Source: Bacteroidales bacterium (GTDB taxonomy: Bacteria; Bacteroidota; Bacteroidia; Bacteroidales; UBA10428). Taken from it: a stretch of 64,000 nt of DNA. How positions within the stretch are numbered: the stretch's first letter is position 1; every line of letters starts with the position of its first letter. Below the pieces are notes generated by a model, which worked only from the letters and a program-made list of their open reading frames with translations, was not told the origin of the DNA and did no database searches. The position numbers were made by a program, and so were the translations under genes. The stretch spans positions 62,001 to 126,000 of the forward strand of contig JAFGEO010000072.1 of NCBI GenBank assembly GCA_016931575.1, in the 5' to 3' direction. Shown one piece after another: positions 1 to 64,000 of this stretch.

Positions 1-129
1 GAACGTTTCCGCGAAGGGTGGGGAGGCTATTCGGAGGGTAAAGATATTCTGACAGGAAAAACCCACACGCTGACCACGGAACTTACCGTTCCGGCGAAAA
101 CCCCGCTGATACTTGAACTAAAGAAATAA
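1..129 (+). CDS. C-terminal fragment of a GH13 alpha-glucan hydrolase (5' end outside window)
   Basis: An open frame runs from the first base to a TAA at 127-129 and gives about 42 residues. The fragment contains GGYSEGKDILTGK and ends LTVPAKTPLILELKK. This matches the closing all-beta domain of Bacteroidota GH13 enzymes such as SusA-type neopullulanase/cyclomaltodextrinase, where a 'D-I/V-x-T-G' strand is followed by a 'VPAKSxLILE' strand. Only 6 bases separate it from the next gene, also a GH13 lipoprotein, which supports a shared starch-utilisation operon. The catalytic part lies outside the window, so the subfamily cannot be fixed. Confidence 0.6.
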   Translation, partial: ERFREGWGGYSEGKDILTGKTHTLTTELTVPAKTPLILELKK

Positions 130-135
130 AACCAG

Positions 136-2490
136 ATGAAAAAAGCAATTCTGCTCATATCCATCGTGACAATATTCCTGGGATGCCGGGAAGAGGCAAA
201 AAAGAGTCTTCTGCCCGGGAATGAGATCTGCGGTCTGGCAAGCCCGGTGAATTTTACCGGTGATACCATTACTTTTTATGTCGGAGATTACCTTACTGAT
301 CCAAACCTGCTAAAAAAAATAAGATTTCCGGAAGGGGTTACCAGCACAAAGATGGATCAGAAAGGAGTGTACCAACTGATTAAATCTGAGGAGCTTAAAG
401 CCCTCTCTGCCATTCAGCTGACTACTCCGGAGCATAGCTATGATATTCTTGTTAAGAACTTCAGGCAGGAAAAAGTATATATCCACCTTCCTGATAAAAG
501 TTATGACGAGGTAAAAGTCAGGGGAAACCTGAACTTCTGGAATGCACGTATGTCTACCATGCATAAGACCGATACGGGCTGGACCGAGGAATTCCAGTTA
601 TCGCCGGGCGAGTACCAGTACCTGGTGGTGATTGACGGGAAGGAACAGCGTGACCCCACCAACAGTAAAGCTGTCGATAACAACATGGGAGGATTCAACT
701 CTCTTCTTCAGGTAGGCAATTTCAAACAGGAGAACCTGCCTTTTATTTCTTCAGTGTCCGCTCAGGGAGAGACACTGAATTTTGAGAGCTCCATGAAACT
801 GGATGAGGTCTTTGCCTTTTGGCAGAACAAAAAGATTGAAACTAAAGTCAAAACCAATGTCATTCAGCTGGAGATACCTGCTGAGGCAAAACAGTTGGGA
901 CGTTCCTTTATCAGAGTGTCAGGCTATAATCAGGCAGGGGTCTCCAATGACCTGCTGATTCCTCTGGAGAAAGGGGAGGTGGTAATGGATCCAGCTCTGC
1001 TTACCCGCAACGACCGGCATACCATGATGATGTATTTCATGATGGTAGACCGTTTTAGGGATGGCAATCCGGAAAACAACGATCCGGTTGACGATCCGGC
1101 GATTCTTCCAAAGGCCAACTTTTATGGTGGCGACCTGGCCGGGGTACTGGATGAGGTCCGCTCAGGATATTTCAGGGAACTGGGAGTGAACACCATCTGG
1201 CTGTCGCCCATTGTTCGCAACCCGGATGGTGCCTACGGGCAATTTCAGGATCCCAATACCAGGTTTTCCGGTTACCACGGTTACTGGCCTGTCTCGTGTA
1301 CAAAAATAGATCGCCGTTTCGGAACCGGCGATGAATTAAAAGAAATTGTTTCTGCAGCTCATGGCGAAAATATGAATGTCCTGGTAGATTATGTGGCCAA
1401 TCATGTGCACGAATTAAACCCGGTTTACCAACAGCATCCCGAATGGGCCACATCCCTGTACCTTCCGGACAGCAGTCTTAATACAGAAAAATGGGACGAA
1501 TACCGGCTCACTACCTGGTTTGATGTATTCCTTCCTACTCTCGATTTACGGAAGAAGGAAGTCGTTGATCCGATGACCGATTCGGCACTCTACTGGATCA
1601 CGGAATACGGCATTGACGGATTCCGGCACGATGCCACCAAACACATCGATGAATTATACTGGCGCACCCTGACCCGGAAGCTAAAACTGGCCAGCAGGTG
1701 CGATCCAATGCCCTATCAGATCGGAGAGACTTACGGAAGCCCGGAACTTATCAGCAGCTACATCAGCTCCGGAATGCTGGATGGACAGTTTGATTTTAAC
1801 GTTTATGATAACGCTGTAGCGGTTTTTGCCCGCGAGGAAGAATCCTTTGACCGCCTGCAAGCCATGCTGAATGAGAGCCTTCGCTACTACGGTTACCACC
1901 ACCTGATGGGGAACATCACCGGAAACCAGGACCGCGCGAGGTTTATTTCCTATGCCGGGGGCGAGCTTACCTTCAATGAAGATGCCAAGAGGGCAGGATG
2001 GAAACGGAAGATCGGTGTGGGAAACCCCACCTCCTATGAAAAGCTGAAATTACTGCATGTATTTAATATGACCATCCCGGGGATCCCGACGATTTATTAC
2101 GGAGATGAGATCGGACTGCCCGGGGGGAACGACCCGGATAACCGCCGCTGGATGAAGTTTGACCGGTTGACCACCAAAGAACAAGACGTCAGGGATCTGG
2201 TGAGTCGTTTGGCAAAACTTAGAAGCCATTCCCTTCCGCTGCTTTATGGCGACATCCGGTTTGTGGCGTTGAGCCCATCAACCTGGGTTTTTGTGCGGAC
2301 CTATTTCGGGGAAAGCGTTTTTATCCTCTTTAATAAGTCAGGGAAGAAGCAAAACATAGAATTCTCTCATCCACGGATCAACGGAGGAGTTAATATAACA
2401 GCCTTCGAAGAAACTTCATTCAGTGTGAATGGGGATAGACTGAACATAAGCCTTGTGCCCTATAGTTTTGAAATTTTGCATATTAAATAG
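136..2490 (+). CDS. GH13 alpha-amylase-family lipoprotein with N-terminal E-set/CBM-like domains
   Basis: Predicted alpha-glucan hydrolase anchored in the outer membrane. The N-terminus is an SPII signal with lipobox FLGC (Cys 17). Residues ~100-200 look like an immunoglobulin-like/CBM48-type domain (VRGNLNFWN, YQYLVVIDG). The GH13 barrel starts near residue 295 (MMYFMMVDRFRDGNPEN). The usual regions are readable: DYVANH with D418, GFRHDATKH with nucleophile D499, QIGETYG with acid/base E531, and GNQD with transition-state D599. The last motif is normally NHD, so the conserved histidine is replaced by Gln. At 784 aa it is long for GH13 because of the N-terminal domains. It sits 8 bases before a second GH13 lipoprotein. 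Substrate (starch, maltodextrin, pullulan) is inferred from context only. Confidence 0.9.
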   Translation: MKKAILLISIVTIFLGCREEAKKSLLPGNEICGLASPVNFTGDTITFYVGDYLTDPNLLKKIRFPEGVTSTKMDQKGVYQLIKSEELKALSAIQLTTPEHSYDILVKNFRQEKVYIHLPDKSYDEVKVRGNLNFWNARMSTMHKTDTGWTEEFQLSPGEYQYLVVIDGKEQRDPTNSKAVDNNMGGFNSLLQVGNFKQENLPFISSVSAQGETLNFESSMKLDEVFAFWQNKKIETKVKTNVIQLEIPAEAKQLGRSFIRVSGYNQAGVSNDLLIPLEKGEVVMDPALLTRNDRHTMMMYFMMVDRFRDGNPENNDPVDDPAILPKANFYGGDLAGVLDEVRSGYFRELGVNTIWLSPIVRNPDGAYGQFQDPNTRFSGYHGYWPVSCTKIDRRFGTGDELKEIVSAAHGENMNVLVDYVANHVHELNPVYQQHPEWATSLYLPDSSLNTEKWDEYRLTTWFDVFLPTLDLRKKEVVDPMTDSALYWITEYGIDGFRHDATKHIDELYWRTLTRKLKLASRCDPMPYQIGETYGSPELISSYISSGMLDGQFDFNVYDNAVAVFAREEESFDRLQAMLNESLRYYGYHHLMGNITGNQDRARFISYAGGELTFNEDAKRAGWKRKIGVGNPTSYEKLKLLHVFNMTIPGIPTIYYGDEIGLPGGNDPDNRRWMKFDRLTTKEQDVRDLVSRLAKLRSHSLPLLYGDIRFVALSPSTWVFVRTYFGESVFILFNKSGKKQNIEFSHPRINGGVNITAFEETSFSVNGDRLNISLVPYSFEILHIK

Positions 2491-2498
2491 AACAGATT

Positions 2499-4025
2499 AT
2501 GAAACATACCCTTTATTATTTTCGGATGGGAGTTATCATCCTGCTGATTGCCTTTGTTTCCTGCACTTCAACCGTTCAGGAAGATAAAGCTAAGAAGGCT
2601 GCGGTCAGCTACCCGATAGATTCACAGGTAAAGCATGTGGAATGGAGCAAGGATGCAGTCATTTATGAGGTGAACATCCGTCAGCATACCGAGGAAGGTA
2701 CGTTCCAGGCCTTTACATCGCATATTCCCCGGCTACAGGAAATGGGGGTTGATATCCTCTGGTTGATGCCGGTTTTTCCTATCGGAGAATTGAACCGGAA
2801 AGCAAAACAGTCCGTTTTTGCCGAAGAGATCAAAGATCCTGCTGAACAAGCCAAGTACCTGGGCAGCTATTATGCCATCAAGGATTATATGGATGTCAAT
2901 CCGGAGTACGGCACGATTGAAGATTTCAGGGAGCTGGTTGAGACAGCTCATGCAGCAGGGATGCACGTTATCCTTGATATTGCGGTAAACCATACTGCCT
3001 GGGACCACCCCTGGGTGACCGAAAAGCCGGAGTATTACACCCACATTTCAGCGGACAGCATACCATGGAATCCAGATTGGATGGAAGCACATCCGGAATA
3101 TTACAGCCGTATTCGCGAGCTGGGGATAACCTATCCGATTGACCAAGGCGAGACCGACTGGTGGGACACTGCTGACCTGAACTTTGATAACGCTGAACTC
3201 CGTAAAGAACTTATCAAAGCTTTCAACTATTGGGTGAGAGAATTCGATATTGATGGGTACCGTTGCGACGTTGCCGGCTGGGTTCCCTGCGATTTTTGGA
3301 ACGCTGTCAGGATAGAACTTGACAAGGTCAAACCCGTATTCATGTTAGCTGAGGATGAAGCAGAGGCCTGCCTGCTCGAAAAAGCCTTTGACATGAATTA
3401 CGCCTGGGAACTACATCATATCATGAACCGCATCGCACAGGGTAAGGAGGATAAAACCCATTTGGAAGCATACTGTCAAAAAGTTGACAGCCTGTACGAC
3501 CCGGATATTTACAGGATGAATTTTATTACTAACCATGATGAAAATTCCTGGAACGGGACCATCGCCGAGCGAATGGGTGATGCTTCGAAAGTCTTTGCCA
3601 TGCTCAGTTTTACCCTGCCCGGGATGCCTTTGCTCTATTCCGGGCAAGAGATGGGACTGAGCAAACGCCTTAAATTCTTCGAACGCGATCCGATGGTCTG
3701 GAAAGATTCACCCTGGAAGGCTTTCTATACTGATCTGATAAAGTTAAAATCAGACAATTCCGCTTTCTGGAACGGTGATTTTGGAGGAACCATGAAGTTG
3801 ATCGATTTTCCCGATGCAGAAACCATATTTGCCTTCCAGCGGGTTAAAGGCGCCAGCCGCTTCCTGGTAATCGCAAACCTTAGCGAGGATTATAGTAACC
3901 TGACATTAAGCGAAGAGTATGCAAATACATCTCTGAAAGATGCCTTCTCAGGGCATGCTGTAAATAGCCATGAACCTATAATGCTTGGAGCCTGGGATTA
4001 CAAGATCCTGAAATTGGAAGAATAA
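2499..4025 (+). CDS. GH13 alpha-amylase-family lipoprotein
   Basis: Second alpha-glucan-active GH13 enzyme of the operon, 508 aa. The signal peptide ends in a lipobox (FVSC), so it is probably a periplasmic or surface lipoprotein. GH13 motifs are complete: DIAVNHTAWD (region I), GYRCDVA with nucleophile D257, FMLAEDE with acid/base E285, and ITNHDENSW with D347. There is no N-terminal carbohydrate-binding domain: the barrel begins almost directly after the signal (VIYEVNIRQHTEEGT). It follows the upstream GH13 gene by 8 bases and is closed by a terminator-like hairpin at 4061-4089. Together they probably trim starch or maltodextrin before uptake. Exact linkage specificity is not determinable. 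Confidence 0.9.
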   Translation: MKHTLYYFRMGVIILLIAFVSCTSTVQEDKAKKAAVSYPIDSQVKHVEWSKDAVIYEVNIRQHTEEGTFQAFTSHIPRLQEMGVDILWLMPVFPIGELNRKAKQSVFAEEIKDPAEQAKYLGSYYAIKDYMDVNPEYGTIEDFRELVETAHAAGMHVILDIAVNHTAWDHPWVTEKPEYYTHISADSIPWNPDWMEAHPEYYSRIRELGITYPIDQGETDWWDTADLNFDNAELRKELIKAFNYWVREFDIDGYRCDVAGWVPCDFWNAVRIELDKVKPVFMLAEDEAEACLLEKAFDMNYAWELHHIMNRIAQGKEDKTHLEAYCQKVDSLYDPDIYRMNFITNHDENSWNGTIAERMGDASKVFAMLSFTLPGMPLLYSGQEMGLSKRLKFFERDPMVWKDSPWKAFYTDLIKLKSDNSAFWNGDFGGTMKLIDFPDAETIFAFQRVKGASRFLVIANLSEDYSNLTLSEEYANTSLKDAFSGHAVNSHEPIMLGAWDYKILKLEE

Positions 4026-4060
4026 GTAATTCGAAATTAATTGGAAGTTATACAGGGATG

Positions 4061-4089
4061 CCTTCCTGCTTGCAGGGGGGTATTTTTTT
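4061..4089 (+). terminator. Rho-independent terminator after the GH13 operon
   Basis: An 8-bp stem (CCTTCCTG/CAGGGGGG, with two G-T pairs) closes a 4-nt loop and is followed by TATTTTTTTA, 36 bases after the second GH13 stop codon. The rest of 4026-4313 shows no gene; it is AT-rich and should hold the promoter of the next gene, but no clear TAnnTTTG box was found. Confidence 0.55.
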
Positions 4090-4313
4090 ACCTTCATGAT
4101 TAACCGCTTAAGACAGATTTAGTAGGGCTGCAAAAATCTTCATCCGGAGCCTCGTGAATCTGCGACAACTTGTACAGAGAAGGAATTTATGGATACATAC
4201 CCATTGAGCAGGAAATTACCGGCAATTATCATTTTTAACTAGAATCAATTCGTATTTTTACTTTTAATGCGTTAGCGCGCGTGCTATTGATTGTGTAAAC
4301 TAAATCCGACAAT

Positions 4314-6137
4314 ATGAAAAAAGATCTACACCAAAAAATTTCACTTGCCAGACGTTTAACCGGCTATGCAGCCTCCAGTGGAGCCTTATTGTTAGTTGCA
4401 GGTCAGGCAAACGGGCAGGTTGAATATTCAGGTCCCCAAAACCTGCAGATAACCCTTCCTGAAGATTACCTGAACCTCGACATGGACGGCGATGGGATCG
4501 ATGACTTTAGATTTATTATCTATGGCTATGCCTCTTCTTTTTCAGGTACTAATTACGGAAACTCTTACATATCAAACAATAGCTTTGCCTATGCGGCAGT
4601 CTATAATGCCAATTCCGGCAATCAGAACAGCTGGATCACCCGTATCGAAAGTGTGGAAATGTACTCTGGCACGATCTCCCAAATGCAAATTGCCGATGGA
4701 TTGTCTTCAGGAATGCCTGTTGCAGGAGGAGCATCGTGGGGAAACCTGGATGATGTATCCTGGGAAGGAGTACTTGGAGTCAGGATGGACAGGTATTTTC
4801 TGAGTCCTTCATATGATGTTTCCATAGCCCTGGAGGAAGGTCTCTTTGTAGGTGAGGAAAAATTCCTGGGCGTACGCTTTTTAATTGGAGATGAACAACA
4901 TTATGGTTGGATACGTTTGGTAGTAAGTGAGACTATTAATACCCTGACTGTGATTGACTGGGCGTATCAGTCTACCCCCGACCTGGCCATTATTGCCGGC
5001 GATGGACTGGGTACTGATCTGCCTCCCTATATGGACATCACTGGTTACGAGAACTCCAACCTCCCACTGGTGAGTCTTACAATTTTAGCCACTGAAGAAG
5101 TTACCGGATTTGATGCAAGTGATATTATCATCGCCAATGGTACCGCTTCCAACTTCACAGAAGTTACAGCCGGATTTGAATATACCCTTGATGTTACAGC
5201 GGCAGTTGAAGGTGAGGTACAGATCCGGATTCCTGAAGAGGCCGTTACAGACCTTACCGGGAACAGTAATTATGAGTCAGTGGTCACCTGGACCTATGAC
5301 ATTACCCCTCCGGAAGTCCAAATCCAAACCTATATTGACACCACCAGTAACAGATGGATTAGCGGAGCAATAATTTTCAGTGAACCGGTGACTACCCTGG
5401 AGTTTGACGGGCTGACCATTACAAATGGGGCCCTGCAATACCTGAATTTTGCAGGCAATGTAGAAGGCACAGATATGTATTATTTTGAGATATATGCAGA
5501 TTCGGACGGAGAGTCCAGGCTGCAGGTGAATACCGGAGCCGTGACAGATATGGCCGGAAATCCCTGTGAGCTTGCCAGTACCTCCTGGCATTTTGACGGT
5601 ACGCCACCGGAAGTCATCCTGTCAGTTGATACGGATGCTACTACTGAGTCTGCGATGGTGGTTGATGTCCTATTCGACGAGCCAGTTACTAGTCTGAGCA
5701 GAGGTGATTTCAATGTACAGAATGGAAATGCCGTCTCCCTGGAGACACTTGAAGCAGGCACTCATTATAGTCTGACAGTAGAGGCTGCCGGAACCGGCAT
5801 TGTTATTGTTTCATTAGAATCGTACCAGGTGTGGGATGCGGCTGGCAATAGCAATGAGGCTACAAGTATGGTGGCCTGGCACTACAACCCGCTGGACATT
5901 GAGACGGAATTAAGTCAGGCTACGGTAATTTACCCAAATCCAGCTCATGATATGTTGCAGATTCAAACGGATAAGCCGGTCAGCATAAGCATGTACGATG
6001 CGCAGGGAAGCCTGATTCTTCAGGAAGGAAGTATCCTGAATGAAGGGATTGACATTTCAGGTCTCCGGCAGGGTATCTACTTGCTTAAAGTTCAGGATGA
6101 GGAAGAGGTTTTCTACAGGAAGCTGCTTATCAGGTAG
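4314..6137 (+). CDS. T9SS-exported multidomain protein with bacterial Ig-like repeats
   Basis: Secreted protein of 607 aa, no enzymatic domain recognised. It has an N-terminal signal peptide (hydrophobic run ending GQANGQ), an early Asp-rich calcium-binding-like loop (LDMDGDGIDDF), and about three repeats of an Ig-like fold. Each repeat carries the recurring 'F-S/D-E-P-V-T-x-L' and 'D-x-A/T-G-N' phrases (IIFSEPVTTLEF, VLFDEPVTSLS; VTDMAGNP, VWDAAGNS), as in Big_12-type bacterial Ig domains. The last ~75 residues are a classic type IX sorting domain (VIYPNPAHDMLQIQ ... LRQGIYLLKVQ ... YRKLLIR). It is therefore exported by T9SS to the cell surface or medium. It stands alone between the GH13 operon and a convergent lipoprotein gene; role may be adhesion or display. 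Confidence 0.8.
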   Translation: MKKDLHQKISLARRLTGYAASSGALLLVAGQANGQVEYSGPQNLQITLPEDYLNLDMDGDGIDDFRFIIYGYASSFSGTNYGNSYISNNSFAYAAVYNANSGNQNSWITRIESVEMYSGTISQMQIADGLSSGMPVAGGASWGNLDDVSWEGVLGVRMDRYFLSPSYDVSIALEEGLFVGEEKFLGVRFLIGDEQHYGWIRLVVSETINTLTVIDWAYQSTPDLAIIAGDGLGTDLPPYMDITGYENSNLPLVSLTILATEEVTGFDASDIIIANGTASNFTEVTAGFEYTLDVTAAVEGEVQIRIPEEAVTDLTGNSNYESVVTWTYDITPPEVQIQTYIDTTSNRWISGAIIFSEPVTTLEFDGLTITNGALQYLNFAGNVEGTDMYYFEIYADSDGESRLQVNTGAVTDMAGNPCELASTSWHFDGTPPEVILSVDTDATTESAMVVDVLFDEPVTSLSRGDFNVQNGNAVSLETLEAGTHYSLTVEAAGTGIVIVSLESYQVWDAAGNSNEATSMVAWHYNPLDIETELSQATVIYPNPAHDMLQIQTDKPVSISMYDAQGSLILQEGSILNEGIDISGLRQGIYLLKVQDEEEVFYRKLLIR

Positions 6138-6431
6138 GTTTTTTACTCGAGGCTTTTTAAACCGTCACACATACCCCAGAGTTCTTCATTAACCCCAGTC
6201 GTAAGGGTAGGGTAGCCTGAGTTTATAGTCATATAGAGGCGTACGCTCCGACTTTTTACAGAACCAAAGCCTAGAGTACACTGCAAGTATTACAATGCCA
6301 GGGGGCAAATGGGATAAGGACTAACTTCTCTGATTTTTCTATGGCAAAAGCCACGCTCCGAATAAAGCCCGGTGATACCCGGCTAAAAAACCTGGGTTCA
6401 AGGGGAGGCCAGTAAAACTCGCTGACCTTCC
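6138..6431. other. Convergent intergenic region, no gene seen
   Basis: About 290 bases between the converging T9SS protein gene and the DUF1080 gene. No convincing ORF, RNA gene or strong terminator hairpin was seen. Confidence 0.5.
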
Positions 6432-7289
6432 CTATTCCACAATACCTTCAGGCAACTCATCAATCGGCTCGATCCGGATATCCCTGTAGAATATCTCAGC
6501 TCCTTCTGATTGGAGTTGGATTTTCCCCCTTGTAAGAGGCACTTTATCTCCATTGATTTGCTGTTGGAGGGCTGTGGCGACCATCACCAGTTCTCCGTTT
6601 ATATAATGCATGGCTGTATCGGCCAGGACATACAGATCAATGGCATTCCATTCCCCATAGTCTTTTTCCAAATCCCGGGCAGCACGCACCATATAGGTGT
6701 TGGTATTCAGGGTAACAGGAAACCCATCGGCTTCCCAGCGAACGCGGGGTGGAGTGATCAATGTGGTATCCACGCGGGTTTCTATGGTGGCGTACACCTC
6801 GTCTACCCGGTAGAAATCCCCCAGGGCAGTTTCTTTGATCTCAAGTTCGAATGACCGCATCCAGAACGTCCAGTAGACACCATAATCACCTACGGAATGG
6901 TAGCAGATTCCGGAATTCCGTTCCAGCTTTTCACGCGGTGGATGTTTCAGTCCTCCCCATTTATATTCCAGATGCAGGTGGTAGTCTTCGTATTCTTCCT
7001 TTGTGATCAGGGCTCCCCATACATAGCCATCAATCCGAATGGCTGGCTTCCCGTCTTCCTCTACCACTGAGAAAATATTCAGAGGATCATAGTTCAATCC
7101 AAGGGAATCTGTATATAATCCTTGTTCGTTGCGTTCCAGTCCGGGCACTTCCTGGCTCGAATCCGGAACACCCAGGTAGGTATCCCACCCGGAAAGGTCC
7201 TTTCCGTTGAAAAGATAGGTAGCATTTTGATTTCGGTTACAACTGCACAAAAGTGGAAGTAAAATCAGGAAAGGGAAAAGTCGGCACAT
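6432..7289 (-). CDS. DUF1080 / 3-keto-disaccharide hydrolase-like lipoprotein
   Basis: Periplasmic or surface lipoprotein of 285 aa; lipobox LLCSC in the first 20 residues. The mature start YLFNGKDLSGWDTYLG is the hallmark opening of the DUF1080 (PF06439) concanavalin-like fold, members of which include 3-keto-glycoside hydrolases. Later motifs fit the same family: HLHLEYKWGG, NSGICYHSVG, and a C-terminal strand GKIQLQSEGAEIFYRDIRIEP. Length is typical. The gene lies alone on the minus strand, 101 bases downstream of the next minus-strand gene, and converges on the T9SS protein gene. A role in sugar derivative breakdown is the family expectation; the substrate is unknown. Confidence 0.85.
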   Translation of the reverse strand: MCRLFPFLILLPLLCSCNRNQNATYLFNGKDLSGWDTYLGVPDSSQEVPGLERNEQGLYTDSLGLNYDPLNIFSVVEEDGKPAIRIDGYVWGALITKEEYEDYHLHLEYKWGGLKHPPREKLERNSGICYHSVGDYGVYWTFWMRSFELEIKETALGDFYRVDEVYATIETRVDTTLITPPRVRWEADGFPVTLNTNTYMVRAARDLEKDYGEWNAIDLYVLADTAMHYINGELVMVATALQQQINGDKVPLTRGKIQLQSEGAEIFYRDIRIEPIDELPEGIVE

Positions 7290-7390
7290 GATGTTGGATT
7301 TGGCTTATAAATATTAGAAAATATGGAGTAATAACATCAGGGGTAAACCAGTTACTTACAGTGTCAGGTCAGGGTAGCACTAGAAGATAA

Positions 7391-8053
7391 CTACCCACCC
7401 AACTTCCTCAAATCAGCATTCTCCAGCACCTTCTTCTCATGCCCTTCAATGCCCAGTCGGATCAGGGCCCTACCCAAAGCATCAGAACTAATGACATATT
7501 TCTTCATTCCTTTCACCAGGGGATAGATGGGTTTGAAAACCGCGTAAACCGCGTTGTATAATGGTGTTCTGGAGCGAATACCTTTCATGGGTTGAATAAA
7601 TGCAGGACGCAGCATGTAGGCTGATCGAAAAGGCAGGTCAAGCAGGTCATTCTCTGTTTTTCCCTTTACCCTTGCCCACATGGAACGGCCTTTTTCAGTG
7701 CTGTCTGTGCCAGCGCCTGAGACATAGGAAAAGCTGATTTCGGGATTGATGGAGAGCAGACTACGGGCAAATCTCATGGTTAGCTCATAGGTAATGTGGG
7801 TGTATGCTGCTTCTTTCATGCCAGCGGCAGATACCCCAAGACAGAAATAGCATATATCATAGTCTGCCAGCTCTTTTTTATGAGGTGTCAGGTCAAAGAA
7901 GTCTGTGATGATCAACTCTTTTAGCTTTGGGTGCTCCATGTCAAGCTTCCTGCGTGCGAGGGATACAACCTGTTCTACCTGTTGATCATCGAGGCATTCC
8001 AACAGGAGTGCTTTTCCCACCATCCCGGTGCCACCGGTTATTATAAGCTTCAT
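7391..8053 (-). CDS. NAD(P)-binding Rossmann-fold epimerase/HTATIP2-like protein
   Basis: Cytoplasmic 220-aa protein of the extended/atypical short-chain dehydrogenase superfamily. The nucleotide-binding glycine motif is at the N-terminus (IITGGTGMVGKALL), followed by the acidic/basic switch region ending in LARRKLD. A central FSYVSGAGTDS segment resembles the Ser-containing strand of HTATIP2/YbjT-like proteins; the classic YxxxK dyad is not obvious, so it may bind rather than reduce. It is 18 bases downstream of the LpxH-like gene and 3' in the same presumed transcript. Function unknown; closest description is NAD(P)H-binding epimerase-like. Confidence 0.75.
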   Translation of the reverse strand: MKLIITGGTGMVGKALLLECLDDQQVEQVVSLARRKLDMEHPKLKELIITDFFDLTPHKKELADYDICYFCLGVSAAGMKEAAYTHITYELTMRFARSLLSINPEISFSYVSGAGTDSTEKGRSMWARVKGKTENDLLDLPFRSAYMLRPAFIQPMKGIRSRTPLYNAVYAVFKPIYPLVKGMKKYVISSDALGRALIRLGIEGHEKKVLENADLRKLGG

Positions 8054-8071
8054 GCTGAATGGATTAGAATT

Positions 8072-8854
8072 TCACAAACGTTTGAGGATTATATTTTCGC
8101 CATTACCCTGAAAAGGTTTGAGCGCAAATTCTTCCCCGTCAAAAACCCCGTAGGTAAAACTGTAGATCCAGTCTCCCAGGTTGATTACCCTGGTATTTTC
8201 AGCAATCTCGATGTCCACAGGGATATGACGGTGCCCAAAAATGAAATAATCGATGTGCCCTTCCCTGAGTTTATCCTTTGCGTAGAGGAATTGGAACTCT
8301 TTATCTTCACCCAGGAATTCTTCGGCTACAATACCTTTGGCATACCGGCTGCTCTTTGACCAGGTTTTTCCCAGCCACAGGGCAAAGTTGGGGTGCAGGC
8401 GTGCGAAGAGGTATTGTAAAGGGCGATTCCTGAAGATCCACTTTAAAATTTTATAGCTTTTGTCTCCAGGACCGAGCCCATCGCCATGCGCAAGAAGAAA
8501 CTTCTTGCCATAAATTTCCTTTTCAATGGGTTTATGATAGATCCTGATCCCCAGCTCCTCCCTGAAATAGGAATATGCCCAGGTATCATGGTTTCCGGAG
8601 AAAAAACTGATTCTTACTCCACGATCTGAAAGCTCAGCCAGCCGTCCTAAAAAACGGGTAAACCCCTTAGGAATGACATGTTTGTATTCGTGCCAGAAAT
8701 CAAAGATATCCCCCATGAGATAGAGCTCTTCCATAGTATCCTTAACAGAGTCGATCCATGTCACCAATAGTTTTTCACGCTGCCGGCTTTTCTCCTCAGG
8801 ATATAATCCAAGATGGACATCGGAAATGAAATAGATTTTTTTTTGTGCTCTCAC
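8072..8854 (-). CDS. lpxH: UDP-2,3-diacylglucosamine diphosphatase (LpxH-like metallophosphoesterase)
   Basis: Calcineurin-like phosphoesterase of 260 aa, probably the lipid A pathway step UDP-2,3-diacylglucosamine to lipid X at the inner membrane face. All metal-binding motifs are visible: SDVHLG (D12, H14), GDIFDFW (D49), GNHD (N88, H89), AHGDG (H123), GHRH (H208, H210). The FDFWHEY stretch after the third motif is typical of LpxH-type enzymes rather than generic phosphatases. The only plausible start is GTG at 8854, because an in-frame TAG lies four codons upstream. It sits between the TlpA-like lipoprotein gene (33-base gap) and the Rossmann-fold gene (18-base gap). Confidence 0.8.
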   Translation of the reverse strand: MRAQKKIYFISDVHLGLYPEEKSRQREKLLVTWIDSVKDTMEELYLMGDIFDFWHEYKHVIPKGFTRFLGRLAELSDRGVRISFFSGNHDTWAYSYFREELGIRIYHKPIEKEIYGKKFLLAHGDGLGPGDKSYKILKWIFRNRPLQYLFARLHPNFALWLGKTWSKSSRYAKGIVAEEFLGEDKEFQFLYAKDKLREGHIDYFIFGHRHIPVDIEIAENTRVINLGDWIYSFTYGVFDGEEFALKPFQGNGENIILKRL

Positions 8855-8887
8855 AAATTTCTATGCTGAGGATTAATGCTTAACTAC

Positions 8888-10075
8888 TTATTCCTTTACT
8901 AGCTTATCCAGGTATTGGTAGAGTTCGTTACCGAATACATCTTTTGCTATGATCATGCCTTCCGCATTGCTTACAATTGAGGAAGGGATTTGTTTAACGG
9001 CATACCGGGCAGTAAGTTCAGAATTCCAGTATTGATAGTCGCAGATAACAGGCATACTTAGTTTATGCTCAGAAATGAACCTATCTAATTCCGTCTTCCT
9101 GGAATCCAGAGATACACTTAGTACTTGTAGTTTCCCTGGAGGCAATTTTTGCAGGTAACGGTCAAGTTGGAGCAGCTCTTCAACTGAATACGGGTTCCAG
9201 CTGGCCCAGAAATAAAGAAGTACAGGATCCTCAGGCGATTCTGACAGCACGATGGTATCTCCGTGAATATCGGTTGTAATCATGGAGGGAACCGGTCTTC
9301 CTGCTTCGACGATTTTTTGAATATATTTCCGGTTGGCTATTTCGAGTTTTAGTTCAGTTACATCTTTGTTCAGGAAATGCACTGGCTCAGCGGCAGGATA
9401 GGAAATAACCAGGCAGGAATCCACAAAACGGAAAAGTTTAAAATCATCGTAACGGTCGAAGAGGGGTTGATCCTTCCCCATATTCAGATGAATGGCCAGA
9501 AGATTTGCCAGGGAGGTGGGTTCTTCATAGATAAACGTCTCCGTGAACTCCTTGAGATCCCTCAGGATATCCATATAGGCGGCATCAATACGTTTACGAA
9601 CTGCTGTATCCCCAACATGTGTCTTAAATTCGTTGCTTAACTGATCAATTTGGTGCATGGCGAAATCGTGCTTGTCCATTAGTTTCTTCACGCGCTTTGA
9701 TTCGGATGAATTTTCAACATAATAGGATATTTCAGGCAATGAATTGTCAATCTGTATAGCAATATTATCACCAGGCTTCAGGATGAGGTAAATGCGCTGG
9801 TCGTTAAAATAGCGGAGCAGGTAGATCCCCGGAAATTCGATGGGGCGGTCGAATTTAAAATTTGTGCCACTAACCTGAATGGAATCGATAAGTTTGCTAT
9901 CGCTCGATCCCAGGTAATATAGCTTCACAGGTGTTGGATCCGCAACCGTAAATTCTCCCGTGATGGTAACGTGTTTCTTTTTACCGGTTTTCTGAGATTC
10001 TTCATTTGATTTACAGGAACTCAGGATCACGATCAGCGTAATCAAAGTGGCCAACAGAACCTTATTCGTTTTCAT
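8888..10075 (-). CDS. TlpA/ResA-like thioredoxin-fold lipoprotein without CXXC cysteines
   Basis: Lipoprotein of 395 aa (lipobox ILSSC, Cys 21). Residues ~35-115 form a DUF4369-like beta domain, ~120-255 is helical, and ~265-395 is a TlpA/AhpC-type thioredoxin fold (VLLYFWASW, LQVLSVSLDS, YAVKQIPSS). In place of the W-C-x-x-C motif it has WNPYS at 293-297, so both redox cysteines are gone (Asn 294, Ser 297), while the cis-Pro region QIPS remains. It is thus unlikely to be an oxidoreductase and may be a binding or scaffold protein. ATG at 10075 was preferred over an upstream TTG because it gives a normal lipoprotein signal. First gene of a likely three-gene minus-strand operon. Confidence 0.8.
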   Translation of the reverse strand: MKTNKVLLATLITLIVILSSCKSNEESQKTGKKKHVTITGEFTVADPTPVKLYYLGSSDSKLIDSIQVSGTNFKFDRPIEFPGIYLLRYFNDQRIYLILKPGDNIAIQIDNSLPEISYYVENSSESKRVKKLMDKHDFAMHQIDQLSNEFKTHVGDTAVRKRIDAAYMDILRDLKEFTETFIYEEPTSLANLLAIHLNMGKDQPLFDRYDDFKLFRFVDSCLVISYPAAEPVHFLNKDVTELKLEIANRKYIQKIVEAGRPVPSMITTDIHGDTIVLSESPEDPVLLYFWASWNPYSVEELLQLDRYLQKLPPGKLQVLSVSLDSRKTELDRFISEHKLSMPVICDYQYWNSELTARYAVKQIPSSIVSNAEGMIIAKDVFGNELYQYLDKLVKE

Positions 10076-10390
10076 TCTTTTCAAACGGATTTATACAAAA
10101 CTACAATTCCCTGACTAAAAATCAGGTAATAATTATTAGCAATTAGACCTCCAGGGAAATTTATATGAAGGTTTTCGCCGGTGAAAATGTATAACATAAA
10201 CGTGACAGGCAAGGGTATGGTATAAATAATTTTACTCAGCATTGAAATTTTTCCCGGTATAATGAAATATACCTGCTCATTTTTGTTATATAAACTTTTA
10301 AAATGTTAACTAAACATAAAAATTGGTATATAAATATTAGGCAAAACAATAAAAAACAAGAAAACCAAAATGATAAATACAATTAACTGA

Positions 10391-10419
10391 TTTGGATTAA
10401 CTTTTTTAGAATAACTTTG
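10391..10419 (+). promoter_or_regulatory. Bacteroidota-type promoter of the glycogen operon
   Basis: TAACTTTG at 10412-10419 is a full match to the TAnnTTTG -7 consensus, and TTTG at 10391-10394 can serve as the -33 element. Spacing is 17 bases, slightly shorter than the usual 19-21. It lies about 140 bases before the debranching enzyme start. The rest of the AT-rich 10085-10558 gap shows no gene. Confidence 0.55.
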
Positions 10420-10439
10420 TTTCATTATCATAATGAAAC
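10419..10439. promoter_or_regulatory. Perfect palindromic operator candidate at the glycogen promoter
   Basis: Two perfect 10-base arms (GTTTCATTAT / ATAATGAAAC) flank a single central C. The left arm begins on the last base of the -7 box, so the palindrome covers the expected transcription start and first bases. This position and symmetry suit a dimeric repressor. The regulator is unknown. Confidence 0.55.
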
Positions 10440-10558
10440 CCTTGATGCTAATCAGAAAGCATTCTTTTTTTTATCAAAAAGTCATAAAATACTTTACTGA
10501 AATAAAGCTTTTGCGAGTAATTATTTGGTAACTTAATAATGTATTTAAACAAGACCCT

Positions 10559-12514
10559 ATGAGCTACCTAAATTTTGATAAATCAGAATTAGTCAATCTG
10601 GAATATTCACTAGGCAGGGAAATGTTACGGAGTAACCGGGCTGGTTCGTATTCCAGCACAACCATTATTGCCTGTAATACAAGGAAATACCATGGAATGT
10701 TGGTATGTCCGATGGAACATCTTGACGGGGACAAGCATGTCCTCCTTTCTACACTCGATTGCACCATAATTCAGGGAGGCAGTGAATTTAACCTGGGGAT
10801 TCATAAGTATCAGGGGGACTTGTATAGCCCTAAAGGGCACAAGTATGTTCAGGATTTTAAGACCGGAAAGGTATTGCAGATTTTTTACAGGGTTGGCGGG
10901 GTGCGCTTGTTGCGAGAAAGTCTACTGGTAGAAAAGGAGCAACAGCATATTATCCGGTATACGGTACTGGAGGCCGATAAGGCGACCCGCTTAAAATTCA
11001 CTCCCTTCCTTGCCTTCAGGAACGTTCATCAGCTCAGTAAGGCAAATCTCCATGCACAGACGCGCGTAAAATTCATTCCCAACGGTGTAAAAAGCCGTCT
11101 CTATGACGGGTATCCCTATCTGCATATGCAGTTTTCAAAGGAAGTTGAATTTGTGCCAACCCCGGACTGGTATTATGATATAGAATACCTGGAAGAACAG
11201 CGCAGGGGATACGATTTTAAGGAAGATCTTTTTGTTCCCGGTTATTTTGAAATGCCGGTGCGTAAGGGTGAGGCTATCTATTTTTCAGCCAGTACGGTCG
11301 GGGTTAATCCGAATATGCTCAGCAGGAAATTTATTTCCGAGCTGAATAAACGGGTAGAAAGGATCAGTTTCAGGGAATGCCTGATAAACAGCGCCCAACA
11401 GTTCATTCTTAAAAAGGACAAGCGGACAGAGATTACAGCCGGGTTCCATTGGTACAGCACTTCTGCACGATCCACTTTTCAGAGTCTTCCTGGCTTAACC
11501 CTGCCGGCGGATGACCGAAAGACCTTTAAAGAGGTTTGTGATACCATGGTATCCAAAATGAGTAAGGGATTATTTCCGGATATGTATCCGGATGACAATC
11601 TGAGATATATTTCTGTCGATGCTTCACTATGGTTTATTTGGGCACTGCAGCGATATTGTATACAAACCGGTGATTGCTCTTTAATTTGGAAAGCATATAA
11701 AACCGCCATTAAGGCAATTATCAAGCATTATGCTGAGGGGACGGACCACAACATTTTTATGCTTGAAAACGGTTTGATCTATGCCGGTGAACCGGGCAAA
11801 GCCCTGACATGGATGAATTCTGTGGTAGAAGGGAAACCGGTTACTCCCAGAACAGGAATGGCAGTGGAGGTAAATGCGCTATGGTACAATGCCTTACTAT
11901 TTAGCGCAGAGCTGGCAGAAAAAGCCGGGGAGTTGAATGTAGCCAGACGTTGGAAAACGCTCGCCGAAAAAAGCGGAAAAACATTTATTCTGACTTTCTG
12001 GGATGATCAAAAAAAATACCTTGCCGACTTTGTTGACGGGAATTACAGGGATTGGTCGGTACGGCCAAACCAGGTTATTGCCACAGCACTGCCCTATACT
12101 CCCTTAAGTGCGGAAATGCGGAAAAGCATTATTGAAATGGTCAGGAGAGACTTACTGACACCCAGAGGATTAAGAACCCTTCCGCCAAATCACCCGGATT
12201 ACCGGGGGAAATATGAGGGAAATGCATACAACCGGGATAATGCCATTCATCAGGGAACCGTATGGCCCTGGCTGATCGAGCATTTTTGCGAAGGCTATCT
12301 GAATTTGTATAAACGCTCGGGCCTCTCGTTTATCAAAGGTATCGTCAGAGAGTTTGAAGCAACTATGAGCGAACACGGAGTAGGAACCATTTCGGAAATA
12401 TATGATGGAGATCCGCCAAACTCACCTCGTGGAGCCATATCTTTTGCACCAAGTGTGGCTGCACTCCTGAACGTACTGGATCGAATTGAGCAAATGGAAT
12501 CAACGAATTCTTAG
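10559..12514 (+). CDS. Glycogen debranching enzyme (GH133-type amylo-alpha-1,6-glucosidase)
   Basis: Cytoplasmic enzyme of 651 aa that removes alpha-1,6 branches from glycogen. The N-terminal ~260 residues match the GDE_N-type beta domain (LGREMLRSNRAGSYSS, CNTRKYHGMLV). The C-terminal (alpha/alpha)6 barrel shows SVDASLWFIWALQRY, RTGMAVEVNALWYNAL, RPNQVIATALPYTPLS and YNRDNAIHQGTVWPWLIE. These are hallmarks of the archaeal/bacterial GDE_C family, distinct from GlgX-type GH13 debranching enzymes. It is the first gene of the glycogen operon; the GT4 ATG lies 10 bases after its stop. Regulation is probably through the palindrome at 10419-10439. Confidence 0.92.
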   Translation: MSYLNFDKSELVNLEYSLGREMLRSNRAGSYSSTTIIACNTRKYHGMLVCPMEHLDGDKHVLLSTLDCTIIQGGSEFNLGIHKYQGDLYSPKGHKYVQDFKTGKVLQIFYRVGGVRLLRESLLVEKEQQHIIRYTVLEADKATRLKFTPFLAFRNVHQLSKANLHAQTRVKFIPNGVKSRLYDGYPYLHMQFSKEVEFVPTPDWYYDIEYLEEQRRGYDFKEDLFVPGYFEMPVRKGEAIYFSASTVGVNPNMLSRKFISELNKRVERISFRECLINSAQQFILKKDKRTEITAGFHWYSTSARSTFQSLPGLTLPADDRKTFKEVCDTMVSKMSKGLFPDMYPDDNLRYISVDASLWFIWALQRYCIQTGDCSLIWKAYKTAIKAIIKHYAEGTDHNIFMLENGLIYAGEPGKALTWMNSVVEGKPVTPRTGMAVEVNALWYNALLFSAELAEKAGELNVARRWKTLAEKSGKTFILTFWDDQKKYLADFVDGNYRDWSVRPNQVIATALPYTPLSAEMRKSIIEMVRRDLLTPRGLRTLPPNHPDYRGKYEGNAYNRDNAIHQGTVWPWLIEHFCEGYLNLYKRSGLSFIKGIVREFEATMSEHGVGTISEIYDGDPPNSPRGAISFAPSVAALLNVLDRIEQMESTNS

Positions 12515-12524
12515 ATTAAGTTCT

Positions 12525-13817
12525 ATGGGAAAATTGAAAGTATTAATGTTTGGATGGGAATTTCCTCCTCATATCTCAGGAGGTCTGGGGACAGCCTGCT
12601 ATGGTTTAACCAGGGGTTTGAATGCTCTCGGGGGTATGGATATTTCATTTGTCGTACCCAAAGCCTTTGGTGATGAAGAGCAGAATCTCGTCCGCCTGAT
12701 CGGTGCAAATGAGGTGGATATGGGTGACCGATGGGTAGATTATAAAGCCTTCCTTTCCCAGATCAACTACATTGAAGTCGGCTCAAACATCATTCCTTAT
12801 ACCTCTCCGGAAGAATACCAAAAACTTCAGCAGGAGATTAAATCAGGAAATAAAAAACTTATCAATACAAGGTTCAGGGGGAAGTTTGAATTTTCAGGGG
12901 GATACGGCACAAACCTTTTCCAGGAAATATCGAATTATGCCATCGTTTCTTCCCAGCTTGCCAGGAACATGAAATTTGATATTATCCATGCTCACGACTG
13001 GCTTACGTATCCTGCCGGGATTGCAGCAAAGGAAGTGAGTGGAAAACCATTGGTAATTCATGTTCATGCCACGGATTTTGACCGGAGTGGCGGAAGTGTT
13101 AACCCCGGCGTTTTCGAAATTGAAAAACGGGGAATGGAAGTTGCGGACATGATCATTGCCGTAAGCAACCTGACCCGTAATACCATTATCCAAAACTATG
13201 GGATAGATCCTGATAAAGTTGTAACCGTTTACAATGCGGTTGAACCTGCAGAAAACTGGCTCCAGGCTGATAAGGGAAGGACAGGAAACGACAGGATCGT
13301 CACTTTTCTGGGTCGCGTTACACTGCAGAAAGGGCCGGAATATTTCATTGAGGCGGCCAACCTGGTATTGCATCACATGAAAAATGTCAGGTTTGTCATG
13401 GCCGGAAGCGGTGAACTTCTGGTACGTTCGATCCACAGGATTGCTGAGTTGGGCATTGGTAACCGTTTTCATTTTACAGGTTTTCTAAAGGGTGATGATG
13501 TCAAACGGATGTTTGCCCTGAGCGATGTTTACGTTATGCCCTCAGTATCGGAGCCTTTTGGAATTTCCCCGCTCGAAGCCATGCAGTCGAATGTACCGGT
13601 AATCATTTCAAGGCAATCCGGTGTTTCGGAGATTCTTCAACATGCTATCAAGATAGACTTCTGGGATATTCATGCAATGGCTGATGCCATTTACGGAATT
13701 CTTAATTATGACGGACTGTCCAAATTCTTCAGAAAGTATGGTAAATCTGAAGTGGATAACCTTAAATGGGAAAATACAGCCAGTAAAGTAAAAGATATTT
13801 ATGAATCGCTTCTCTAA
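12525..13817 (+). CDS. GT4 family glycosyltransferase (glycogen-synthase-like)
   Basis: Retaining GT-B glycosyltransferase of 430 aa. The start follows the glycogen synthase pattern (MFGWEFPPHISGGLGTA). HAHDWLTY lies at ~155-162, RVTLQKGPEYFIEA opens the donor domain, and SVSEPFGISPLEAM carries the E-x7-E pair (E343, E351). An upstream in-frame TTG at 12486 would overlap the debranching gene; ATG at 12525, 10 bases after its stop, gives the canonical N-terminus and is preferred. The order debranching enzyme-GT4-GH57 is a known arrangement in Bacteroidota. The donor (UDP- or ADP-glucose) and the product, alpha-glucan or a related maltooligosaccharide, cannot be read from sequence. Confidence 0.88.
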   Translation: MGKLKVLMFGWEFPPHISGGLGTACYGLTRGLNALGGMDISFVVPKAFGDEEQNLVRLIGANEVDMGDRWVDYKAFLSQINYIEVGSNIIPYTSPEEYQKLQQEIKSGNKKLINTRFRGKFEFSGGYGTNLFQEISNYAIVSSQLARNMKFDIIHAHDWLTYPAGIAAKEVSGKPLVIHVHATDFDRSGGSVNPGVFEIEKRGMEVADMIIAVSNLTRNTIIQNYGIDPDKVVTVYNAVEPAENWLQADKGRTGNDRIVTFLGRVTLQKGPEYFIEAANLVLHHMKNVRFVMAGSGELLVRSIHRIAELGIGNRFHFTGFLKGDDVKRMFALSDVYVMPSVSEPFGISPLEAMQSNVPVIISRQSGVSEILQHAIKIDFWDIHAMADAIYGILNYDGLSKFFRKYGKSEVDNLKWENTASKVKDIYESLL

Positions 13818-13836
13818 AAGCATCAAATAAGTAACG

Positions 13837-15333
13837 ATGAAAACAATATGCCTCTATTTCCAGGTACACCAGCCAATGCGATTTCGCAGGTACCGGTTTT
13901 TTGATATTGGTCATGATTCTTATTACTACGACGACTACCTCAATGAGTCTATCATGAGAAAGGTTGCAGATAAGTGTTACCTTCCTACAAACAAGCTTTT
14001 ACTAAAGCTTATCAAAGAGTATGGGGTCCAGTTTAAGGTGAGCTTTTCAATTACCGGAATAGCGCTCGATCAGTTCAGGTTGTATACACCGGAAGTCCTG
14101 GATAGTTTCCGGGAACTGGCAGATACCGGATGTGTCGATTTTCTGGCTGAGACTTATTCGCATTCTCTGGTTTCCCTGAAAGATCGGAGGGAGTTTGAGA
14201 TGCAGGTTGATTTGCACCGGGAAAAAATTGAGGAATATTTTGGAATACAACCAACGATTTTCAGAAATACGGAATTGATTTATTCCAATGATATTGGGGC
14301 CATGGTTGCCGATATGGGATTTTCCGGGATTCTCACGGAGGGGGCAAAACACATCCTGGGGTGGAAGAGCCCAAATTACCTCTATTTCAATGTTATCAAT
14401 CCGAAACTGAAAGTTTTACTTAAGAACTATAAGTTAAGTGACGACATTGCATTCCGGTTCTCAAACAGCAGCTGGGATGAATATCCGCTTACCGCAGAAA
14501 AATATGTAGCCTGGCTTCATGCCCTGGACAGCAAGGAAGAAACGATCAACCTCTTTTTGGATTACGAAACTTTCGGAGAGCATCAATCCGCGGAAACCGG
14601 AATTTTTTCATTCCTCGAGAAATTGCCTAAACAGGTTTTTGCTAAAACCAGGATGACCTTCAGTACTCCGGCAGACCTGGTTAAAAATCTTCAGCCGGTG
14701 GCCCCGGTCCATGTTCCTTATCCGATATCCTGGGCTGATGAGGAAAGGGACCTGACGGCATGGCTCGGTAACGATATGCAGGAGGATGCCTTCAACACGC
14801 TCTACTCGCTGATTGATAAAATTAATAAGTGTACCGATAAGAAGATCCTGACAGACTGGAAATATCTCCAAGCCAGTGATCATTTTTACTATATGTCCAC
14901 CAAAATGCTGAGCGATGGAGATGTTCATTCCTATTTTAATCCCTTTGATTCACCTTATGATGCCTACATCAACTATATGAATATCCTGAGTGATTTTATT
15001 ATCCGGTTGAATGCCTCTGTTCCTGAAAGTGATACGGAGCAGGAAATTGCTACCCTGGCTGCTATCATTTATGAAAAGAACCTGCAACTGGAAAAATACG
15101 AAGCTGAAATAAAACGTCTGAAGGAATCCGGGAAGAAGAAAAGTACTGCCCTGGCTTCCGATGTGGTGAAGGTTAAGTCAGGCACCAGAAAAACAGCTGA
15201 CAAAGTAGCTGCGATACCAAAAACAACTTCAAAATCAAAGGCAACTGCCGCTTCAGCAAAAACTGTAAAAAGATCTACCGGGAAGAAAAGTACTGCTAAA
15301 TCGATCACAACCAAAGCCCGTTCTAAAAAGTAA
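13837..15333 (+). CDS. GH57 alpha-amylase/glucanotransferase with a histone-like C-terminal tail
   Basis: Cytoplasmic GH57 enzyme of 498 aa acting on alpha-glucan. Conserved regions are readable: HQP at 11-13, AETYSHSL, FRNTELIY with nucleophile E146, and LDYETFGEH with likely acid/base D242. The catalytic part ends near residue 410 and is followed by a short coiled segment (ATLAAIIYEKNLQLEKYEAE). Residues ~431-498 are an unusual low-complexity Lys/Ala/Ser/Thr tail (KKSTALASD, KTTSKSKATAASAK, GKKSTAKS), strongly basic and similar in composition to histone H1 tails. The gene is third in the glycogen operon, 19 bases after GT4. The tail might tether the enzyme to polyanions or is disordered; no function is known. 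Confidence 0.9.
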   Translation: MKTICLYFQVHQPMRFRRYRFFDIGHDSYYYDDYLNESIMRKVADKCYLPTNKLLLKLIKEYGVQFKVSFSITGIALDQFRLYTPEVLDSFRELADTGCVDFLAETYSHSLVSLKDRREFEMQVDLHREKIEEYFGIQPTIFRNTELIYSNDIGAMVADMGFSGILTEGAKHILGWKSPNYLYFNVINPKLKVLLKNYKLSDDIAFRFSNSSWDEYPLTAEKYVAWLHALDSKEETINLFLDYETFGEHQSAETGIFSFLEKLPKQVFAKTRMTFSTPADLVKNLQPVAPVHVPYPISWADEERDLTAWLGNDMQEDAFNTLYSLIDKINKCTDKKILTDWKYLQASDHFYYMSTKMLSDGDVHSYFNPFDSPYDAYINYMNILSDFIIRLNASVPESDTEQEIATLAAIIYEKNLQLEKYEAEIKRLKESGKKKSTALASDVVKVKSGTRKTADKVAAIPKTTSKSKATAASAKTVKRSTGKKSTAKSITTKARSKK

Positions 15334-15367
15334 GCTTAGAGTTAAATTTTATAATAGTAAGAAAAAC

Positions 15368-18300
15368 ATGTCCGAGAAAAAAAACAGCCCAGACTTTCTG
15401 TTCGAAACCAGTTGGGAAGTCTGCAATCAGATAGGGGGGATGCATACCGTGTTATCTACCAAAGCACCTTCGATGGTAGATGAGTTTAATGATAAGTATA
15501 TCGTTATTGGACCAGATCTGGTTCAGGATTCAGGTGAAAACCCGGAGTTTATCCCTGATAATGAACTTTATGCCGACTGGAGGAGATTTGCCGAGGCTGA
15601 TGGTTTTCGCCTGAAAGTCGGTCGCTGGAGTGTGCCGGGAAAACCCGTCACAATTTTGATCGATTTTTCAGATTTCTTTAGTAAGAAGGATGAAATATTT
15701 GCCCAGTTATGGGAAGATTTCAGACTTGATTCAATTTCAGGGCAGTGGGAATACATTGAGCCTGCTTTATTTGGATACTCAGTTGGGAAAATTATAGAAA
15801 GCTTCATACGGTTTAACCTGTCCAACAGTGATAGGATTGTGGCACAGTTTCACGAATGGATGTCCGGAGCAGGAATACTCTATCTGAAGAAAACCCTGCC
15901 TCAGGTAGCAACAATATTTACAGCTCATGCAACCGTACTGGGAAGAACTTTATCAAGTCATTACCGGCCCTTGTACGATGAACTAAAAGAGTATGATCCT
16001 GTAGCCCTGGCCCGTGAACTTAAGGTAGTATCAAAACAATCCCTTGAGAAGTTATCAGCCGGCGAGGCTGATGTTTTTGCAACTGTCAGTGATTTGACTG
16101 CCATGGAGTGCGAGCAATTTCTGCAAAAAAAAGTGGACATTATACTGCCCAATGGTTTTGAAGACAGCTACATTCCTGAGCCTGAAATTCTGCTGGAGAA
16201 TAGAGAGACAGCAAGGAATAAAATGCTCGGTGTTGCTTCCTTGCTGGTTTCTCAGAAGCTTCCTGCAGATGCGTTTATTGTGGCAACCAGCGGACGGTAC
16301 GAATTCAAGAACAAGGGAATTGATTTATTCATTGATACCATTAGCAAGCTGCGGGAAAAGGACCTTAACCGGACCGTTGTAGCCTTTTTGTTCAATCCCA
16401 CCAACAACTATGGGGCAAGGAAGGACCTACAGGAAGCTCTAAATTCCGGAACACTGGTAAACGAGGGATCAGACATGGTTACCCATTACCTGCATGATGC
16501 TGAAATGGATCCTATTCTCAGGCGGATTAAAGAGCGGGGCATTACCAACCTTGATCCAAAAGTCAAACTATTCTATGTGCCTGCTTACCTAAACGGTCTG
16601 GATGGAATTTTCAACCTTACTTATTATGATATTCTTCAGGGATGCGACCAAACCGTTTTTACTGCTTATTATGAACCCTGGGGATATACACCCCTGGAAA
16701 GTATTGCCTTTGGTATTCCTTCGGTGACTACTACTCATGCCGGTATTGGCAGGTGGATCAAGGAAGAGTGTGATGCCAACTGTAAAGCCTTGTCCATTAT
16801 AGAACGAAAGGGGCTCGATGATGAGCAAATAACGGGGAAAATTCTTGAGGCTATTCTGAACCTGATGAGTGCCGGCAAGGAGGAACGGGAGAAAATCAAA
16901 GATAAAGCTATCCATCTTTCCAAGACAGCTCTTTGGAGTTCTTTGATTTCATACTACCACGAGGCCATTAGTATGGCACTGGACCATGTCACTTCCCGGG
17001 CCGGCGATTTTGTGGACCTTGGAGAAAAGCCTTCGGAACCTGAGCATGAAGAGCTTGTCCCAACAGGCAATGAGCCAAAATGGAAGCGCATCATAGTGCG
17101 TTCCAAATTGCCAAATGAACTTGAAAAAATGAATACCATCATCCATAACATCTGGTGGACCTGGGATGATGAGGCACAGGAACTGTTTGAGACTATTGAT
17201 CCGGAACTTTGGCGCGCCAGCGATTTTAATCCGTCAATCCTGCTTGAGCAGGTTCCTTACAAACGTTTACAGGTACTCAGCAAGGATGCTGCATACATTG
17301 CCAGGCTGGATAATGTATATGCGCGTTTTGAACAGTATATGAAAGGAAGGGAGGAACTAAAATCCCCAAAAATCGCCTATTTCAGCATGGAATTTGGTTT
17401 CCATGATTCCCTGAAGCTCTATTCGGGAGGTCTCGGGCTTCTGGCAGGTGATTACCTGAAGGAAGCCAGTGACGCAAAAGTAAATATTGTAGGGATTGGA
17501 ATTCTATATCGCTTTGGGTATTTTACTCAAATGCTCACAACAGAGGGGGAACAGCAGGCTGTCTATGACTACCAGCATTTCTCCAAAATTCCAATATCCC
17601 CTGTCAGGGATGAAGATGGTGAGTTCATGACAACCCAGATTGTGTTGCCGGGCAGGATCATGTACGCACGTGTTTGGCACCTTAATATCGGACGAATTGA
17701 AATGTATCTTCTTGATACCGATTTTGAGCTTAATACCCCTGAGGATAGGGTAGTATCGCACAGGCTTTATGGAGGAGATGAGGAGAACCGCTTAAAGCAG
17801 GAGCTGTTACTGGGGGTTGGAGGAACACGCGCCCTTGATAAACTGGGGATTCACCCTGACATTTTCCATAGCAATGAGGGGCATAGTGCTTTCTGTGGTC
17901 TGGAACGCATGCGCATCCTGATGATAAATGAGCAGTTGACATTCTCGGAGGCGAAAGAGATCATTCGGGCATCCACGCTATTTACCACCCATACTCCTGT
18001 ACCTGCAGGGCATGATCATTTTGAGGAGGACCTTCTCCGAAAATATCTGGGGCATTATCCAAACCGCCTGCAAATAACCTGGGATCAGTTTATGGCGCTG
18101 GGGCGTGCCAATCCGAATAACTGGAAGGAAAAGTTCAATATGAGCTACCTGGCCTCCAATCTGGCTCAGGATGTCAATGGGGTATCCATGCTTCATGGGG
18201 CCGTCACCCGGGATATGTTTACAGATCTGTGGCCCGGGTTCCTGCCAGAGGAGTTACATATTGGGTATGTTACCAATGGCGTGCACTGGCCAACCTGGAC

Positions 18301-19597
18301 ATCCAAGGAATGGAAGAAGATCTACCAGGAAATGTTCGATGGGAACTTTGTCGACAACCAGTCAAATTTTGATCTTTGGAAGCGGATTTACGACTATGAT
18401 GACAAGGTTATCTGGGATATTAAGCAGCGTTTGCGATCGCGGCTGATCTATGCTGTGAAGGAACGTTTTAAGGAAAACTGGATTAAGAGACACGAGGATC
18501 CCAAGCAAATTGTAGCCATCAATAATACCCTTTCGGATAAAAGCCTTACGGTGGTATTTGCCCGTCGCTTTGCCACCTATAAACGCGCCCACCTGCTCTT
18601 CAATAATCCTGAGCGACTCGCCAAACTTGTTAATAATCCGGACATGCCGGTACAGTTCATTTTTGCAGGTAAAGCACATCCTGCTGACAAAGCTGGCCAG
18701 GAACTTATTAAACTGATCACCAGTTACTCGAAGCGTCCCGAGTTTCTGGGGAAGATCCTCTTCCTGCAGAATTACAGCATTGGACTTGCCAAATTACTGG
18801 TCTCCGGAGCCGATATCTGGATGAATACCCCGACGCGTCCCCTGGAAGCATCAGGTACCAGTGGGGAAAAGGCTGTTATGAATGGCACCCTGCATTTCAG
18901 CGTACTCGACGGATGGTGGGTGGAGGGCTATCAACCTGATGCCGGCTGGGCTTTAACCAATGAAAGGACCTATGAAAATCAGAATTTTCAGGATAACCTG
19001 GATGCTGAGATCATATACAGCCTGCTTGAAAATGAAATTTTACCTGCCTTCTACAACCGGAACGATCAGGGATATTCTTCGGAATGGGTAGGGTTTATTA
19101 AAAATACCATTGCTGGAGTGTCTCCAAGGTTCACTACCCGCAGGATGATCAACGATTACACCAATCTTTTTTATACCAAGCAGTATAGCCGTTCACAGGA
19201 AATGCTGGCTAACGATTATGAGCTGGCCAAACGTATTTCTTCCTGGAAGCGCCGGATGGTTAGGTTCTGGAACGATATCGAGGTTATCAATGTGAAGATG
19301 TTTGAGAAGAATACCGATACCATTGATACCGGAACCGATTACGAGGGAATTGTGGAAGTCAACCTGAATGGAATTAATCCGGAACATGTGGGGATTGAGC
19401 TTGTTGTTACGGAGAACATGAAAGAACTGATCAATATTCATCCCTTCAGGCTGGTCAAGGCAGAAAAAGGTAAAGCCATGTTTAAGGTTATCATGACGAA
19501 TGACAGGCCGGGAACTTTTAGCTATGGTATCAGAATGTATGCCAAACACGACTTGCTGCCCCACAGGCAGGATTTTGCGCTGATAAAATGGATCTAG
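15368..19597 (+). CDS. glgP: Fused GT3 glycogen synthase and GT35 alpha-glucan phosphorylase
   Basis: Single 1409-aa protein joining glycogen synthesis and breakdown. Residues ~1-560 are a GT3 (eukaryote-like) glycogen synthase: FETSWEVCNQIGGMHTV at the N-terminus, AQFHEW, and EPWGYTPLE with the E-x7-E pair E436/E444. A short acidic linker (~560-575) follows. From ~580 a DUF3417 segment (HNIWWTWDDEAQ) opens an alpha-glucan phosphorylase with MEFGFHDSLKLYSGGLG, HSNEGHSAF, and EASGTSGEKAVMNG, whose lysine (K1168) is the expected PLP anchor. No stop codon or frameshift interrupts it. GT3 enzymes use UDP-glucose, so storage polymer synthesis may bypass ADP-glucose. Last gene of the glycogen operon, 34 bases after GH57. 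Confidence 0.92.
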   Translation: MSEKKNSPDFLFETSWEVCNQIGGMHTVLSTKAPSMVDEFNDKYIVIGPDLVQDSGENPEFIPDNELYADWRRFAEADGFRLKVGRWSVPGKPVTILIDFSDFFSKKDEIFAQLWEDFRLDSISGQWEYIEPALFGYSVGKIIESFIRFNLSNSDRIVAQFHEWMSGAGILYLKKTLPQVATIFTAHATVLGRTLSSHYRPLYDELKEYDPVALARELKVVSKQSLEKLSAGEADVFATVSDLTAMECEQFLQKKVDIILPNGFEDSYIPEPEILLENRETARNKMLGVASLLVSQKLPADAFIVATSGRYEFKNKGIDLFIDTISKLREKDLNRTVVAFLFNPTNNYGARKDLQEALNSGTLVNEGSDMVTHYLHDAEMDPILRRIKERGITNLDPKVKLFYVPAYLNGLDGIFNLTYYDILQGCDQTVFTAYYEPWGYTPLESIAFGIPSVTTTHAGIGRWIKEECDANCKALSIIERKGLDDEQITGKILEAILNLMSAGKEEREKIKDKAIHLSKTALWSSLISYYHEAISMALDHVTSRAGDFVDLGEKPSEPEHEELVPTGNEPKWKRIIVRSKLPNELEKMNTIIHNIWWTWDDEAQELFETIDPELWRASDFNPSILLEQVPYKRLQVLSKDAAYIARLDNVYARFEQYMKGREELKSPKIAYFSMEFGFHDSLKLYSGGLGLLAGDYLKEASDAKVNIVGIGILYRFGYFTQMLTTEGEQQAVYDYQHFSKIPISPVRDEDGEFMTTQIVLPGRIMYARVWHLNIGRIEMYLLDTDFELNTPEDRVVSHRLYGGDEENRLKQELLLGVGGTRALDKLGIHPDIFHSNEGHSAFCGLERMRILMINEQLTFSEAKEIIRASTLFTTHTPVPAGHDHFEEDLLRKYLGHYPNRLQITWDQFMALGRANPNNWKEKFNMSYLASNLAQDVNGVSMLHGAVTRDMFTDLWPGFLPEELHIGYVTNGVHWPTWTSKEWKKIYQEMFDGNFVDNQSNFDLWKRIYDYDDKVIWDIKQRLRSRLIYAVKERFKENWIKRHEDPKQIVAINNTLSDKSLTVVFARRFATYKRAHLLFNNPERLAKLVNNPDMPVQFIFAGKAHPADKAGQELIKLITSYSKRPEFLGKILFLQNYSIGLAKLLVSGADIWMNTPTRPLEASGTSGEKAVMNGTLHFSVLDGWWVEGYQPDAGWALTNERTYENQNFQDNLDAEIIYSLLENEILPAFYNRNDQGYSSEWVGFIKNTIAGVSPRFTTRRMINDYTNLFYTKQYSRSQEMLANDYELAKRISSWKRRMVRFWNDIEVINVKMFEKNTDTIDTGTDYEGIVEVNLNGINPEHVGIELVVTENMKELINIHPFRLVKAEKGKAMFKVIMTNDRPGTFSYGIRMYAKHDLLPHRQDFALIKWI

Positions 19598-19644
19598 GAC
19601 TGACCTTTCGGGGGAGAACAGTCCGTGAAATAAAATAGGAAGGC

Positions 19645-20199
19645 ATGAAAAAGGCTTTTGTTTATTTTGCTGAAGGCTTTGAAGAGATCGAAGCCATCAC
19701 CATTGTCGATGTATTACGTCGTGCAGGAATACCTACCCTTACGATCTCCATCACCGGCCGCAAAGAAGTTACCGGGGCGCATAATATTAAAATGAATACG
19801 GATGCGCTTTTTGAGGAAGTCGATGCTGATGATGCCGAGATATTGATTCTGCCGGGGGGCCTCCCGGGAGCTGACAACCTGAATGCGCATGCCGGCTTGA
19901 AGAACCAACTCAGACTATTTAATGAACAGGGAAGAAAGCTTGCAGCCATTTGCGCTGCGCCCCAGGTTTTAGGAGGACTGGATATCCTGAACGGACAAAG
20001 AGCAGTCTGTTATCCCGGCTTTGAGGAAAAACTCACCGGGGCGGATATTCAATATGAGGCAGCCATAAAATCAGGGAATGTGATTACCGGAAGAGGACCA
20101 GGAGCCGCTCTGGATTTTGCCCTGATGATAGTGTCTGAGTTAAAAGGGGCACAGCTGGCAGATACACTGGCCAGAGGGATGTTGGTACAGACATGGTAA
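19645..20199 (+). CDS. DJ-1/PfpI family protein
   Basis: Cytoplasmic 184-aa protein of the DJ-1/ThiJ/YajL group. It shows the opening FAEGFEEIEA with the conserved glutamate (E16), the ILPGGLPGADNL loop, and the nucleophile elbow AAICAAPQVLGG with Cys 103. A late GPGAALDFAL motif matches the family. Members are linked to oxidative stress protection or glyoxalase-like activity; the specific role is unknown. It lies 47 bases downstream of the glycogen phosphorylase fusion and could be co-transcribed, but it has no obvious functional link. Confidence 0.9.
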   Translation: MKKAFVYFAEGFEEIEAITIVDVLRRAGIPTLTISITGRKEVTGAHNIKMNTDALFEEVDADDAEILILPGGLPGADNLNAHAGLKNQLRLFNEQGRKLAAICAAPQVLGGLDILNGQRAVCYPGFEEKLTGADIQYEAAIKSGNVITGRGPGAALDFALMIVSELKGAQLADTLARGMLVQTW

Positions 20200-20309
20200 A
20201 CTGGCTATATCTCCTGGTCAATAGGATTTATGCACATACTTTCCGTTTTGTTGATATCTTAGGAATAATGTACACCGGTCATGTAGCCTTTAAGCAAGCT
20301 TTATTTTAC

Positions 20310-20317
20310 TATTTTTG
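20310..20317 (+). promoter_or_regulatory. -7 promoter box upstream of thioredoxin
   Basis: TATTTTTG matches TAnnTTTG exactly and lies 36 bases before the trxA ATG in an AT-rich gap. No convincing -33 TTTG was found; TTTA at 20289-20292 is 17 bases away. Confidence 0.4.
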
Positions 20318-20353
20318 TTTATGTTGTATTGTATTAACCTAATATTTTAGAAG

Positions 20354-20671
20354 ATGGCTTTAGAGATAACAGATGCAAATTTTGACGAGGTGGTTTTGAA
20401 GGCTGATAAACCTGTCATTGTCGATTTCTGGGCGGAATGGTGCGGACCCTGTCGCATGGTAGGTCCTATTGTTGTCGAGATCGGTGAGGAATATGCAGGC
20501 AAGGCAATTGTTGGTAAGGTTGACGTGGACAATAATCCCGGAGTAGCCTCGAAATTCGGCATCAGAAATATACCCACCATCTTATTTTTTAAGGGAGGTG
20601 AAATAAAGGACAAGCAAGTGGGGGCCTGTCCGAAAAGTACTTTGGTAAATAAACTGGAAACACTGCTTTAA
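20354..20671 (+). CDS. trxA: Thioredoxin
   Basis: Canonical 105-aa cytoplasmic thioredoxin, a general protein disulfide reductase fed by thioredoxin reductase. The active site WCGPC gives C30 and C33, preceded by the VDFWAEW strand and followed by the cis-proline motif NIPTILFF. Length and fold order are standard. It has its own -7 box at 20310-20317 and lies 68 bases upstream of a membrane protein gene that may be co-transcribed. It contrasts with the cysteine-less TlpA-like protein at 8888-10075. Confidence 0.97.
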   Translation: MALEITDANFDEVVLKADKPVIVDFWAEWCGPCRMVGPIVVEIGEEYAGKAIVGKVDVDNNPGVASKFGIRNIPTILFFKGGEIKDKQVGACPKSTLVNKLETLL

Positions 20672-20739
20672 ACAATATACCGGATTGATCAGAAAGGGTC
20701 TTCGCGGGGCCTGCTGCTCAAACCTATCCCCAAAGGGCG

Positions 20740-21726
20740 ATGATAAAATTTCTTCGTAATAATCAACAGATCTTTATCTTTCTGATATTTCTTTACGGAG
20801 TTCTTGCTGTTTTTATAGCTTACTTTGCAAAGTACCCTCAAACCTACTACAACTCTCCATTTGAAATGCCCCTGTTGCTGGACATCTATCTGAACACATC
20901 AGGGAAGGGTACAATGGTGGTATTAGCTTTGCTGGTATACCTTGGGTTAATTATCACTGGTTTTTTTCTGGTCAGACTTGGGATTAATTACCAGATTGTT
21001 TCCCAACGGTCTCAGTTTGCGGCACTTTTCTTAATTGCATTAAGCAGCTTTTGTTTTGGCAGGGAGTTATTCAGCGGGGCAGGGGTGGCAGCTATCTTTC
21101 TTCTCTTCAGTCTTGAACGGGTTGTTGGTTCCATTGATCAGAAAGGACTTTCATACCGCTTCCTGGATGCGGGTATTTTACTGGCCTGTGGAAGCTTTTT
21201 TTACCTGAACATGATCTTTTTACTACCTTTTCTCTGGCTTGCTCAATTAATTCTGCGCCCTGTTAGCTGGAGGGAATTAGTGTTTACGCTGATGGGGATA
21301 TTACTGCCTGCAGTATTTTATTTTTCCGGGGCATTTATTCTGGGAAAACCCATAGATAAAATCTTTATCCGCCTGGAAGAGTGGATCTTTTTAAAGAAAG
21401 TTATTGAAGTAAATAGTTACCTATTATCTGGAATTATATCGTACCTCTTCATGATGATCGTCGGGAGTATTTTTGCGTTAAGAAAGTTTGCCGCAGCAAA
21501 GATCCAGTCCCGGAAACTCCACCAACTTCTTTTGTTGCTTTTCATTAATATTCTGGGGGTTATGCTGATTATTCCTTCCGCCGGACTGGAAATATTCTTC
21601 CTCCTGGCTATTCCGTCGTCTATACTCCTATCGATCTATTTTACGGAATGCAGGAATAATTTTATTAACCGTTTAATTTTATTTATCTTGCTTCTTATCC
21701 CATTGTTCATTAATCTGCTGGCATAA
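20740..21726 (+). CDS. Polytopic membrane protein (DUF6427-like)
   Basis: Integral inner-membrane protein of 328 aa, dominated by hydrophobic segments (~9-10 helices), with conserved short features near the N-terminus (MIKFLRNNQQIFIF, FEMPLLLDIYL) and FLPFLWLAQLILRP in the middle. The pattern resembles the Bacteroidota-specific DUF6427 family, for which no function is established. No catalytic or transport motif is visible. It ends just before a bidirectional terminator at 21731-21754 and converges on the signalling operon. Confidence 0.6.
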   Translation: MIKFLRNNQQIFIFLIFLYGVLAVFIAYFAKYPQTYYNSPFEMPLLLDIYLNTSGKGTMVVLALLVYLGLIITGFFLVRLGINYQIVSQRSQFAALFLIALSSFCFGRELFSGAGVAAIFLLFSLERVVGSIDQKGLSYRFLDAGILLACGSFFYLNMIFLLPFLWLAQLILRPVSWRELVFTLMGILLPAVFYFSGAFILGKPIDKIFIRLEEWIFLKKVIEVNSYLLSGIISYLFMMIVGSIFALRKFAAAKIQSRKLHQLLLLLFINILGVMLIIPSAGLEIFFLLAIPSSILLSIYFTECRNNFINRLILFILLLIPLFINLLA

Positions 21727-21730
21727 AAAA

Positions 21731-21754
21731 AGAGCTAACCTGGCGGATAGCTCT
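21731..21754. terminator. Bidirectional terminator between convergent genes
   Basis: AGAGCTA (21731-21737) pairs with TAGCTCT (21748-21754) around a 10-base loop. The A-run before it gives a U-tract for the minus-strand operon ending at 21777, and ATTTTTT follows on the plus side, so it can stop transcription from both sides. Confidence 0.65.
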
Positions 21755-21776
21755 CACTCTATTTTTTATCATAAGG

Positions 21777-22217
21777 TTATAACTTCTTAACAAAGGAAAG
21801 AATGCCAACAGCTTCACCTGCCTTTCCTTCTTTAAATGAAATGAAGATATGGTAGACGCCTGTTTTCTGGCATTTAAAATCAAAAAACGGAAAATCCTGC
21901 CCTGTATTCGGGAAGTAAGTGCTACCCTGGAGAACGTTCATATCAAAAAGTTGAAGATAGGCTTCACCTTCTGAATCAGGTGCAGTACAGATCGAGAATC
22001 GGTATTGAGTATTTTTACTCAGCACCATGGAAAATTTTGCGGATGGAGGATTTCCTCCGGGAACACCGGCATCCAATTTTACTACAAGATCTTTCAGATA
22101 GGTTACGTTGCCCGCCGCCGCAGCACATTGAGCAACAAGTTCAACATTATCCTGTGCAAAAATTTCAGAAGAAAGTAGAAACGTGGAAAGGAATATAAGC
22201 TTCAGGAAATTTTTCAT
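21777..22217 (-). CDS. Small secreted protein, unknown function
   Basis: 146-aa protein with a Sec signal peptide (KLIFLSTFLLSSEIFA, cleaved before QDNVE). The mature part is beta-rich with four cysteines in all (AQCAAA, FSICTAPD, FDFKCQKTG), which suggests disulfides or metal binding in the periplasm. The C-terminal GVYHIFISFKEGKAGEAVGIL resembles the last strands of small beta-sandwich domains. No family recognised. It starts 1 base after the preceding lipoprotein gene and is the last gene of the long signalling operon, before the terminator at 21731-21754. It may therefore be an extracytoplasmic partner or output of that system. Confidence 0.65.
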   Translation of the reverse strand: MKNFLKLIFLSTFLLSSEIFAQDNVELVAQCAAAAGNVTYLKDLVVKLDAGVPGGNPPSAKFSMVLSKNTQYRFSICTAPDSEGEAYLQLFDMNVLQGSTYFPNTGQDFPFFDFKCQKTGVYHIFISFKEGKAGEAVGILSFVKKL

Positions 22218-22218
22218 A

Positions 22219-23154
22219 TTAGATACTGGTTAGCTTGTTACGGATAATTTCAGTTTTCTGGATGATGTTGTTAAGTGTACTTTTTTCAATCGAAATTACG
22301 CTTTCATCTTTCTGTTCAATGGTAAGAACACCATCAATAACAACAGCCACAGGCTCACCCGGGATAACCTGGATCTCAACCTTATCAAATTCAGTTTTCA
22401 GTAGATTGACTTGTTCAACCAGCTGTCCGAAGTTTGGAAGATTACGATAATTATCAAGGATGATCAAGAGTTTTTCCAGAATTATTTTTTGTTCTCCTAT
22501 TCTTTCTTTAAGTGTTTCGCTGGTATTATCAACTTTTTGAAGATTACCGGCAACCTGGGTGATCAGATACATACTTTCGATCCAAACGCCCATGATCATC
22601 AGGGTGCTTAGTTCACTACGCTTGTCATCACGAAGGTACCGGTCCATCTGGTTAAAGCTGTGTACCGAGATATACATAAGAGAATCCAGATTCTGGTTAT
22701 TCTGTGCCAGTCGCTTCATGGTGGTGAAATCGAAAAACTGGCCAACCCTAACCTTATCAGCCAATGATTTAATAGCTGTAAGATACTCCATCACGGAGTT
22801 GGTCTTGTTGTACATATTCAGGTAACCAAGGTCCGCAGCATAAATACCCAGGTAGAAAGCCTGTTGATAAACGGATGTTAATTCATCAGCATTTGCAGTG
22901 GGTGCCAGGTATCGGGTAGAGAATTCGACCTTAAGATCCTTAAGCAGGGCAGCCATTTCTACAGGAGAAGCTATGTTTTCAATGAAGTCATCCATAACAT
23001 CACTTGAGATAGAAGGAGGCAGTAAAGAATCGACTCCCATTGAGATAGTATCCTTTATAGGCTCACGTTTTTTTCTATCGATCGTAGTATCGTTTGAGCC
23101 ACATCCAACAATCAGGACACCGGTAATAAAAAGCGAGATTATATTTCTTATCAT
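22219..23154 (-). CDS. Lipoprotein of the signalling operon, unknown function
   Basis: 311-aa lipoprotein; ATG at 23154 is preferred over an upstream start because it gives a clean SPII signal (MIRNIISLFITGVLIVGCG). The mature protein is mostly alpha-helical with phrases such as AFYLGIYAADLGYLNMYN and NLQKVDNTSETLKERIGEQ, and a hydrophobic patch (LMIMGVWIESMYLITQ). No known domain or catalytic motif was recognised. It lies 79 bases after the ABC transporter gene and 1 base before the small secreted protein gene. Periplasmic location next to an ABC transporter suggests an accessory or sensing role, which is inference. Confidence 0.65.
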   Translation of the reverse strand: MIRNIISLFITGVLIVGCGSNDTTIDRKKREPIKDTISMGVDSLLPPSISSDVMDDFIENIASPVEMAALLKDLKVEFSTRYLAPTANADELTSVYQQAFYLGIYAADLGYLNMYNKTNSVMEYLTAIKSLADKVRVGQFFDFTTMKRLAQNNQNLDSLMYISVHSFNQMDRYLRDDKRSELSTLMIMGVWIESMYLITQVAGNLQKVDNTSETLKERIGEQKIILEKLLIILDNYRNLPNFGQLVEQVNLLKTEFDKVEIQVIPGEPVAVVIDGVLTIEQKDESVISIEKSTLNNIIQKTEIIRNKLTSI

Positions 23155-23233
23155 AGCTTTCAAGATTTGCTCTAAATGGGTTACAAATGTAACAAGAACC
23201 ATAAAGATATTAAAAATCTGTTTTACTTAAAAT

Positions 23234-26200
23234 CTAATTTCTTTTAATTGGAATCCTGATCGATAACAACCTCCTCAGTACGTCGAAATAAAGCATAACG
23301 TAGAGCAGGGTGGTTAGGATCCAGATTACTACCATATTGAACCAGTATGTTTCAAAATACTGACCCCAGAAATGCTTTTTAGGGGCATACAGATGCGAAC
23401 GGAAACTAAGTTTATGTTCTGGCACCGGGTATTCATAGATGGGATCAATATGCTGGATAAACTGATTCTCATAAACGAGGATTTTATTCTTTTCATATAC
23501 CTTTTTCAGGATGTCAGCGATACCTTCATTGTAATAGTCATTGAACTTATCGTGATATGCTTTCTTTTTGGCAGTTCTCTTTTTCGGATCGGTTTCAAAG
23601 TCCCCGGTAGCTTTACCGACCATGTTCATGCGATACAGGTTGGCTTCTCTGAACAGGTTGCTATAGAAATTCTTTAGCGCTTCAAGGTAAGTTTCGAAGA
23701 GTTTGCACTCTTCGAGGCTAAAATTGTCAGGCGATATCTTATCAAGATCGAAGAAGTAACAATCCGTTTCACTGAAGCTTACGGCGTCTTTTACCGTTGA
23801 ATCAATGGCATTCAGGTAAAGCTGCGTCTGCAGCGTGTCCGTTTTCGAATTGAAGTCCATTTCAATCCGGTCCAGGCGCTGATTTTCCTTCCGGGCTTCA
23901 TGGATAAGCAATAGGATATTGTTCCTGAAGTTTTCGTTTTTCGGTCCTTTTTGCGCATTCTCACTTTTCTGAATGGTCTTTTTCACAGAATGCAGACTGT
24001 CGCTCATAGACGATAACCAGTATACTTTCTTGAAATCAGAGAAGCTTTCGATGCGTTCCACATCATAATATTCCCGGGTATGATCATTATACTTGAACTG
24101 ATGAACCATCAGAGCTTCATATCCCCATTTGGTAACCATCATTTCAGCAATAAAGGGAACCTTATCGACCCTTCCGATGGTCCGGTTAAGTTTGTCGAAG
24201 CTGAACATGGCACCGCTCAGGATCATCATGGGGATCATCAGGAGCGGGATCAGGATATAAATGGTCACGGCAGAATTAAAAGTAGCCGAGATATTCAGGC
24301 CTAGGAGGTTGGCAAAGGCAGCAGTAGAAAACAGGGCAAACCAATAGATGAACCCCATACCTTTAATTCCCAGAATGCTGTTGGCGATCAGAACGAAAAG
24401 AAATGTCTGTATTGCGCTAATGAGAAACAGGATAAAAATCTTTGAAATAAGGTAGCTGGACTTGCTTAGGTTAAGGAATTTTTCCCTTTTCAGGATCTTT
24501 CGGTCTTTCACAATTTCTTCGGCACTGACCATTAAACCCAGGAACAGGGCGACAATCAGGGACATGAAAATAAAGATATGGATGTTGCTGTTTTCCCTGA
24601 AAATATACTTATTCGAATTCGGATCTTCGATAAAGCGTATGAGGTATGAGAGGATAAAGCCTAGAACAGGGGCCTCAAGCAGGTTTAAAGTAACATACTG
24701 TGTATTACTAATTTTAGACAGAAAATCACGAATACCATAGATTCTCAGCTGGGTAAGCCAGTTTGGGATATTAAGGGATTTTGGAGGATTTTCGGTAATC
24801 TCCTTGACTTCTTCCTTTTTGAAATTGTTCAGGTAATGCTCTTCCCACTTCTCGGGGGCTACCTTCCGGAGATCAGTATAGTTACCGAATTCATCGACCA
24901 CATGCGCTTCGATGATGTTAAAGAGGAGTTCCGGGTTTACATTACCACAGGTAGGGCATTCGCCGACCTCGGAGTTAATCTGGGCGTCCATCCGTTTGAA
25001 ATACATTACGCCCTCTACGGGATTTCCGCAATAGATGAGATACCCGCCTGTATCGAGGATAATCATCTTGTCGAACATCTTGTAGATATCGGAAGAAGGT
25101 TGATGGATGACTACAAAGATCAGCTTGCCTTTCAGACTGAGTTCCCTCAACAGGTCCATCACGTTTTCTGAGTCCCTGGAGGAAAGCCCGGAGGTAGGTT
25201 CATCCACAAAGAGGATGGAAGGTTCACGGATCAGTTCCAAGGCAATATTCAGTCTTTTACGCTGACCCCCGCTGATGGTTTTTTTCAGGGGAGAACCCAC
25301 TTTCAGGTCTTTTCTGTCAAGGAGTCCCAGGTTGGTCAGTGTTTTATGGACGAGGTCGGTAATATCCTTGTCTGATTTATCCTTGAAACAGAGTTTTGCG
25401 TTATAGTAAAGGTTTTGAAATACCGTAAGTTCTTCGATGAGCAGATCGTCCTGTGGGATGAGACCAATTACACCCTCAAGTTTTTCCTTTTCTTTATGCA
25501 GGTCAATGCCATTGATGATAACTTCACCTGTGGTGGGCGTGTCAATTCCGGATAGTACATTCAGGAGCGTGGTTTTTCCGGCACCACTGGCTCCCATAAT
25601 ACCGATCAGGCGGCCATGACCTTCGGAGAAGGCTATGTTGCGAAGGCCCAGGTTTCCATTAGGAAATTGGAAGCTTAGATCGCGAACAGTATAGGATATC
25701 TTGCTGGAGGTAATATCCGCCATAAAGTGTGCAACAACATCGCTGTAATAAACAGGTGCTCCCTTGGGAAGTTTTACAGTGCTGCCGTTGGCATAGAGGT
25801 ATATACGTGAATAATTGATCGGTAATCCATTAAGGAAAAGCTCTTCATTTCCGGTATACTTTAGGAAGTAGAGATCAACGCTCTGAATCCGGAGGATGAA
25901 AATGTTACCATCCAACTGTTTGGTAGTGATGATTTTAGCATGCTTAAATTTTTCCTTCTGATCATTAATAATCAGGATGTTCTCGTTGTCAAGTTCTGAA
26001 AATTCATTTTTGACAACAAAGGATTCAATGCTGCTAAATTCTTCCTGGGTAATATTAAACACTTCGGCAACCGTATTCAGGATTGCCATACGCTGATCTG
26101 TAAATTTCCGGTCGGCATTAATGATTTCAAAAAGCCGCACCAGGGCTACCACTTTTTGTTTTTGGGTCAGGGTTTTGTTGATTTTCTTACACAGCCCCAG

Positions 26201-26434
26201 AATCCGTACAGAATCTTTTACAGATGTGAGCTTATTCTTTTTAGGCTCCTCTGCTGTTTCACTCAGTCCTGCATGCTGCTCAAACAGTGCATAATACTCA
26301 GATACTTTTTCTGCCGTTAGCTGTTGCTGCAGAAAGTTCTTTACGTATTCGACCTGGGTTGATTCAACACCTTCATCTTGTTTTGCCACAATGGCAAACA
26401 ACTGCATCAGAGCTTTTAGAATTTCCTCACTCAT
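23234..26434 (-). CDS. Large ABC transporter (ATPase-permease fusion) with TerB-like N-terminal domain
   Basis: 1066-aa ABCG-like half-transporter. Residues ~1-135 are helical and TerB-like (LMQLFAIVAKQDEGVES, NADRKFTDQRMAIL). A beta-rich stretch ~150-240 may be FHA-like, as in other bacterial ABC-2 fusions. The ATPase follows: Walker A GASGAGKTT at 281-289, signature ISGGQRKRL at 387-395, Walker B ILFVDE at 407-412. A CPTCGNVNPELLF motif follows the ATPase. Helices at ~590-790 form the ABC-2 membrane domain, interrupted by a long charged soluble extension before a final helix (VVIWILTTLLYVMLYF). It is 36 bases downstream of the SiaC-like gene, an unusual partner. The substrate is unknown. 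Confidence 0.85.
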   Translation of the reverse strand: MSEEILKALMQLFAIVAKQDEGVESTQVEYVKNFLQQQLTAEKVSEYYALFEQHAGLSETAEEPKKNKLTSVKDSVRILGLCKKINKTLTQKQKVVALVRLFEIINADRKFTDQRMAILNTVAEVFNITQEEFSSIESFVVKNEFSELDNENILIINDQKEKFKHAKIITTKQLDGNIFILRIQSVDLYFLKYTGNEELFLNGLPINYSRIYLYANGSTVKLPKGAPVYYSDVVAHFMADITSSKISYTVRDLSFQFPNGNLGLRNIAFSEGHGRLIGIMGASGAGKTTLLNVLSGIDTPTTGEVIINGIDLHKEKEKLEGVIGLIPQDDLLIEELTVFQNLYYNAKLCFKDKSDKDITDLVHKTLTNLGLLDRKDLKVGSPLKKTISGGQRKRLNIALELIREPSILFVDEPTSGLSSRDSENVMDLLRELSLKGKLIFVVIHQPSSDIYKMFDKMIILDTGGYLIYCGNPVEGVMYFKRMDAQINSEVGECPTCGNVNPELLFNIIEAHVVDEFGNYTDLRKVAPEKWEEHYLNNFKKEEVKEITENPPKSLNIPNWLTQLRIYGIRDFLSKISNTQYVTLNLLEAPVLGFILSYLIRFIEDPNSNKYIFRENSNIHIFIFMSLIVALFLGLMVSAEEIVKDRKILKREKFLNLSKSSYLISKIFILFLISAIQTFLFVLIANSILGIKGMGFIYWFALFSTAAFANLLGLNISATFNSAVTIYILIPLLMIPMMILSGAMFSFDKLNRTIGRVDKVPFIAEMMVTKWGYEALMVHQFKYNDHTREYYDVERIESFSDFKKVYWLSSMSDSLHSVKKTIQKSENAQKGPKNENFRNNILLLIHEARKENQRLDRIEMDFNSKTDTLQTQLYLNAIDSTVKDAVSFSETDCYFFDLDKISPDNFSLEECKLFETYLEALKNFYSNLFREANLYRMNMVGKATGDFETDPKKRTAKKKAYHDKFNDYYNEGIADILKKVYEKNKILVYENQFIQHIDPIYEYPVPEHKLSFRSHLYAPKKHFWGQYFETYWFNMVVIWILTTLLYVMLYFDVLRRLLSIRIPIKRN

Positions 26435-26470
26435 AATAAACTATTAGTTGTTCAGGAAATAATGTCTTTA

Positions 26471-26851
26471 TTATCCTGAATAAGGAACTTGTTCAAAGGG
26501 AACATCAACAATATCGGCATACTCCTCGCCGGCTTCTTCCATATCCTCGTCATCTTCCGGGAAATGCCAGCGAATAAGCACATCATTGCCGTTTTCGTGG
26601 ATTTCTTCCAGTTTCATCAGGATGTCAAGTAATAATTTTGAAGAAGCTGTATTAAAATATACCAGCTTAAAGTTGAAGATTGTTTTTGGATTGGGATCCT
26701 GAGCATACTCCTCAAGCCATGATAAAACCGGGTCATAAAAGGAGGCTACATCCTCGGGTAATGATCGCCCGGATATTTCCATAAGTTCAGTTTCCTTATC
26801 CAATGTTACCTTGGGTGTATCTTCAGTTCCTTGAATTTTGATAGTTTCCAT
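26471..26851 (-). CDS. SiaC-family regulatory phosphoprotein (DUF1987)
   Basis: 126-aa cytoplasmic protein of the DUF1987/SiaC family. SiaC is a switch protein phosphorylated by the kinase SiaB and dephosphorylated by the phosphatase SiaA in Pseudomonas. The family motifs are present: TPKVTLDKETELMEISGRS, EDVASFYDPVLSWLEEY and the central VYFNTASSKLLLDIL. Its Thr 68 sits at the same motif and number as the phosphorylated Thr reported for SiaC. The C-terminal end is acidic (EDDEDMEEAGEEYADI). Kinase- and phosphatase-like genes lie immediately upstream. No diguanylate cyclase, the known SiaC target, is encoded nearby; the ABC transporter is the nearest downstream gene. Confidence 0.85.
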   Translation of the reverse strand: METIKIQGTEDTPKVTLDKETELMEISGRSLPEDVASFYDPVLSWLEEYAQDPNPKTIFNFKLVYFNTASSKLLLDILMKLEEIHENGNDVLIRWHFPEDDEDMEEAGEEYADIVDVPFEQVPYSG

Positions 26852-26867
26852 AGCTACGCTTTTTGTT

Positions 26868-27449
26868 TTAATTATCCTCTCTTGAGATAGTCGAAGTTAA
26901 TAAAAAGAATGATGTATCGTTTGAAATGGGAAGGAAGTGATATTCCAGTTCTTTTCCGGTCTTTCGTTTAATATCAATGAAACCAAGACCGGCACCGCCC
27001 TTTTCGGACAGACGGCCCTCTTTCATTTGTTTTTTGTAGAGGCCTTTAAGTTCATCTTTGTCCATTTTATTAATGGTTTCCAGCATATTTGTCAGTTCCT
27101 CAATTTTGTCATTTTCTACTGCATTTCCGGTCGTGACACTATACTCATTTTCTCCTTTACTAACCAGGAATATTCCTCTTCCGCTGAAAAGGAAATCGCT
27201 CGAAGTAAAATCGTCAGCATGTTTACTTATGTTTTGAAGACACTCAACCATAACATGAAATACTTTCCGCTGTACATTGCCAGATTCATCTTCTTTGGCC
27301 ATGTTCGATTCAGTTAACGAAGTAAATGCCTTAGTGATTTGGTGTGTTATTTCACCTTCATACACCAGGGTGATTTCATGGGCCTTCATGGATTTGTAGA
27401 ACTCATAAACAAATTCAAGAAAGCCTTTTACATCTTTTTTATTGTCCAT
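26868..27449 (-). CDS. SiaB-family protein kinase (GHKL-fold)
   Basis: 193-aa protein resembling SiaB/DUF6272 kinases, which phosphorylate the SiaC-like switch protein. Visible features are the helix FLEFVYEFYKSMK, the VMVECLQNISKHADD segment corresponding to the N-box of GHKL ATPases, and the glycine loop EKGGAGLGFIDIKRKTG for nucleotide binding. The start ATG at 27449 is chosen because a start at 27488 would overlap the phosphatase gene and adds no family sequence. It is followed by the SiaC-like gene after 16 bases and preceded by the phosphatase after 22. The gene order phosphatase-kinase-switch mirrors siaA-siaB-siaC. Confidence 0.8.
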   Translation of the reverse strand: MDNKKDVKGFLEFVYEFYKSMKAHEITLVYEGEITHQITKAFTSLTESNMAKEDESGNVQRKVFHVMVECLQNISKHADDFTSSDFLFSGRGIFLVSKGENEYSVTTGNAVENDKIEELTNMLETINKMDKDELKGLYKKQMKEGRLSEKGGAGLGFIDIKRKTGKELEYHFLPISNDTSFFLLTSTISREDN

Positions 27450-27471
27450 AATACACCTGTTTTTATTATCA

Positions 27472-30096
27472 TTAAAACTCAATGCCAATCAGCAAAACAT
27501 CGTCAATAGGTTTGTTATCACCCATCCAAGCCATGAAGTCTTTCGCAAAGAAAGTATTAAATTCATCCATAGTCAAGTCCTTATTCTCAACAATGTTTTC
27601 ACGGATTCTTTTAGGCGAATATTTCTTTGTTTCCGGTCCGCCAAGCTGGTCAGTCAAACCATCAGAAAAGAAGAATATTTTATCACCGCTCTGGATGTTT
27701 ATCACATAGTTGGTAAAATCTTTCTCGGGCTTCTTTCTGTGCGGGATCCCTCCAATAGCTTTGCGGTCGCCTTTAAACTCCTGCAATTCACCGTCGCGAA
27801 GCATATAGAGTGGGCGGTGAGCGCCAGCAAACTGCAATTCATTCTTTTTAAAATTTATCTTACAAAAGGCAATATCCATTCCGTCACGTGCTTCCGCATC
27901 ATTATCTTCCTGCTTTAGGGTTTTCCGCACGGCATAATGGAGGCCGTCAATAATATCGGAGGCTGTGTGCTCACCCGGGTGGTCGGCTATATTATTGAGG
28001 AGGAAATATCCGATAAATGAAAGCAGGGCACCGGGAACTCCATGTCCTGTACAATCGACAGCAGCGATATAAATATTGTCATCCTTCTTCATGTACCAGG
28101 GGAAGTCACCGCTCACCACATCACGAGGGCGGTAGAAAATGAATGACTTGGGAAGATCCTGGCGAATGACTTTATTATCGGGAAGGATGGAAGTCTGGAT
28201 GCGTTGAGCATAGTTGATGGAATCTTCGATTTTCCGGTTTTTGTCCTGAATTTCCTGCTCGATCCGTTTGGCCTCGGTGATGTCGTGACCCACAAAAAGT
28301 ATTGTTTCCAGTTCATTCTCATTGAATTCAGGGATGGCGTTAAAGCTCATGATGCGCTCGTCTTCATCCTTACCCTGGATTTTGGCAGGTATGGTGATCT
28401 CTGCTGTTGTCTTCTGTGGATTGGTTTTAATTTGTGCGATGGTATCGCGGAAATAATTAAAGAGCACGTCAACAAAGTTTACCTCGTTAAGGGTTTTGTT
28501 AATCAGGTCCTTTGTATCAATGCCTGTATAGGTTTCCACAACAGGGTTTGCATAGAAGAATTGCCCTACTGTTGACAATCGCAGGATCATATCCAGTGAG
28601 TTTTCAGACAGGGCCTGCATTTTACTGCGCATACGTTCCTCTTTTTCCGCACGCTTCCGCTCGGTGATATCGGAGGAGTTGAGGATGATACCTTTAATCG
28701 CAGGATCTTTCAGGAGGTTACGGCCGGTAGTTTCCAGAAATATCTTCTGGCCGTTTTTCTTCATGTAAGTATACTGGATGGAAACAGGTTCGCCCGGATT
28801 GGCAAGAAGTTGTTTAAACATCTGGCGCATAGCATTCTCGCCCTTACGGGTGAGCCGATCCATGTCTTTTCCACCCATCATCTCTTCAGGGGTATACCCC
28901 AGGATCTTGATTACTGACGGACTTTCATAGGTCAGTTCCATATTTTCGCTGTAGATGGAAATGATCTCGGAAGCATTTTCAAGCAGCGAGTAGAGACGTT
29001 TTTGGGCGTTTTCAACCTTCTGGATATTTGCTTCCAGCTGTTCGTTGGATTTTTGAAGCTCTTCCTGTGTTGCCCGCATCTCCTCAGCGTTTTGCCGCAG
29101 CTGTTCTTCATTTTCCTGAAGCTCAGCAGTCATTTTCTGAGATTCATGGAGAAGTTGCTCGGTACGCTGGTTCACCTTCAGGTTAAAGATGGTTCTGGCA
29201 ATGATTTCACCAAGCTCGATCAGGAAGCGAATGGACTGCTCAGGAATCTCTTTATCTGTGGAAGCAAATTCGAGTACTCCCTGCAATTTTTCATCAGAGA
29301 TCAGGGGAACCAGTAAGAGGCTCCGGGGTTTTTGATCACCCAGGATGCCGGAAGTTATCGTGACATAATCATCCGGAATTTCGTTCCGGTAGATGTATTC
29401 CATTTCATAGGCACAGGCTCCGATCAGGCCGTGCCCAAGCTTAAATTCCTGGTTAATGAATTTTGTACGGTTATAGGCGTAGGTGGCTACGTTTTGAAGT
29501 ACTTTCCGGTTCTCGTTATAGAGGTAAAGGGCTCCCTGAACGAGGTTAACATACCTGACAAGTGAATGGATCACTTTGTTCGAAAGCTCGTCAATCTTGC
29601 TGTTCGTTCTCAGAATATCGGATACAATCTCCTTTCCTTCTGTTATCCAGCTTTGTTCAGATTCTTTTTTATGGTTGGCCAGGAGGTTCTCCCGCATGAT
29701 CAACAGCGATTGTGCGAGTGCATCATCTTTACTTGCCAGGTTCAACGTGGTACTGTAATTACCCTCACCAATCTGTTTGGCAAATTCAGCCATCTCCTGG
29801 AGTCGGGCATCCCGGTAGCTTAACTGTTCATCGAAATCGGAGGCTATGGTCTTCTGCCTGTAATAGGTAAATGCGACAAGTGCAATGAATACCAGGGGGA
29901 CAAGATCAGCTATGTACAGGGCCGGATTGTTTTGGTGGAGCTGAATTAGTGCATCAAGCCTGACCGGACTGTTATGCTTTGCAATTTCAAAGATCCAGGA
30001 AAGAATCGGTAATAAGATACCAATAAAGATTGCGATGGGGAGGGGATTCGAATCTTTACCGAAAAATTTGGTATGTAAGTCCAAAAGTTTTGACAT
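27472..30096 (-). CDS. SiaA-like sensor phosphatase: TM-GAF-coiled coil-PAS-PAS-PP2C/SpoIIE
   Basis: 874-aa membrane-bound phosphatase. Two N-terminal helices (IAIFIGILLPILSWIF; LVPLVFIALVAFTYY) precede a GAF domain (~160-315). A Glu/Gln-rich coiled coil spans ~313-357 (ENEEQLRQNAEEMRATQEE). Two PAS domains follow (EIISIYSENMELTYESPS; LSTVGQFFYANPVVETYTG). The SpoIIE/PP2C domain carries the metal-binding motifs VVSGDF, AAVDCTGHGVPGAL and FFSDGLTDQ. ATG at 30096 is preferred over 30141, which would overlap the upstream gene. By position and domain it is the likely dephosphorylating partner of the SiaC-like protein. Its input would be small ligands or redox through GAF/PAS. Confidence 0.85.
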   Translation of the reverse strand: MSKLLDLHTKFFGKDSNPLPIAIFIGILLPILSWIFEIAKHNSPVRLDALIQLHQNNPALYIADLVPLVFIALVAFTYYRQKTIASDFDEQLSYRDARLQEMAEFAKQIGEGNYSTTLNLASKDDALAQSLLIMRENLLANHKKESEQSWITEGKEIVSDILRTNSKIDELSNKVIHSLVRYVNLVQGALYLYNENRKVLQNVATYAYNRTKFINQEFKLGHGLIGACAYEMEYIYRNEIPDDYVTITSGILGDQKPRSLLLVPLISDEKLQGVLEFASTDKEIPEQSIRFLIELGEIIARTIFNLKVNQRTEQLLHESQKMTAELQENEEQLRQNAEEMRATQEELQKSNEQLEANIQKVENAQKRLYSLLENASEIISIYSENMELTYESPSVIKILGYTPEEMMGGKDMDRLTRKGENAMRQMFKQLLANPGEPVSIQYTYMKKNGQKIFLETTGRNLLKDPAIKGIILNSSDITERKRAEKEERMRSKMQALSENSLDMILRLSTVGQFFYANPVVETYTGIDTKDLINKTLNEVNFVDVLFNYFRDTIAQIKTNPQKTTAEITIPAKIQGKDEDERIMSFNAIPEFNENELETILFVGHDITEAKRIEQEIQDKNRKIEDSINYAQRIQTSILPDNKVIRQDLPKSFIFYRPRDVVSGDFPWYMKKDDNIYIAAVDCTGHGVPGALLSFIGYFLLNNIADHPGEHTASDIIDGLHYAVRKTLKQEDNDAEARDGMDIAFCKINFKKNELQFAGAHRPLYMLRDGELQEFKGDRKAIGGIPHRKKPEKDFTNYVINIQSGDKIFFFSDGLTDQLGGPETKKYSPKRIRENIVENKDLTMDEFNTFFAKDFMAWMGDNKPIDDVLLIGIEF

Positions 30097-30106
30097 GCTA
30101 TACGAC

Positions 30107-30883
30107 TTATTTAGACTTTTGAATTTGTACAATTTTTTCACCGGAACTTAACCCGATTTTATTGAAAAGCTCTGTCCAATATTCCATATCATCTTTAATA
30201 AAGGTAGCAATTTCAATGATACCAATAGAACTCTTTTTATGGATAATTGGAATGATAATGAGTGTTTCAGGCTTTGCTTTTCCTAATCCGGATTCAATGG
30301 TAAAATACGTTTCAGGAATATCCCGGATTATCATTACTTCTTGTGATGCTGCTGCCTGCCCGTTAAGGTTTTCACCTGCTTTAAAACCTGCAGGTTCTGT
30401 CTCCCCGGTTAGTGCGAAGCCGGACACAAACTTAAATTCGTTCCCCTGCTGAAGATAGACTGCTCCCAGGGATCCCTGGATTTCGTTTGACAATTGCACG
30501 AGTAATTTTTGTGCAAAAGCATTGGCATCCTTAAATCTTCCTGTCGGAATGATTTTGTTCAGCATCTCCTCCAGGTCTTCATTTTTGTTAATAACTTCTT
30601 CAACTTTCGATTCGGATTCGGCCATGATTTTGGCTTTCTCCACGTCAAGCTGATCCTGAACCTGTTTTTGGATCAGTCGGGGATCGATAAGCTTTCCGGT
30701 CAAAATATACAGGTATCCGACGCAAGCCAGCGCGATGGGTAAGAAGATAAACGGCCAGGCTGAAAAGTGTACACCATTGTTTGACCCCTGATTCCAGAAA
30801 GAAGCTGAGAGAAGGAGAATCGATATCACAGTCGCCAGGCTTGCAATAATCAGTTGTATTCTATGTTGGTTGCCCCAATTCAT
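30107..30883 (-). CDS. Membrane-anchored GAF-domain protein
   Basis: 258 aa. Two N-terminal membrane helices (IASLATVISILLLSA; FIFLPIALACVGYLYIL) are followed by a charged coiled coil (~75-110) and a GAF domain (~120-250; LSNEIQGSLGAVYLQQG, TLIIIPIIHKKSSIGIIEIATF). No output domain follows. The GAF strand pattern is close to that of the downstream SiaA-like phosphatase, so the two may have arisen by duplication or work as partners. It starts 2 bases after the CheB-like gene, and the phosphatase gene starts 10 bases after it. It is probably a sensor or scaffold subunit of this operon. Confidence 0.8.
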   Translation of the reverse strand: MNWGNQHRIQLIIASLATVISILLLSASFWNQGSNNGVHFSAWPFIFLPIALACVGYLYILTGKLIDPRLIQKQVQDQLDVEKAKIMAESESKVEEVINKNEDLEEMLNKIIPTGRFKDANAFAQKLLVQLSNEIQGSLGAVYLQQGNEFKFVSGFALTGETEPAGFKAGENLNGQAAASQEVMIIRDIPETYFTIESGLGKAKPETLIIIPIIHKKSSIGIIEIATFIKDDMEYWTELFNKIGLSSGEKIVQIQKSK

Positions 30884-30885
30884 AT

Positions 30886-31443
30886 TTATAGTTTTTGGAG
30901 GAATCTAATTATTTGGTCAGTCGAATATACGTAGTCCACTTTTGTAAGTTGCAGCGCCGATTCAGGCATGGTCTTCACTTCACTCTCAGTCGGATCCTGA
31001 ACAATCGTGACCCCTCCGTTATCAGCTACTTTTTTAAGTCCAAAAGCGCCATCCCTGTTGGCGCCTGACAGGATAATACCGATCAGCTTATCCCGGTATG
31101 CATTTGAAGCAGTGATAAAGGAAAGATCGATGGAAGGTCTGGAGTGGTTTACAGGTTCGTCAGTTGAAAGCGCTATCCGGTTAGCCAGCTCAACAAACAT
31201 ATGGTAGTTTGCCGGGGCCAGGTATGCCTTCCCCGGCTTCAACTGCTCCTTATCACAAGGTTCCAGAACCGGGATATTGGATTTAAGGGACAGAGCCTCC
31301 ACAAAGCCTGAGCGGACATGTTTCAGGCGGTGCAGGCACAACATTACCGGAAGGGGGAAAGTTGGATTGAGCGAGTTAAGAATTCTCGTCACAATCTGAA
31401 AACTCCCTGCAGATCCACCGATGATCAAGGCTCTGTACTTCAT
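30886..31443 (-). CDS. cheB: CheB-type methylesterase without receiver domain
   Basis: 185-aa stand-alone CheB catalytic domain. The Ser-His-Asp triad is readable: GGSAGS (S11), LCLHRL (H38) and SGANRDGA (D131). The supporting segments GKAYLAPANYHM, RPSIDLSF and QDPTESEVKTMPESA are also canonical. The family hydrolyses methyl-glutamate or deamidates glutamine in chemoreceptors. The usual N-terminal receiver domain is absent, so activity would not be controlled by CheA. No chemoreceptor, cheA, cheW or cheY is found in this window. It follows the degenerate CheR gene by 2 bases, which implies translational coupling. Confidence 0.9.
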   Translation of the reverse strand: MKYRALIIGGSAGSFQIVTRILNSLNPTFPLPVMLCLHRLKHVRSGFVEALSLKSNIPVLEPCDKEQLKPGKAYLAPANYHMFVELANRIALSTDEPVNHSRPSIDLSFITASNAYRDKLIGIILSGANRDGAFGLKKVADNGGVTIVQDPTESEVKTMPESALQLTKVDYVYSTDQIIRFLQKL

Positions 31444-31445
31444 AA

Positions 31446-32276
31446 TTATTTAATTCTTCTTTTATAAACACTTTCACTGGGCACTACCTCCTCAAAGAGG
31501 GTAATTGAATTTTGCTGGCCGGCAAGACATTCCTGTAATCCGATTATAAAAGTACCATTTGCAGAGAGGGAATCATACACCTTTCCGAGTACATATTCCT
31601 GGTATTTTGGATTAAAATAGATCATCGCATTCCTCATCAGGACAAGTTTCACATTTTTAGGATGGTTATCCAGGCTTAGGTTATCCCGGATAAATTCAAC
31701 ATTCTCGATCAGAGAGGAATTCCGGTAAGCATTATATTTTTCATTCCGGAAATAATCGCTGAAATCATATTCTCCCTGGAAGCGCTTATAGTTTTCCATA
31801 GAGACTTCAATTTTCTTCAGGGGATATTCACCTGACCTGACCAGTTTGAGGGATGCATCGCTCAGGTATGAAGCGTAAACTTTTACCCTGTGCGTCAGGT
31901 TGAGCTCTTTAATCAGGATCGCCAGGGTATACAGTTCGCTTCCCGAAATACAGAAGGGGACCCAGATCTTAAAATTCATAATGGATTTTTCGTCCAGCTT
32001 GCCGAAATATTCTTCCCTTATCCATCGCCAGACTGAAGGATCCCGGAACATTTCTGTTGAAGGAACCAGTAGCTGATGGATGAAGGTATCGAAGAAATCC
32101 TTCTGATCCAGCAATTTTCGGTATAAGCCTTCGGGACTGACCAGGTTGTTTTTGGCAATAATATGTTCAAGCCTGTACTTCAGTGAAGTAAGCGCAAAAT
32201 TCCCCAGGTCAAGTTGAAAATTGTTATTGACCAGTCTGATAATTTCCCGTATATCAACAATACCAAGTTCTGTCAT
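31446..32276 (-). CDS. CheR-like protein with degenerate SAM-binding site
   Basis: 276 aa, CheR fold along its full length: N-terminal helical part (SLKYRLEHIIAKN, PSTEMFRDPSVW) and a Rossmann part. The SAM motifs, however, are broken. The AGCSTGEE loop reads PFCISGSE at 107-114, the acidic ATD(L/I) strand end reads ASYLS at 135-139, and the late CRNVxIYF reads MRNAMIYF at 214-221. It probably no longer methylates and may regulate or dock the intact CheR encoded two genes upstream (34496-35335). Between them lies the transmembrane GAF/PAS sensor. It is followed by cheB with a 2-base gap. Confidence 0.85.
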   Translation of the reverse strand: MTELGIVDIREIIRLVNNNFQLDLGNFALTSLKYRLEHIIAKNNLVSPEGLYRKLLDQKDFFDTFIHQLLVPSTEMFRDPSVWRWIREEYFGKLDEKSIMNFKIWVPFCISGSELYTLAILIKELNLTHRVKVYASYLSDASLKLVRSGEYPLKKIEVSMENYKRFQGEYDFSDYFRNEKYNAYRNSSLIENVEFIRDNLSLDNHPKNVKLVLMRNAMIYFNPKYQEYVLGKVYDSLSANGTFIIGLQECLAGQQNSITLFEEVVPSESVYKRRIK

Positions 32277-32295
32277 GCCTTCCCTGGGTTGTAAG

Positions 32296-34476
32296 CTATT
32301 TATTCAGGTTCATGATATTCAGGATGCGCATTGTATGTCCATCCCTGGATTTAATCGGAGAGAAGGTATTCTTCATCTCCAGTTGTTTCTTATTGATTTG
32401 AACCGTTTCTGTTATTTCTATCGTTTTTCCTTCTGCAACATTGGCAAAGAGCAGTGAGTCAGCCCTGCTTTTTTTGCCGAACACCTGGATATGGGTTTTT
32501 CCAATCACCTGATCCGCATGTTGGTTAAGAAGGTAGAGTAGCCGCTCATTAACCTTAATGATACTTCCATCAATATCGTACTCTACCACATAAAATGCCT
32601 GACCGATGGCGGAGATTATACCTTCCAGATCTTCTTCCCTGCGGGCAGATTCCTCCTGTGTTGCTTTCAGTTCTTCCATATTCTGCCTCATTTCCTCTTC
32701 TTGTTCCGCCATCTCTGCTGCCTGCTGTTGTGATTTTTCCAGCAATTCTGAAGTGCGGGAATTTGCCCGTGCATTTATTATCGAGGAGGCCAGGCTTTCA
32801 GAGATAGTTTCTCCCAGTTCGATCTGGTTATGATCAAAGGGTTTCAGAGAGGCAATTTCAAGCACTCCTATTAATACCCCTTCGTGCATCACGGGTAGGA
32901 TAAGGAGGTTGTTTGGGGGTGCATCGCCCAGACCTGAAGTGATTTCGATATAGTCATCGGGTAATTTTGTCAGGTATATGGTCTTTTTCTCCTGGGCACA
33001 GGTCCCCACCAGGCTTTCACCTTTCCGTATTTCTTTGCTAAGGTATTTTTTCCGGTTATAGGCAAAAGCTGCTTTAAGGTGAAGGATTTCATCGTCCTCA
33101 TTGTTGAGTAGAAAGAGCCCGCCCTGTATAGCGTTCAGGTATCGGACAATTTCCTTAATGAAGATATCCGCGAGTTTATCCAGGTTGTCCGAATTACTCC
33201 GCATGATATCGGAGAATTTGGCAATACCTTCGTTCTGAAATCGGCGGATGCGGTTTTCTTCATGGTATTTCAATTGTTCATCGCGGGCTTTGCGCATGTT
33301 TTCTTTCAGCGCGATTAGCGTTTTTCCAAAGGTATCATTCCTGCCCTGAAGGTCGATATCGGCCTGAAACTTTTGTTTCAGCAAGCTATCCACAAATCTT
33401 TTTTTCTCCGTCAGTGAAGCATGGATAGTATTGAGATTGGAATTGAGGCTTACGAACTCAGCCGCTCCCTCCAATGTCACTGGCTCAAGATTCAGTTTGC
33501 CCTTTGCCAGGTTCTGGCTATACTGAATGGATTGCAGCAGGGGCTTGCGGATCTGGTTGAAAAACAGGTAAGAGATGAAAAGGAAACCCAGGGAAAGGAG
33601 CAGGATGAAACCTAAACCAATGAGAAGCACGGCGGATCTCGCTTTGTTCATCTCGTGATTCCAGCTGTTCTTGAAAGCAAGATAGTCTGCCATCATTTTT
33701 TGATAGTCCTGTTCCATGGTGCCGAAAAGACTTTCTTCCACAGCTTCATCTCCCAGGCGCTGGGAAAGGGCCTGGATTTCTTCCAGAGCGGTCTTGTACT
33801 CCGTTAGCTGCGCATTAAGCTCCGAGCTTAAAAATGGGTCTGCCTCGTACAGGGAAGGGTGAGAAAGTATATCGTTAAGGATACCGAGGATTTCATTAAA
33901 GGCCACATAGTTACCCGCAAACAGGTATTCAGATTCAAGTTTTTTCAGCTGGGAGAATAGCTCTCCCACCCTTGGCAGGTTCAGGGTATAAATCGTATTT
34001 CCTGCTTCCGTTGAAATATTCCTGAGAGCCAGTATTTTTCCGCTGTTCCTTGCGCCACGTTCCTGCATGGCGAGCCTGGTCTGGTCGAAATCAATGCTGT
34101 AGTTCTCAATGGCGGCTTGCAAGCTATCCTTTTTTCCGGATTTCTGCAATTTTTTCCGGATACCCGGCTTCTCAGAAAGTTGATTCAGAGAATCGAGCAC
34201 TGCAGCCGATTGGTAATCAAATTTCAGAGTGAAGTCATTTTCAGCATCTATAAAAAATCGATCGTTTGGTCCGGTGCTTTGCAGGAAGCTGAGGTAAGTG
34301 GAATGCAGACCGGTAATGTCCCGTTCTAGGCGAATCACTTTGGTAGTTGTCTGCTGAAATTCAGAAAGCTGCCCGTTCATCAGCAAAATGGTGCCGGTCA
34401 AAATGCCCAGATATACCACAAAGATGAATACCTGCAGCAGGAATTTGTATTGAATATGAATTGATTTTAAATTCAT
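32296..34476 (-). CDS. Transmembrane sensor: helical periplasmic domain-HAMP-GAF-coiled coil-PAS
   Basis: 726-aa receptor-like protein. TM1 is at ~12-32, an all-helical periplasmic domain of ~245 residues follows (four-helix/CHASE3-like; many Leu heptads), and TM2 is at ~280-303. A HAMP-like linker (NQIRKPLLQSIQYSQNLAKG) leads to a GAF domain (~415-560), an E/Q-rich coiled coil (~580-609; AEQEEEMRQNMEELKATQEE) and a final PAS domain. There is no kinase, MCP hub, cyclase or other output. It lies between the two CheR-type genes, so it is the most likely methylation substrate; the E/Q-rich helix would be the place to look. This is inference. Confidence 0.8.
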   Translation of the reverse strand: MNLKSIHIQYKFLLQVFIFVVYLGILTGTILLMNGQLSEFQQTTTKVIRLERDITGLHSTYLSFLQSTGPNDRFFIDAENDFTLKFDYQSAAVLDSLNQLSEKPGIRKKLQKSGKKDSLQAAIENYSIDFDQTRLAMQERGARNSGKILALRNISTEAGNTIYTLNLPRVGELFSQLKKLESEYLFAGNYVAFNEILGILNDILSHPSLYEADPFLSSELNAQLTEYKTALEEIQALSQRLGDEAVEESLFGTMEQDYQKMMADYLAFKNSWNHEMNKARSAVLLIGLGFILLLSLGFLFISYLFFNQIRKPLLQSIQYSQNLAKGKLNLEPVTLEGAAEFVSLNSNLNTIHASLTEKKRFVDSLLKQKFQADIDLQGRNDTFGKTLIALKENMRKARDEQLKYHEENRIRRFQNEGIAKFSDIMRSNSDNLDKLADIFIKEIVRYLNAIQGGLFLLNNEDDEILHLKAAFAYNRKKYLSKEIRKGESLVGTCAQEKKTIYLTKLPDDYIEITSGLGDAPPNNLLILPVMHEGVLIGVLEIASLKPFDHNQIELGETISESLASSIINARANSRTSELLEKSQQQAAEMAEQEEEMRQNMEELKATQEESARREEDLEGIISAIGQAFYVVEYDIDGSIIKVNERLLYLLNQHADQVIGKTHIQVFGKKSRADSLLFANVAEGKTIEITETVQINKKQLEMKNTFSPIKSRDGHTMRILNIMNLNK

Positions 34477-34495
34477 AATTGTATAGAGTGTTTAA

Positions 34496-35335
34496 CTAGC
34501 TTTTATAGTAAGCATGTCCTTTCTTTTGAAATTTTACCGAATATGATCCAAGAATGGTTTCATGCATTCCCAGGACCAGTGCTCCATTGTCGTACAGGTT
34601 TCTGTGGAAGAGGTCAAATACCTTGCTTTGAAGGTTGTAATTAAAATAGATAATGACATTTCTGCACAGGATCAGGTCAAACTTCACATACAGGGTGTTT
34701 CCCTCCTTTACAAGATCATGTTTCTTGTAGATTGGTTTTTCCCGAAGCATGTTACACATCTGAATGGTATCTGAGGGTTTGTCAATGGTGAAGTACTTTT
34801 CATAGGGCACGTCATAATACTCTTCGTAGTTATAGGGATTTTCCTTGATGACTTTGTCAAAATTATCCAGGTAACCTATGTTAAAACGATATTTGTATTC
34901 TCCCTTTTGAGCCTGAGCAATAACATCCTCATTCAGGTCGGTGGCATAGAGCTTTGTTTTCTCCAGTAGTCCCATTTCATTCAGAACGATCATCATCGAA
35001 TACACTTCCTGCCCGGTTGAGCAGCCGGCATGCCAGATGTTGATAACGGAGTTGTTTTTCAATTTTGGGAGAATGGCATAACGCAGGGCATGCCAGACCT
35101 GGGGATCGCGGAACAGTTCGGTGGTATTAACGGTGATCTCCTTGATAATTTTTTCCACAAACTCCTGATCATTCTTGATCTTACTGATTAAAATGTTCAG
35201 GGTCATTTTATTGTCAGCCAAGATTTTTGTAAGTCTTCTTTTAAGCGATTTCTCAGAATACTCACTAAAGTCATATTTGGAAGAAGTCTTTAAGGCGTAT
35301 ATGAATAATTGAAAATCCTGGTCTGTTACCGTCAT
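34496..35335 (-). CDS. cheR: CheR-type protein-glutamate methyltransferase
   Basis: 279-aa methyltransferase with intact SAM-binding motifs: AGCSTGQE at 103-110, YATDLN at 130-135, and CRNVIIYF at 224-231. The N-terminal CheR domain (ELFRDPQVW) is also present. The enzyme would transfer methyl from SAM to glutamates on a receptor. It is the first gene of the long minus-strand operon; a candidate -7 box lies at 35449-35456. The next gene, a transmembrane sensor, starts 19 bases after its stop. No chemotaxis kinase or adaptor accompanies it, so the target is probably the GAF/PAS sensors of this operon. Confidence 0.92.
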   Translation of the reverse strand: MTVTDQDFQLFIYALKTSSKYDFSEYSEKSLKRRLTKILADNKMTLNILISKIKNDQEFVEKIIKEITVNTTELFRDPQVWHALRYAILPKLKNNSVINIWHAGCSTGQEVYSMMIVLNEMGLLEKTKLYATDLNEDVIAQAQKGEYKYRFNIGYLDNFDKVIKENPYNYEEYYDVPYEKYFTIDKPSDTIQMCNMLREKPIYKKHDLVKEGNTLYVKFDLILCRNVIIYFNYNLQSKVFDLFHRNLYDNGALVLGMHETILGSYSVKFQKKGHAYYKS

Positions 35336-35448
35336 AAAAATCGTGTTAAAACTAACTTCCGTTCAATACCTGTTCCTTTTAATATTAAATCTATTAAATC
35401 TTAGCGAATATTTAAAACAATTAATTAATTAATTCGCCTCCAAAAACT

Positions 35449-35456
35449 CAAATATA
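35449..35456 (-). promoter_or_regulatory. Candidate -7 box of the CheR/Sia/ABC operon
   Basis: On the minus strand this reads TATATTTG, a full TAnnTTTG match, about 114 bases before the cheR start. The -33 element is weak (no TTTG at the expected distance). The gap 35336-35612 is otherwise AT-rich with a TTAA-rich run at 35419-35433 and shows no gene. Confidence 0.35.
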
Positions 35457-35612
35457 CCGATTTTCAAGCCAAGTTCGAACACACAGTTATGAACGGTTTT
35501 TGGCAGTGACTGAACCTGCCTTTGAAGCCCCTTTTTGAAAAGGATTTCAGGGATTTTTCCGGGGGGAGGATTTATTTAACCGGACCGATAAGGTTGCCGG
35601 TTCGGGCAAACC

Positions 35613-36692
35613 TTAATCCTCTTGTTTCTGAGTGAACTTCAGGCGGATCCATTTTGGTAGAATGATGGTGCCGATAACCAGGTATGGATAGTAGCTGATC
35701 AGCCTCCAGAGAAAAGCCAGGATAAGGGCGAATGAAGCCTTGGTTGCAGGGTCATTGTACTGGATCAGATCGCCGAGAAATTCGGTGAACACCCATTCCG
35801 CTCCCCCGCTGCCTCCCGGTGTAGGGATCACTAGCATCATGATCCAGGCAACCAGTTGCCTAGCATAAAGAAGGAGATGGTCCGGTACAAAAAAGAATAT
35901 CAGAAACAGGGCGTTCACGACCCAGTACCTGGAGGTCCATGCAAAAGCGGTAGAGATGAAAGCCTTAATCCAGAAAAAAAATGGCTTCTTCCTCAATTCG
36001 ATGGAGGAGTTGACGATCTCGCTCCCTGCTTCATTTGCTTCGGCGCGCCACCTGCGGATCAGGGGAAGTCTGAATACCCAGAGCAACAGCCATTTCAATC
36101 CCCTGGGATTAATAAAAAGCCCATAGGTAAGTGCCAGGGTGTATACCAGCTTAATGGAATAGCCCGCCAGGGCAAGCCAAAAGAAACGGTTGATAAAGGA
36201 TGCAGATTCTACTCCCATAGAAAAGAGGGCGCTGCTTTTAATAAATATCAGTAATAGGGGGAAGGTCATCAGAAAATACAACTCATCCAGGAAGGAGGTT
36301 GCCATTACAATGGCTGAGGACCTGCCAAGGCTTAATCCTTCTTTGTTCAGGAAAATCACTGCCACACTGGTGCCTCCGATGGCGGAAGGGGTGATGGCGG
36401 AGGTAAATTCCCAAAGCATAACAATCCGGAAAGTCTGTAACCAGGAGTATTGATTATCCGATAAGATCTTCAGGCGGGCCATATAGCCTAAATCGCGCAT
36501 GGCCATTAGGCAAATCGCGAAAAAAAGCCAAAAGATTCCTTGGCGGCTAAAGGAGATGTTCTGAAAGATTTCAGGATCGAAATTCCTGTAAAACATGAAA
36601 ACAACAAATCCCAAACCAATAATTACCGGATAGATTATATTGGTTCTCCGTAATTTCGAGAGTGGATTTTTGCGTTTACCAGCCATATTCAC
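35613..36692 (-). CDS. Flippase-like membrane protein (LPG synthase TM / UPF0104 family)
   Basis: 359-aa polytopic membrane protein of the lysylphosphatidylglycerol-synthase-TM (PF03706) family. Diagnostic stretches are WEFTSAITPSAIGGTSVAV, FLNKEGLSLGRSS, ATSFLDELYFL and TPGGSGGAEWVF. About eight hydrophobic helices are visible. It lacks the cytoplasmic aminoacyl-transferase domain of MprF, so a lipid flippase or transport role is more likely. ATG at 36686 is an equally possible start two codons downstream. It stands alone between the signalling operon and the histidine kinase gene, both on the same strand but 160 bases or more away. Confidence 0.85.
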   Translation of the reverse strand: MNMAGKRKNPLSKLRRTNIIYPVIIGLGFVVFMFYRNFDPEIFQNISFSRQGIFWLFFAICLMAMRDLGYMARLKILSDNQYSWLQTFRIVMLWEFTSAITPSAIGGTSVAVIFLNKEGLSLGRSSAIVMATSFLDELYFLMTFPLLLIFIKSSALFSMGVESASFINRFFWLALAGYSIKLVYTLALTYGLFINPRGLKWLLLWVFRLPLIRRWRAEANEAGSEIVNSSIELRKKPFFFWIKAFISTAFAWTSRYWVVNALFLIFFFVPDHLLLYARQLVAWIMMLVIPTPGGSGGAEWVFTEFLGDLIQYNDPATKASFALILAFLWRLISYYPYLVIGTIILPKWIRLKFTQKQED

Positions 36693-36858
36693 ACTAATTC
36701 ATATTCGGTCTGCTGCCTTTTGGGATGGGTGCATCTGACTTACACTCAAACACCTGGCACAATGCAATGCCACAGGACATGCTTTCACCTTCGATAAAAT
36801 TAGCGAAAATCCCTAAACTTCACTTCGAAGTCGTGTATTTTCAGGAATCTTAAAATAA

Positions 36859-38364
36859 TCAGCGGGAGATTGTGAAGGAAAATTCTGATCCCTGGCGCAA
36901 GGAGGAGCTTACTTTAATAGATCCGTTCATCAGCCGGACCAGTTCTTTTACCAGGGTCAGACCCAGACCGGCTCCCTCATACTGTCTGGCAATGGTATCA
37001 TCAACCTGGGTGAAGCGTTCAAAGATATGAGGGATGTCTTTCTCATCGATTCCGATGCCTGTATCCCTGACAAAGAAGCTGATCTCATCAGCGGTCTGGA
37101 AGCAACCAAGGTGTATACTTCCCTGTTCTGTAAATTTAACGGCATTGGAAAGCAGGGCCAGAATGATTTGTTCCAGTCTGTAATCATCCTGACAAAGGCT
37201 CACTTCGGCACAGCCTTTACCCATAATCAGTAAGGGTTTGATGGCTTCTTTTTTACCCTCTTCCTCCAGCATCAGATGCAGGCTCCTTTCGTTTTTATTC
37301 ATAAAATCCAGCAGGCTGAATTTCTTCAAACTAAGTACCAGCTGGTCGCTCTCGATTTTCGAAAGATCAACGATATCCGTGATCAGGTGAAGAAGTCGTT
37401 TCCCATTCCGGATAATGTAATCGATGTAATGAGCAGTCTTCGAATCCTCCGGAGCCGATTTTCTGAGAAATTGACTGAACCCCAGGATACCGTTTAGAGG
37501 GGTTCTGACCTCATGGGAAAGATTAGCCAGGAAAGCCGATTTCAGATGATCGGCTTTTTCGGCAGCCTGCTTTGCTTTTCGCAGTGCTTTCTTTTCTTTT
37601 ACCAGGTCGGTAATATTCCTGCCAATCCCCATTATGCCAATAATTTCGCCGCTGCTATTGCGAAGCGGGATCTTTGATGTTGAGAACCAGAGGCGGTTAT
37701 GATTCGTATCGACAACCTGTTCCGTCAGGTTGATCTGGGCCTTCCCGGTACGCATAACCTTCAGCTCATCATTCCGGTATTTCAGAGCGAGTTTCTTTGG
37801 GAAGAAATCGAAATCGGTTTTTCTGACCACCTCATTCGCTGAAAAAGCCCCCATAAGCCTGGATACGGACAGGTTTGCCAAAATGAACCGACTCTCAGTA
37901 TCTTTTATAAAAATGTTATCCGGAATATTGTTAATAAGTTCATTGATAAGGTGCATATGATTACTCACATCTTCTGTTGCCTGTTTAAGTTCCGAAATGT
38001 TAATGATCTGGCACAGCAGGTTCTCTTTTTCACTCATTCCTGAAGAAAGCAGGGTGAAATGCACATTCGCCCAAAAACTTAGTTTTTCATCCCACCCGAG
38101 AAGTGAAGTAAATTCATAGGGACCATCAATTTCCCTGAGTTTACTGATCAGCCTCTCCAGGTTAAAGGCAGGGGAGTATTTGAAGAGTTGATGAATATCC
38201 ATTCCATCCAGGCATGCGGGATCGCCAACCAGTTGACAGGCAGATTTGTTGGCTTTCATGATGATCCCTGAAGGAGAAATCAGGAGTAGTCCCGTGACGG
38301 ATAGCTCGAATAGGTTTTCTTCTTCAACCTGGAAGGAAACGGGTGTCAGCTTTTTTTCTCTCAT
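36859..38364 (-). CDS. PAS-PAS sensor histidine kinase
   Basis: 501-aa kinase without membrane helices, so probably cytoplasmic. Two PAS domains (~17-130 and ~140-265) lead to HisKA with H284 in LSHEVRTPLNGILGF, then HATPase with the N-box ILALLSNAVKFT, G1 VRDTGIGI, F-box IFERFTQ and G2 EGAGLGLTLV. No receiver domain is attached, and no response regulator gene is adjacent. It is an orphan kinase within this window. The flanking genes (flippase-like and DUF3108-like) give no clue to its pathway. Confidence 0.92.
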   Translation of the reverse strand: MREKKLTPVSFQVEEENLFELSVTGLLLISPSGIIMKANKSACQLVGDPACLDGMDIHQLFKYSPAFNLERLISKLREIDGPYEFTSLLGWDEKLSFWANVHFTLLSSGMSEKENLLCQIINISELKQATEDVSNHMHLINELINNIPDNIFIKDTESRFILANLSVSRLMGAFSANEVVRKTDFDFFPKKLALKYRNDELKVMRTGKAQINLTEQVVDTNHNRLWFSTSKIPLRNSSGEIIGIMGIGRNITDLVKEKKALRKAKQAAEKADHLKSAFLANLSHEVRTPLNGILGFSQFLRKSAPEDSKTAHYIDYIIRNGKRLLHLITDIVDLSKIESDQLVLSLKKFSLLDFMNKNERSLHLMLEEEGKKEAIKPLLIMGKGCAEVSLCQDDYRLEQIILALLSNAVKFTEQGSIHLGCFQTADEISFFVRDTGIGIDEKDIPHIFERFTQVDDTIARQYEGAGLGLTLVKELVRLMNGSIKVSSSLRQGSEFSFTISR

Positions 38365-38469
38365 TAACTCCTTACCAATTAAAGGTCGATATTCTCTGAA
38401 GCAGGGACGGACACATCAATTTACGAAATTTTTCTCAATGTAAGCTTATCAGGGTTCGGGCAGATAGTG

Positions 38470-38477
38470 TAAATTTG
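38470..38477 (+). promoter_or_regulatory. -7 promoter box of the DUF3108-like gene
   Basis: TAAATTTG matches TAnnTTTG and lies 32 bases before the ATG at 38510. No good -33 element is seen. Confidence 0.4.
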
Positions 38478-38509
38478 CTTTTTTACTAACAATTCAAACT
38501 TTGAATAGC

Positions 38510-39193
38510 ATGAGAAAGCGATTAATTCTAGCAGCAGTAAGTTTATTTTCCGGGGCGTATGTTTTTGGTCAGGCATGTGATTTTTATTTTCCCCAGGAGT
38601 CAGGGACAACCCTAACGTATCAATACTTTGATAAGAAAGACAAACCAACAGGAAAAATGTCGCAGGAGCTGGTAAGTTATTCCAGTACCGCAAGCGGGAC
38701 AAAAGCAGAAGTCGTATCAAAAAGCTATGATGAGAATGATGAGGTGACAAATGAAACCAACCTGGTCATGAGGTGTGAGAACGGAAGTTTCTATATTGAC
38801 ATGATGAGCTATGTCAACCCCGAATCTATGGCTGCCTATGAAGGCATGGAGGTAAAGATCGATGCACGGGATGTTGAGTTACCGGCCAACCTAAGTGTAG
38901 GACAAAAACTAAAAGATGCAGATATTAAGATCTCGGTAAACACCGGCATTATTCCAATTAATTTCTCCGTTTCCATAACCGACAGGGTTGTGGAGGCAAA
39001 AGAAAATGTTACCACCCCGGCCGGTACTTTCGACACGTACAAGATCAACCAGACCAATACGCTGAGCTTTGGTTTTCAGATGGTGTTGCCCACAACCGAG
39101 TGGTATTCGAAGGATGTCGGAATGGTGAAAAGCGTAAGTTACAAGAGTGATAAACCTTATACCCGGACAGAGCTGATCAGCATCACTCACTGA
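38510..39193 (+). CDS. Secreted DUF3108-like (TapB-type) protein
   Basis: 227-aa exported protein. ATG at 38510 is preferred over an upstream TTG because it opens a normal signal peptide (MRKRLILAAVSLFSGAYVFG). The mature part is all-beta, beginning CDFYFPQESGTTLTYQYFD. It carries the phrases TTPAGTFDTYKIN and TEWYSKDVGMVKSVSY, which are typical of the DUF3108/TapB-like beta-barrel family of Bacteroidota. The first mature residues include one Cys but no lipobox. Function unknown. It overlaps the convergent AlbA_2 gene by 11 bases at their 3' ends. Confidence 0.7.
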   Translation: MRKRLILAAVSLFSGAYVFGQACDFYFPQESGTTLTYQYFDKKDKPTGKMSQELVSYSSTASGTKAEVVSKSYDENDEVTNETNLVMRCENGSFYIDMMSYVNPESMAAYEGMEVKIDARDVELPANLSVGQKLKDADIKISVNTGIIPINFSVSITDRVVEAKENVTTPAGTFDTYKINQTNTLSFGFQMVLPTTEWYSKDVGMVKSVSYKSDKPYTRTELISITH

Positions 39194-39830
39194 TATTGTA
39201 ATCCGTATTTAACCGATAGCTCACCCCCTCCTTACTATAGTGGAGTTGGATTACCCCAATCGTACATAGATTCGCAAGGATCTTTTTAGCCAAGGGGTAT
39301 TTAATACCGGTAAGCCGGCGAAAACTATTCAGGGAGATTCCTTCATGCTCTGACAGATAGTCAAGCAGGGAGGCTTCTTCCTGATTGTATTTTACCAGGG
39401 TAGGCCGGGATGAGTGCTGGTTCCTCCATACTTCAACCTGCACACTGTTGGCAACGAAAATTTCATCCTTCAGGCGAATAAATGCCTTCCACTCATTATC
39501 CTTCCATGGGGCGAGGTGGGGCTTGGAGTCACTCTCGGAAACATCTACTTCAAGGATGGTTTTCCCTTCAATAGTCCAGCTTTTGAGTGTATAATCCACT
39601 TTTGGTTTGCAGAAAACGTGCGCAGCCGATTCCAGCATGTAAGCCTCCTCATCGGTCCGGATTCCTGCGATGGTGCCGTTATCCTTTACCCCGATGAGCA
39701 GTTTTCCGCCTTCCGTATTTGCGAAGGCCGAGAAAGTGCGGGCCAGTTTGGGGGCATCGCTCACCTCAAATTTGAAGTCAAGACGTTGGTGTTCACCTTG
39801 TTGAATTAGATTTTGGATGTACCGGTTCAT
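39183..39830 (-). CDS. AlbA_2 (Schlafen-like) domain protein
   Basis: 215-aa protein. The N-terminal ~130 residues match the AlbA_2 domain: GEHQRLDFKFEV, FSAFANTEGGKLLIGVKDNG, and a following KVDYTLKSWTIEGKTILEVDV strand pair. Such domains bind nucleic acid or nucleotides and often occur in regulators. The C-terminal part contains a winged-helix-like segment (LLDYLSEHEGISLNSFRRLTG). ATG at 39830 is chosen: upstream codons extend the frame to 39971 but read as non-family sequence. Its target is unknown. Confidence 0.8.
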   Translation of the reverse strand: MNRYIQNLIQQGEHQRLDFKFEVSDAPKLARTFSAFANTEGGKLLIGVKDNGTIAGIRTDEEAYMLESAAHVFCKPKVDYTLKSWTIEGKTILEVDVSESDSKPHLAPWKDNEWKAFIRLKDEIFVANSVQVEVWRNQHSSRPTLVKYNQEEASLLDYLSEHEGISLNSFRRLTGIKYPLAKKILANLCTIGVIQLHYSKEGVSYRLNTDYNISE

Positions 39831-40000
39831 CACAGGGAAAGATAGTTTACGGATGGCCGAAGTTACAAATTTGCGGTGAATGTAGAGACGCCCAATGTTG
39901 AGGTCTCTACGACCATACAATGAATCGAAATTGTCATTTCCTGCCAGAAGATGGAACCAGGGATCAGACAATACTTTGTGTTATCCTGCGTTTCCTGATA

Positions 40001-40714
40001 ATGAACCGAAAAATCAGGCTTTTATTCCTCACAATTTCCTTTGGGATCTTTTTCTCATGCTCCCCATCGGTATATAAGAACCACGGAGAGAGCCGGTCCG
40101 AGGGAACCGTTGGGAATGGCAGACTCATCAATGGCTACAAAATGCCTTTTCGGGGCGGAAACTTTAAGTATTTCAGTTTTACTGATTACTATCTGTTCGG
40201 ACGGTGTTACCTGCATTCCACCCTGCAAAAGATTGTCCTGGAAAGTTACCGGGATATGAGCATGTATTATCCGGATTATCGGTTCAGGATCATGGAGTGT
40301 TCGAAGCGGAAAGGCGGCCGTGCTATTCCTCACAGAACCCATCAGAACGGCACCAGCATTGATTTCATGATGCCCCTGAAAAAAGCAGACAAGGTGATCA
40401 GTCGATACGATCGGATCGGCATGTGGCGGTACCTGATGAAATTTGATCATGAAGGGAAGAAACGGTTCAATAAACAGATTGAAATTGACTTTGATAAAAT
40501 GGCCCTGCACATCCTTACCCTGGAGAAAGTATCCCGGAAATATGGCTGGATGATTGCAAAGGTGATCCTTGAAACCAACCTGAAGGATGAGATCTTTGCT
40601 TCCCGGTATGGAAAGGAGCTCCGAAAATCAGGGATCTACTTCGTGAGGAACCTTCCAAAGCTGATCAATGAGGCGCATGACGATCATTATCATGTGGATT
40701 TTGTTCCAGTCTAG
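40001..40714 (+). CDS. Penicillin-insensitive murein endopeptidase-like lipoprotein (MepA/M74)
   Basis: 237-aa lipoprotein (lipobox FFSC, Cys 20) of the MepA/LAS metallopeptidase group, which cleaves peptide crosslinks in peptidoglycan. Zinc-site motifs are complete: H-x2-H-x6-D as PHRTHQNGTSIDF (H111, H114, D121) and DDHYHVDF (H229, H231). ATG at 40001 is preferred over an upstream in-frame start because it gives the lipoprotein signal. E. coli MepA is a soluble periplasmic enzyme; here it would be membrane-anchored. The gene stands alone on the plus strand. Confidence 0.85.
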   Translation: MNRKIRLLFLTISFGIFFSCSPSVYKNHGESRSEGTVGNGRLINGYKMPFRGGNFKYFSFTDYYLFGRCYLHSTLQKIVLESYRDMSMYYPDYRFRIMECSKRKGGRAIPHRTHQNGTSIDFMMPLKKADKVISRYDRIGMWRYLMKFDHEGKKRFNKQIEIDFDKMALHILTLEKVSRKYGWMIAKVILETNLKDEIFASRYGKELRKSGIYFVRNLPKLINEAHDDHYHVDFVPV

Positions 40715-41190
40715 GTAAGGGTTTGAAATTTAGGATATTCATCGCTTGATTTCAGGTCAGGTCCTGATTCAATCCGCGAAATGGATGTTGTTCCTTAATT
40801 ACATGCTATGGAAGAGAAAGCCAGTGTTCTGATCTCTCTAAATTGCGATGATTGTGAAGAGTAGTGGAACAGTGGGATCAATCCCATAAAGTGTGGAAGG
40901 TTGGAAATTCTATGCGGAATAAACTCTTGAAATTTGTTTAGTTGATTATCTGTTTAGGTGTTTAGAAGTGCTGCCTGAGCTTAACTTCCATGGAATCAGC
41001 TGAAAAACAGGTCCCTGAGTTTTTGAAGGGTTTTTGGGGTGCGTATTGGATGGTATGTGGCTTAATTGGCGTACTCAGTGTTCTCAATTCTAAACGGTTT
41101 TAAGGGTTTAAACGAATATGGGAAAATCCCCAGAAAATATGCTTGATCCCCCAGTTTGTATAAGTGTGAGTGTGAGAGTGAGTCCAGAGG
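40715..41190. other. Intergenic region, no gene seen
   Basis: About 475 bases downstream of the murein endopeptidase gene. No convincing ORF or RNA gene was found. The end (41160-41190) is a GTGAGTGTGAGAGTGAG low-complexity run leading into the inverted repeat next to tRNA-Ala. Confidence 0.5.
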
Positions 41191-41259
41191 CCACAAAAAC
41201 AGAGAAGAGTGCCGTATTTCGCTCGCGCTCAATACTCACACTCTTCTCTGTTTTTGTGG
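41191..41259. repeat. 21-bp perfect inverted repeat abutting the tRNA-Ala 3' end
   Basis: Left arm 41191-41211 and right arm 41239-41259 are exact reverse complements over 21 bases, separated by 27 bases. The right arm includes the last bases of the tRNA (41257-41259). On the minus strand the tRNA transcript would run directly into a long hairpin. No U-tract follows, so it is not a standard terminator. Confidence 0.85.
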
Positions 41260-41330
41260 AGAATAGGGGAGTCGAACCCCTGACCTCTTGGCTGCCAGCC
41301 AAGCGCTCTAGCCAACTGAGCTAATTCCCC
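41257..41330 (-). tRNA. tRNA-Ala(GGC)
   Basis: The minus strand folds into a full cloverleaf. The acceptor stem GGGGAAU pairs with AUUCUCC and includes the G3-U70 wobble that identifies alanine tRNAs. The D arm reads AGCUCAGUUGGCUAGAGC, the anticodon stem-loop is CUUGG-CUGGCAG-CCAAG with anticodon GGC, and the T arm contains GGUUCGACUCC. The discriminator is A; CCA is not encoded. It reads GCC/GCU codons. Its 5' side is followed upstream by a 47-bp tandem repeat, its 3' side by a long inverted repeat. Confidence 0.95.
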
Positions 41331-41344
41331 TTTTAATCGCCGTA

Positions 41345-41500
41345 GCTTCAGCGAAGGCGATGGCTTACTACTAGTATTCTGCCAAATCAAAGCTTCAGCG
41401 AAGGCGATGGCTTACTACTAGTATTCTGTCAAATCAATGCTTCAGCGAAGGCGATGGCTTACTACTAGTATTCTGCCAAATCAAAGCTTCAGCGAAGGCG
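41345..41500. repeat. 47-bp tandem repeat, three full copies plus a partial fourth
   Basis: Units start at 41345, 41392 and 41439 and a partial copy at 41486, each beginning GCTTCAGCGAAGGCG. The copies differ by only one or two bases. The CTTC-AGC-GAAG core can form a small hairpin; the first copy, with the preceding bases from 41339, can extend it with TCGCC/GGCGA. The array lies directly upstream of tRNA-Ala on the minus strand, where its promoter should be. There are no variable spacers, so it is not a CRISPR. Confidence 0.9.
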
Positions 41501-41508
41501 CTTTCATC

Positions 41509-41535
41509 AGTTAACCTGACCGTTGTCAGTTAACT
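41509..41535. repeat. Hairpin-forming inverted repeat after the tandem array
   Basis: Arms 41509-41520 and 41525-41535 (AGTTAACCTGAC / GTCAGTTAACT) pair with a one-base bulge around CGTT. It lies at the edge of the repeat array, between it and the tonB promoter. Confidence 0.6.
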
Positions 41536-41629
41536 TCAGCGAGGCAAAAATAGAAAAAATCCTTTTAACCCGACATATCAGACAAGAAATTATCAGAGAT
41601 TTTGTAAAACAGTTCTAAATAGGAAGTTA

Positions 41630-41646
41630 TTGGCAGGTTTTTTGCA
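41630..41646 (+). promoter_or_regulatory. Sigma-54-type promoter of the first tonB gene
   Basis: TTGGCAG, then TTTTTTGCA, gives GG (41632-41633)-N10-GC (41644-41645), the -24/-12 spacing of RpoN promoters. The ATG is about 80 bases downstream. A near copy precedes the second tonB gene. Confidence 0.6.
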
Positions 41647-41726
41647 GTATGTACACTAAAAAATACAGGTATTTTGTTTGCTATACTTATATAATTAGCT
41701 AATTTTAGACCCTTAAATTTTTAAAA

Positions 41727-42410
41727 ATGGAAATTAAGAAGAGCAGTAAAGTTAGTCTGGAAAAAAAGAAGTTTTTATTTCTGGAAGTTGGTTTAGTTCT
41801 TGTGTTTGCTATTTGTCTGGTTGCTTTTGAATGGACATCGAGCCCTGATATTGAATCAAGTAAGGATGAAGAGCCCGAAAAAGAATATTCAATGGACCAG
41901 GCTGAAGTAGTTCCTCCCGAGCAACAGCAACAGCAACAGGAACCGCCGAAAGCTCTTGAGCAGCTCGAGTTCAAAGAAGCTCCAAAAAATAAAATCATCA
42001 AGAAAATTGATTTTACCATTTCTGATGAGGATGCGGATTCAGAATGGGATTTCCTTGAAAGCGATGATGATGATGACGAATCAGGAGTAGCAGAAGTATT
42101 CTTTATCGTTGAAGACATGCCTAAATTTAATGGTGGACCTTCTGACGGATTCAGGACTTACATTGCTGAGAACCTCCAATATCCTCAGATTGCAGCAGAA
42201 AACGGAATCAGCGGACGTGTATATGTACAGTTTACTGTTAATTCAAACGGAAAAGTGGTTGATGTTGTCGTGGCCCGCGGTGTTGACCCTGCTCTTGACA
42301 AGGAAGCTTTACGTGTTGTGAAATCATCACCGAGCTGGACGCCCGGCAAACAACGTGGACGCCCGGTAAACGTTCGTTTTACTTTCCCGATCGTATTTGT
42401 TCTTCAGTAA
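41727..42410 (+). CDS. tonB: Energy transducer TonB, paralogue 1
   Basis: 227-aa inner-membrane-anchored TonB protein that passes proton-motive energy to outer-membrane receptors. It begins with a cytoplasmic basic segment (MEIKKSSKVSLEKKKF), one membrane helix at ~16-35, and an acidic, Gln-rich spacer (QQQQQQEPP). The C-terminal TonB domain includes FNGGPSDGFRTYIAENLQYP, ISGRVYVQFTVNSNGKVVD, and the closing WTPGKQRGRPVNVRFTFP. The periplasmic linker is short and acidic rather than Pro-rich. Next to it lies a close paralogue (42884-43558) with the same layout, so a tandem duplication is likely. Confidence 0.93.
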   Translation: MEIKKSSKVSLEKKKFLFLEVGLVLVFAICLVAFEWTSSPDIESSKDEEPEKEYSMDQAEVVPPEQQQQQQEPPKALEQLEFKEAPKNKIIKKIDFTISDEDADSEWDFLESDDDDDESGVAEVFFIVEDMPKFNGGPSDGFRTYIAENLQYPQIAAENGISGRVYVQFTVNSNGKVVDVVVARGVDPALDKEALRVVKSSPSWTPGKQRGRPVNVRFTFPIVFVLQ

Positions 42411-42432
42411 CAGGAACATTCATAATATAACT

Positions 42433-42464
42433 AAGGCCTCTGTGTTTGCAGGGGCTTTTTTTTT
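42433..42464 (+). terminator. Terminator after the first tonB gene
   Basis: AAGGCCTCTG pairs with CAGGGGCTT (two G-U pairs) around a 6-base loop and runs into nine or so T residues, 22 bases after the stop codon. Confidence 0.75.
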
Positions 42465-42563
42465 GAGGTATTCAGTTTTCAGATTTGATCCGGGACACCA
42501 GGCATCTTTACTCCGCATCTCTGATCCTGTTAATAGCTACGAACCCCTTAAGGGCTCAGCGAA

Positions 42564-42601
42564 GTTAATTGCACGAACCGGTCAAAGGGAGCTCTCCGAA
42601 G
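42564..42601. repeat. Degenerate dispersed intergenic repeat, copy A
   Basis: A CACGAACCG-x4-AAGGGAG-xTC-xCCG core preceded by TTAATT and, further up, GGGCTCAG. A related copy lies at 59772-59828. The remaining part of 42411-42883 shows no gene. Confidence 0.4.
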
Positions 42602-42813
42602 TCATTAACACGTAGGGGATTAGCATTGTTCTCTATGCAAATTCGAAAAATTAGTGCCAGGCTCAAACTACCCTGCAATGTTCTTTGGAAACCTGCCTAT
42701 CTGAAAAAGCATGGAGTCTCCAGCGTACCGATTATCCTGAAGCAATTCGTTTTCAATTTAGAAGTAAAATCGTAAAAACCTATTAAACAGTAAGATAGGA
42801 GGATCTCAATTTT

Positions 42814-42829
42814 TTGGCAGGTTTTTTGA
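42814..42829 (+). promoter_or_regulatory. Sigma-54-like promoter of the second tonB gene
   Basis: The 15 bases TTGGCAGGTTTTTTG are identical to those before the first tonB gene, giving GG (42816-42817)-N10-GA; the final C of the -12 GC is A here. The ATG is 54 bases downstream. Confidence 0.5.
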
Positions 42830-42883
42830 TATACCATCAACAGACCCAGATTATTCGATTTTTAACTTCTAAACTTATCTGCA

Positions 42884-43558
42884 ATGGAAATTAAAAAGAG
42901 TAATCAAGTAAGCCTGGAAAGAAAGAAATTTTTATTCCTTGAAATCGGAGTTGTTATCATTACAGCAATCTGCCTGGTTGCGTTTGAATGGTCCTCCAGT
43001 CCTGCGGTGGAGATAGAGAATACTGAGGAGCCTATACATGAGTATACCCTCGATCATGCTCAGGTAGCCCCACCGGAAAAGCAACAACAGATGGAAGAGC
43101 CGGTTCGTGCATTCGAACAGCTTGACTTCATCGAAGCCGACAAAAACACAATTGTCAGGAAGGTGATTTTCACGATCACTGATCCCACCGGCGATTTTGA
43201 CTTCCCGGATCTTGACGATGGTGATGAACCCACAGAGGTTGTAGATTTCTTCAAGGTTGAAGATCAACCCGAATTCGACGGTGGCCCTTATAGCAATTTC
43301 AGTAAGTACATTGCTGCAAACCTGGATTATCCTCAGCTGGCGATAGAAAGACAGATCAGTGGCCGTGTATATGTCCAGTTCACGGTAAACTCGAAGGGCA
43401 AAGTTGTCGATGTAACCGTAGTTAAGGGTATTGATCCTGCCCTGGACCGGGAAGCCCTGCGCATTGTTGAGTCTTCACCGATCTGGACCCCCGGGAAACA
43501 GCGTGGACGCCCGGTAGATGTCCGCTTCACCTTCCCGATTGTATTCGTACTTCAGTAA
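42884..43558 (+). CDS. tonB: Energy transducer TonB, paralogue 2
   Basis: 224-aa TonB with the same architecture as its upstream neighbour: basic start (MEIKKSNQVSLERKKF), one membrane helix at ~16-35, an acidic spacer (PPEKQQQMEEP), and a TonB_C domain (FDGGPYSNFSKYIAANLDYP, WTPGKQRGRPVDVRFTFP). The C-terminal halves are nearly identical between the two, while the spacer has diverged, as expected after duplication. It is followed by a strong terminator at 43582-43605, so it is transcribed on its own. The presence of both may serve different receptors or conditions. Confidence 0.93.
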   Translation: MEIKKSNQVSLERKKFLFLEIGVVIITAICLVAFEWSSSPAVEIENTEEPIHEYTLDHAQVAPPEKQQQMEEPVRAFEQLDFIEADKNTIVRKVIFTITDPTGDFDFPDLDDGDEPTEVVDFFKVEDQPEFDGGPYSNFSKYIAANLDYPQLAIERQISGRVYVQFTVNSKGKVVDVTVVKGIDPALDREALRIVESSPIWTPGKQRGRPVDVRFTFPIVFVLQ

Positions 43559-43581
43559 GCGATGATAACCATGAAAGCATG

Positions 43582-43605
43582 AAGCCCCTCCCAGGGGCTT
43601 TTTTT
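43582..43605 (+). terminator. Terminator after the second tonB gene
   Basis: Perfect 8-bp stem AAGCCCCT/AGGGGCTT with a 3-base loop and a T-run, 24 bases after the stop. The remaining gap to 43998 shows no gene; its AT-rich end near 43965-43980 carries TATATTTA, close to a -7 box. Confidence 0.85.
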
Positions 43606-43998
43606 CTTCAACATTCACCACATAACACTCCCGACTTTTAAATCATTTGTTGGTGTAATCAGGTTCTCTGCACAAGCCATTCAATATTTCCCGGTTGAAA
43701 GAATTATACTGCGGGCACATACCATGGCAAGGTCATTTCTTACTGATAAGCTCAGATAAATAACGCTGATTATCGCAAATAACTCTGTACAATTCATAGA
43801 CTTTATCTTGGTGAATCTAAGTTAAGATCTGCGGGAGCTTTTATCCTGGATGACTAGCACGGGGAGTACTTTCAAAGACTTCGGTAGTACCTTTCCGATA
43901 TCCTTTCAGCTGAAATAAGGCTCAGGATTCACTTTCAAAAAGGTCTGGAAATTCCTGGTCTTTTTTTGTATATTTAATCGAAATAAAACAAATGCATT

Positions 43999-45168
43999 AT
44001 GAGAAAGTCTGTCTATGTACTCCTGGGTTTACTGCTCATCTTTTCCTGTAAGTCAGCAGAAAAACTTCTTCAGGAAGGGAATTATGATGAAGCGATCGAT
44101 AAAAGCATCAAAAAGATTCAGAGGGGAAATGCAAAAGATGATGACAAACAGGTGTTGGATAAAGCCTATAAAATGGCTAATGAAAGGGATTTGAAACGCG
44201 TTGATTTTCTACTGGAAGAAAACCGCCCGGAAAACTGGGAAGAGATATACTGGCGCTATTCAGATCTTGACATCCGGCAGGAAAAAGTTCAGACAGTCAT
44301 GCCAATGACCCTGAAAAGTAAAAAGATTAATTATCCCAGGGTTGACTATAACTCCCGCATCATTGAGGCGAAAATAAATGCTGCAGCGCATTTTTACACG
44401 GAGGGCCTTGCCCTGATGAAAGGAAATACCAAGGAAGCCTTCCGGGAGGCATATTTTAATTTCAACAAGGTGAATGAATACAGGCCGAGTGATTATCCCG
44501 AACTGAAAGGTCTGCTCGATGAGGCGGCATTTCTTGGGATGTCCAGGGTACTGCTGGAGGTTGATAACCATCTGCCGGTGCGTCTGCCCCCGCAGTTTTT
44601 CCATGAGGTAGGCAATGTCAATACGCATATACTGGATGGGAACTGGGTGGAATATCATCTGGCGCCGTCCAATAAAATCCAGTACGATTATTACGTGGTC
44701 ATTATGCTCAATCACGTACAGGTTGACCCGCCGGTTACCGAATCAAAAGAGTATGTCCGGACCAAAAAGATACAGGATGGGGAACGTGACAAAAAGGATT
44801 CAGAAGGGAACGTCATAAAGGATAGCAACGGCAAGCCTGTGAAAGAACCCGTTTATAAAAATATTGAATGTAAGGTTTACGAGATAAGACAGACTAAGGC
44901 AGCCACAGTTTCCGGGGAAATTCAGATCCTTTCCGCCCAACCTGAGCGCCTGATCCGGAAAATTCCGCTCGCAGGGACTTCGATATTTGAAACTCGGTCC
45001 GGCCGGGCAGTGGGTGACCGGAACGCTTTGACTGAGGAAGACCTGGCTCTGATAAAAAGAGGGAAGGAAGAGTTTCCTCCTGACATTGATCTGATCATGG
45101 ATTGCGCACCCGTCCTTCGGGATGCTGCAACCGATGCGATCCGCAATAACCGGAATGCCATCTACTAG
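43999..45168 (+). CDS. Lipoprotein with TPR-like N-terminus, unknown function
   Basis: 389-aa lipoprotein (lipobox LIFSC, Cys 17). The first ~140 residues after it are helical and TPR-like (KLLQEGNYDEAIDKSIKKI; FLLEENRPENWEEIYWR). The rest is mixed with a charged central segment (DGERDKKDSEGNVIKDSNG) and late VSGEIQILSAQPERLIRKIP. It resembles Bacteroidota lipoproteins with unassigned function. No catalytic motif was seen. It stands alone between the tonB pair and hflX, on the same strand, 200 bases before hflX. Confidence 0.65.
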   Translation: MRKSVYVLLGLLLIFSCKSAEKLLQEGNYDEAIDKSIKKIQRGNAKDDDKQVLDKAYKMANERDLKRVDFLLEENRPENWEEIYWRYSDLDIRQEKVQTVMPMTLKSKKINYPRVDYNSRIIEAKINAAAHFYTEGLALMKGNTKEAFREAYFNFNKVNEYRPSDYPELKGLLDEAAFLGMSRVLLEVDNHLPVRLPPQFFHEVGNVNTHILDGNWVEYHLAPSNKIQYDYYVVIMLNHVQVDPPVTESKEYVRTKKIQDGERDKKDSEGNVIKDSNGKPVKEPVYKNIECKVYEIRQTKAATVSGEIQILSAQPERLIRKIPLAGTSIFETRSGRAVGDRNALTEEDLALIKRGKEEFPPDIDLIMDCAPVLRDAATDAIRNNRNAIY

Positions 45169-45317
45169 GTAAAATACGGGCTGATCATTCTGCTTTGGAA
45201 TATTCAGGGTCATGCCATGGCGAACGTATTCCTATGGGACTTTTCCTGATGGGTGGCATGCTTTCTTTCGAGGGAATGCAATTTTCCGGCATCATTTCAG
45301 GTATCTTCAGGAGTATT

Positions 45318-45347
45318 CTTGTTAGTCCGCTGAAAATGTTATTTTTG
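45318..45347 (+). promoter_or_regulatory. Promoter of hflX
   Basis: TATTTTTG at 45340-45347 matches TAnnTTTG. CTTG at 45318-45321, 18 bases upstream, is close to the TTTG -33 element. The hflX ATG lies 21 bases after the -7 box. Confidence 0.5.
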
Positions 45348-45368
45348 CAGCCCTAAAGAAGTCATTGT

Positions 45369-46559
45369 ATGGCGGGTATAAGCACAGATAGAGTAAAAGA
45401 ACGAGCTGCTTTGGTTGGTGTGATCAGCCACGAGCAGAGCGAGGAGCAGGTACTGGAATACCTGGAAGAACTGGCATTTCTTACTGAAACGGCCGGTGCC
45501 GAACCTGTTGGGATATTTACCCAGAAAGTGACTACTCCGAATCCCAAGACCTACATTGGTTCAGGAAAACTGATCGAGATACAGCAGTACATCCAAACCG
45601 ATGAAATCGATCTGGTGATCTTTGATGATGAACTCACGCCGAGTCAGCTCAGAAACCTGGAGAGGGAGCTTGAATGCCGGATCCTGGACCGTACGAATCT
45701 AATCCTGGATATTTTTGCCGGCAGGGCCCAAACCGCTCATGCTAAAACCCAGGTTGAGCTTGCACAGTATCAATATCTGTTGCCACGCCTGACACGGATG
45801 TGGACGCACCTGGAGCGGCAACGCGGAGGAATCGGGCTCAGGGGGCCCGGGGAGACGGAAATTGAAACGGACCGCCGTATCATCCGTGATAAAATTGCCC
45901 GCTTGAAAGAGCAATTGAAAACAATTGACAAACAGATGGCTACCCAACGTAAAAACCGGGGCAGGATGGTCCGGGTGGCCCTGGTAGGGTATACCAATGT
46001 CGGAAAATCCACCATCATGAACCTGCTTAGCAAGTCGGATGTATTTGCGGAAAACAAGCTTTTTGCAACCCTTGATACCACCGTCCGGAAAGTAGTGATC
46101 GAGAACCTTCCTTTTTTATTATCGGATACAGTGGGATTTATCCGCAAGCTGCCCCACAGCCTGGTGGAATCTTTCAAATCCACCCTCGATGAGGTCCGCG
46201 AATCGGATATTCTTTTGCATGTTGTGGATATTTCTCACCATGCTTTTGAAGATCAGATTAATATTGTTAATGAGACCCTGAAAGAGATCGGTGTGACCGA
46301 CAAACCGACCTATATCATCTTTAATAAGATTGATGCATATACCTTCGTTGAGAAGGAAGAGGATGACCTGACGCCCTCCACGCGGGAAAATATCAGTCTG
46401 GAGGAGCTAAAACGCACCTGGATGGGAAAAAGCCATGAGCACTGCATTTTTATTTCAGCCCGTGAAAAAGATAATATCGAAGAATTCAGACAAATGCTTT
46501 ACAACCAGATCCGGGAAATGCATGTCAGCCGGTATCCTTATGATAACTTGTTGTATTAG
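45369..46559 (+). CDS. hflX: GTPase HflX
   Basis: 396-aa ribosome-associated GTPase that helps recycle or rescue stalled 50S/70S ribosomes. The N-terminal HflX domain is clear (PNPKTYIGSGKLIEI, FDDELTPSQLRNLE, RGGIGLRGPGETEIETDRR), followed by a coiled segment. The G domain includes Walker A GYTNVGKST (~207-215), DTVGFIRKLP, and NKID. Length and motif order are standard. It has its own promoter at 45318-45347. The C-terminal third carries a slightly extended loop (EEDDLTPSTRENISLEELKR) typical of Bacteroidota versions. Confidence 0.96.
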   Translation: MAGISTDRVKERAALVGVISHEQSEEQVLEYLEELAFLTETAGAEPVGIFTQKVTTPNPKTYIGSGKLIEIQQYIQTDEIDLVIFDDELTPSQLRNLERELECRILDRTNLILDIFAGRAQTAHAKTQVELAQYQYLLPRLTRMWTHLERQRGGIGLRGPGETEIETDRRIIRDKIARLKEQLKTIDKQMATQRKNRGRMVRVALVGYTNVGKSTIMNLLSKSDVFAENKLFATLDTTVRKVVIENLPFLLSDTVGFIRKLPHSLVESFKSTLDEVRESDILLHVVDISHHAFEDQINIVNETLKEIGVTDKPTYIIFNKIDAYTFVEKEEDDLTPSTRENISLEELKRTWMGKSHEHCIFISAREKDNIEEFRQMLYNQIREMHVSRYPYDNLLY

Positions 46560-46894
46560 ACTTCAACCATCACCAATTATCACTCTTAATTTCCTATTTC
46601 GCTGATCCGGTTGATGGGTTTTTGGTGAGAGCCATTCATTCTTAGTCACGAATTACAGTAATTAACGCGAATCGATAATCTGCGTAAGCTAAGCTTCTTC
46701 CTGGGAGGGTAGGAAAGGTATGCAAATGCATTCATGATTCTCTCCAATCAAGCAAAGCCATAGAGCTTAAAGATGATCACCCGTCCTTCATCATCGATCA
46801 GCCAGTTACGCAATGACTCGGTTCATGAATTAGTCGGAGTTACTCACCTTGGATAACCAGATGATACACAGGGGTATGTTACAGTGCGTCGGGA
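46560..46894. other. Convergent intergenic region with repeat remnants
   Basis: No gene is seen between hflX and asd. The segment 46647-46684 reads CACGAATTACAG, TAATTAACGCGAATCG, then AATCTGCG; it looks like a worn copy of a CACGAATT-type repeat that is common in intergenic DNA of environmental Bacteroidota. No clean terminator was found. Confidence 0.4.
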
Positions 46895-47902
46895 CTACAA
46901 CAACTTATTTTCTACCAGGTACTCAGCAATCTGTACGGCATTCAGGGCAGCGCCTTTCTTGATCTGATCGCCGACACACCAGAATGCGATACCTTTGGGA
47001 TTGGTAAGGTCTTTACGGATCCTGCCCACAAAAATATCATCTTCGCCGGCACCCCAAAGTGGCATAGGATATTTTTGATTTGCCGGATCATCCTGCAGGG
47101 TGATGCCTGGAGCGTTTTCGAGAGCTTTTCTGACATCTTCGAGCGAAAGTTCATCCACAGTTTCCACCCAGATAGCTTCCGAATGATTACGAAGAACAGG
47201 AACACGCACGCAGGTAGAACTTACTTCCGCATCGGTATGCATGATCTTCCTGGTTTCGTTGTACATTTTCATTTCTTCCTTGGTGTATCCGTTTTCTGTG
47301 AATACATCCACCTGGGGAATGACATTCATCGCCAGCTGGTAGGCAAATTTTTCCACGGTAGGCTCTTCGCCACGGGCAATTTGTTTGATCTGGTTTTCCA
47401 GTTCGGCCATGGCCTGGGCACCTGCACCGCTGGCTGCCTGGTAGGAAGCCACATGAACCCTCCTGATATGGGATAATTGTTCGATAGGTTGGAGGCAAAC
47501 TACCATCTGGATGGTAGTGCAGTTTGGATTCGCAATAATATTCCTGGGACGGTTTTTAGCATCTTCGGCATTCACTTCCGGGACGACAAGAGGTACATCC
47601 TTATCCATGCGGAACGCGCTGGAATTATCAATCATCACAGCTCCATGCCGGGTAATGGTTTCCGCAAATTCTTTTGATGTGCCGCCTCCCGCTGAGGTGA
47701 GCGCGATATCAATGCCCTTAAAATCGTCATTATGTTTTAATTCCTTAACCACCAGTGTTTTACCCTTGAAAGAGTAGGTTTTTCCTGCACTACGTTCAGA
47801 ACCAAACAATACCAGTTCATCCAACGGAAAATTCCTTTCTTCAAGGACTCTGAGGAACTCCTGTCCTACAGCACCGCTTACCCCAACAATAGCAACTTTC
47901 AT
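46895..47902 (-). CDS. asd: Aspartate-semialdehyde dehydrogenase
   Basis: 335-aa cytoplasmic enzyme converting aspartyl phosphate to aspartate semialdehyde with NADPH, at the branch point to lysine/diaminopimelate, threonine and methionine. NADP-binding [11 protein letters not shown] opens the protein; the active-site Cys 128 is in [18 protein letters not shown] and [13 protein letters not shown] (substrate-binding) follow. Length is typical. The gene is transcribed alone on the minus strand. Its start lies 127 bases from the divergent lamin-tail gene, so the two promoters share that AT-rich gap. Confidence 0.97.
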
Positions 47903-48029
47903 TTTTTCAGATTTTGATGGTTAAACTTCTCACTAAAATAAAATCCCCCGAAAGGGATTTGAATTCAATAAATTATTCTCTATTTTAACAACGATTTTAG
48001 ACTACAAAAATCGTTATTTATTTTAATAC

Positions 48030-50612
48030 ATGAAAGCACTGGTATGGCTTTTTTTCATGATACCGGTCTTTTCGTTAGGTCAGGAGATCCAGGTCGATTT
48101 TGAGACGGGTGACTTGTCTCATTGGTATTCACCGTGTATAGATCATTGGGGAATTGATGAGGGTAGCATGCTGACAGGCGAAAGATCGCTCAGGCACCGT
48201 TTTGACAGCGATGAAGGCGGGGTCGACTGGATAGTATTGCCACATGATCCTGTACAGTTGTCTGCATCAGGAATTGAATGGCAGTTCAGCTTTCGGTATC
48301 TCTATGCTCCGTCAGCCAATAATAATTGGGCAATACTCCTTGGCAATGAAGATTTTCCGGATGGTGGTGGCCGGATAAAAAATGGTTTTATTATCGGGGT
48401 AAATTATGAGGGGAATTCCGATGAGATTAAAATATGGCAGGCATCAGAGGGAGAAATCAAGGAAGTTTTAAATACTGGCATCAATTGGGAAAATGATGAA
48501 GCAAGAGGAGTCCCGGTAGATTTCGTGTTCATACTGTCAGATCACCGAAAGGCCTTGTTGCAGGTGAGGCTTCCTGATAGGGAATGGGATAAGTTTGAAA
48601 TTGACGGGATTTCGGATTACAGGCAATTCAGTTTATTCACCTTGTACCATAAATACACCGGAAGTTACGATCAGGGACTTTGGTTTGATGAGCTGAAGAT
48701 CTTCGGGGAGTGTAAACCGGATCGTGTGCCCCCTTCCCTGGAAGGGCTGGATATACTGGATGCAAACAGGATTGAACTTTTTTTTGATGAGCCTGTGCGG
48801 ATTGAGGAAGGCTCCGAATGGTGTATCGCTGAGATGGATTGCCGGACTCTGAGTGCTTCCGTGGGGAGCAGGCTTAGTATCGGGTTGCCGTTCCTGTTGG
48901 CACCTGGTAGGGAATATACCATACAGCTGGGGCCGTTTGCAGACCTTCATAGTAATACGGCACCTCAGGGGCAGCGCGGGTTAAACTTTTATTATCCGGC
49001 TGCCAATGATGTCATTATTACAGAGATTATGGCAGATCCTTCCCCTTCGGTCTTGCTGCCGGAAGTCGAATATGTGGAGGTATTCAACCGGAGTGGGAGT
49101 GATCTATGGGTCAGGGACTGGACTTTTTCGGCGAATGGGAGGACCACTTGTCTGGCGGCTGTTAAAATTCCCCTGGATGGGCGGATGATCCTTACAGAGT
49201 CTGAAGCAGTTTTGGGGCAATATGGAACCGTTTGGTCTTCGGAGGCATTCCCGGCCTTAAAAAATACAGGCGCCCAGCTCTTCCTGAGGGATGCCGGAGG
49301 GCGCCTTATTCATGCCGTAGCGTATGAGGAGGATTGGCACAGCACCGCTGACAAGCATGCAGGCGGATACGCCCTGGAAATGAAAAATACCAACGAGCCC
49401 TGCCTTGGCGGAGTAAACTGGGGAAGCTCAGAAGGCTATTCCGGAGGTACCCCGGGAGAGATTAATTCTGTTGATGAACAGGCAGACTGCTTTATTATGC
49501 CGGAATTGTGGAGGGTTGGGATCATTGACTCGTTTACTTTGCTGCTTGAGTTCTCGGAACCTATGGACAGCAGCAGTCTGACTTCTCCACTCTATTATGC
49601 GGTAGACCATGGGATGGGGAGTCCTGCAAACCTGCAGCTATCCTGGCCGTTTGCGAACAGGGTATACCTGAAATACAGTCAGCCCTTCAGGAAAAATATT
49701 CTTTATAAGCTTAGGTTGACCAATGACCTGTGCGATTGTTCCGGAAACCTGCTAAGCAATAGCGATGCAGTTTTCAGTTTTCCGGGGACAGCAGATTCTG
49801 CAGATATCATCCTGAATGAGATCCTGTATGAGCCTGATGAGGGTTATGAGGAATACATCGAATTATATAACCGGTCCGACCACACCATCGATCTGGAAGG
49901 CTTCCGGATTTCAATGGAACTGAAAAGCGGGCATGACGGGGTAATAACGGATAAATCATGGCAATTAGGACCTCACGAGTACGCAGTGCTGGCGCGATCT
50001 TATTCCGGAATTGATGATTTGCAGGTATTTCCTGAAGCCGCGAAGGTGATCTGTATGCCGCAGATGCCTGGTCTGCCGAATCGATCCACATTACTCTACC
50101 TCTACAGAGATTCTGTAAGTATATCAGATATTGCATGGTATTCTCCGGAACAACATCATGCGCTCCTTGCAGATACAAAGGGAGTTGCCCTTGAACGGGC
50201 ATCGCAGTCCCTGCCGGGGACACTGCCTTCAAATTGGCAGTCGGCTGCTTTTGATGCAGGCTATAAGAGTCCCGGCAGGAAAAATTCACAGGAAATCACC
50301 ACTAATCAGACAGCCACCATTCATCTCAATAATAAGAGCTTAATACCCGGATCGGGGAGGGAGTTGATACTGGAGTATGTTCTGGAGGAAGAGGGCAGCA
50401 TGGGGCAGGTATTTATCTATGATACCAGGGGCTTCCTCCGCAGAGTATTAGGGAATGGGGTAATTCTGGGGACAGCCGGAAATTTTACTTTTGACGGCAC
50501 TGATGATGCAGGATATCCCTTAGCTGAAGGTCCTTATATCTTGTATTTTAATGCCTACCATCAACAAGGGGGGTGGTTCAGGGATAAAATTCTTTTTGTG
50601 CTGGGGAAATAA
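48030..50612 (+). CDS. Secreted lamin-tail-domain protein
   Basis: 860-aa exported protein. A Sec signal (LVWLFFMIPVFSLGQ) is followed by a beta-sandwich domain (~20-225), then an Ig-like region with the phrase IELFFDEPV. A first lamin-tail domain (~330-445) starts VIITEIMADPSPSVLLPEVE and continues YVEVFNRS. After another Ig-like block with LLLEFSEPMDSS, a second lamin-tail domain starts ILNEILYEPDEGYEEYIELY. The C-terminus has a FlgD-like Ig fold (FIYDTRGFLRRVLGNG, FDGTDDAGYPLAEGPYIL) rather than a standard T9SS CTD. Lamin-tail proteins are frequent on Bacteroidota surfaces; the function is unknown. Confidence 0.82.
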   Translation: MKALVWLFFMIPVFSLGQEIQVDFETGDLSHWYSPCIDHWGIDEGSMLTGERSLRHRFDSDEGGVDWIVLPHDPVQLSASGIEWQFSFRYLYAPSANNNWAILLGNEDFPDGGGRIKNGFIIGVNYEGNSDEIKIWQASEGEIKEVLNTGINWENDEARGVPVDFVFILSDHRKALLQVRLPDREWDKFEIDGISDYRQFSLFTLYHKYTGSYDQGLWFDELKIFGECKPDRVPPSLEGLDILDANRIELFFDEPVRIEEGSEWCIAEMDCRTLSASVGSRLSIGLPFLLAPGREYTIQLGPFADLHSNTAPQGQRGLNFYYPAANDVIITEIMADPSPSVLLPEVEYVEVFNRSGSDLWVRDWTFSANGRTTCLAAVKIPLDGRMILTESEAVLGQYGTVWSSEAFPALKNTGAQLFLRDAGGRLIHAVAYEEDWHSTADKHAGGYALEMKNTNEPCLGGVNWGSSEGYSGGTPGEINSVDEQADCFIMPELWRVGIIDSFTLLLEFSEPMDSSSLTSPLYYAVDHGMGSPANLQLSWPFANRVYLKYSQPFRKNILYKLRLTNDLCDCSGNLLSNSDAVFSFPGTADSADIILNEILYEPDEGYEEYIELYNRSDHTIDLEGFRISMELKSGHDGVITDKSWQLGPHEYAVLARSYSGIDDLQVFPEAAKVICMPQMPGLPNRSTLLYLYRDSVSISDIAWYSPEQHHALLADTKGVALERASQSLPGTLPSNWQSAAFDAGYKSPGRKNSQEITTNQTATIHLNNKSLIPGSGRELILEYVLEEEGSMGQVFIYDTRGFLRRVLGNGVILGTAGNFTFDGTDDAGYPLAEGPYILYFNAYHQQGGWFRDKILFVLGK

Positions 50613-50617
50613 AAAAA

Positions 50618-50637
50618 ATCCCGATAAAAATCGGGAT
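50618..50637 (-). terminator. Terminator of rpsT
   Basis: ATCCCGAT/ATCGGGAT, an 8-bp perfect stem with an AAAA loop. The plus-strand A-run before it gives a U-tract on the minus strand, 28 bases after the rpsT stop. It also lies 5 bases after the lamin-tail gene stop. Confidence 0.85.
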
Positions 50638-50664
50638 GAATCTATTGGGTAAGCAAAGCTTAAC

Positions 50665-50916
50665 TTATAAGCTGTTTACTTGCTTCGCGAGTCCTGATTT
50701 CAGGTTGGCAGCTTTCTTCTTATGAATGATATTCTTTTTAGCCAGTTTGTCAAGCATAGCAGAAACTTTAGGAAGCATCTCCTGTCCTTCTTCTTTGCTG
50801 CTTGCATTTCTCAGGGATTTGATAGCATTACGGGTGGTTTTAGCACCATACTTGTTTTCAACCCTGCGGTTCTCAGACTGCTTTACTCTTTTAATAGCTG
50901 ATTTATGATTTGCCAT
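50665..50916 (-). CDS. rpsT: 30S ribosomal protein S20
   Basis: 83-aa basic ribosomal protein that binds 16S rRNA early in 30S assembly. The sequence MANHKSAIKRVKQSENRR and the later IHKKKAANLKSGLAK are diagnostic. Length matches the family. It is a single-gene unit: a -7 box (TAATTTTG on the minus strand, 50963-50970) lies 46 bases upstream, and a strong terminator lies at 50618-50637. Confidence 0.98.
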   Translation of the reverse strand: MANHKSAIKRVKQSENRRVENKYGAKTTRNAIKSLRNASSKEEGQEMLPKVSAMLDKLAKKNIIHKKKAANLKSGLAKQVNSL

Positions 50917-50962
50917 TATATTTATTATTAGAATTAATGCTTTACTTCTTAAAATGAGGCGA

Positions 50963-50970
50963 CAAAATTA
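50963..50970 (-). promoter_or_regulatory. -7 promoter box of rpsT
   Basis: Reads TAATTTTG on the minus strand, matching TAnnTTTG, 46 bases before the rpsT start; no clear -33 element. Confidence 0.4.
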
Positions 50971-51028
50971 GTTAAAAAATTGAGAACCTAAAATTTTTTC
51001 AAAATAATTCGACATCAGGCTCCTTTGT

Positions 51029-53047
51029 TTATACTTCATAAATCGAAGGCGGGGGGATATGCTTGAAAACCAGGGCCGTTCTGGAGGGCAAATAGAGTCT
51101 GAGCCAGTTCGATCCGGAGACACCTCCGTGTCTTTCGGCAAAGTAGGTGATTGCGTGGTCTACATTTCCGAAACCTCCATATTTTTTTTCATCGGTATCC
51201 AGGACAAGCCGGTATTTTCCGGGGATTACCTGGATTCCGTAATCGGTGAAAGAGCGCTGAGGATTAAAATTAAACACGAAGAGCAGGCCATTCCGTTCGT
51301 AAGCCAGCACCTGGTCTGCCGGATTATCCAGCATTTTATTGCACCATGGGGCATCCAGGAGGCGTGATTTGGTATGAAGCCGGAGCATATCTTTATCAAA
51401 ATCTGCCAGCCAGTGAAATTTTAATGCTTCGTTGTCCAGGAGGGACCATTGTCTGCGGGCGTACTTATACGACCAGCCGTTTCCTTCTCTGGGGAAATCG
51501 ATCCATTCAGGGTGTCCGAATTCATTTCCCATAAAATTCAGATATCCCCCGCCGGAAGTTGAGAAAGTTACCAGTCTGATCATCTTATGAAGGGCAATGC
51601 CCCGGTCGATGATCAGGTTTTGTGAAGCTTTATCCATATACCAGTACATTTCCTTATCAAGCAGACGGAAAATGATGGTTTTATCTCCAACCAGTGCCTG
51701 ATCATGAGATTCGGCGTAGGCGATTGTTTTTTCGTTTGCGCGGCGGCTGGTAAGTTCGTGAAACAGTTCACTGACATTCCAGCTTTCATCGGAGCGCTCC
51801 TTGATGAGCTTAATCCAATAGTCAGGGATGCCCATGGCCAGGCGATAGTCGAAGCCGATACCCCCTTTGCTGCAGGGTTCGGCCAGACCAGGCATCCCGC
51901 TCATTTCTTCAGCGATGCTTATAGCATGGGGATCCACCTCATGGATAAGTTCATTGGCAAGTGTGAGGTAGAGGATGGCATCGCTATCCTGGCCGCCGTC
52001 GAAATAATAATCGTAGCTGGTAAAGCTGCGTTCCAGGCCATGGTCATGGTAGAGCATGCTGGTAACCCCGTCGAAGCGATATCCGTCAAAATGGTATTCC
52101 TCCAGCCAGAAGCGGCAATTGGACAGCAGGAAATGCATGACCTGGTCCTTTCCATAATCAAAACAGAGCGAGTCCCAGGCGACATGTTCCCGTTTTGGTC
52201 CCGGATGAAAATATTGTGCCGGATCACCGGCAAAATTACCAAGACCTTCGATTTCATTCTTTACGGCATGCGAGTGGACGAGATCCATAATAACAGCAAT
52301 ACCGGCAGCATGGGCCTCATCAATAAGGGCTTTCAATTCGTCAGGGGTGCCGAACCGGGAGGAGGCGGCAAAGAAATTGGATACATGGTATCCAAATGAT
52401 CCGTAATACGGATGTTCCTGTATGGCCATGAACTGCAGGGTGTTATAGCCTGCTTTAATGATACGCGGGAGTACTATCTCACTAAACTCTTTATAGCTAC
52501 CGACCTTCTCCTCTTCGGAAGCCATACCGATATGGGCTTCGTATATGATGGGGTGGGTGTATTTATTGTGCCAGTTTTTGGTCTTCCAGGTATAGGATTG
52601 GGGATTCCAGACCTGGGCATCGAATATTTTGCTTTGTTCATCCTGAACACACCGGTAGGCGTAAGCCGGAATACGGTACCCATCGCCTCCCGGCCAATAT
52701 ATGTGAAGTTTGAAACGTTGGCCAACTTCAATTTGTCCGTTGTTCAGGAAAATTTCCCAATTCCCGTTGCTTAAGGGTTTCAGGGCATAGGCTTCCTCAT
52801 CTTTCCAGTTGCTGAACTCACCAACAAGGAACAGCCGGGTAGCATTGGGAGCCCATTCACGGAAAACCCATCCTTTGTCCGTTTTGTGGAGGCCGTAATA
52901 CAGGTATCCTGAGGCAAAATTCTTCAGGGAACCGCTGATCGCTTCGAAACTTTTCTTTTTCCTGTTAGCGGCTTCGTAACGACTCCGGATAATACCCTCA
53001 TAAGGATCCAGCCATGGATCTTCCTGCACAATGATCGGTTTCGTCAT
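51029..53047 (-). CDS. glgB: 1,4-alpha-glucan branching enzyme (GH13_8, eukaryote-like)
   Basis: 672-aa enzyme that introduces alpha-1,6 branches into glycogen. An N-terminal CBM48 (FREWAPNATRLFLVGEFSNW) precedes the barrel. Catalytic motifs: GYRFDGVTSMLY with nucleophile D326, SIAEEMSGMPG with acid/base E380, and AESHDQALVG with D449. The VTSMLYHDHG phrase and the length fit subfamily GH13_8, the type found in eukaryotes and Bacteroidota, rather than the longer E. coli-type GlgB. It stands alone on the minus strand, about 31 kb from the other glycogen genes of this window. Together they complete a GT3-type glycogen pathway. Confidence 0.95.
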   Translation of the reverse strand: MTKPIIVQEDPWLDPYEGIIRSRYEAANRKKKSFEAISGSLKNFASGYLYYGLHKTDKGWVFREWAPNATRLFLVGEFSNWKDEEAYALKPLSNGNWEIFLNNGQIEVGQRFKLHIYWPGGDGYRIPAYAYRCVQDEQSKIFDAQVWNPQSYTWKTKNWHNKYTHPIIYEAHIGMASEEEKVGSYKEFSEIVLPRIIKAGYNTLQFMAIQEHPYYGSFGYHVSNFFAASSRFGTPDELKALIDEAHAAGIAVIMDLVHSHAVKNEIEGLGNFAGDPAQYFHPGPKREHVAWDSLCFDYGKDQVMHFLLSNCRFWLEEYHFDGYRFDGVTSMLYHDHGLERSFTSYDYYFDGGQDSDAILYLTLANELIHEVDPHAISIAEEMSGMPGLAEPCSKGGIGFDYRLAMGIPDYWIKLIKERSDESWNVSELFHELTSRRANEKTIAYAESHDQALVGDKTIIFRLLDKEMYWYMDKASQNLIIDRGIALHKMIRLVTFSTSGGGYLNFMGNEFGHPEWIDFPREGNGWSYKYARRQWSLLDNEALKFHWLADFDKDMLRLHTKSRLLDAPWCNKMLDNPADQVLAYERNGLLFVFNFNPQRSFTDYGIQVIPGKYRLVLDTDEKKYGGFGNVDHAITYFAERHGGVSGSNWLRLYLPSRTALVFKHIPPPSIYEV

Positions 53048-53166
53048 AGTATTAATGGATATGGCTATACTATAAAGATAGTATTATTTAAAACAGAAAA
53101 TAAAGCAGGAAGTCTAAAATTGACCTGACAGGCAATTTATGCCAGGAAGGAGGAGGAAAAACGAAT

Positions 53167-53241
53167 GGGGCTTTCTGAAAAGTCATCCGGGCTCATCCTG
53201 AGGTCTCACAGGATTCCACATACAACTTATAAGAAAGCCCC
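53167..53241. repeat. Long-loop inverted repeat downstream of the exporter operon
   Basis: GGGGCTTTCT (53167-53176) and AGAAAGCCCC (53232-53241) are perfect arms; inside, ATCCTG/CAGGAT (53195-53200/53209-53214) can form a second hairpin. It lies just 3' of the last permease gene on the minus strand, so it may act as a branched terminator or mRNA 3' structure. Confidence 0.5.
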
Positions 53242-53253
53242 TTCCGGTTGATA

Positions 53254-54528
53254 TTAGGCTTCGAGTTCTTTAAAGAGCATAGCGGTATTCCGCTTGTATA
53301 TTCCAATTCCTGCGAGCATGGTTCCTGCTACGGTAGACAGCACGCCCGGTACTAGTCCCATGTAAAAATCCGGTGGGGTGATCCGGGCCCGCATGATGTT
53401 TGGCATCATCACACCGGTCGTCGAAGCTTTCGTGAATTCACTGATGTCGAGTCCATAGGTTTGCATCAGCCACGAAAGACTGAGTCCGATAGATGTCCCA
53501 ATAATGGTCCCGATGAATCCAATCAGCAGTGACTCGTTGATCATCGACCGGTAAACCTGTCCTTTGGTTTCGCCAATAGCCAGTCGGATCCCGATCTCTC
53601 CATATCGGCGCAGACCGCCCAGCAGTCCTGCATTCCATAAAACCAGGGACATAGCGATCATAAAAATGAAAATAACAATGTTCCCCATCCCCTGTGATAT
53701 GTCAACATACAATGATAAACCTTCCTGGTCGCGCAGTCGATACATCTGGGGGATCAGGTCCCCTTCGGCACTGGAGTTCAAGGTTTTAAACCTTGCCAGC
53801 ATAGGATCTGCTGTTTCATCATCGTAATATCCGGAGCTGAAGAATCCCAGGATCTCCCCGACACGGTTTTCCATGATCAGGATCTTTTGTGCATCCTTCA
53901 GGTCGGTAACGATGGTGGCACGGTCTAAAGCCGTATTGCCAAACCGGATGGTGCCGGAAATTTTCAGGGTATCATCATGAAAGTGACCCGCGGTGCCGGA
54001 GGTTTTGAGGACAACCAGATCCCCTGGTTTCACAGCCAGCTTTCCGGCAAACTCATCACTGATAAGGATCTCTCCGGATACTTTAGGGAGGTGTCCCTGT
54101 ACCAGTGATTTTTTCAGGTTCAGTCGCTCAGCTTCTTCTGATCCTTTTGACAGAAGATCCAGTCCCATTGCTGAAGCTGGCGCCGGAATCCTGTCCAGGG
54201 TATCCGCGACTGTCAGGTATCCTCCAAATTTGATTCGGCTGACCCATGTTACGCCGGGGTATTCACTTTCCAAGACAGTGGTCAGGCTGTCGGCATTTGT
54301 TAGTGCCAGGTCATTGGGCAACTGATCAATGTTATCAGCATATCCCTGGGTCATAACTTTAACATGACCTGTGGTAAAACGGGCAGTTTGTTCTATCATA
54401 TCTACCATGATTCCGTTGATGTAACCCCGCATAAATACAGCCAGCATGACACCAATGGTTACAACGATCACAGGAAGCAGACTTCTGCTTCTGTCGCGAA
54501 AAAGTCCTTTTAGTAAAAATCGTATCAT
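53254..54528 (-). CDS. MacB/LolC-type ABC transporter permease
   Basis: 424-aa permease with one N-terminal membrane helix (SLLPVIVVTIGVMLAVFMRG), a large periplasmic MacB-PCD-like domain (~45-270), and three C-terminal FtsX-type helices (IVIFIFMIAMSLVLWNAGLL; GFIGTIIGTSIGLSLSWLM; a last one near 390-410). The cytoplasmic RRYGEIGIRLAIGETKGQV loop is characteristic of the FtsX/LolC group. Its start overlaps the stop of the preceding permease by 4 bases (ATGA-type coupling). Members move lipoproteins, drugs or peptides from the inner membrane; the substrate is unknown. Confidence 0.9.
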   Translation of the reverse strand: MIRFLLKGLFRDRSRSLLPVIVVTIGVMLAVFMRGYINGIMVDMIEQTARFTTGHVKVMTQGYADNIDQLPNDLALTNADSLTTVLESEYPGVTWVSRIKFGGYLTVADTLDRIPAPASAMGLDLLSKGSEEAERLNLKKSLVQGHLPKVSGEILISDEFAGKLAVKPGDLVVLKTSGTAGHFHDDTLKISGTIRFGNTALDRATIVTDLKDAQKILIMENRVGEILGFFSSGYYDDETADPMLARFKTLNSSAEGDLIPQMYRLRDQEGLSLYVDISQGMGNIVIFIFMIAMSLVLWNAGLLGGLRRYGEIGIRLAIGETKGQVYRSMINESLLIGFIGTIIGTSIGLSLSWLMQTYGLDISEFTKASTTGVMMPNIMRARITPPDFYMGLVPGVLSTVAGTMLAGIGIYKRNTAMLFKELEA

Positions 54529-55703
54529 TGTATCTTCCCCCTTAATGCTTCAGTTGGATTCATTTTAGCTATTTTCCTGGCTGGCAGGTAACTCACAATG
54601 GAGGTAGCCAGCAATACTGCCAGGGTCGTTCCCAGGATGAGAGAGCCGCTGTAAACCGGGTACATGGTCGCTGCAATGGCAAAGCCGTAATCAGCAGCGT
54701 CGATTCCAAGGGAAATTCCGGTTTTGGCAAACCAGAGCAGGAAGGGTATGCCGTAGATGGCGGCGACGATGGCTGCCAGGACCGCATGCATGGCTCCTTC
54801 GATCGTAAATAGTCCGACCACTTCGCGTCGCGTATACCCCAGGGCCACATAGGTGCCTATTTCTTTTTGTCTGCGGAAGATCGAGAGTACCTGGGTGTCA
54901 AAGATGGCCAGGAGGGCCAGAAGCAGGAGGATGACGTAAAAAAAGGATTGTCCAATCGTTTTTGTTTGGATCATCTCTTCCATATCCTTAAACAGCAACT
55001 CATGCGTTTGAAGGCTCCAGCCGGCCACTTTAGGCCTTTCCTTATCGGGATCCCTGAAGGTTAGGAGGGTAGCTTCGTTGGGCATGTCCATCAGTGCCTG
55101 CAGGCTGACAAGCGGAATCCATACCTGTGATTTTGTCACTGAGGGTACATTAGTGAAAAAGACGTCGGCAATATAAAGTCTGACAGAATCTGTAACACCT
55201 CCTTTTCCACTCCAGTTAAGCGTGATCACATCCCCCTTTTCCAGCTTGAAATCCTTTGCCATGATATTTCCGATAATGGCAGGCAGTCCTTCGGGAGCTG
55301 ATTTTTTCATGCTTTTTGTAGGAAGGTCAAAAATATCCTGTTCAGGATCGATGCCTTTTATCAGGATCGGGTTAGCACGACCCTCTTTAAGCACTGTGCC
55401 TGGCATGATCAGTAAAGGCTCCATATCGCCTTTGGCAATTTCTGACTCAAATTGACCGGGTATAGCAGAATGTGCTTCGGTGAGCGTAAAAATATCGTAA
55501 GGGTCGTAGTTTTCATTCCAGTACTGACCGCCTCCGACTTCCCAGTGGATCATGTCATTTTTTGCCTGGCGGTCCCACCCCACCAGGATACCTTTCATGG
55601 CAATGATCATGACAAAGGCGAACGAGAGTACGATCACATTGAGCCAGGTTCGCAGACCGGCGCCAATAAGATTTCTATAAGCTAGTTTTATCGCTAATTT
55701 CAT
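54525..55703 (-). CDS. MacB/LolE-type ABC transporter permease
   Basis: 392-aa paralogue of the downstream permease with the same layout: helix 1 (WLNVIVLSFAFVMIIAMKG), periplasmic domain (~45-250), and three C-terminal helices. The cytoplasmic loop RRQKEIGTYVALGYTRREV matches the FtsX family, and the C-terminus PARKIAKMNPTEALRGK is a common ending of LolE/MacB permeases. It lies 11 bases after the ATPase gene and overlaps the next permease by 4 bases. The two permeases probably form a heterodimer with the LolD-like ATPase. Confidence 0.9.
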   Translation of the reverse strand: MKLAIKLAYRNLIGAGLRTWLNVIVLSFAFVMIIAMKGILVGWDRQAKNDMIHWEVGGGQYWNENYDPYDIFTLTEAHSAIPGQFESEIAKGDMEPLLIMPGTVLKEGRANPILIKGIDPEQDIFDLPTKSMKKSAPEGLPAIIGNIMAKDFKLEKGDVITLNWSGKGGVTDSVRLYIADVFFTNVPSVTKSQVWIPLVSLQALMDMPNEATLLTFRDPDKERPKVAGWSLQTHELLFKDMEEMIQTKTIGQSFFYVILLLLALLAIFDTQVLSIFRRQKEIGTYVALGYTRREVVGLFTIEGAMHAVLAAIVAAIYGIPFLLWFAKTGISLGIDAADYGFAIAATMYPVYSGSLILGTTLAVLLATSIVSYLPARKIAKMNPTEALRGKIQ

Positions 55704-55714
55704 CGTCTTCAGTT

Positions 55715-56413
55715 TTAGTTTGAAACGATTTCCTCTCGGTCCACTTTGCCATCCAGCAGGTAGACTTTACGGTTAAGGTAGCTGATCACTTTTTCGTCGT
55801 GCGTTGCGAAGAGGAAAGTGGTTTTCAGCTCCTCGTTCAGTTTTTTCATCGTTTTCAGGATGTTATGAGAATTCTCGGCATCCAGGTTTGCTGTTGGCTC
55901 ATCTGCAAGCACAAGCGAAGGCTTTTTAACCATGGCCCGTGCGATGGCTACCCGTTGGCACTCACCTCCGGATAGCTGCGGGGGTTTCGATTTGATCTTC
56001 TCAGTGAGGCCAACCCATTCCAGGGCATCCAGGACCATTTTTTTTCTTTCGGCTCCTGAATAGTGGAGAAGAAGGAGAGGAAATTCGACATTTTCGTATA
56101 CTGTATGAACTGCCAACAGGTTGTAGCTCTGGAATATGAAGCCCAGGTTTTCTTTTCTGAGCCTTGCCGCCTGCTTCGCTGTTAATTTACTAATAGCCTG
56201 TCCCAGTACATTGGCTTCACCTTCTGTGGGTGAGTCCAGCGATCCGATAATATTCAAAAGGGTGGTCTTACCCGATCCGCTGGGACCAACCAGACCGGTA
56301 AATTCACCTTCCACGATTCCCAGGTCGATACCCTTCAGTGCGGTGAACTCACCCTTCCCGATCGGAAACCGTTTGGTGAGTTTTTCAATTTGAATAATTA
56401 ATTTGTTTTCCAT
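55715..56413 (-). CDS. LolD/MacB-type ABC transporter ATPase
   Basis: 232-aa ATPase that energises the two downstream permeases. Walker A GPSGSGKT at 43-50, Q-loop FIFQSYNLL, signature LSGGECQRVAIARAM from 147, Walker B LVLADE at 167-172, and H-loop FATHDEKV. The sequence is of the LolD/MacB/FtsE group. It sits 33 bases after the TetR gene, so the regulator and exporter are very likely one transcript driven by the promoter at 57069-57099. Confidence 0.95.
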   Translation of the reverse strand: MENKLIIQIEKLTKRFPIGKGEFTALKGIDLGIVEGEFTGLVGPSGSGKTTLLNIIGSLDSPTEGEANVLGQAISKLTAKQAARLRKENLGFIFQSYNLLAVHTVYENVEFPLLLLHYSGAERKKMVLDALEWVGLTEKIKSKPPQLSGGECQRVAIARAMVKKPSLVLADEPTANLDAENSHNILKTMKKLNEELKTTFLFATHDEKVISYLNRKVYLLDGKVDREEIVSN

Positions 56414-56446
56414 GTGATTTTGTATTTAGTTGTTTTTTCGTTGGGT

Positions 56447-57043
56447 TTATTTCGTCACAATGTTTCTGGGCATGATGCCGTAGAAGAACATATTGGCAAT
56501 TTCCATGATCAGGGATTGCATGTCAGGGTACATGGCCTGGGCCTGGGGGTCAGATGCAATTTGAACCGTTTTATTACTCATGTATAGGATGAATTCAACA
56601 TTTAGATCCTGTCGTATCCATCCCTTTTTTTGTGCTTCTTTGTAGTCGTCCAATACCACTTGCACTATTTTATCAGCACGTGATTTCCAGACAGAAAAGA
56701 GCTCAGATCCGGGATCCCCGTATATATCCTTTACCAGTTCAGCACTGATTTCATTTGTGCCTTCAAATTTCATCATCAGCTGCTGTTTGACTTTTTCTTC
56801 GAAGGGGATATCCTGGTCCATCAGGGACCTGTATCCGGTATACATATCGGAAAACATTTTTTCAATGACTTCTTTTGCCAGGTCGTTTTTGTTTGAGAAG
56901 TACCGGTAAAAGGTCATTTTGCTTACACCGGCCTCTTTGCAGACTTCTTCTACGGTCACCCGGCGAATGCCAAATTTCCAGAAAAGGTCATGAGCAGTTT
57001 GCAGGATGGCCTCGTATTTCTCGTTTTGTATTTGAGCAGGCAT
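56447..57043 (-). CDS. TetR-family transcriptional regulator
   Basis: 198-aa TetR-type regulator, probably a repressor of the exporter operon it heads. The N-terminal helix-turn-helix is clear (ILQTAHDLFWKFGIRRVTVE, EVCKEAGVSKMTFYRYFSNK). The C-terminal ligand-binding part is helical with no recognisable ligand motif. Its gene is first in the operon, followed by ATPase and two permeases, an arrangement typical of self-regulated efflux systems. GTTAC/GTAAC half-sites flank its promoter and could be an operator; that is tentative. Confidence 0.9.
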   Translation of the reverse strand: MPAQIQNEKYEAILQTAHDLFWKFGIRRVTVEEVCKEAGVSKMTFYRYFSNKNDLAKEVIEKMFSDMYTGYRSLMDQDIPFEEKVKQQLMMKFEGTNEISAELVKDIYGDPGSELFSVWKSRADKIVQVVLDDYKEAQKKGWIRQDLNVEFILYMSNKTVQIASDPQAQAMYPDMQSLIMEIANMFFYGIMPRNIVTK

Positions 57044-57068
57044 AGTATCAGGATTAACATTTTCAGTA

Positions 57069-57099
57069 TAAAGTTACGAAAATAATATAAAAATACAAA
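57069..57099 (-). promoter_or_regulatory. Promoter of the TetR-exporter operon
   Basis: On the minus strand TTTG (57096-57099), 19 bases, then TAACTTTA (57069-57076) gives the Bacteroidota -33/-7 spacing with one mismatch in the -7 box. The start codon is 25 bases downstream. Widely spaced GTTAC/GTAAC inverted sequences flank the region. Confidence 0.55.
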
Positions 57100-57180
57100 T
57101 AAAGTAACATATCTTATTATTCGTAAATATTTAAAGCCCTCTTCTATCGGCGATTCGCAGCATAATTTTTTTAAAATATG

Positions 57181-57188
57181 TACTTTTG
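57181..57188 (+). promoter_or_regulatory. -7 promoter box of ribF
   Basis: TACTTTTG matches TAnnTTTG, 35 bases before the ribF ATG; no clear -33 element. Confidence 0.4.
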
Positions 57189-57223
57189 CCTCTTTATTCG
57201 ATCGAGACACAGATAGCGGAAGC

Positions 57224-58162
57224 ATGAAAATATTCAGGGATCTGGAAAATATTACTATCACATCCCCGGTGGTGACCATTGGGATTTTTGACGGGGTGCA
57301 TCGCGCACACAGGGCAGTAATACATATGTTAAGAGAAAAGGCGGATTCGCTGAACGGTGAATCTACGATTGTTACCTTATGGCCCCATCCCCGCTATGTT
57401 CTGAATAAAGATGCTGAGGGTTTACAATTATTGAATACCCTGGAGGAAAAGATCAGGCACCTGGAGAGGGCAGGGGTTGATAATCTGGTCATCATCCCCT
57501 TTAGTGTGGAGTTTGCACGTACGGAGTTCAGTAGTTTTGTCAGGGATATTCTGATCGGGAAGATTGGTTTGTCCCATCTTGTGGTGGGGTATAACCACCA
57601 GTTTGGAAGGAATCGCGATGGCAACTTCGGGAACCTGAAGGCGCTTTCCGCAGAACTTGGCTTCGGGCTCTCAGAACAGGAACCCATTCTTATCGACGGA
57701 GAAAGAGTCAGCTCTACAAGCATCCGGGGTCTGCTAAGCCGGGGAGAGGTAAAAAAGGCTGCCCATTTTATGGGATATACTTACAAACTCCACGGGAAAG
57801 TAGTCGGAGGGTACCAGAAGGGCCGGGAAATAGGTTTCCCTACTGCAAATATTTCAATGAGTGATACCTATAAGCTGATTCCTCATAACGGGGTTTATGC
57901 TGTTATGGCAAGAACCGGTGGAAGAGAATTCGAAGCAATGATGAATATCGGGTGCCGCCCTACCCTTTATAATGATAGTTCACAGCTGGTTTTGGAGGCT
58001 CATCTTCTGGAGTATTCGGGGGATTTGTATGATGAAGAAATTGAGGTTGAGTTCATTGAGCGGGTCAGGGACGAAAAAAAATTCGAATCAATGGATCACC
58101 TGAAGAAGCAGATTGAAAAGGACAGGATATTAATAAAAGAAATCCTGAGTTCTATCAAATAA
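57224..58162 (+). CDS. ribF: Bifunctional riboflavin kinase/FAD synthetase
   Basis: 312-aa enzyme making FMN and then FAD from riboflavin. The N-terminal nucleotidyltransferase domain (~1-180) has TIGIFDGVHRAHRAV with the H-x-x-H-like site, VGYNHQFGRNRDGN, and SSTSIRGLLSRGEV. The C-terminal kinase domain (~185-312) has GKVVGGYQKGREIGFPTANI and VYAVMA. Length and order are standard. The TTG-rich upstream gap to tetR holds the divergent promoters. ahcY follows 102 bases downstream on the same strand. Confidence 0.97.
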   Translation: MKIFRDLENITITSPVVTIGIFDGVHRAHRAVIHMLREKADSLNGESTIVTLWPHPRYVLNKDAEGLQLLNTLEEKIRHLERAGVDNLVIIPFSVEFARTEFSSFVRDILIGKIGLSHLVVGYNHQFGRNRDGNFGNLKALSAELGFGLSEQEPILIDGERVSSTSIRGLLSRGEVKKAAHFMGYTYKLHGKVVGGYQKGREIGFPTANISMSDTYKLIPHNGVYAVMARTGGREFEAMMNIGCRPTLYNDSSQLVLEAHLLEYSGDLYDEEIEVEFIERVRDEKKFESMDHLKKQIEKDRILIKEILSSIK

Positions 58163-58264
58163 TATGACAGGGAATGTGGATTATCCTGTTTTTAGTAACC
58201 ATATTTGCATTCTCGCGTTATAGCTAGTAATTTTTCCAACGCTTAAATTGATAATCGATTGAAT

Positions 58265-59686
58265 ATGAAAGACCAAGCATTAGTTGAAGCTCTACCTTAC
58301 AAGGTGAAAGACATGAGTCAGGCAGAATTTGGACGCAAGGAAATTGAAATTGCAGAAAAAGAAATGCCCGGCTTAATGGCCACCCGTGCAAAGTATAAAG
58401 GACAAAACCCATTGAAGGGAGCCCGTATCACAGGATCTCTTCACATGACCGTTCAGACAGCTGTTCTGATTGAAACGCTGGTTTCCCTGGGCGCAGATGT
58501 CCGTTGGGCAAGTTGTAATATATTCTCAACCCAGGACCATGCTGCCGCAGCCATTGCCGCAGCCGGGATTCCCGTTTTTGCATGGAAGGGTGAGACCCTC
58601 GAGGAATACTGGTGGTGTACGGAACAGGCACTGACCTTCCCGGGAGGAAAAGGTCCGAACCTCATTGTTGATGACGGCGGAGATGCAACCCTGTTGATTC
58701 ATATGGGATATAAAGCTGAAGATAATGCTTCAGTACTCGATAAAAAAGCCGGTAACCATGAAGAATCCGTAATTCTCGACCTGCTGAAGAACATTCTTAA
58801 AGCTGACCCCCAAAAATGGCACCGTACCGTTAAGGAACTTAAGGGTGTTTCAGAAGAAACCACTACCGGTGTTCACCGTTTGTATCACATGCTGGAGAAG
58901 GGTGAATTGTTATTCCCTGCCATTAATGTGAACGATTCAGTAACCAAATCCAAGTTTGACAACCTGTATGGATGTCGTGAATCCCTAGCTGACGGTATCA
59001 AGCGTGCCACTGACGTCATGGTTGCCGGTAAAATAGTGGTTGTTCTTGGTTACGGTGATGTTGGTAAAGGTTGCGCCCAGTCTATGCGTGGGTTTGGTGC
59101 ACGGGTGATCGTAACAGAGATCGATCCGATCTGCGCCCTGCAGGCTGCTATGGAAGGTTTCGAAGTTTCAACCATCGAGGACGCGCTGAATGAAGGTAAT
59201 ATTTTTGTTACAACTACCGGAAATAAAGATGTGATTACCATCCAGCACATGTCGAAGATGAAGGACCAGGCCATCGTGTGTAATATCGGGCACTTCGATA
59301 ATGAGATCCAGGTCGATAAACTGAATCAGTTTCCGGGGATTGAGAAGATCAATATCAAGCCCCAGGTTGACAAGTATATATTTAAAGAAGGTCACTCGAT
59401 TTACCTTCTCGCTGAAGGCCGTCTGGTAAACCTTGGTTGTGCAACAGGTCACCCATCATTCGTAATGAGTAATTCTTTTACGAATCAGACCCTGGCACAA
59501 ATCGACCTCTGGACGAATGATTATGAAATCGGGGTGTACCGCTTGTCCAAACAACTGGATGAAGAGGTTGCCCGTCTGCACCTGGCACAGCTCGGCGTGA
59601 AACTGACTAAACTTACTCAGGAGCAGGCAGATTATATCGGCGTTCCGGTTGAAGGACCTTATAAGCCCGAGCACTACAGATATTAA
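58265..59686 (+). CDS. ahcY: Adenosylhomocysteinase
   Basis: 473-aa cytosolic enzyme that hydrolyses S-adenosylhomocysteine to adenosine and homocysteine, removing the product of SAM-dependent methylation. Diagnostic motifs: [55 protein letters not shown]-binding [10 protein letters not shown] from 262, and the C-terminal [14 protein letters not shown] at 58265 is preferred over an in-frame TTG two codons earlier. A weak -7 box (CATATTTG, 58200-58207) precedes it, and a terminator follows at 59706-59739. Confidence 0.98.
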
Positions 59687-59705
59687 TAAGAGAAAATTAA
59701 CTATA

Positions 59706-59739
59706 AAAAGGGGCTTCTGTTACAGGGGCCCTTTTTTTT
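59706..59739 (+). terminator. Terminator after ahcY
   Basis: AAAAGGGGCTTCTG pairs with CAGGGGCCCTTTT (one bulge) around a 3-base loop and ends in eight T residues, 20 bases after the ahcY stop. Confidence 0.75.
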
Positions 59740-59771
59740 CGGATACGCAGAGCTGACACGGTCCCCATCCT

Positions 59772-59828
59772 GGGCTCAGGAAACTTCATGACTCTAATTT
59801 ACACGAACCGACTGAAGGGAGTTCACCG
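59772..59828. repeat. Degenerate dispersed intergenic repeat, copy B
   Basis: GGGCTCAG, then TAATTTACACGAACCG, then AAGGGAGTTC-ACCG, matching copy A at 42564-42601. The rest of 59740-60121 shows no gene. Confidence 0.4.
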
Positions 59829-60121
59829 TGCTCCTACACTGAGTCCTTCGTTGAAGGCCACTGCCACATGCTGTCGCCGAGGCTAAAGCCTATAAGACCG
59901 GAGAAAGCTACTGCATACGTGTATGGTAATATCATCCTGCCTGATAGATCTTAAATAACTAAGGATTCTTTAATTCAATAAAGCAGATTTGCGTATTCAG
60001 AGGGCAACGCACTCCGACATTTTATCCGAATGGATCGATCCTTGCTAAAAAATCGCCATGAGCTATTATAATTAAGTATGACAGCTTAACTTTGGAAGCG
60101 ATCATCTCTCAATTATCTTTT

Positions 60122-62626
60122 ATGAAAAACATTCTCTTAATCCTTGCGCTTTCGCTCCTCACAATTTGTGGGTATTCTCAGGATAAAAGTCCCCGGCTCC
60201 TTTACATGCACCCAAAAGAAAACAGCAAGCATGTGAATCCGGAATCTTCTTTGATTTTTGGGTTTGACAAGCCTCTGAACGCGAACGATCTCAGTAAGCT
60301 GAAAATCAGCATTAAATCCGCCGGCAGGGAATGCCCGATAAAATATACGCTTGTAAATGAAAATAAAACACTGATTCTGAGGCCGATAAAAAATTTCGAC
60401 CCCAATCAGACTGTAGAGGTGGAAATTGAAACGGGAGGCTTAAGTTTTAAAACACAGCGCTATTCTTTCAGGGTAACGCCAAATGTTCAAACCCCTTCCG
60501 ACATTACCACAGGCCAGGATGAATTCATGATCCCAACAAAATCATCTCCAATCCTTTCCAAGGCCGATGAGGACCCAGTATCCATAAATGGCGTGGTAGT
60601 TCCGTCTGATTATCCCTTCTTCGAAACTGCCATTAATGAAGGAACAGATACTGGCTATTTATTCCTTGCCAACTATGCCGACAATCCCTACATCCTGATC
60701 CTGGAGAATGACGGGACTCCCTATTATTATCAAAAACTGGAAGATATTTCCATTGATTTTAAAATGCAGCAAGGCTATATCACCCGGCATGCAGAAGGCG
60801 ATATTCACGGTTTTATTTCCATGGATACCAATTACCATGTAGTCGACACCTTCAGATGTGACAATGGCTATACGGTGGACCACCATGATATGCAGCTCCT
60901 GGAAAACGGACATGCGCTGCTGATTGCTTCAGAAACCAGGAAAATAGATATGAGTGAAATTGTAGAGGGAGGAAACAGCAATGCATCTGTGATCGCAACT
61001 CATATCCAGGAAATCGATGAGAACGGGAATGCTGTCCTTGAATTCAACTGCTGGGATAATTTTGATATTACGGGGGCCACTCATCTTGATCTGACCAGCA
61101 GCCAGATTGACTATGTCCATGCCAACTCAATTGCCGTGGATGCTGACAGCAACCTGGTAATGTCCAGCAGGAATTTGAGTGAGTGCACGAAGATCAATCG
61201 TAAAACCGGAGAGATCATGTGGCGTCTCGGAGGAAAATATAACCAGTTCGAATTTATTAATGAGGAAGACACGATTGATTACCAGCATGATATCAGACCA
61301 GTACCCGGAGTGCCCGGCAATTATACCATCTTCGATAACGGAAATAATCGTGGTTTCTCACGTGTAGTTGAATATCAGATTGATACGGTTGCCATGACTG
61401 CCACAAAGGTTTGGGAATACCGGCCCGATCCTGACTTCCTGAGTGCTGCAATGGGAAATGCACAGAGGCTTCCCAATGGTAACACCCTGATAAACTGGGC
61501 CAGCGGCGGCTATCCCAAAGCTCATGAAATTACCCCTGCCGGGGAGGTAGTCTATGAAGGCAATTTTATAGAATCAACTGCTTCCTATCGCAGTTTCCGG
61601 TTTGACTGGAATGGCTTTCCGACAAAACCCTACCTGGTACTTGAAAACTTATCTGACAAGGTTCGCTTACTATACAACCTGTTTGGTGCCGACAGTATTG
61701 CTGAGTATTATATTTATGGAGGTACCACTCCAGATCCGGAGGAGCTGATAGCCACCACAACCGATAAATGGATTGACCTTGTCGATCTTGAAAACCTGCA
61801 GACATATTATTTTAAGGTTGCGGCAGTCGATAGTAATGGAATGGAAAGTGAATTATCCAATGAAGAAAAAATAACAATCCTGCGCCCTGAACCGGATGTT
61901 AATATTGTTTTGAATGGTGATTTTTCCCAGGATCAGGAATACTGGGATTTCTACCTTTATGCAGACGCTGTTGCAGAAACAGTGGTTAATGGAGATACAG
62001 CATTAGCTTTCGAGATCACTAATGGCGGAACCATGGAAGTCGGGGTTCAGTTTCTGCAAAATGGGATCCCTCTGATACAGGGCAATACCTATCAGTTTGA
62101 ATTCGACGCCATGGCCGAAAAGGAACGCAGTATCGTTGCCAAAGTTGTCCAGGATGTGTATCCCTATAACAACTACAGCCGGATCGGGACCACAAATCTG
62201 ACAACTGAGTGGAAACATTACAGCTACACCTTTGATATGAATTTCGCTACAGATCTGAATTCAAGGGTCGTGTTTAATTGCGGCCTTGATACCGCGAATG
62301 TCACCATTGACAACGTTTCCCTCAAAAATATTATCCGTGATAATATCGATGAGCATACTTCTGAACCTGAAATAGCCATCTTCCCGAATCCTGTTGCGGA
62401 TGAGCTCAATCTTGTTTTTAGTTCTATTGCTTCAGAAAATGTTGAGATCTCAATTTTCTCAACCGACGGAAAACAGGTGATGCTGGATCAATTCCTTAAT
62501 CAGGGTGGCTTAACGCTGGATCTGAGCAAGCTGGAACAGGGCATATATTTATGTAAGCTTCGGTTTTATTCCGTAACAAACGGGACGGAGCAGACCTGTA
62601 TAAAGAGATTTGTAAAAACCAGGTAA
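60122..62626 (+). CDS. Arylsulfotransferase-like protein with T9SS sorting domain
   Basis: 834-aa secreted protein. ATG at 60122 is preferred over an upstream TTG (60092) because it gives a Sec signal (NILLILALSLLTICGYSQ). An Ig-like SbsA-type domain (~25-125) precedes an arylsulfotransferase-like beta-propeller (~140-510) with VDHHDMQLLENGHALLIASE, DYVHANSIAVD, IMWRLGG, YQHDIRPVPG and MGNAQRLPNGNTLINW. A fibronectin-like segment, a carbohydrate-binding-like beta-sandwich (~610-745), and a T9SS CTD (IAIFPNPVADELNLVF ... LEQGIYLCKLRF) follow. The propeller His clusters fit the family, but sulfate transfer is unproven. Confidence 0.82.
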   Translation: MKNILLILALSLLTICGYSQDKSPRLLYMHPKENSKHVNPESSLIFGFDKPLNANDLSKLKISIKSAGRECPIKYTLVNENKTLILRPIKNFDPNQTVEVEIETGGLSFKTQRYSFRVTPNVQTPSDITTGQDEFMIPTKSSPILSKADEDPVSINGVVVPSDYPFFETAINEGTDTGYLFLANYADNPYILILENDGTPYYYQKLEDISIDFKMQQGYITRHAEGDIHGFISMDTNYHVVDTFRCDNGYTVDHHDMQLLENGHALLIASETRKIDMSEIVEGGNSNASVIATHIQEIDENGNAVLEFNCWDNFDITGATHLDLTSSQIDYVHANSIAVDADSNLVMSSRNLSECTKINRKTGEIMWRLGGKYNQFEFINEEDTIDYQHDIRPVPGVPGNYTIFDNGNNRGFSRVVEYQIDTVAMTATKVWEYRPDPDFLSAAMGNAQRLPNGNTLINWASGGYPKAHEITPAGEVVYEGNFIESTASYRSFRFDWNGFPTKPYLVLENLSDKVRLLYNLFGADSIAEYYIYGGTTPDPEELIATTTDKWIDLVDLENLQTYYFKVAAVDSNGMESELSNEEKITILRPEPDVNIVLNGDFSQDQEYWDFYLYADAVAETVVNGDTALAFEITNGGTMEVGVQFLQNGIPLIQGNTYQFEFDAMAEKERSIVAKVVQDVYPYNNYSRIGTTNLTTEWKHYSYTFDMNFATDLNSRVVFNCGLDTANVTIDNVSLKNIIRDNIDEHTSEPEIAIFPNPVADELNLVFSSIASENVEISIFSTDGKQVMLDQFLNQGGLTLDLSKLEQGIYLCKLRFYSVTNGTEQTCIKRFVKTR

Positions 62627-62875
62627 TCCATAGACCATGCTAATGCTCCTGGCACAGCTGGGTTGAATTTATCACCAAAGCCGATATTCGTTTTGCCGCA
62701 GGATATGCCAGGTTCCTGACTTGTGTCAGATGCCGGAGAACAGTTCAAAACTTAAAATCTGAACAGCTGATCCAGCCTGGCCCGATACCCTAGAGTAAGA
62801 GCAAATGTATTATCCAGTGGCGAGGAAGAATTTGCCAGGATGAGTTTTCCGTCCTGGGATTCATCCTTTTAATGC

Positions 62876-63358
62876 CTAATAGGAATTACTGACAAACAAA
62901 TCCCCCGTATTCGGATTGAAAACAGCCTGGTAACGTTTCAGGGACCAGTTGGAAACGCTGCCGTCAGCGGGAGCCCCCATGCTGCTGAACACATAAATGG
63001 AACCACACTCCGGGCAGGTACCTAACACACTATAGGTTTCAGTTTCTATGGCAATGTTATCCGGAATGTCGTGTGGGCAAGTCCTGTCGTAAACAAAGAA
63101 TTCACCGTCGCCATTGTTATGAATGATTACTCCGTTGTTGAAATAACCAAGGGAAAGGACGCCCAGATCCTCGTTATTGACCACCATGGTTGCCCCCAGA
63201 TCGTTAAGGCGGAAGTACTGAGGATCATCAAAAAGATTGATGCTGAAATTGATGTAAACATCGGGTATAGGATGCTGTTTTTCTTCTTCACACGAGGAAG
63301 AAATAAGGAATAGTGCGGTTGAAAAAAGAATAAAAAACGTTATTTTTGAATATCGCAT
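62876..63358 (-). CDS. Rieske-like lipoprotein with an altered ligand set
   Basis: 160-aa lipoprotein (lipobox ISSSC, Cys 23). ATG at 63358 is preferred over a GTG at 63373. The C-terminal ~90 residues have the Rieske [2Fe-2S] layout, with the first ligand pair in DRTCPHDIP (C94, H96) and the second in GTCPECGSIY (C115 and position 118). At 118 the canonical histidine is cysteine, giving a 3Cys-1His set. The lipoprotein anchor and small size fit periplasmic electron transfer or a structural metal site. A -7 box (TATATTTG on the minus strand, 63376-63383) lies 18 bases upstream of the ATG. Confidence 0.75.
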   Translation of the reverse strand: MRYSKITFFILFSTALFLISSSCEEEKQHPIPDVYINFSINLFDDPQYFRLNDLGATMVVNNEDLGVLSLGYFNNGVIIHNNGDGEFFVYDRTCPHDIPDNIAIETETYSVLGTCPECGSIYVFSSMGAPADGSVSNWSLKRYQAVFNPNTGDLFVSNSY

Positions 63359-63375
63359 AAGAATAATTTTCACTG

Positions 63376-63383
63376 CAAATATA
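63376..63383 (-). promoter_or_regulatory. -7 promoter box of the Rieske-like gene
   Basis: Reads TATATTTG on the minus strand (full TAnnTTTG match) 18 bases before the start; -33 element not seen. Confidence 0.4.
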
Positions 63384-63447
63384 GTGAATAACGATCTGTC
63401 TGAATGATTTATTCCCTTCAGGGAGGTGAATTTTAAAAAGTCAGGAA

Positions 63448-63984
63448 ATGTTTTTAGCAGGTGACAACGGATACATTGAAATACTCATCTATGCCGTAGC
63501 GGTGATAGGTGGTTTAATTGTCAATGTCTACAGGAATTACAACAAGCGGAAGGAACAAGCCAGCACTCCACCTGTCCGGGAGCGGGAAGAGCCAGCTTTC
63601 CCGGAAGATATTTTCAGCCCGGTTGAAGAACCTGCTGAAACCATTTTCCCTGAATTCATCTTTGAGGAGCCGGAAGTTGAGGAAGCAATGGAGGAGGTCG
63701 TGATAGATCAAGCGCCTGTATTCAGCGAAACTACCGGAAAGCTGGATGCTATTGAGGATGAGGGAAAAGCAGCCTTCCTTGAAACGGCCAGGCAACTCCT
63801 GGATGACGACCAGCCCCTGGATGACCGATTCAGGATGAGTGAGGAGATGCGCGAAGCTTTTGAAATGCGGGAATATGATTATAATGCTGAAGAGGAGCAG
63901 GGTGAGGGCGATGGCTTTGATCTCAGAACCGCAGTAATTTATTCTGAAATATTAAACCCTAAGTACATCAATAACAGCTATTAA
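63448..63984 (+). CDS. Acidic single-pass membrane protein, unknown function
   Basis: 178-aa protein with one N-terminal membrane helix (IEILIYAVAVIGGLIVNVY) followed by a basic stop-transfer stretch (RNYNKRKEQ) and a very acidic soluble part (EEPEVEEAMEEVVIDQ, YDYNAEEEQGEGDGF). The orientation suggests the acidic part faces the cytoplasm. It ends DLRTAVIYSEILNPKYINN, a phrase shared by small Bacteroidota proteins of unassigned function. No motif for catalysis. Window ends 16 bases after its stop. Confidence 0.65.
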   Translation: MFLAGDNGYIEILIYAVAVIGGLIVNVYRNYNKRKEQASTPPVREREEPAFPEDIFSPVEEPAETIFPEFIFEEPEVEEAMEEVVIDQAPVFSETTGKLDAIEDEGKAAFLETARQLLDDDQPLDDRFRMSEEMREAFEMREYDYNAEEEQGEGDGFDLRTAVIYSEILNPKYINNSY

Positions 63985-64000
63985 TCAAGCACATATCCAA

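Follow-up and report, generated by a model that had tools for sequence, protein, structure and literature searches.

Gene organization of the locus

In the window (the whole 64,000-nucleotide stretch of DNA that was analyzed), a run of minus-strand genes began at approximately position 35335 and ended at 21777. Neighboring genes were separated by no more than a few tens of bases, and their order was CheR, membrane coiled-coil/GAF/PAS protein, CheR, CheB, GAF protein, GAF-PAS-PAS-SpoIIE protein, SiaB, SiaC, ABC transporter, lipoprotein, and secreted protein. The probable first gene of this operon (34496..35335) encoded a second CheR methyltransferase (PF01739, E = 1e-36), and it was followed by genes for a membrane coiled-coil/GAF/PAS sensor in which the domain search recognized no kinase domain (32296..34476), a CheR methyltransferase (31446..32276, PF01739), a CheB methylesterase domain protein (30886..31443, PF01339, E = 7e-48), and a membrane GAF protein, which was a conserved neighbor (30107..30883, PF13185). 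Promoter and terminator scans gave no excess over shuffled sequence.

The three genes at 26471-30096 encoded a phosphatase, a kinase, and a switch protein in the order siaA-siaB-siaC. The siaA-like gene (27472..30096; the longest open reading frame started at 30141) encoded N-terminal hydrophobic segments, a GAF domain, two PAS domains, and a SpoIIE/PP2C domain (PF07228, E = 5e-17), in which the metal-binding Asp motifs of PP2C phosphatases, SGDF, DCTGHG, SDG, and DD, could be read directly. The siaB-like gene (26868..27446) encoded a GHKL-type kinase of the DUF6272 family with 192 residues counted from the ATG (PF19788, E = 6e-43), which scored 174.8 bits against the NCBIfam model of SiaB-family kinases (NF038262, cutoff 85). 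Its conserved Glu aligned with SiaB of 6kko (chain A) at the position of Glu61, the predicted catalytic residue of Pseudomonas aeruginosa SiaB (PMC7647112). The product of the siaC-like gene (26471..26851) was a DUF1987 protein of 126 residues (PF09345, E = 1.8e-42) that was aligned with the SiaC of 6kko and 7e6g; its predicted phosphosite, Thr68 in the motif FNTASSK, aligned to Thr68 of P. aeruginosa SiaC and was kept in 76 of the 77 SiaC proteins aligned from transporter loci. The residues characteristic of the SiaABC family were thus present in all three proteins. Because the scores were below the equivalog cutoffs of NCBIfam (165 versus 700 bits for SiaA, 83 versus 225 for SiaB, and 91 versus 150 for SiaC), the three proteins are family relatives and not orthologues by the NCBIfam rule.

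The next gene, located 36 nt beyond siaC and outside 26471-30096, encoded an ABC transporter of 1066 residues (23234..26434). The preliminary description of this DNA, which had placed a siaA-siaB-siaC-like set with Thr68 in FNTASSK next to an ABC transporter in the siaD slot, was borne out on each of these points. Downstream of the transporter gene were those of a lipoprotein with the lipobox LIVGC (22219..23202, likely start near 23154), for which a confident helical model gave no useful fold match in the PDB, and of a small secreted protein of 146 residues with a signal peptide-like start (21777..22217), for which Pfam gave no match.

Linkage of siaB-siaC to the transporter gene

Scanning named genomes with the transporter N-terminus yielded 80 loci, whose titles were all Bacteroidota or Chlorobiota. 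Most were Bacteroidales, among them Labilibacter marinus, Carboxylicivirga linearis, and Anaerophaga thermohalophila. In 74 of the 76 loci with upstream sequence, siaC immediately preceded the transporter gene (gap 12-169 nt), and in all 74 siaB came before siaC (gap 1-54 nt). A PP2C gene was next to siaB in 67 loci and CheR together with CheB was found in 54 of 68, and downstream of the transporter the lipoprotein (71/71 loci) and the secreted protein (69/71) completed the operon. Since these loci were picked by transporter similarity, the counts measure linkage inside one orthologous group. At some Carboxylicivirga loci the Che and phosphatase neighbors were absent and the series siaB-siaC-transporter-lipoprotein-secreted protein was kept.

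In a sample of 198 genomes of the order, SiaC was present in 87 genomes, the transporter in 86, and both in 81 (Fisher p ~1e-41, not corrected for ancestry). A siaC gene lay upstream of and co-directional with the transporter gene at no fewer than 41 loci from at least 26 families, and convergent to it at 30 or more loci from at least 21 families; the convergent arrangement (type b) belonged to a second paralogue or clade of the transporter with its own siaB-siaC pair. The full operon also occurred in two genomes of another order of the same class (L173 and L174). Conservation of the gene order in 26 GTDB families of the order is far beyond chance, and the siaB-siaC-transporter arrangement is ancient. 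A third clade of TerB-FHA transporters had the lipoprotein nearby in most cases, and siaC was usually not adjacent, so linkage to siaC is not obligatory and the transporter N-terminus may have other roles. Shared ancestry confounds both co-occurrence and adjacency, and operon neighbors can be co-expressed only; both considerations count against a model in which the switch acts on the transporter. The proposal of the preliminary description that the switch acts on another partner, here the transporter, was strongly supported by operon conservation and co-occurrence, with a presumed contact between the two, and the functional linkage of the Sia switch to the ABC transporter is strong.

SiaC proteins in the absence of a diguanylate cyclase and their other partners

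A genome-wide search for GGDEF domains (PF00990) detected none in the genome (4.8 Mb, 98.3% complete, not closed), and the same search was positive in 8 of 14 control genomes. Neither the neighborhood of siaC nor the rest of the genome contained a GGDEF protein of the type of SiaD in P. aeruginosa SiaABCD. In the order sample, SiaC was present in 87 genomes and a GGDEF match in 6, with only 1 having both, so that 86 of the 87 SiaC-bearing genomes had no GGDEF protein. The genome search that had been suggested at the outset therefore agreed with the original view of a Sia switch without a diguanylate cyclase, which is well supported. Elsewhere in the phylum, L167 and L168 show the canonical order, in which a GGDEF gene comes after siaB-siaC.

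The genome carried 18 proteins of the SiaC family and 5 kinases of the SiaB family. At the position of Thr68, the 18 copies had Thr (11), Ser (5), Ala (1), or Asp (1). Contamination of the assembly (4.35%) was excluded as the source of these copies, as all 23 genomes of the family had 6-21 copies.

The siaD slot of other siaB-siaC operons was occupied by a gene for a coiled-coil stalk bearing a motif of the [IM]T[KR]I[SG]DxxQ type (for example, ITRISDSTQ), which resembles the region around Ser82 and Gln86 where SiaD binds SiaC (PMC8457831). The stalk was fused to a GGDEF domain (L167 and L168), a histidine kinase (L169), a class III cyclase (L189), a PP2C domain (L188), or a membrane segment (L176, L180, L182, and L186). 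Among the six genomes of the order that had SiaC and lacked the transporter, five carried a stalk and the sixth was 74% complete, which indicated that stalk and transporter replace each other. Three of these five had supplied sequences to the stalk profile; the remaining two, compared with two clear stalks among the 81 transporter-bearing genomes, gave a hand-calculated hypergeometric p of ~0.005, favoring exchange. The profile search detected no stalk in the family of the window genome, including this genome, and the order-wide search, which covered genomes known to have a stalk, served as the positive control.

The SiaC proteins clustered by partner in a phylogenetic tree of low resolution. 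Position 69 of SiaC was Ala in all 26 proteins linked to a co-directional transporter and Ser both in all the stalk-linked proteins examined and in those linked to the convergent (type b) transporter. Position 107 was Ala in 36 of 36 transporter-linked proteins and Thr, Ser, Leu, or Asn with stalks. In P. aeruginosa both positions contact SiaD (PMC8457831), and judging from the alignments they likely set partner choice.

These data bear on two other explanations of the locus. In the first, SiaC acts on an unlinked or neighboring signaling protein, such as a histidine kinase, the coiled coil of SiaA, or another sensor, and the transporter is merely co-transcribed in response to the same stimulus. 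Other SiaC paralogues in the genome adjoin hybrid histidine kinases (L020 and L023) or PP2C proteins (L016 and L018) and not a transporter, an operon of SiaC, stalk, and histidine kinase exists (L169), and SiaC distances tracked the phosphatase most closely (partial correlation 0.34). We nevertheless regard this explanation as unlikely, given that two transporter clades, in two orientations, are linked to siaC, that siaBC stays beside the transporter at loci without the phosphatase and Che neighbors, and that no stalk partner was found in the genome. In the second, the switch still drives a cyclic-nucleotide enzyme, either a divergent or missed GGDEF protein or a class III cyclase encoded elsewhere in the genome. 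The absence of GGDEF from the genome and from 86 of 87 SiaC genomes of the order, together with the failure to find a stalk-bearing protein in the family, makes this extremely improbable, even though one SiaC operon of the order (L189) contains a class III cyclase gene and the genome is 98% complete and not closed. Control of the transporter by the switch is the reading that we retain.

Architecture of the transporter N-terminus

The transporter consisted of a TerB domain (residues 1-141), an FHA-fold domain (148-240), a nucleotide-binding domain (NBD; ~250-470), an ABC-2 membrane domain (~560-780), a large variable insertion (~781-1020), and a last transmembrane segment (~1029-1054). Residues 1-248 were modeled with AlphaFold2 from an alignment of 69 rows (pLDDT 89, pTM 0.87). 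The best structural matches of the TerB-like helical domain were 2h5n and 2ou3. The second domain (~148-240) matched almost exclusively FHA structures (5yyz: Z 7.2, rmsd 2.3 A, 77 residues); although a common arrangement can produce a Z of this magnitude, the FHA matches were consistent, and the N-terminus is predicted to comprise TerB and a divergent FHA fold. The TerB-like N-terminus that had been suggested as the target of the switch protein consists of TerB plus a predicted FHA fold and is a putative target. Pfam did not recognize the FHA domain, and the usual motifs of the phosphothreonine pocket (Arg, Ser, and His/Asn), Gly-Arg and Ser-x-x-His, were not evident among the conserved residues of the fold as judged by column conservation. 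The placement of the predicted FHA fold before the NBD and the ABC-2 domain corresponds, in fold only, to the architecture of Rv1747.

The transporter N-terminus had no profile similarity to the SiaC-binding stalk (hhalign probability 0.1%). An apparent match between TerB helix 72-88 and the stalk (Cys82/Asn86 versus Ser82/Gln86) was dropped because of this result. Distance co-evolution of SiaC with the transporter regions gave partial correlations of 0.03 for TerB and 0.15 for FHA, and neither was singled out.

FHA domains are phosphothreonine readers. The FHA fold of the transporter might accordingly read phospho-Thr68, in which case phosphorylated SiaC would dock and the polarity would be opposite to that of SiaC-SiaD. 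The matches of ~148-240 to FHA structures such as 5yyz fit this possibility, as does the similar control of a mycobacterial ABC transporter, in which the phospho-Thr protein Rv2623 of Mycobacterium tuberculosis binds an FHA domain of Rv1747 (PMC5549992), a precedent for such an interaction. Docking of this kind appears quite improbable, however, as Thr68 is at a helix start of SiaC and not in a loose peptide (PMC7647112), and as the domain escaped Pfam and neither motif was evident in it. Direct gating through the TerB-FHA module is the mechanism that we infer to be most likely.

Proposed mechanism

The conserved operon with the transporter, in genomes mostly without a c-di-GMP enzyme, suggested that the switch probably controls transport directly. 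We consider it reasonably probable that the locus encodes a Sia-type partner switch whose output is the ABC transporter instead of c-di-GMP. SiaB would phosphorylate SiaC on Thr68, and the SiaA-like membrane PP2C phosphatase would take the phosphate off in response to its own GAF and PAS domains and probably also to the products of the upstream CheR, CheB, and GAF genes. In one of its two forms, by analogy the unphosphorylated, SiaC would bind the cytosolic TerB-FHA N-terminus and alter the activity or assembly of the transporter, with a presumed direction of control. The two downstream gene products, the lipoprotein and the small secreted protein, may act together with the transporter.

It is conceivable, though somewhat short of probable, that a c-di-GMP-free SiaC layer is general in Bacteroidales, with the best-linked branch gating TerB-FHA exporters directly and the others using the exchangeable stalk. 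Such a layer would comprise up to ~20 SiaC proteins per genome and a handful of SiaB kinases, and its stalk branches would control kinases, cyclases, phosphatases, or membrane proteins. SiaC and the transporter form a candidate partner pair that can be tested in cultured strains, and the presence of a SiaC gene is no evidence of c-di-GMP signaling.

Comparison with known systems

To our knowledge, the only known output of the Sia switch is the diguanylate cyclase of Pseudomonas. The open literature yielded nothing relevant on SiaC/DUF6272 systems in Bacteroidetes or on TerB-FHA transporters. The locus resembles SiaABCD of P. aeruginosa (PMC7647112, PMC8457831) in the order of the PP2C, SiaB, and SiaC genes, in the partner gene directly downstream, and in the retention of Thr68, the SiaB Glu, and the PP2C metal ligands. 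Whereas the partner in P. aeruginosa is the diguanylate cyclase SiaD and SiaA has a HAMP sensor part, here the partner would be a TerB-FHA ABC transporter, SiaA has GAF-PAS-PAS, CheR/CheB/GAF genes precede siaA, the genome has no GGDEF protein, and the proteins score below the NCBIfam equivalog cutoffs.

The Rv1747/PknF/Rv2623 system (PMC3908365, PMC5549992) likewise combines an ABC exporter with N-terminal FHA fold(s) and a kinase gene in the same operon, and its regulator, Rv2623, is a phospho-threonine protein. The kinase there is the Hanks-type PknF rather than a SiaB-type enzyme, the regulator is a universal stress protein, and no TerB has been reported for Rv1747, which has two FHA domains and, in the first of them, the canonical pocket residues. 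The operons with a SiaC-binding stalk (L167-L169, L176, L180, L182, L186, L188, and L189) likewise have the partner gene after siaB-siaC, and several have an upstream PP2C gene, but their partners have the SiaD-like coiled-coil stalk that is absent from the transporter. It was suggested in PMC8457831 that modulation of adjacent proteins is a general property of the DUF1987 family; this idea gains a concrete conserved case in the ABC transporter of bacteria that lack diguanylate cyclases, with an exchangeable stalk in other operons.

Gene context of the operon and of related loci

The head of the minus-strand operon (window 30107-35335) encodes two CheR proteins, one CheB protein, and a membrane coiled-coil/GAF/PAS protein, and the coiled coils of this region (EEMRQNMEELKATQEE-like) could be methylation substrates. 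CheW-domain proteins were encoded elsewhere in the same genome, outside the operon. Genes of alpha-glucan metabolism were located on both flanks of the region (window 10559-19597 and 51029-53047), and included glycosidases, glycosyltransferases, a phosphorylase-like fusion, and a branching-enzyme-like gene.

The lipoprotein of the operon (window 22222-23058) was confidently predicted to have a helical fold (pLDDT 90). Comparison of the predicted model with PDB folds gave no useful match, and the modeled structure is possibly a new fold. In the third clade of TerB-FHA ABC transporters (L194-L207), siaC was usually not adjacent; the gene for this lipoprotein was often found upstream, sometimes with a secreted protein gene, and a SiaB gene adjoined the lipoprotein gene at L196.

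SiaC paralogues and partners

The genome itself (loci L011-L027) encoded 18 SiaC paralogues, compared with five SiaB-family kinases, and most SiaC copies lacked a neighboring kinase or phosphatase gene. Two copies (L020 and L023) adjoined PAS hybrid histidine kinases. The phosphosite was occupied by Asp in one copy (L022) and by Ala in another (L025). In a SiaC operon of another genome, the partner combined a stalk resembling that of SiaD with a class III adenylate/guanylate cyclase (L189, 886-1749).

Follow-up and report, generated by a model that had tools for sequence, protein, structure and literature searches.

A CheR paralogue with altered SAM-site residues and a retained catalytic pair in a conserved gene cluster of Bacteroidales

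What can a CheR paralogue do when the residues of its SAM-binding site have been replaced and an intact CheR is encoded close by? The question is raised by a gene at positions 31446-32276 of a 64,000-nucleotide stretch of a Bacteroidales genome (GCA_016931575.1, contig JAFGEO010000072.1), hereafter the window. A first-pass annotation had read the gene as a CheR paralogue in an open frame, with three substituted motifs and an otherwise preserved fold, and had proposed a pseudo-methyltransferase that binds receptor tails or regulates CheR. The open frame is real, though it lies on the minus strand, where it encodes 276 amino acids; the plus strand of the same interval has many stops. The product, called pseudo-CheR here, is a stand-alone protein without fusion to CheW and comes from one of three CheR genes in the source genome.

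The assignment rests on a Pfam match, an AlphaFold2 model, structure comparison and residue alignment, and these agree with the annotation that the CheR fold is kept. The Pfam CheR model (PF01739, cut-off 27) matches pseudo-CheR at 81.3 bits and the intact CheR at 126.4 bits. The AlphaFold2 model of pseudo-CheR has the CheR fold with a pLDDT of 89.3; the AlphaFold model of the neighboring intact CheR was poor (pLDDT 50.2). The solved structure closest to the pseudo-CheR model is that of Bacillus subtilis CheR with SAH (5ftw; Z 26.0, rmsd 3.1 over 252 residues). Salmonella CheR (1af7) follows at Z 21.1, and methyltransferases other than CheR do not exceed Z 14.3. Both solved CheRs share with pseudo-CheR not only the fold but also the length and the N-terminal helical domain.

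Where the intact CheR at 34496-35335, also on the minus strand, retains AGCSTGQE, ATDLN and CRNVIIYF, pseudo-CheR has PFCISGSE, ASYLS and MRNAMIYF. Residues are numbered here as in Salmonella CheR by transfer through the alignment, and the aligned positions agree with those that we take to be Arg98, Glu129, Asp154, Arg230, Asn231 and Tyr235 of that enzyme, Asp154 being the residue that binds the ribose of SAM. The first two substitutions were read correctly: Asp154 is replaced by Y137 and the SAM loop AGCST by P107-F108-C109-I110-S111, with F108 in place of the loop glycine at position 123. The third motif had been counted as lost as well, which the alignment contradicts, since Arg230, Asn231 and Tyr235 are kept as R215, N216 and Y220, as are Arg98 (R78) and Glu129 (E114). 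Arg98 and Tyr235 are given as the catalytic residues of CheR in the portions of PMC3447774 that we cite. This pair is present in pseudo-CheR and the SAM-site residues Gly123 and Asp154 are absent.

The same pattern was found in relatives. A profile search of 295 genomes of the order, with loci taken from the best matches (to about 174 bits) and from a selection of the rest, placed pseudo-CheR in at least 78 genomes that span about 35 family codes by hand count. This figure includes one genome (G200, contig C101, locus L225) in which the frame is broken or misassembled. Within the window's own family, 19 genomes besides the window's own gave a pseudo-CheR match among 23 searched, the best in each being 47-62% identical; none was found in G006, G012 and G014, and in G006 and G012 the contig stops inside the sensor gene that belongs to the same cluster. 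Sorting by profile score gave 94 pseudo-CheRs, the window's included, and 86 CheRs linked to them. Asp154 is missing in 92 of the 94 pseudo-CheRs versus none of the 86 linked CheRs. Its place is taken by Ser (38), Cys (13), Tyr, Val and Thr (8 each) and others, with Glu not within the nine commonest residues. The loop glycine is missing in 80 of 94, where Glu, Asn or Asp often stands instead; 82 have Pro at position 122, and Cys229 has become Phe or Tyr in 84. Retained in these same proteins are Arg98 (94/94), Arg230 (92/94), Asn231 (93/94), Tyr235 (83/94) and Glu129 (86/94, the remaining eight having Asp), and all 86 linked CheRs carry Arg98, Gly123, Glu129, Asp154, Arg230, Asn231 and Tyr235. 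Judged by these alignments, pseudo-CheR is a CheR in which the cofactor half of the active site has been lost and the catalytic half kept. A pseudo-methyltransferase, as first proposed, is well supported at the sequence level by a loss common to orthologues under purifying selection, and SAM binding has presumably been lost with it. One member within the pseudo-CheR clade (L117, 4663-5493, plus strand) has Asp at 154, an altered loop and Cys for Tyr235; the Asp is possibly a partial reversion.

In a tree of 44 rows, drawn at random after omission of six pseudo-CheRs with long branches and of the source genome's third CheR, all 21 pseudo-CheRs form one clade (support 97/95) and the 14 linked CheRs a separate one (100/99). 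Branches are longer for pseudo-CheRs than for CheRs. Identities within the family point the same way, at 46-62% for pseudo-CheR versus 70-88% for CheR among near-full-length rows. The deepest pseudo-CheR branch is L127 of genome G149, which still has ATD, and that genome carries a CheR of the linked type on a different contig (L227). The full-length frame of pseudo-CheR is maintained within the family, and for one close genome pair dN/dS is 0.055 for pseudo-CheR and 0.058 for CheR, other pairs being more diverged and several of them saturated. Orthologues with intact motifs, which would have made the window's copy a sporadic mutation, were not borne out; such a mutation is ruled out by the shared loss in relatives, the single clade and a dN/dS of about 0.05.

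The likely state before pseudo-CheR arose is seen outside the order. In a sample of 345 genomes of the phylum, Asp was retained at all 29 match loci examined outside the window's genome. Three genomes outside the order (G362, G459 and G499) have a comparable cluster in which the one CheR is intact and pseudo-CheR is absent, with the genes arranged as CheR-CheB-GAF-SpoIIE-SiaB-SiaC-ABC, and G074, within the order (L129), likewise has a single-CheR cluster. These clusters make it most likely that pseudo-CheR, whose single clade points to one origin, arose when the single CheR of the cluster was duplicated and one copy then lost its SAM site.

The wider cluster, which the first-pass annotation overlooked together with the retained catalytic pair, comprises nine genes that lie head to tail on the minus strand of the window, either overlapping or separated by no more than about 36 bases. 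The intact CheR (34496-35335, 279 amino acids) comes first and is followed by a membrane sensor of 726 amino acids (32296-34476), which has a GAF domain, a weak PAS match, a coiled coil after the GAF domain and membrane helices recognized by eye. Then come pseudo-CheR (31446-32276), a CheB methylesterase domain alone, without a receiver (30886-31443, 185 amino acids), and a small GAF protein without the coil (30107-30883, 258 amino acids, helices again by eye). The remaining genes encode a SiaA-like GAF/PAS/PAS/SpoIIE phosphatase of 889 amino acids that has the coil (27472-30141), a SiaB-family kinase (26868-27488; NF038262, 174 bits, cut-off 85), a SiaC-family phosphoprotein (26471-26851; PF09345, 144.2 bits) and, last in the conserved order, a TerB-ABC transporter fusion (23234-26434). 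The SiaA model matches the phosphatase at 165 bits, under its equivalog cut-off of 700, and no GGDEF domain, as in the diguanylate cyclase SiaD, was matched among the cluster's proteins.

Conservation of this arrangement is strong in the family. The order CheR, sensor, pseudo-CheR, CheB, GAF protein is identical in 18 of 20 family regions, the other two stopping inside the sensor gene, and in the 18 the genes for SpoIIE, SiaB, SiaC and the ABC transporter come next wherever the contig extends far enough. An intact CheR of the same strand lies upstream of pseudo-CheR at 83 of the other 93 loci, either within 250 bases (54 loci) or at 2.1-2.8 kb with the sensor between (29 loci). This arrangement is not seen at the remaining ten: a contig end truncates five of them (L052, L102, L108, L147 and L230), and five show no evident truncation (L127, L148, L150, L180 and L222). 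At least four of the latter (L148, L150, L180 and L222) have no CheR in the stretch examined, and L148, L150 and L180 have CheB and/or Sia genes beside pseudo-CheR. The Sia part is absent or elsewhere in many genomes of the order, so the core is CheR, pseudo-CheR, CheB and the GAF protein. The gene for the TerB-fused transporter follows SiaC wherever the contig reaches in the family regions, and in these bacteria the SiaC switch may have this transporter as its output.

Of the two functions first suggested for pseudo-CheR, partnership with CheR is supported by the pairing at 83 of 93 loci, but the binding of receptor tails is not. In the window's family, matches to both MCP and CheW were missing in 7 of 23 genomes, and five of these seven carry pseudo-CheR (G002, G013, G016 and G018, which are 92-94% complete, and G020, 83%). 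In the rest of the order, 12 of 57 pseudo-CheR genomes (the carriers outside the window's family whose loci had been examined at that stage) have neither MCP nor CheW, and nine of the 12 are at least 90% complete. Pseudo-CheR is thus retained in 17 genomes without a recognizable MCP or CheW, which indicates that receptor tails are probably not its target; MCP tails as its sole target are unlikely. MCP and CheW are present in most other pseudo-CheR genomes, including the window's own, which has 13 MCP and 5 CheW matches. The third CheR of that genome lies on a different contig near a CheW match, suggesting that the chemoreceptors are probably served by a CheR of their own.

If not the chemoreceptors, the cluster may tune other signaling proteins by methylation, and candidates are found within it. 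The sensor and the phosphatase have in common a segment directly after the GAF domain, with the consensus AEELxxQEEEMRQNMEELQATQEE; its motif reads RQNMEELKATQEE in the sensor (32650-32688, minus strand) and RQNAEEMRATQEE in the phosphatase (29059-29097, minus strand). Across 20 different proteins, chosen for holding the motif, 13 of 67 columns are invariant. Glu pairs recur every seven residues, and in the phosphatases the first of them is either EE or EQ. Among the proteins of pseudo-CheR loci, 39 of 40 sensors and 59 of 61 phosphatases have the coil, mostly with EE or EQ pairs seven residues apart, counts that are biased upward because both classes were recognized by similarity to coil-bearing proteins; none of 67 small GAF proteins has it. 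Methylation sites of MCPs are E/Q pairs spaced by seven, and the MCPs of the window's genome contain such pairs (e.g., VEEISSTMEQ). The coil profile matched none of the MCP helices examined in that genome, and against the PDB it found no MCP at E < 1 (6db1 came at 1.2). Homology between the coil and MCP methylation helices is therefore unsupported by profile searches, and the likeness lies in the spacing of Glu/Gln pairs only. We propose, from this spacing and from the genomic association described below, that the coils of the sensor and the phosphatase may be methylation substrates.

Of 295 genomes of the order, 71 contain an exact DNA pattern for the coil core (reversed control, 0). All 71 are CheR-positive, compared with 154 of 295 overall (Fisher 3.5e-25, with kinship ignored), and 66 of them have pseudo-CheR. 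In the other five no SAM-dead pseudo-CheR was found, indicating that the coil tracks CheR rather than pseudo-CheR as such. The phylum sample gave the pattern in 4 of 345 genomes, namely the window's own and the three single-CheR genomes. Nine coil proteins examined outside the cluster have GAF, PAS and sometimes weak Cache or propeller matches.

Collectively, these results are compatible with a model, to which we give an even chance, in which pseudo-CheR is a non-catalytic partner of CheR, likely a substrate platform, in a methylation module independent of chemoreceptors. Loss of the cofactor side, retention of Arg and Tyr, a near-fixed partner gene and a single origin fit a dead partner subunit that would hold the substrate while CheR carries out the reaction, as METTL14 does for METTL3 in the cited passages of PMC6112310. 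Pseudo-CheR would bind the Glu-rich helix of the cluster's GAF-coil proteins, the sensor and the SpoIIE phosphatase, and would present it to the neighboring intact CheR or activate that enzyme; the stand-alone CheB would remove the methyl groups. How strongly the phosphatase acts on SiaC would then depend on coil methylation, giving adaptation without chemoreceptors. The physical partnership of the two CheRs and the effect of coil methylation on the Sia switch are both putative. That the output may be a partner switch is suggested by the set of phosphatase, SiaB and SiaC, which are likewise clustered in the SiaABC(D) system of Pseudomonas aeruginosa, as far as the cited sections of PMC7647112 describe it (SpoIIE/PP2C phosphatase, SiaB-family kinase and SiaC-family protein). 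In contrast to that system, the Bacteroidales cluster has no diguanylate cyclase and has in addition CheR, pseudo-CheR, CheB, an extra GAF protein and an ABC transporter. A bolder form of the model, which we advance tentatively and hold to be less likely than not, is that CheR, an obligate SAM-dead paralogue acting as its substrate platform and CheB together place adaptation marks on the heptad Glu pairs of GAF coils, including that of the SpoIIE/Sia phosphatase, and on whole sets of sensors where coil proteins are many; methylation memory would then have left chemotaxis.

Several other explanations were weighed against the partner model. Pseudo-CheR might be a reader or decoy that occupies the helices of the partner model and either protects them from CheR and CheB or signals their methylation state. 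Retention of Arg98 and Tyr235 without a cofactor site would agree with this, as would the faster evolution of pseudo-CheR relative to CheR, which the sensors share, but the near-obligate pairing with CheR and CheB suits a complex equally or better, and we consider a reader unlikely. It is quite improbable that pseudo-CheR still transfers methyl groups through an altered or weaker SAM site. Glu129 is kept and L117 has Asp at 154, so some binding of SAM could still be possible, and Arg98, Arg230, Asn231 and mostly Tyr235 are present, with ATD kept on the deepest branch, L127; against an enzyme stand the many unrelated residues that replace the Asp elsewhere, the replaced loop glycine and the change of Cys229 to Phe or Tyr in 84 of 94. 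A decaying pseudogene would account for the missing SAM motif, but its chance is negligible: the full-length frame, a dN/dS of about 0.05 and near-invariant residues over about 35 family codes refute it.

There is a slim chance that pseudo-CheR uses the CheR fold to sense a ligand. The precedent is a catalytically dead CheR-like domain that senses SAM in the spirochaete CheW-CheRlike protein, or CheWS, as described in parts of PMC7666581 and PMC10653840; it is the nearest CheR relative that we found in print and, like pseudo-CheR, is conserved and judged non-catalytic. According to those parts, it is fused to CheW, binds SAM through retained residues and has lost the equivalents of Arg98 and Tyr235, whereas pseudo-CheR stands alone with the reverse pattern and is in this respect its mirror image. 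In the Treponema denticola domain the double mutation E297A/D321A left no measurable SAM binding, in the experiments cited from PMC10653840, and, to judge by the order of motifs, D321 would be the counterpart of Asp154. Nature would have separated the active site of CheR into its two halves, the cofactor half being kept in spirochaetes and the catalytic half in Bacteroidales. CheR with an N-terminal TPR domain has also been suggested to be inactive, in the cited portions of PMC3447774, where it is the catalytic residues that lack conservation; no TPR match was found in pseudo-CheR. Compared to the solved CheRs, which also have Arg98, Glu129, Arg230-Asn231 and Tyr235, pseudo-CheR is without Asp154 and the loop glycine and in most cases has an aromatic residue for Cys229.

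For the partner model itself the closest likenesses are functional analogies from unrelated biology. METTL14 beside METTL3 (PMC6112310) and the prozyme beside trypanosome AdoMetDC (PMC5201418) are dead paralogues that act as platform or activator for the live enzyme. In the open-access papers searched, nothing was found about such a CheR paralogue, about the coil motif or about a cluster of CheR with Sia genes. If the model is true, adaptation by CheR/CheB methylation extends beyond chemoreceptors, and CheR, like METTL3, works with a dead partner subunit. The proposal points to specific glutamates in two specific proteins and is hence directly testable by mass spectrometry.

Two further observations concern the surroundings of CheR genes. 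A PAS histidine kinase is encoded upstream of the cluster (36859-38364, minus strand), and a similar kinase precedes CheR in L053 and L054; this kinase may be loosely linked to the cluster. Other genomes of the order carry a second, separate CheR-CheB set (L152-L179, e.g., L155, L157 and L158), in which CheR is intact and lies beside large histidine kinases.
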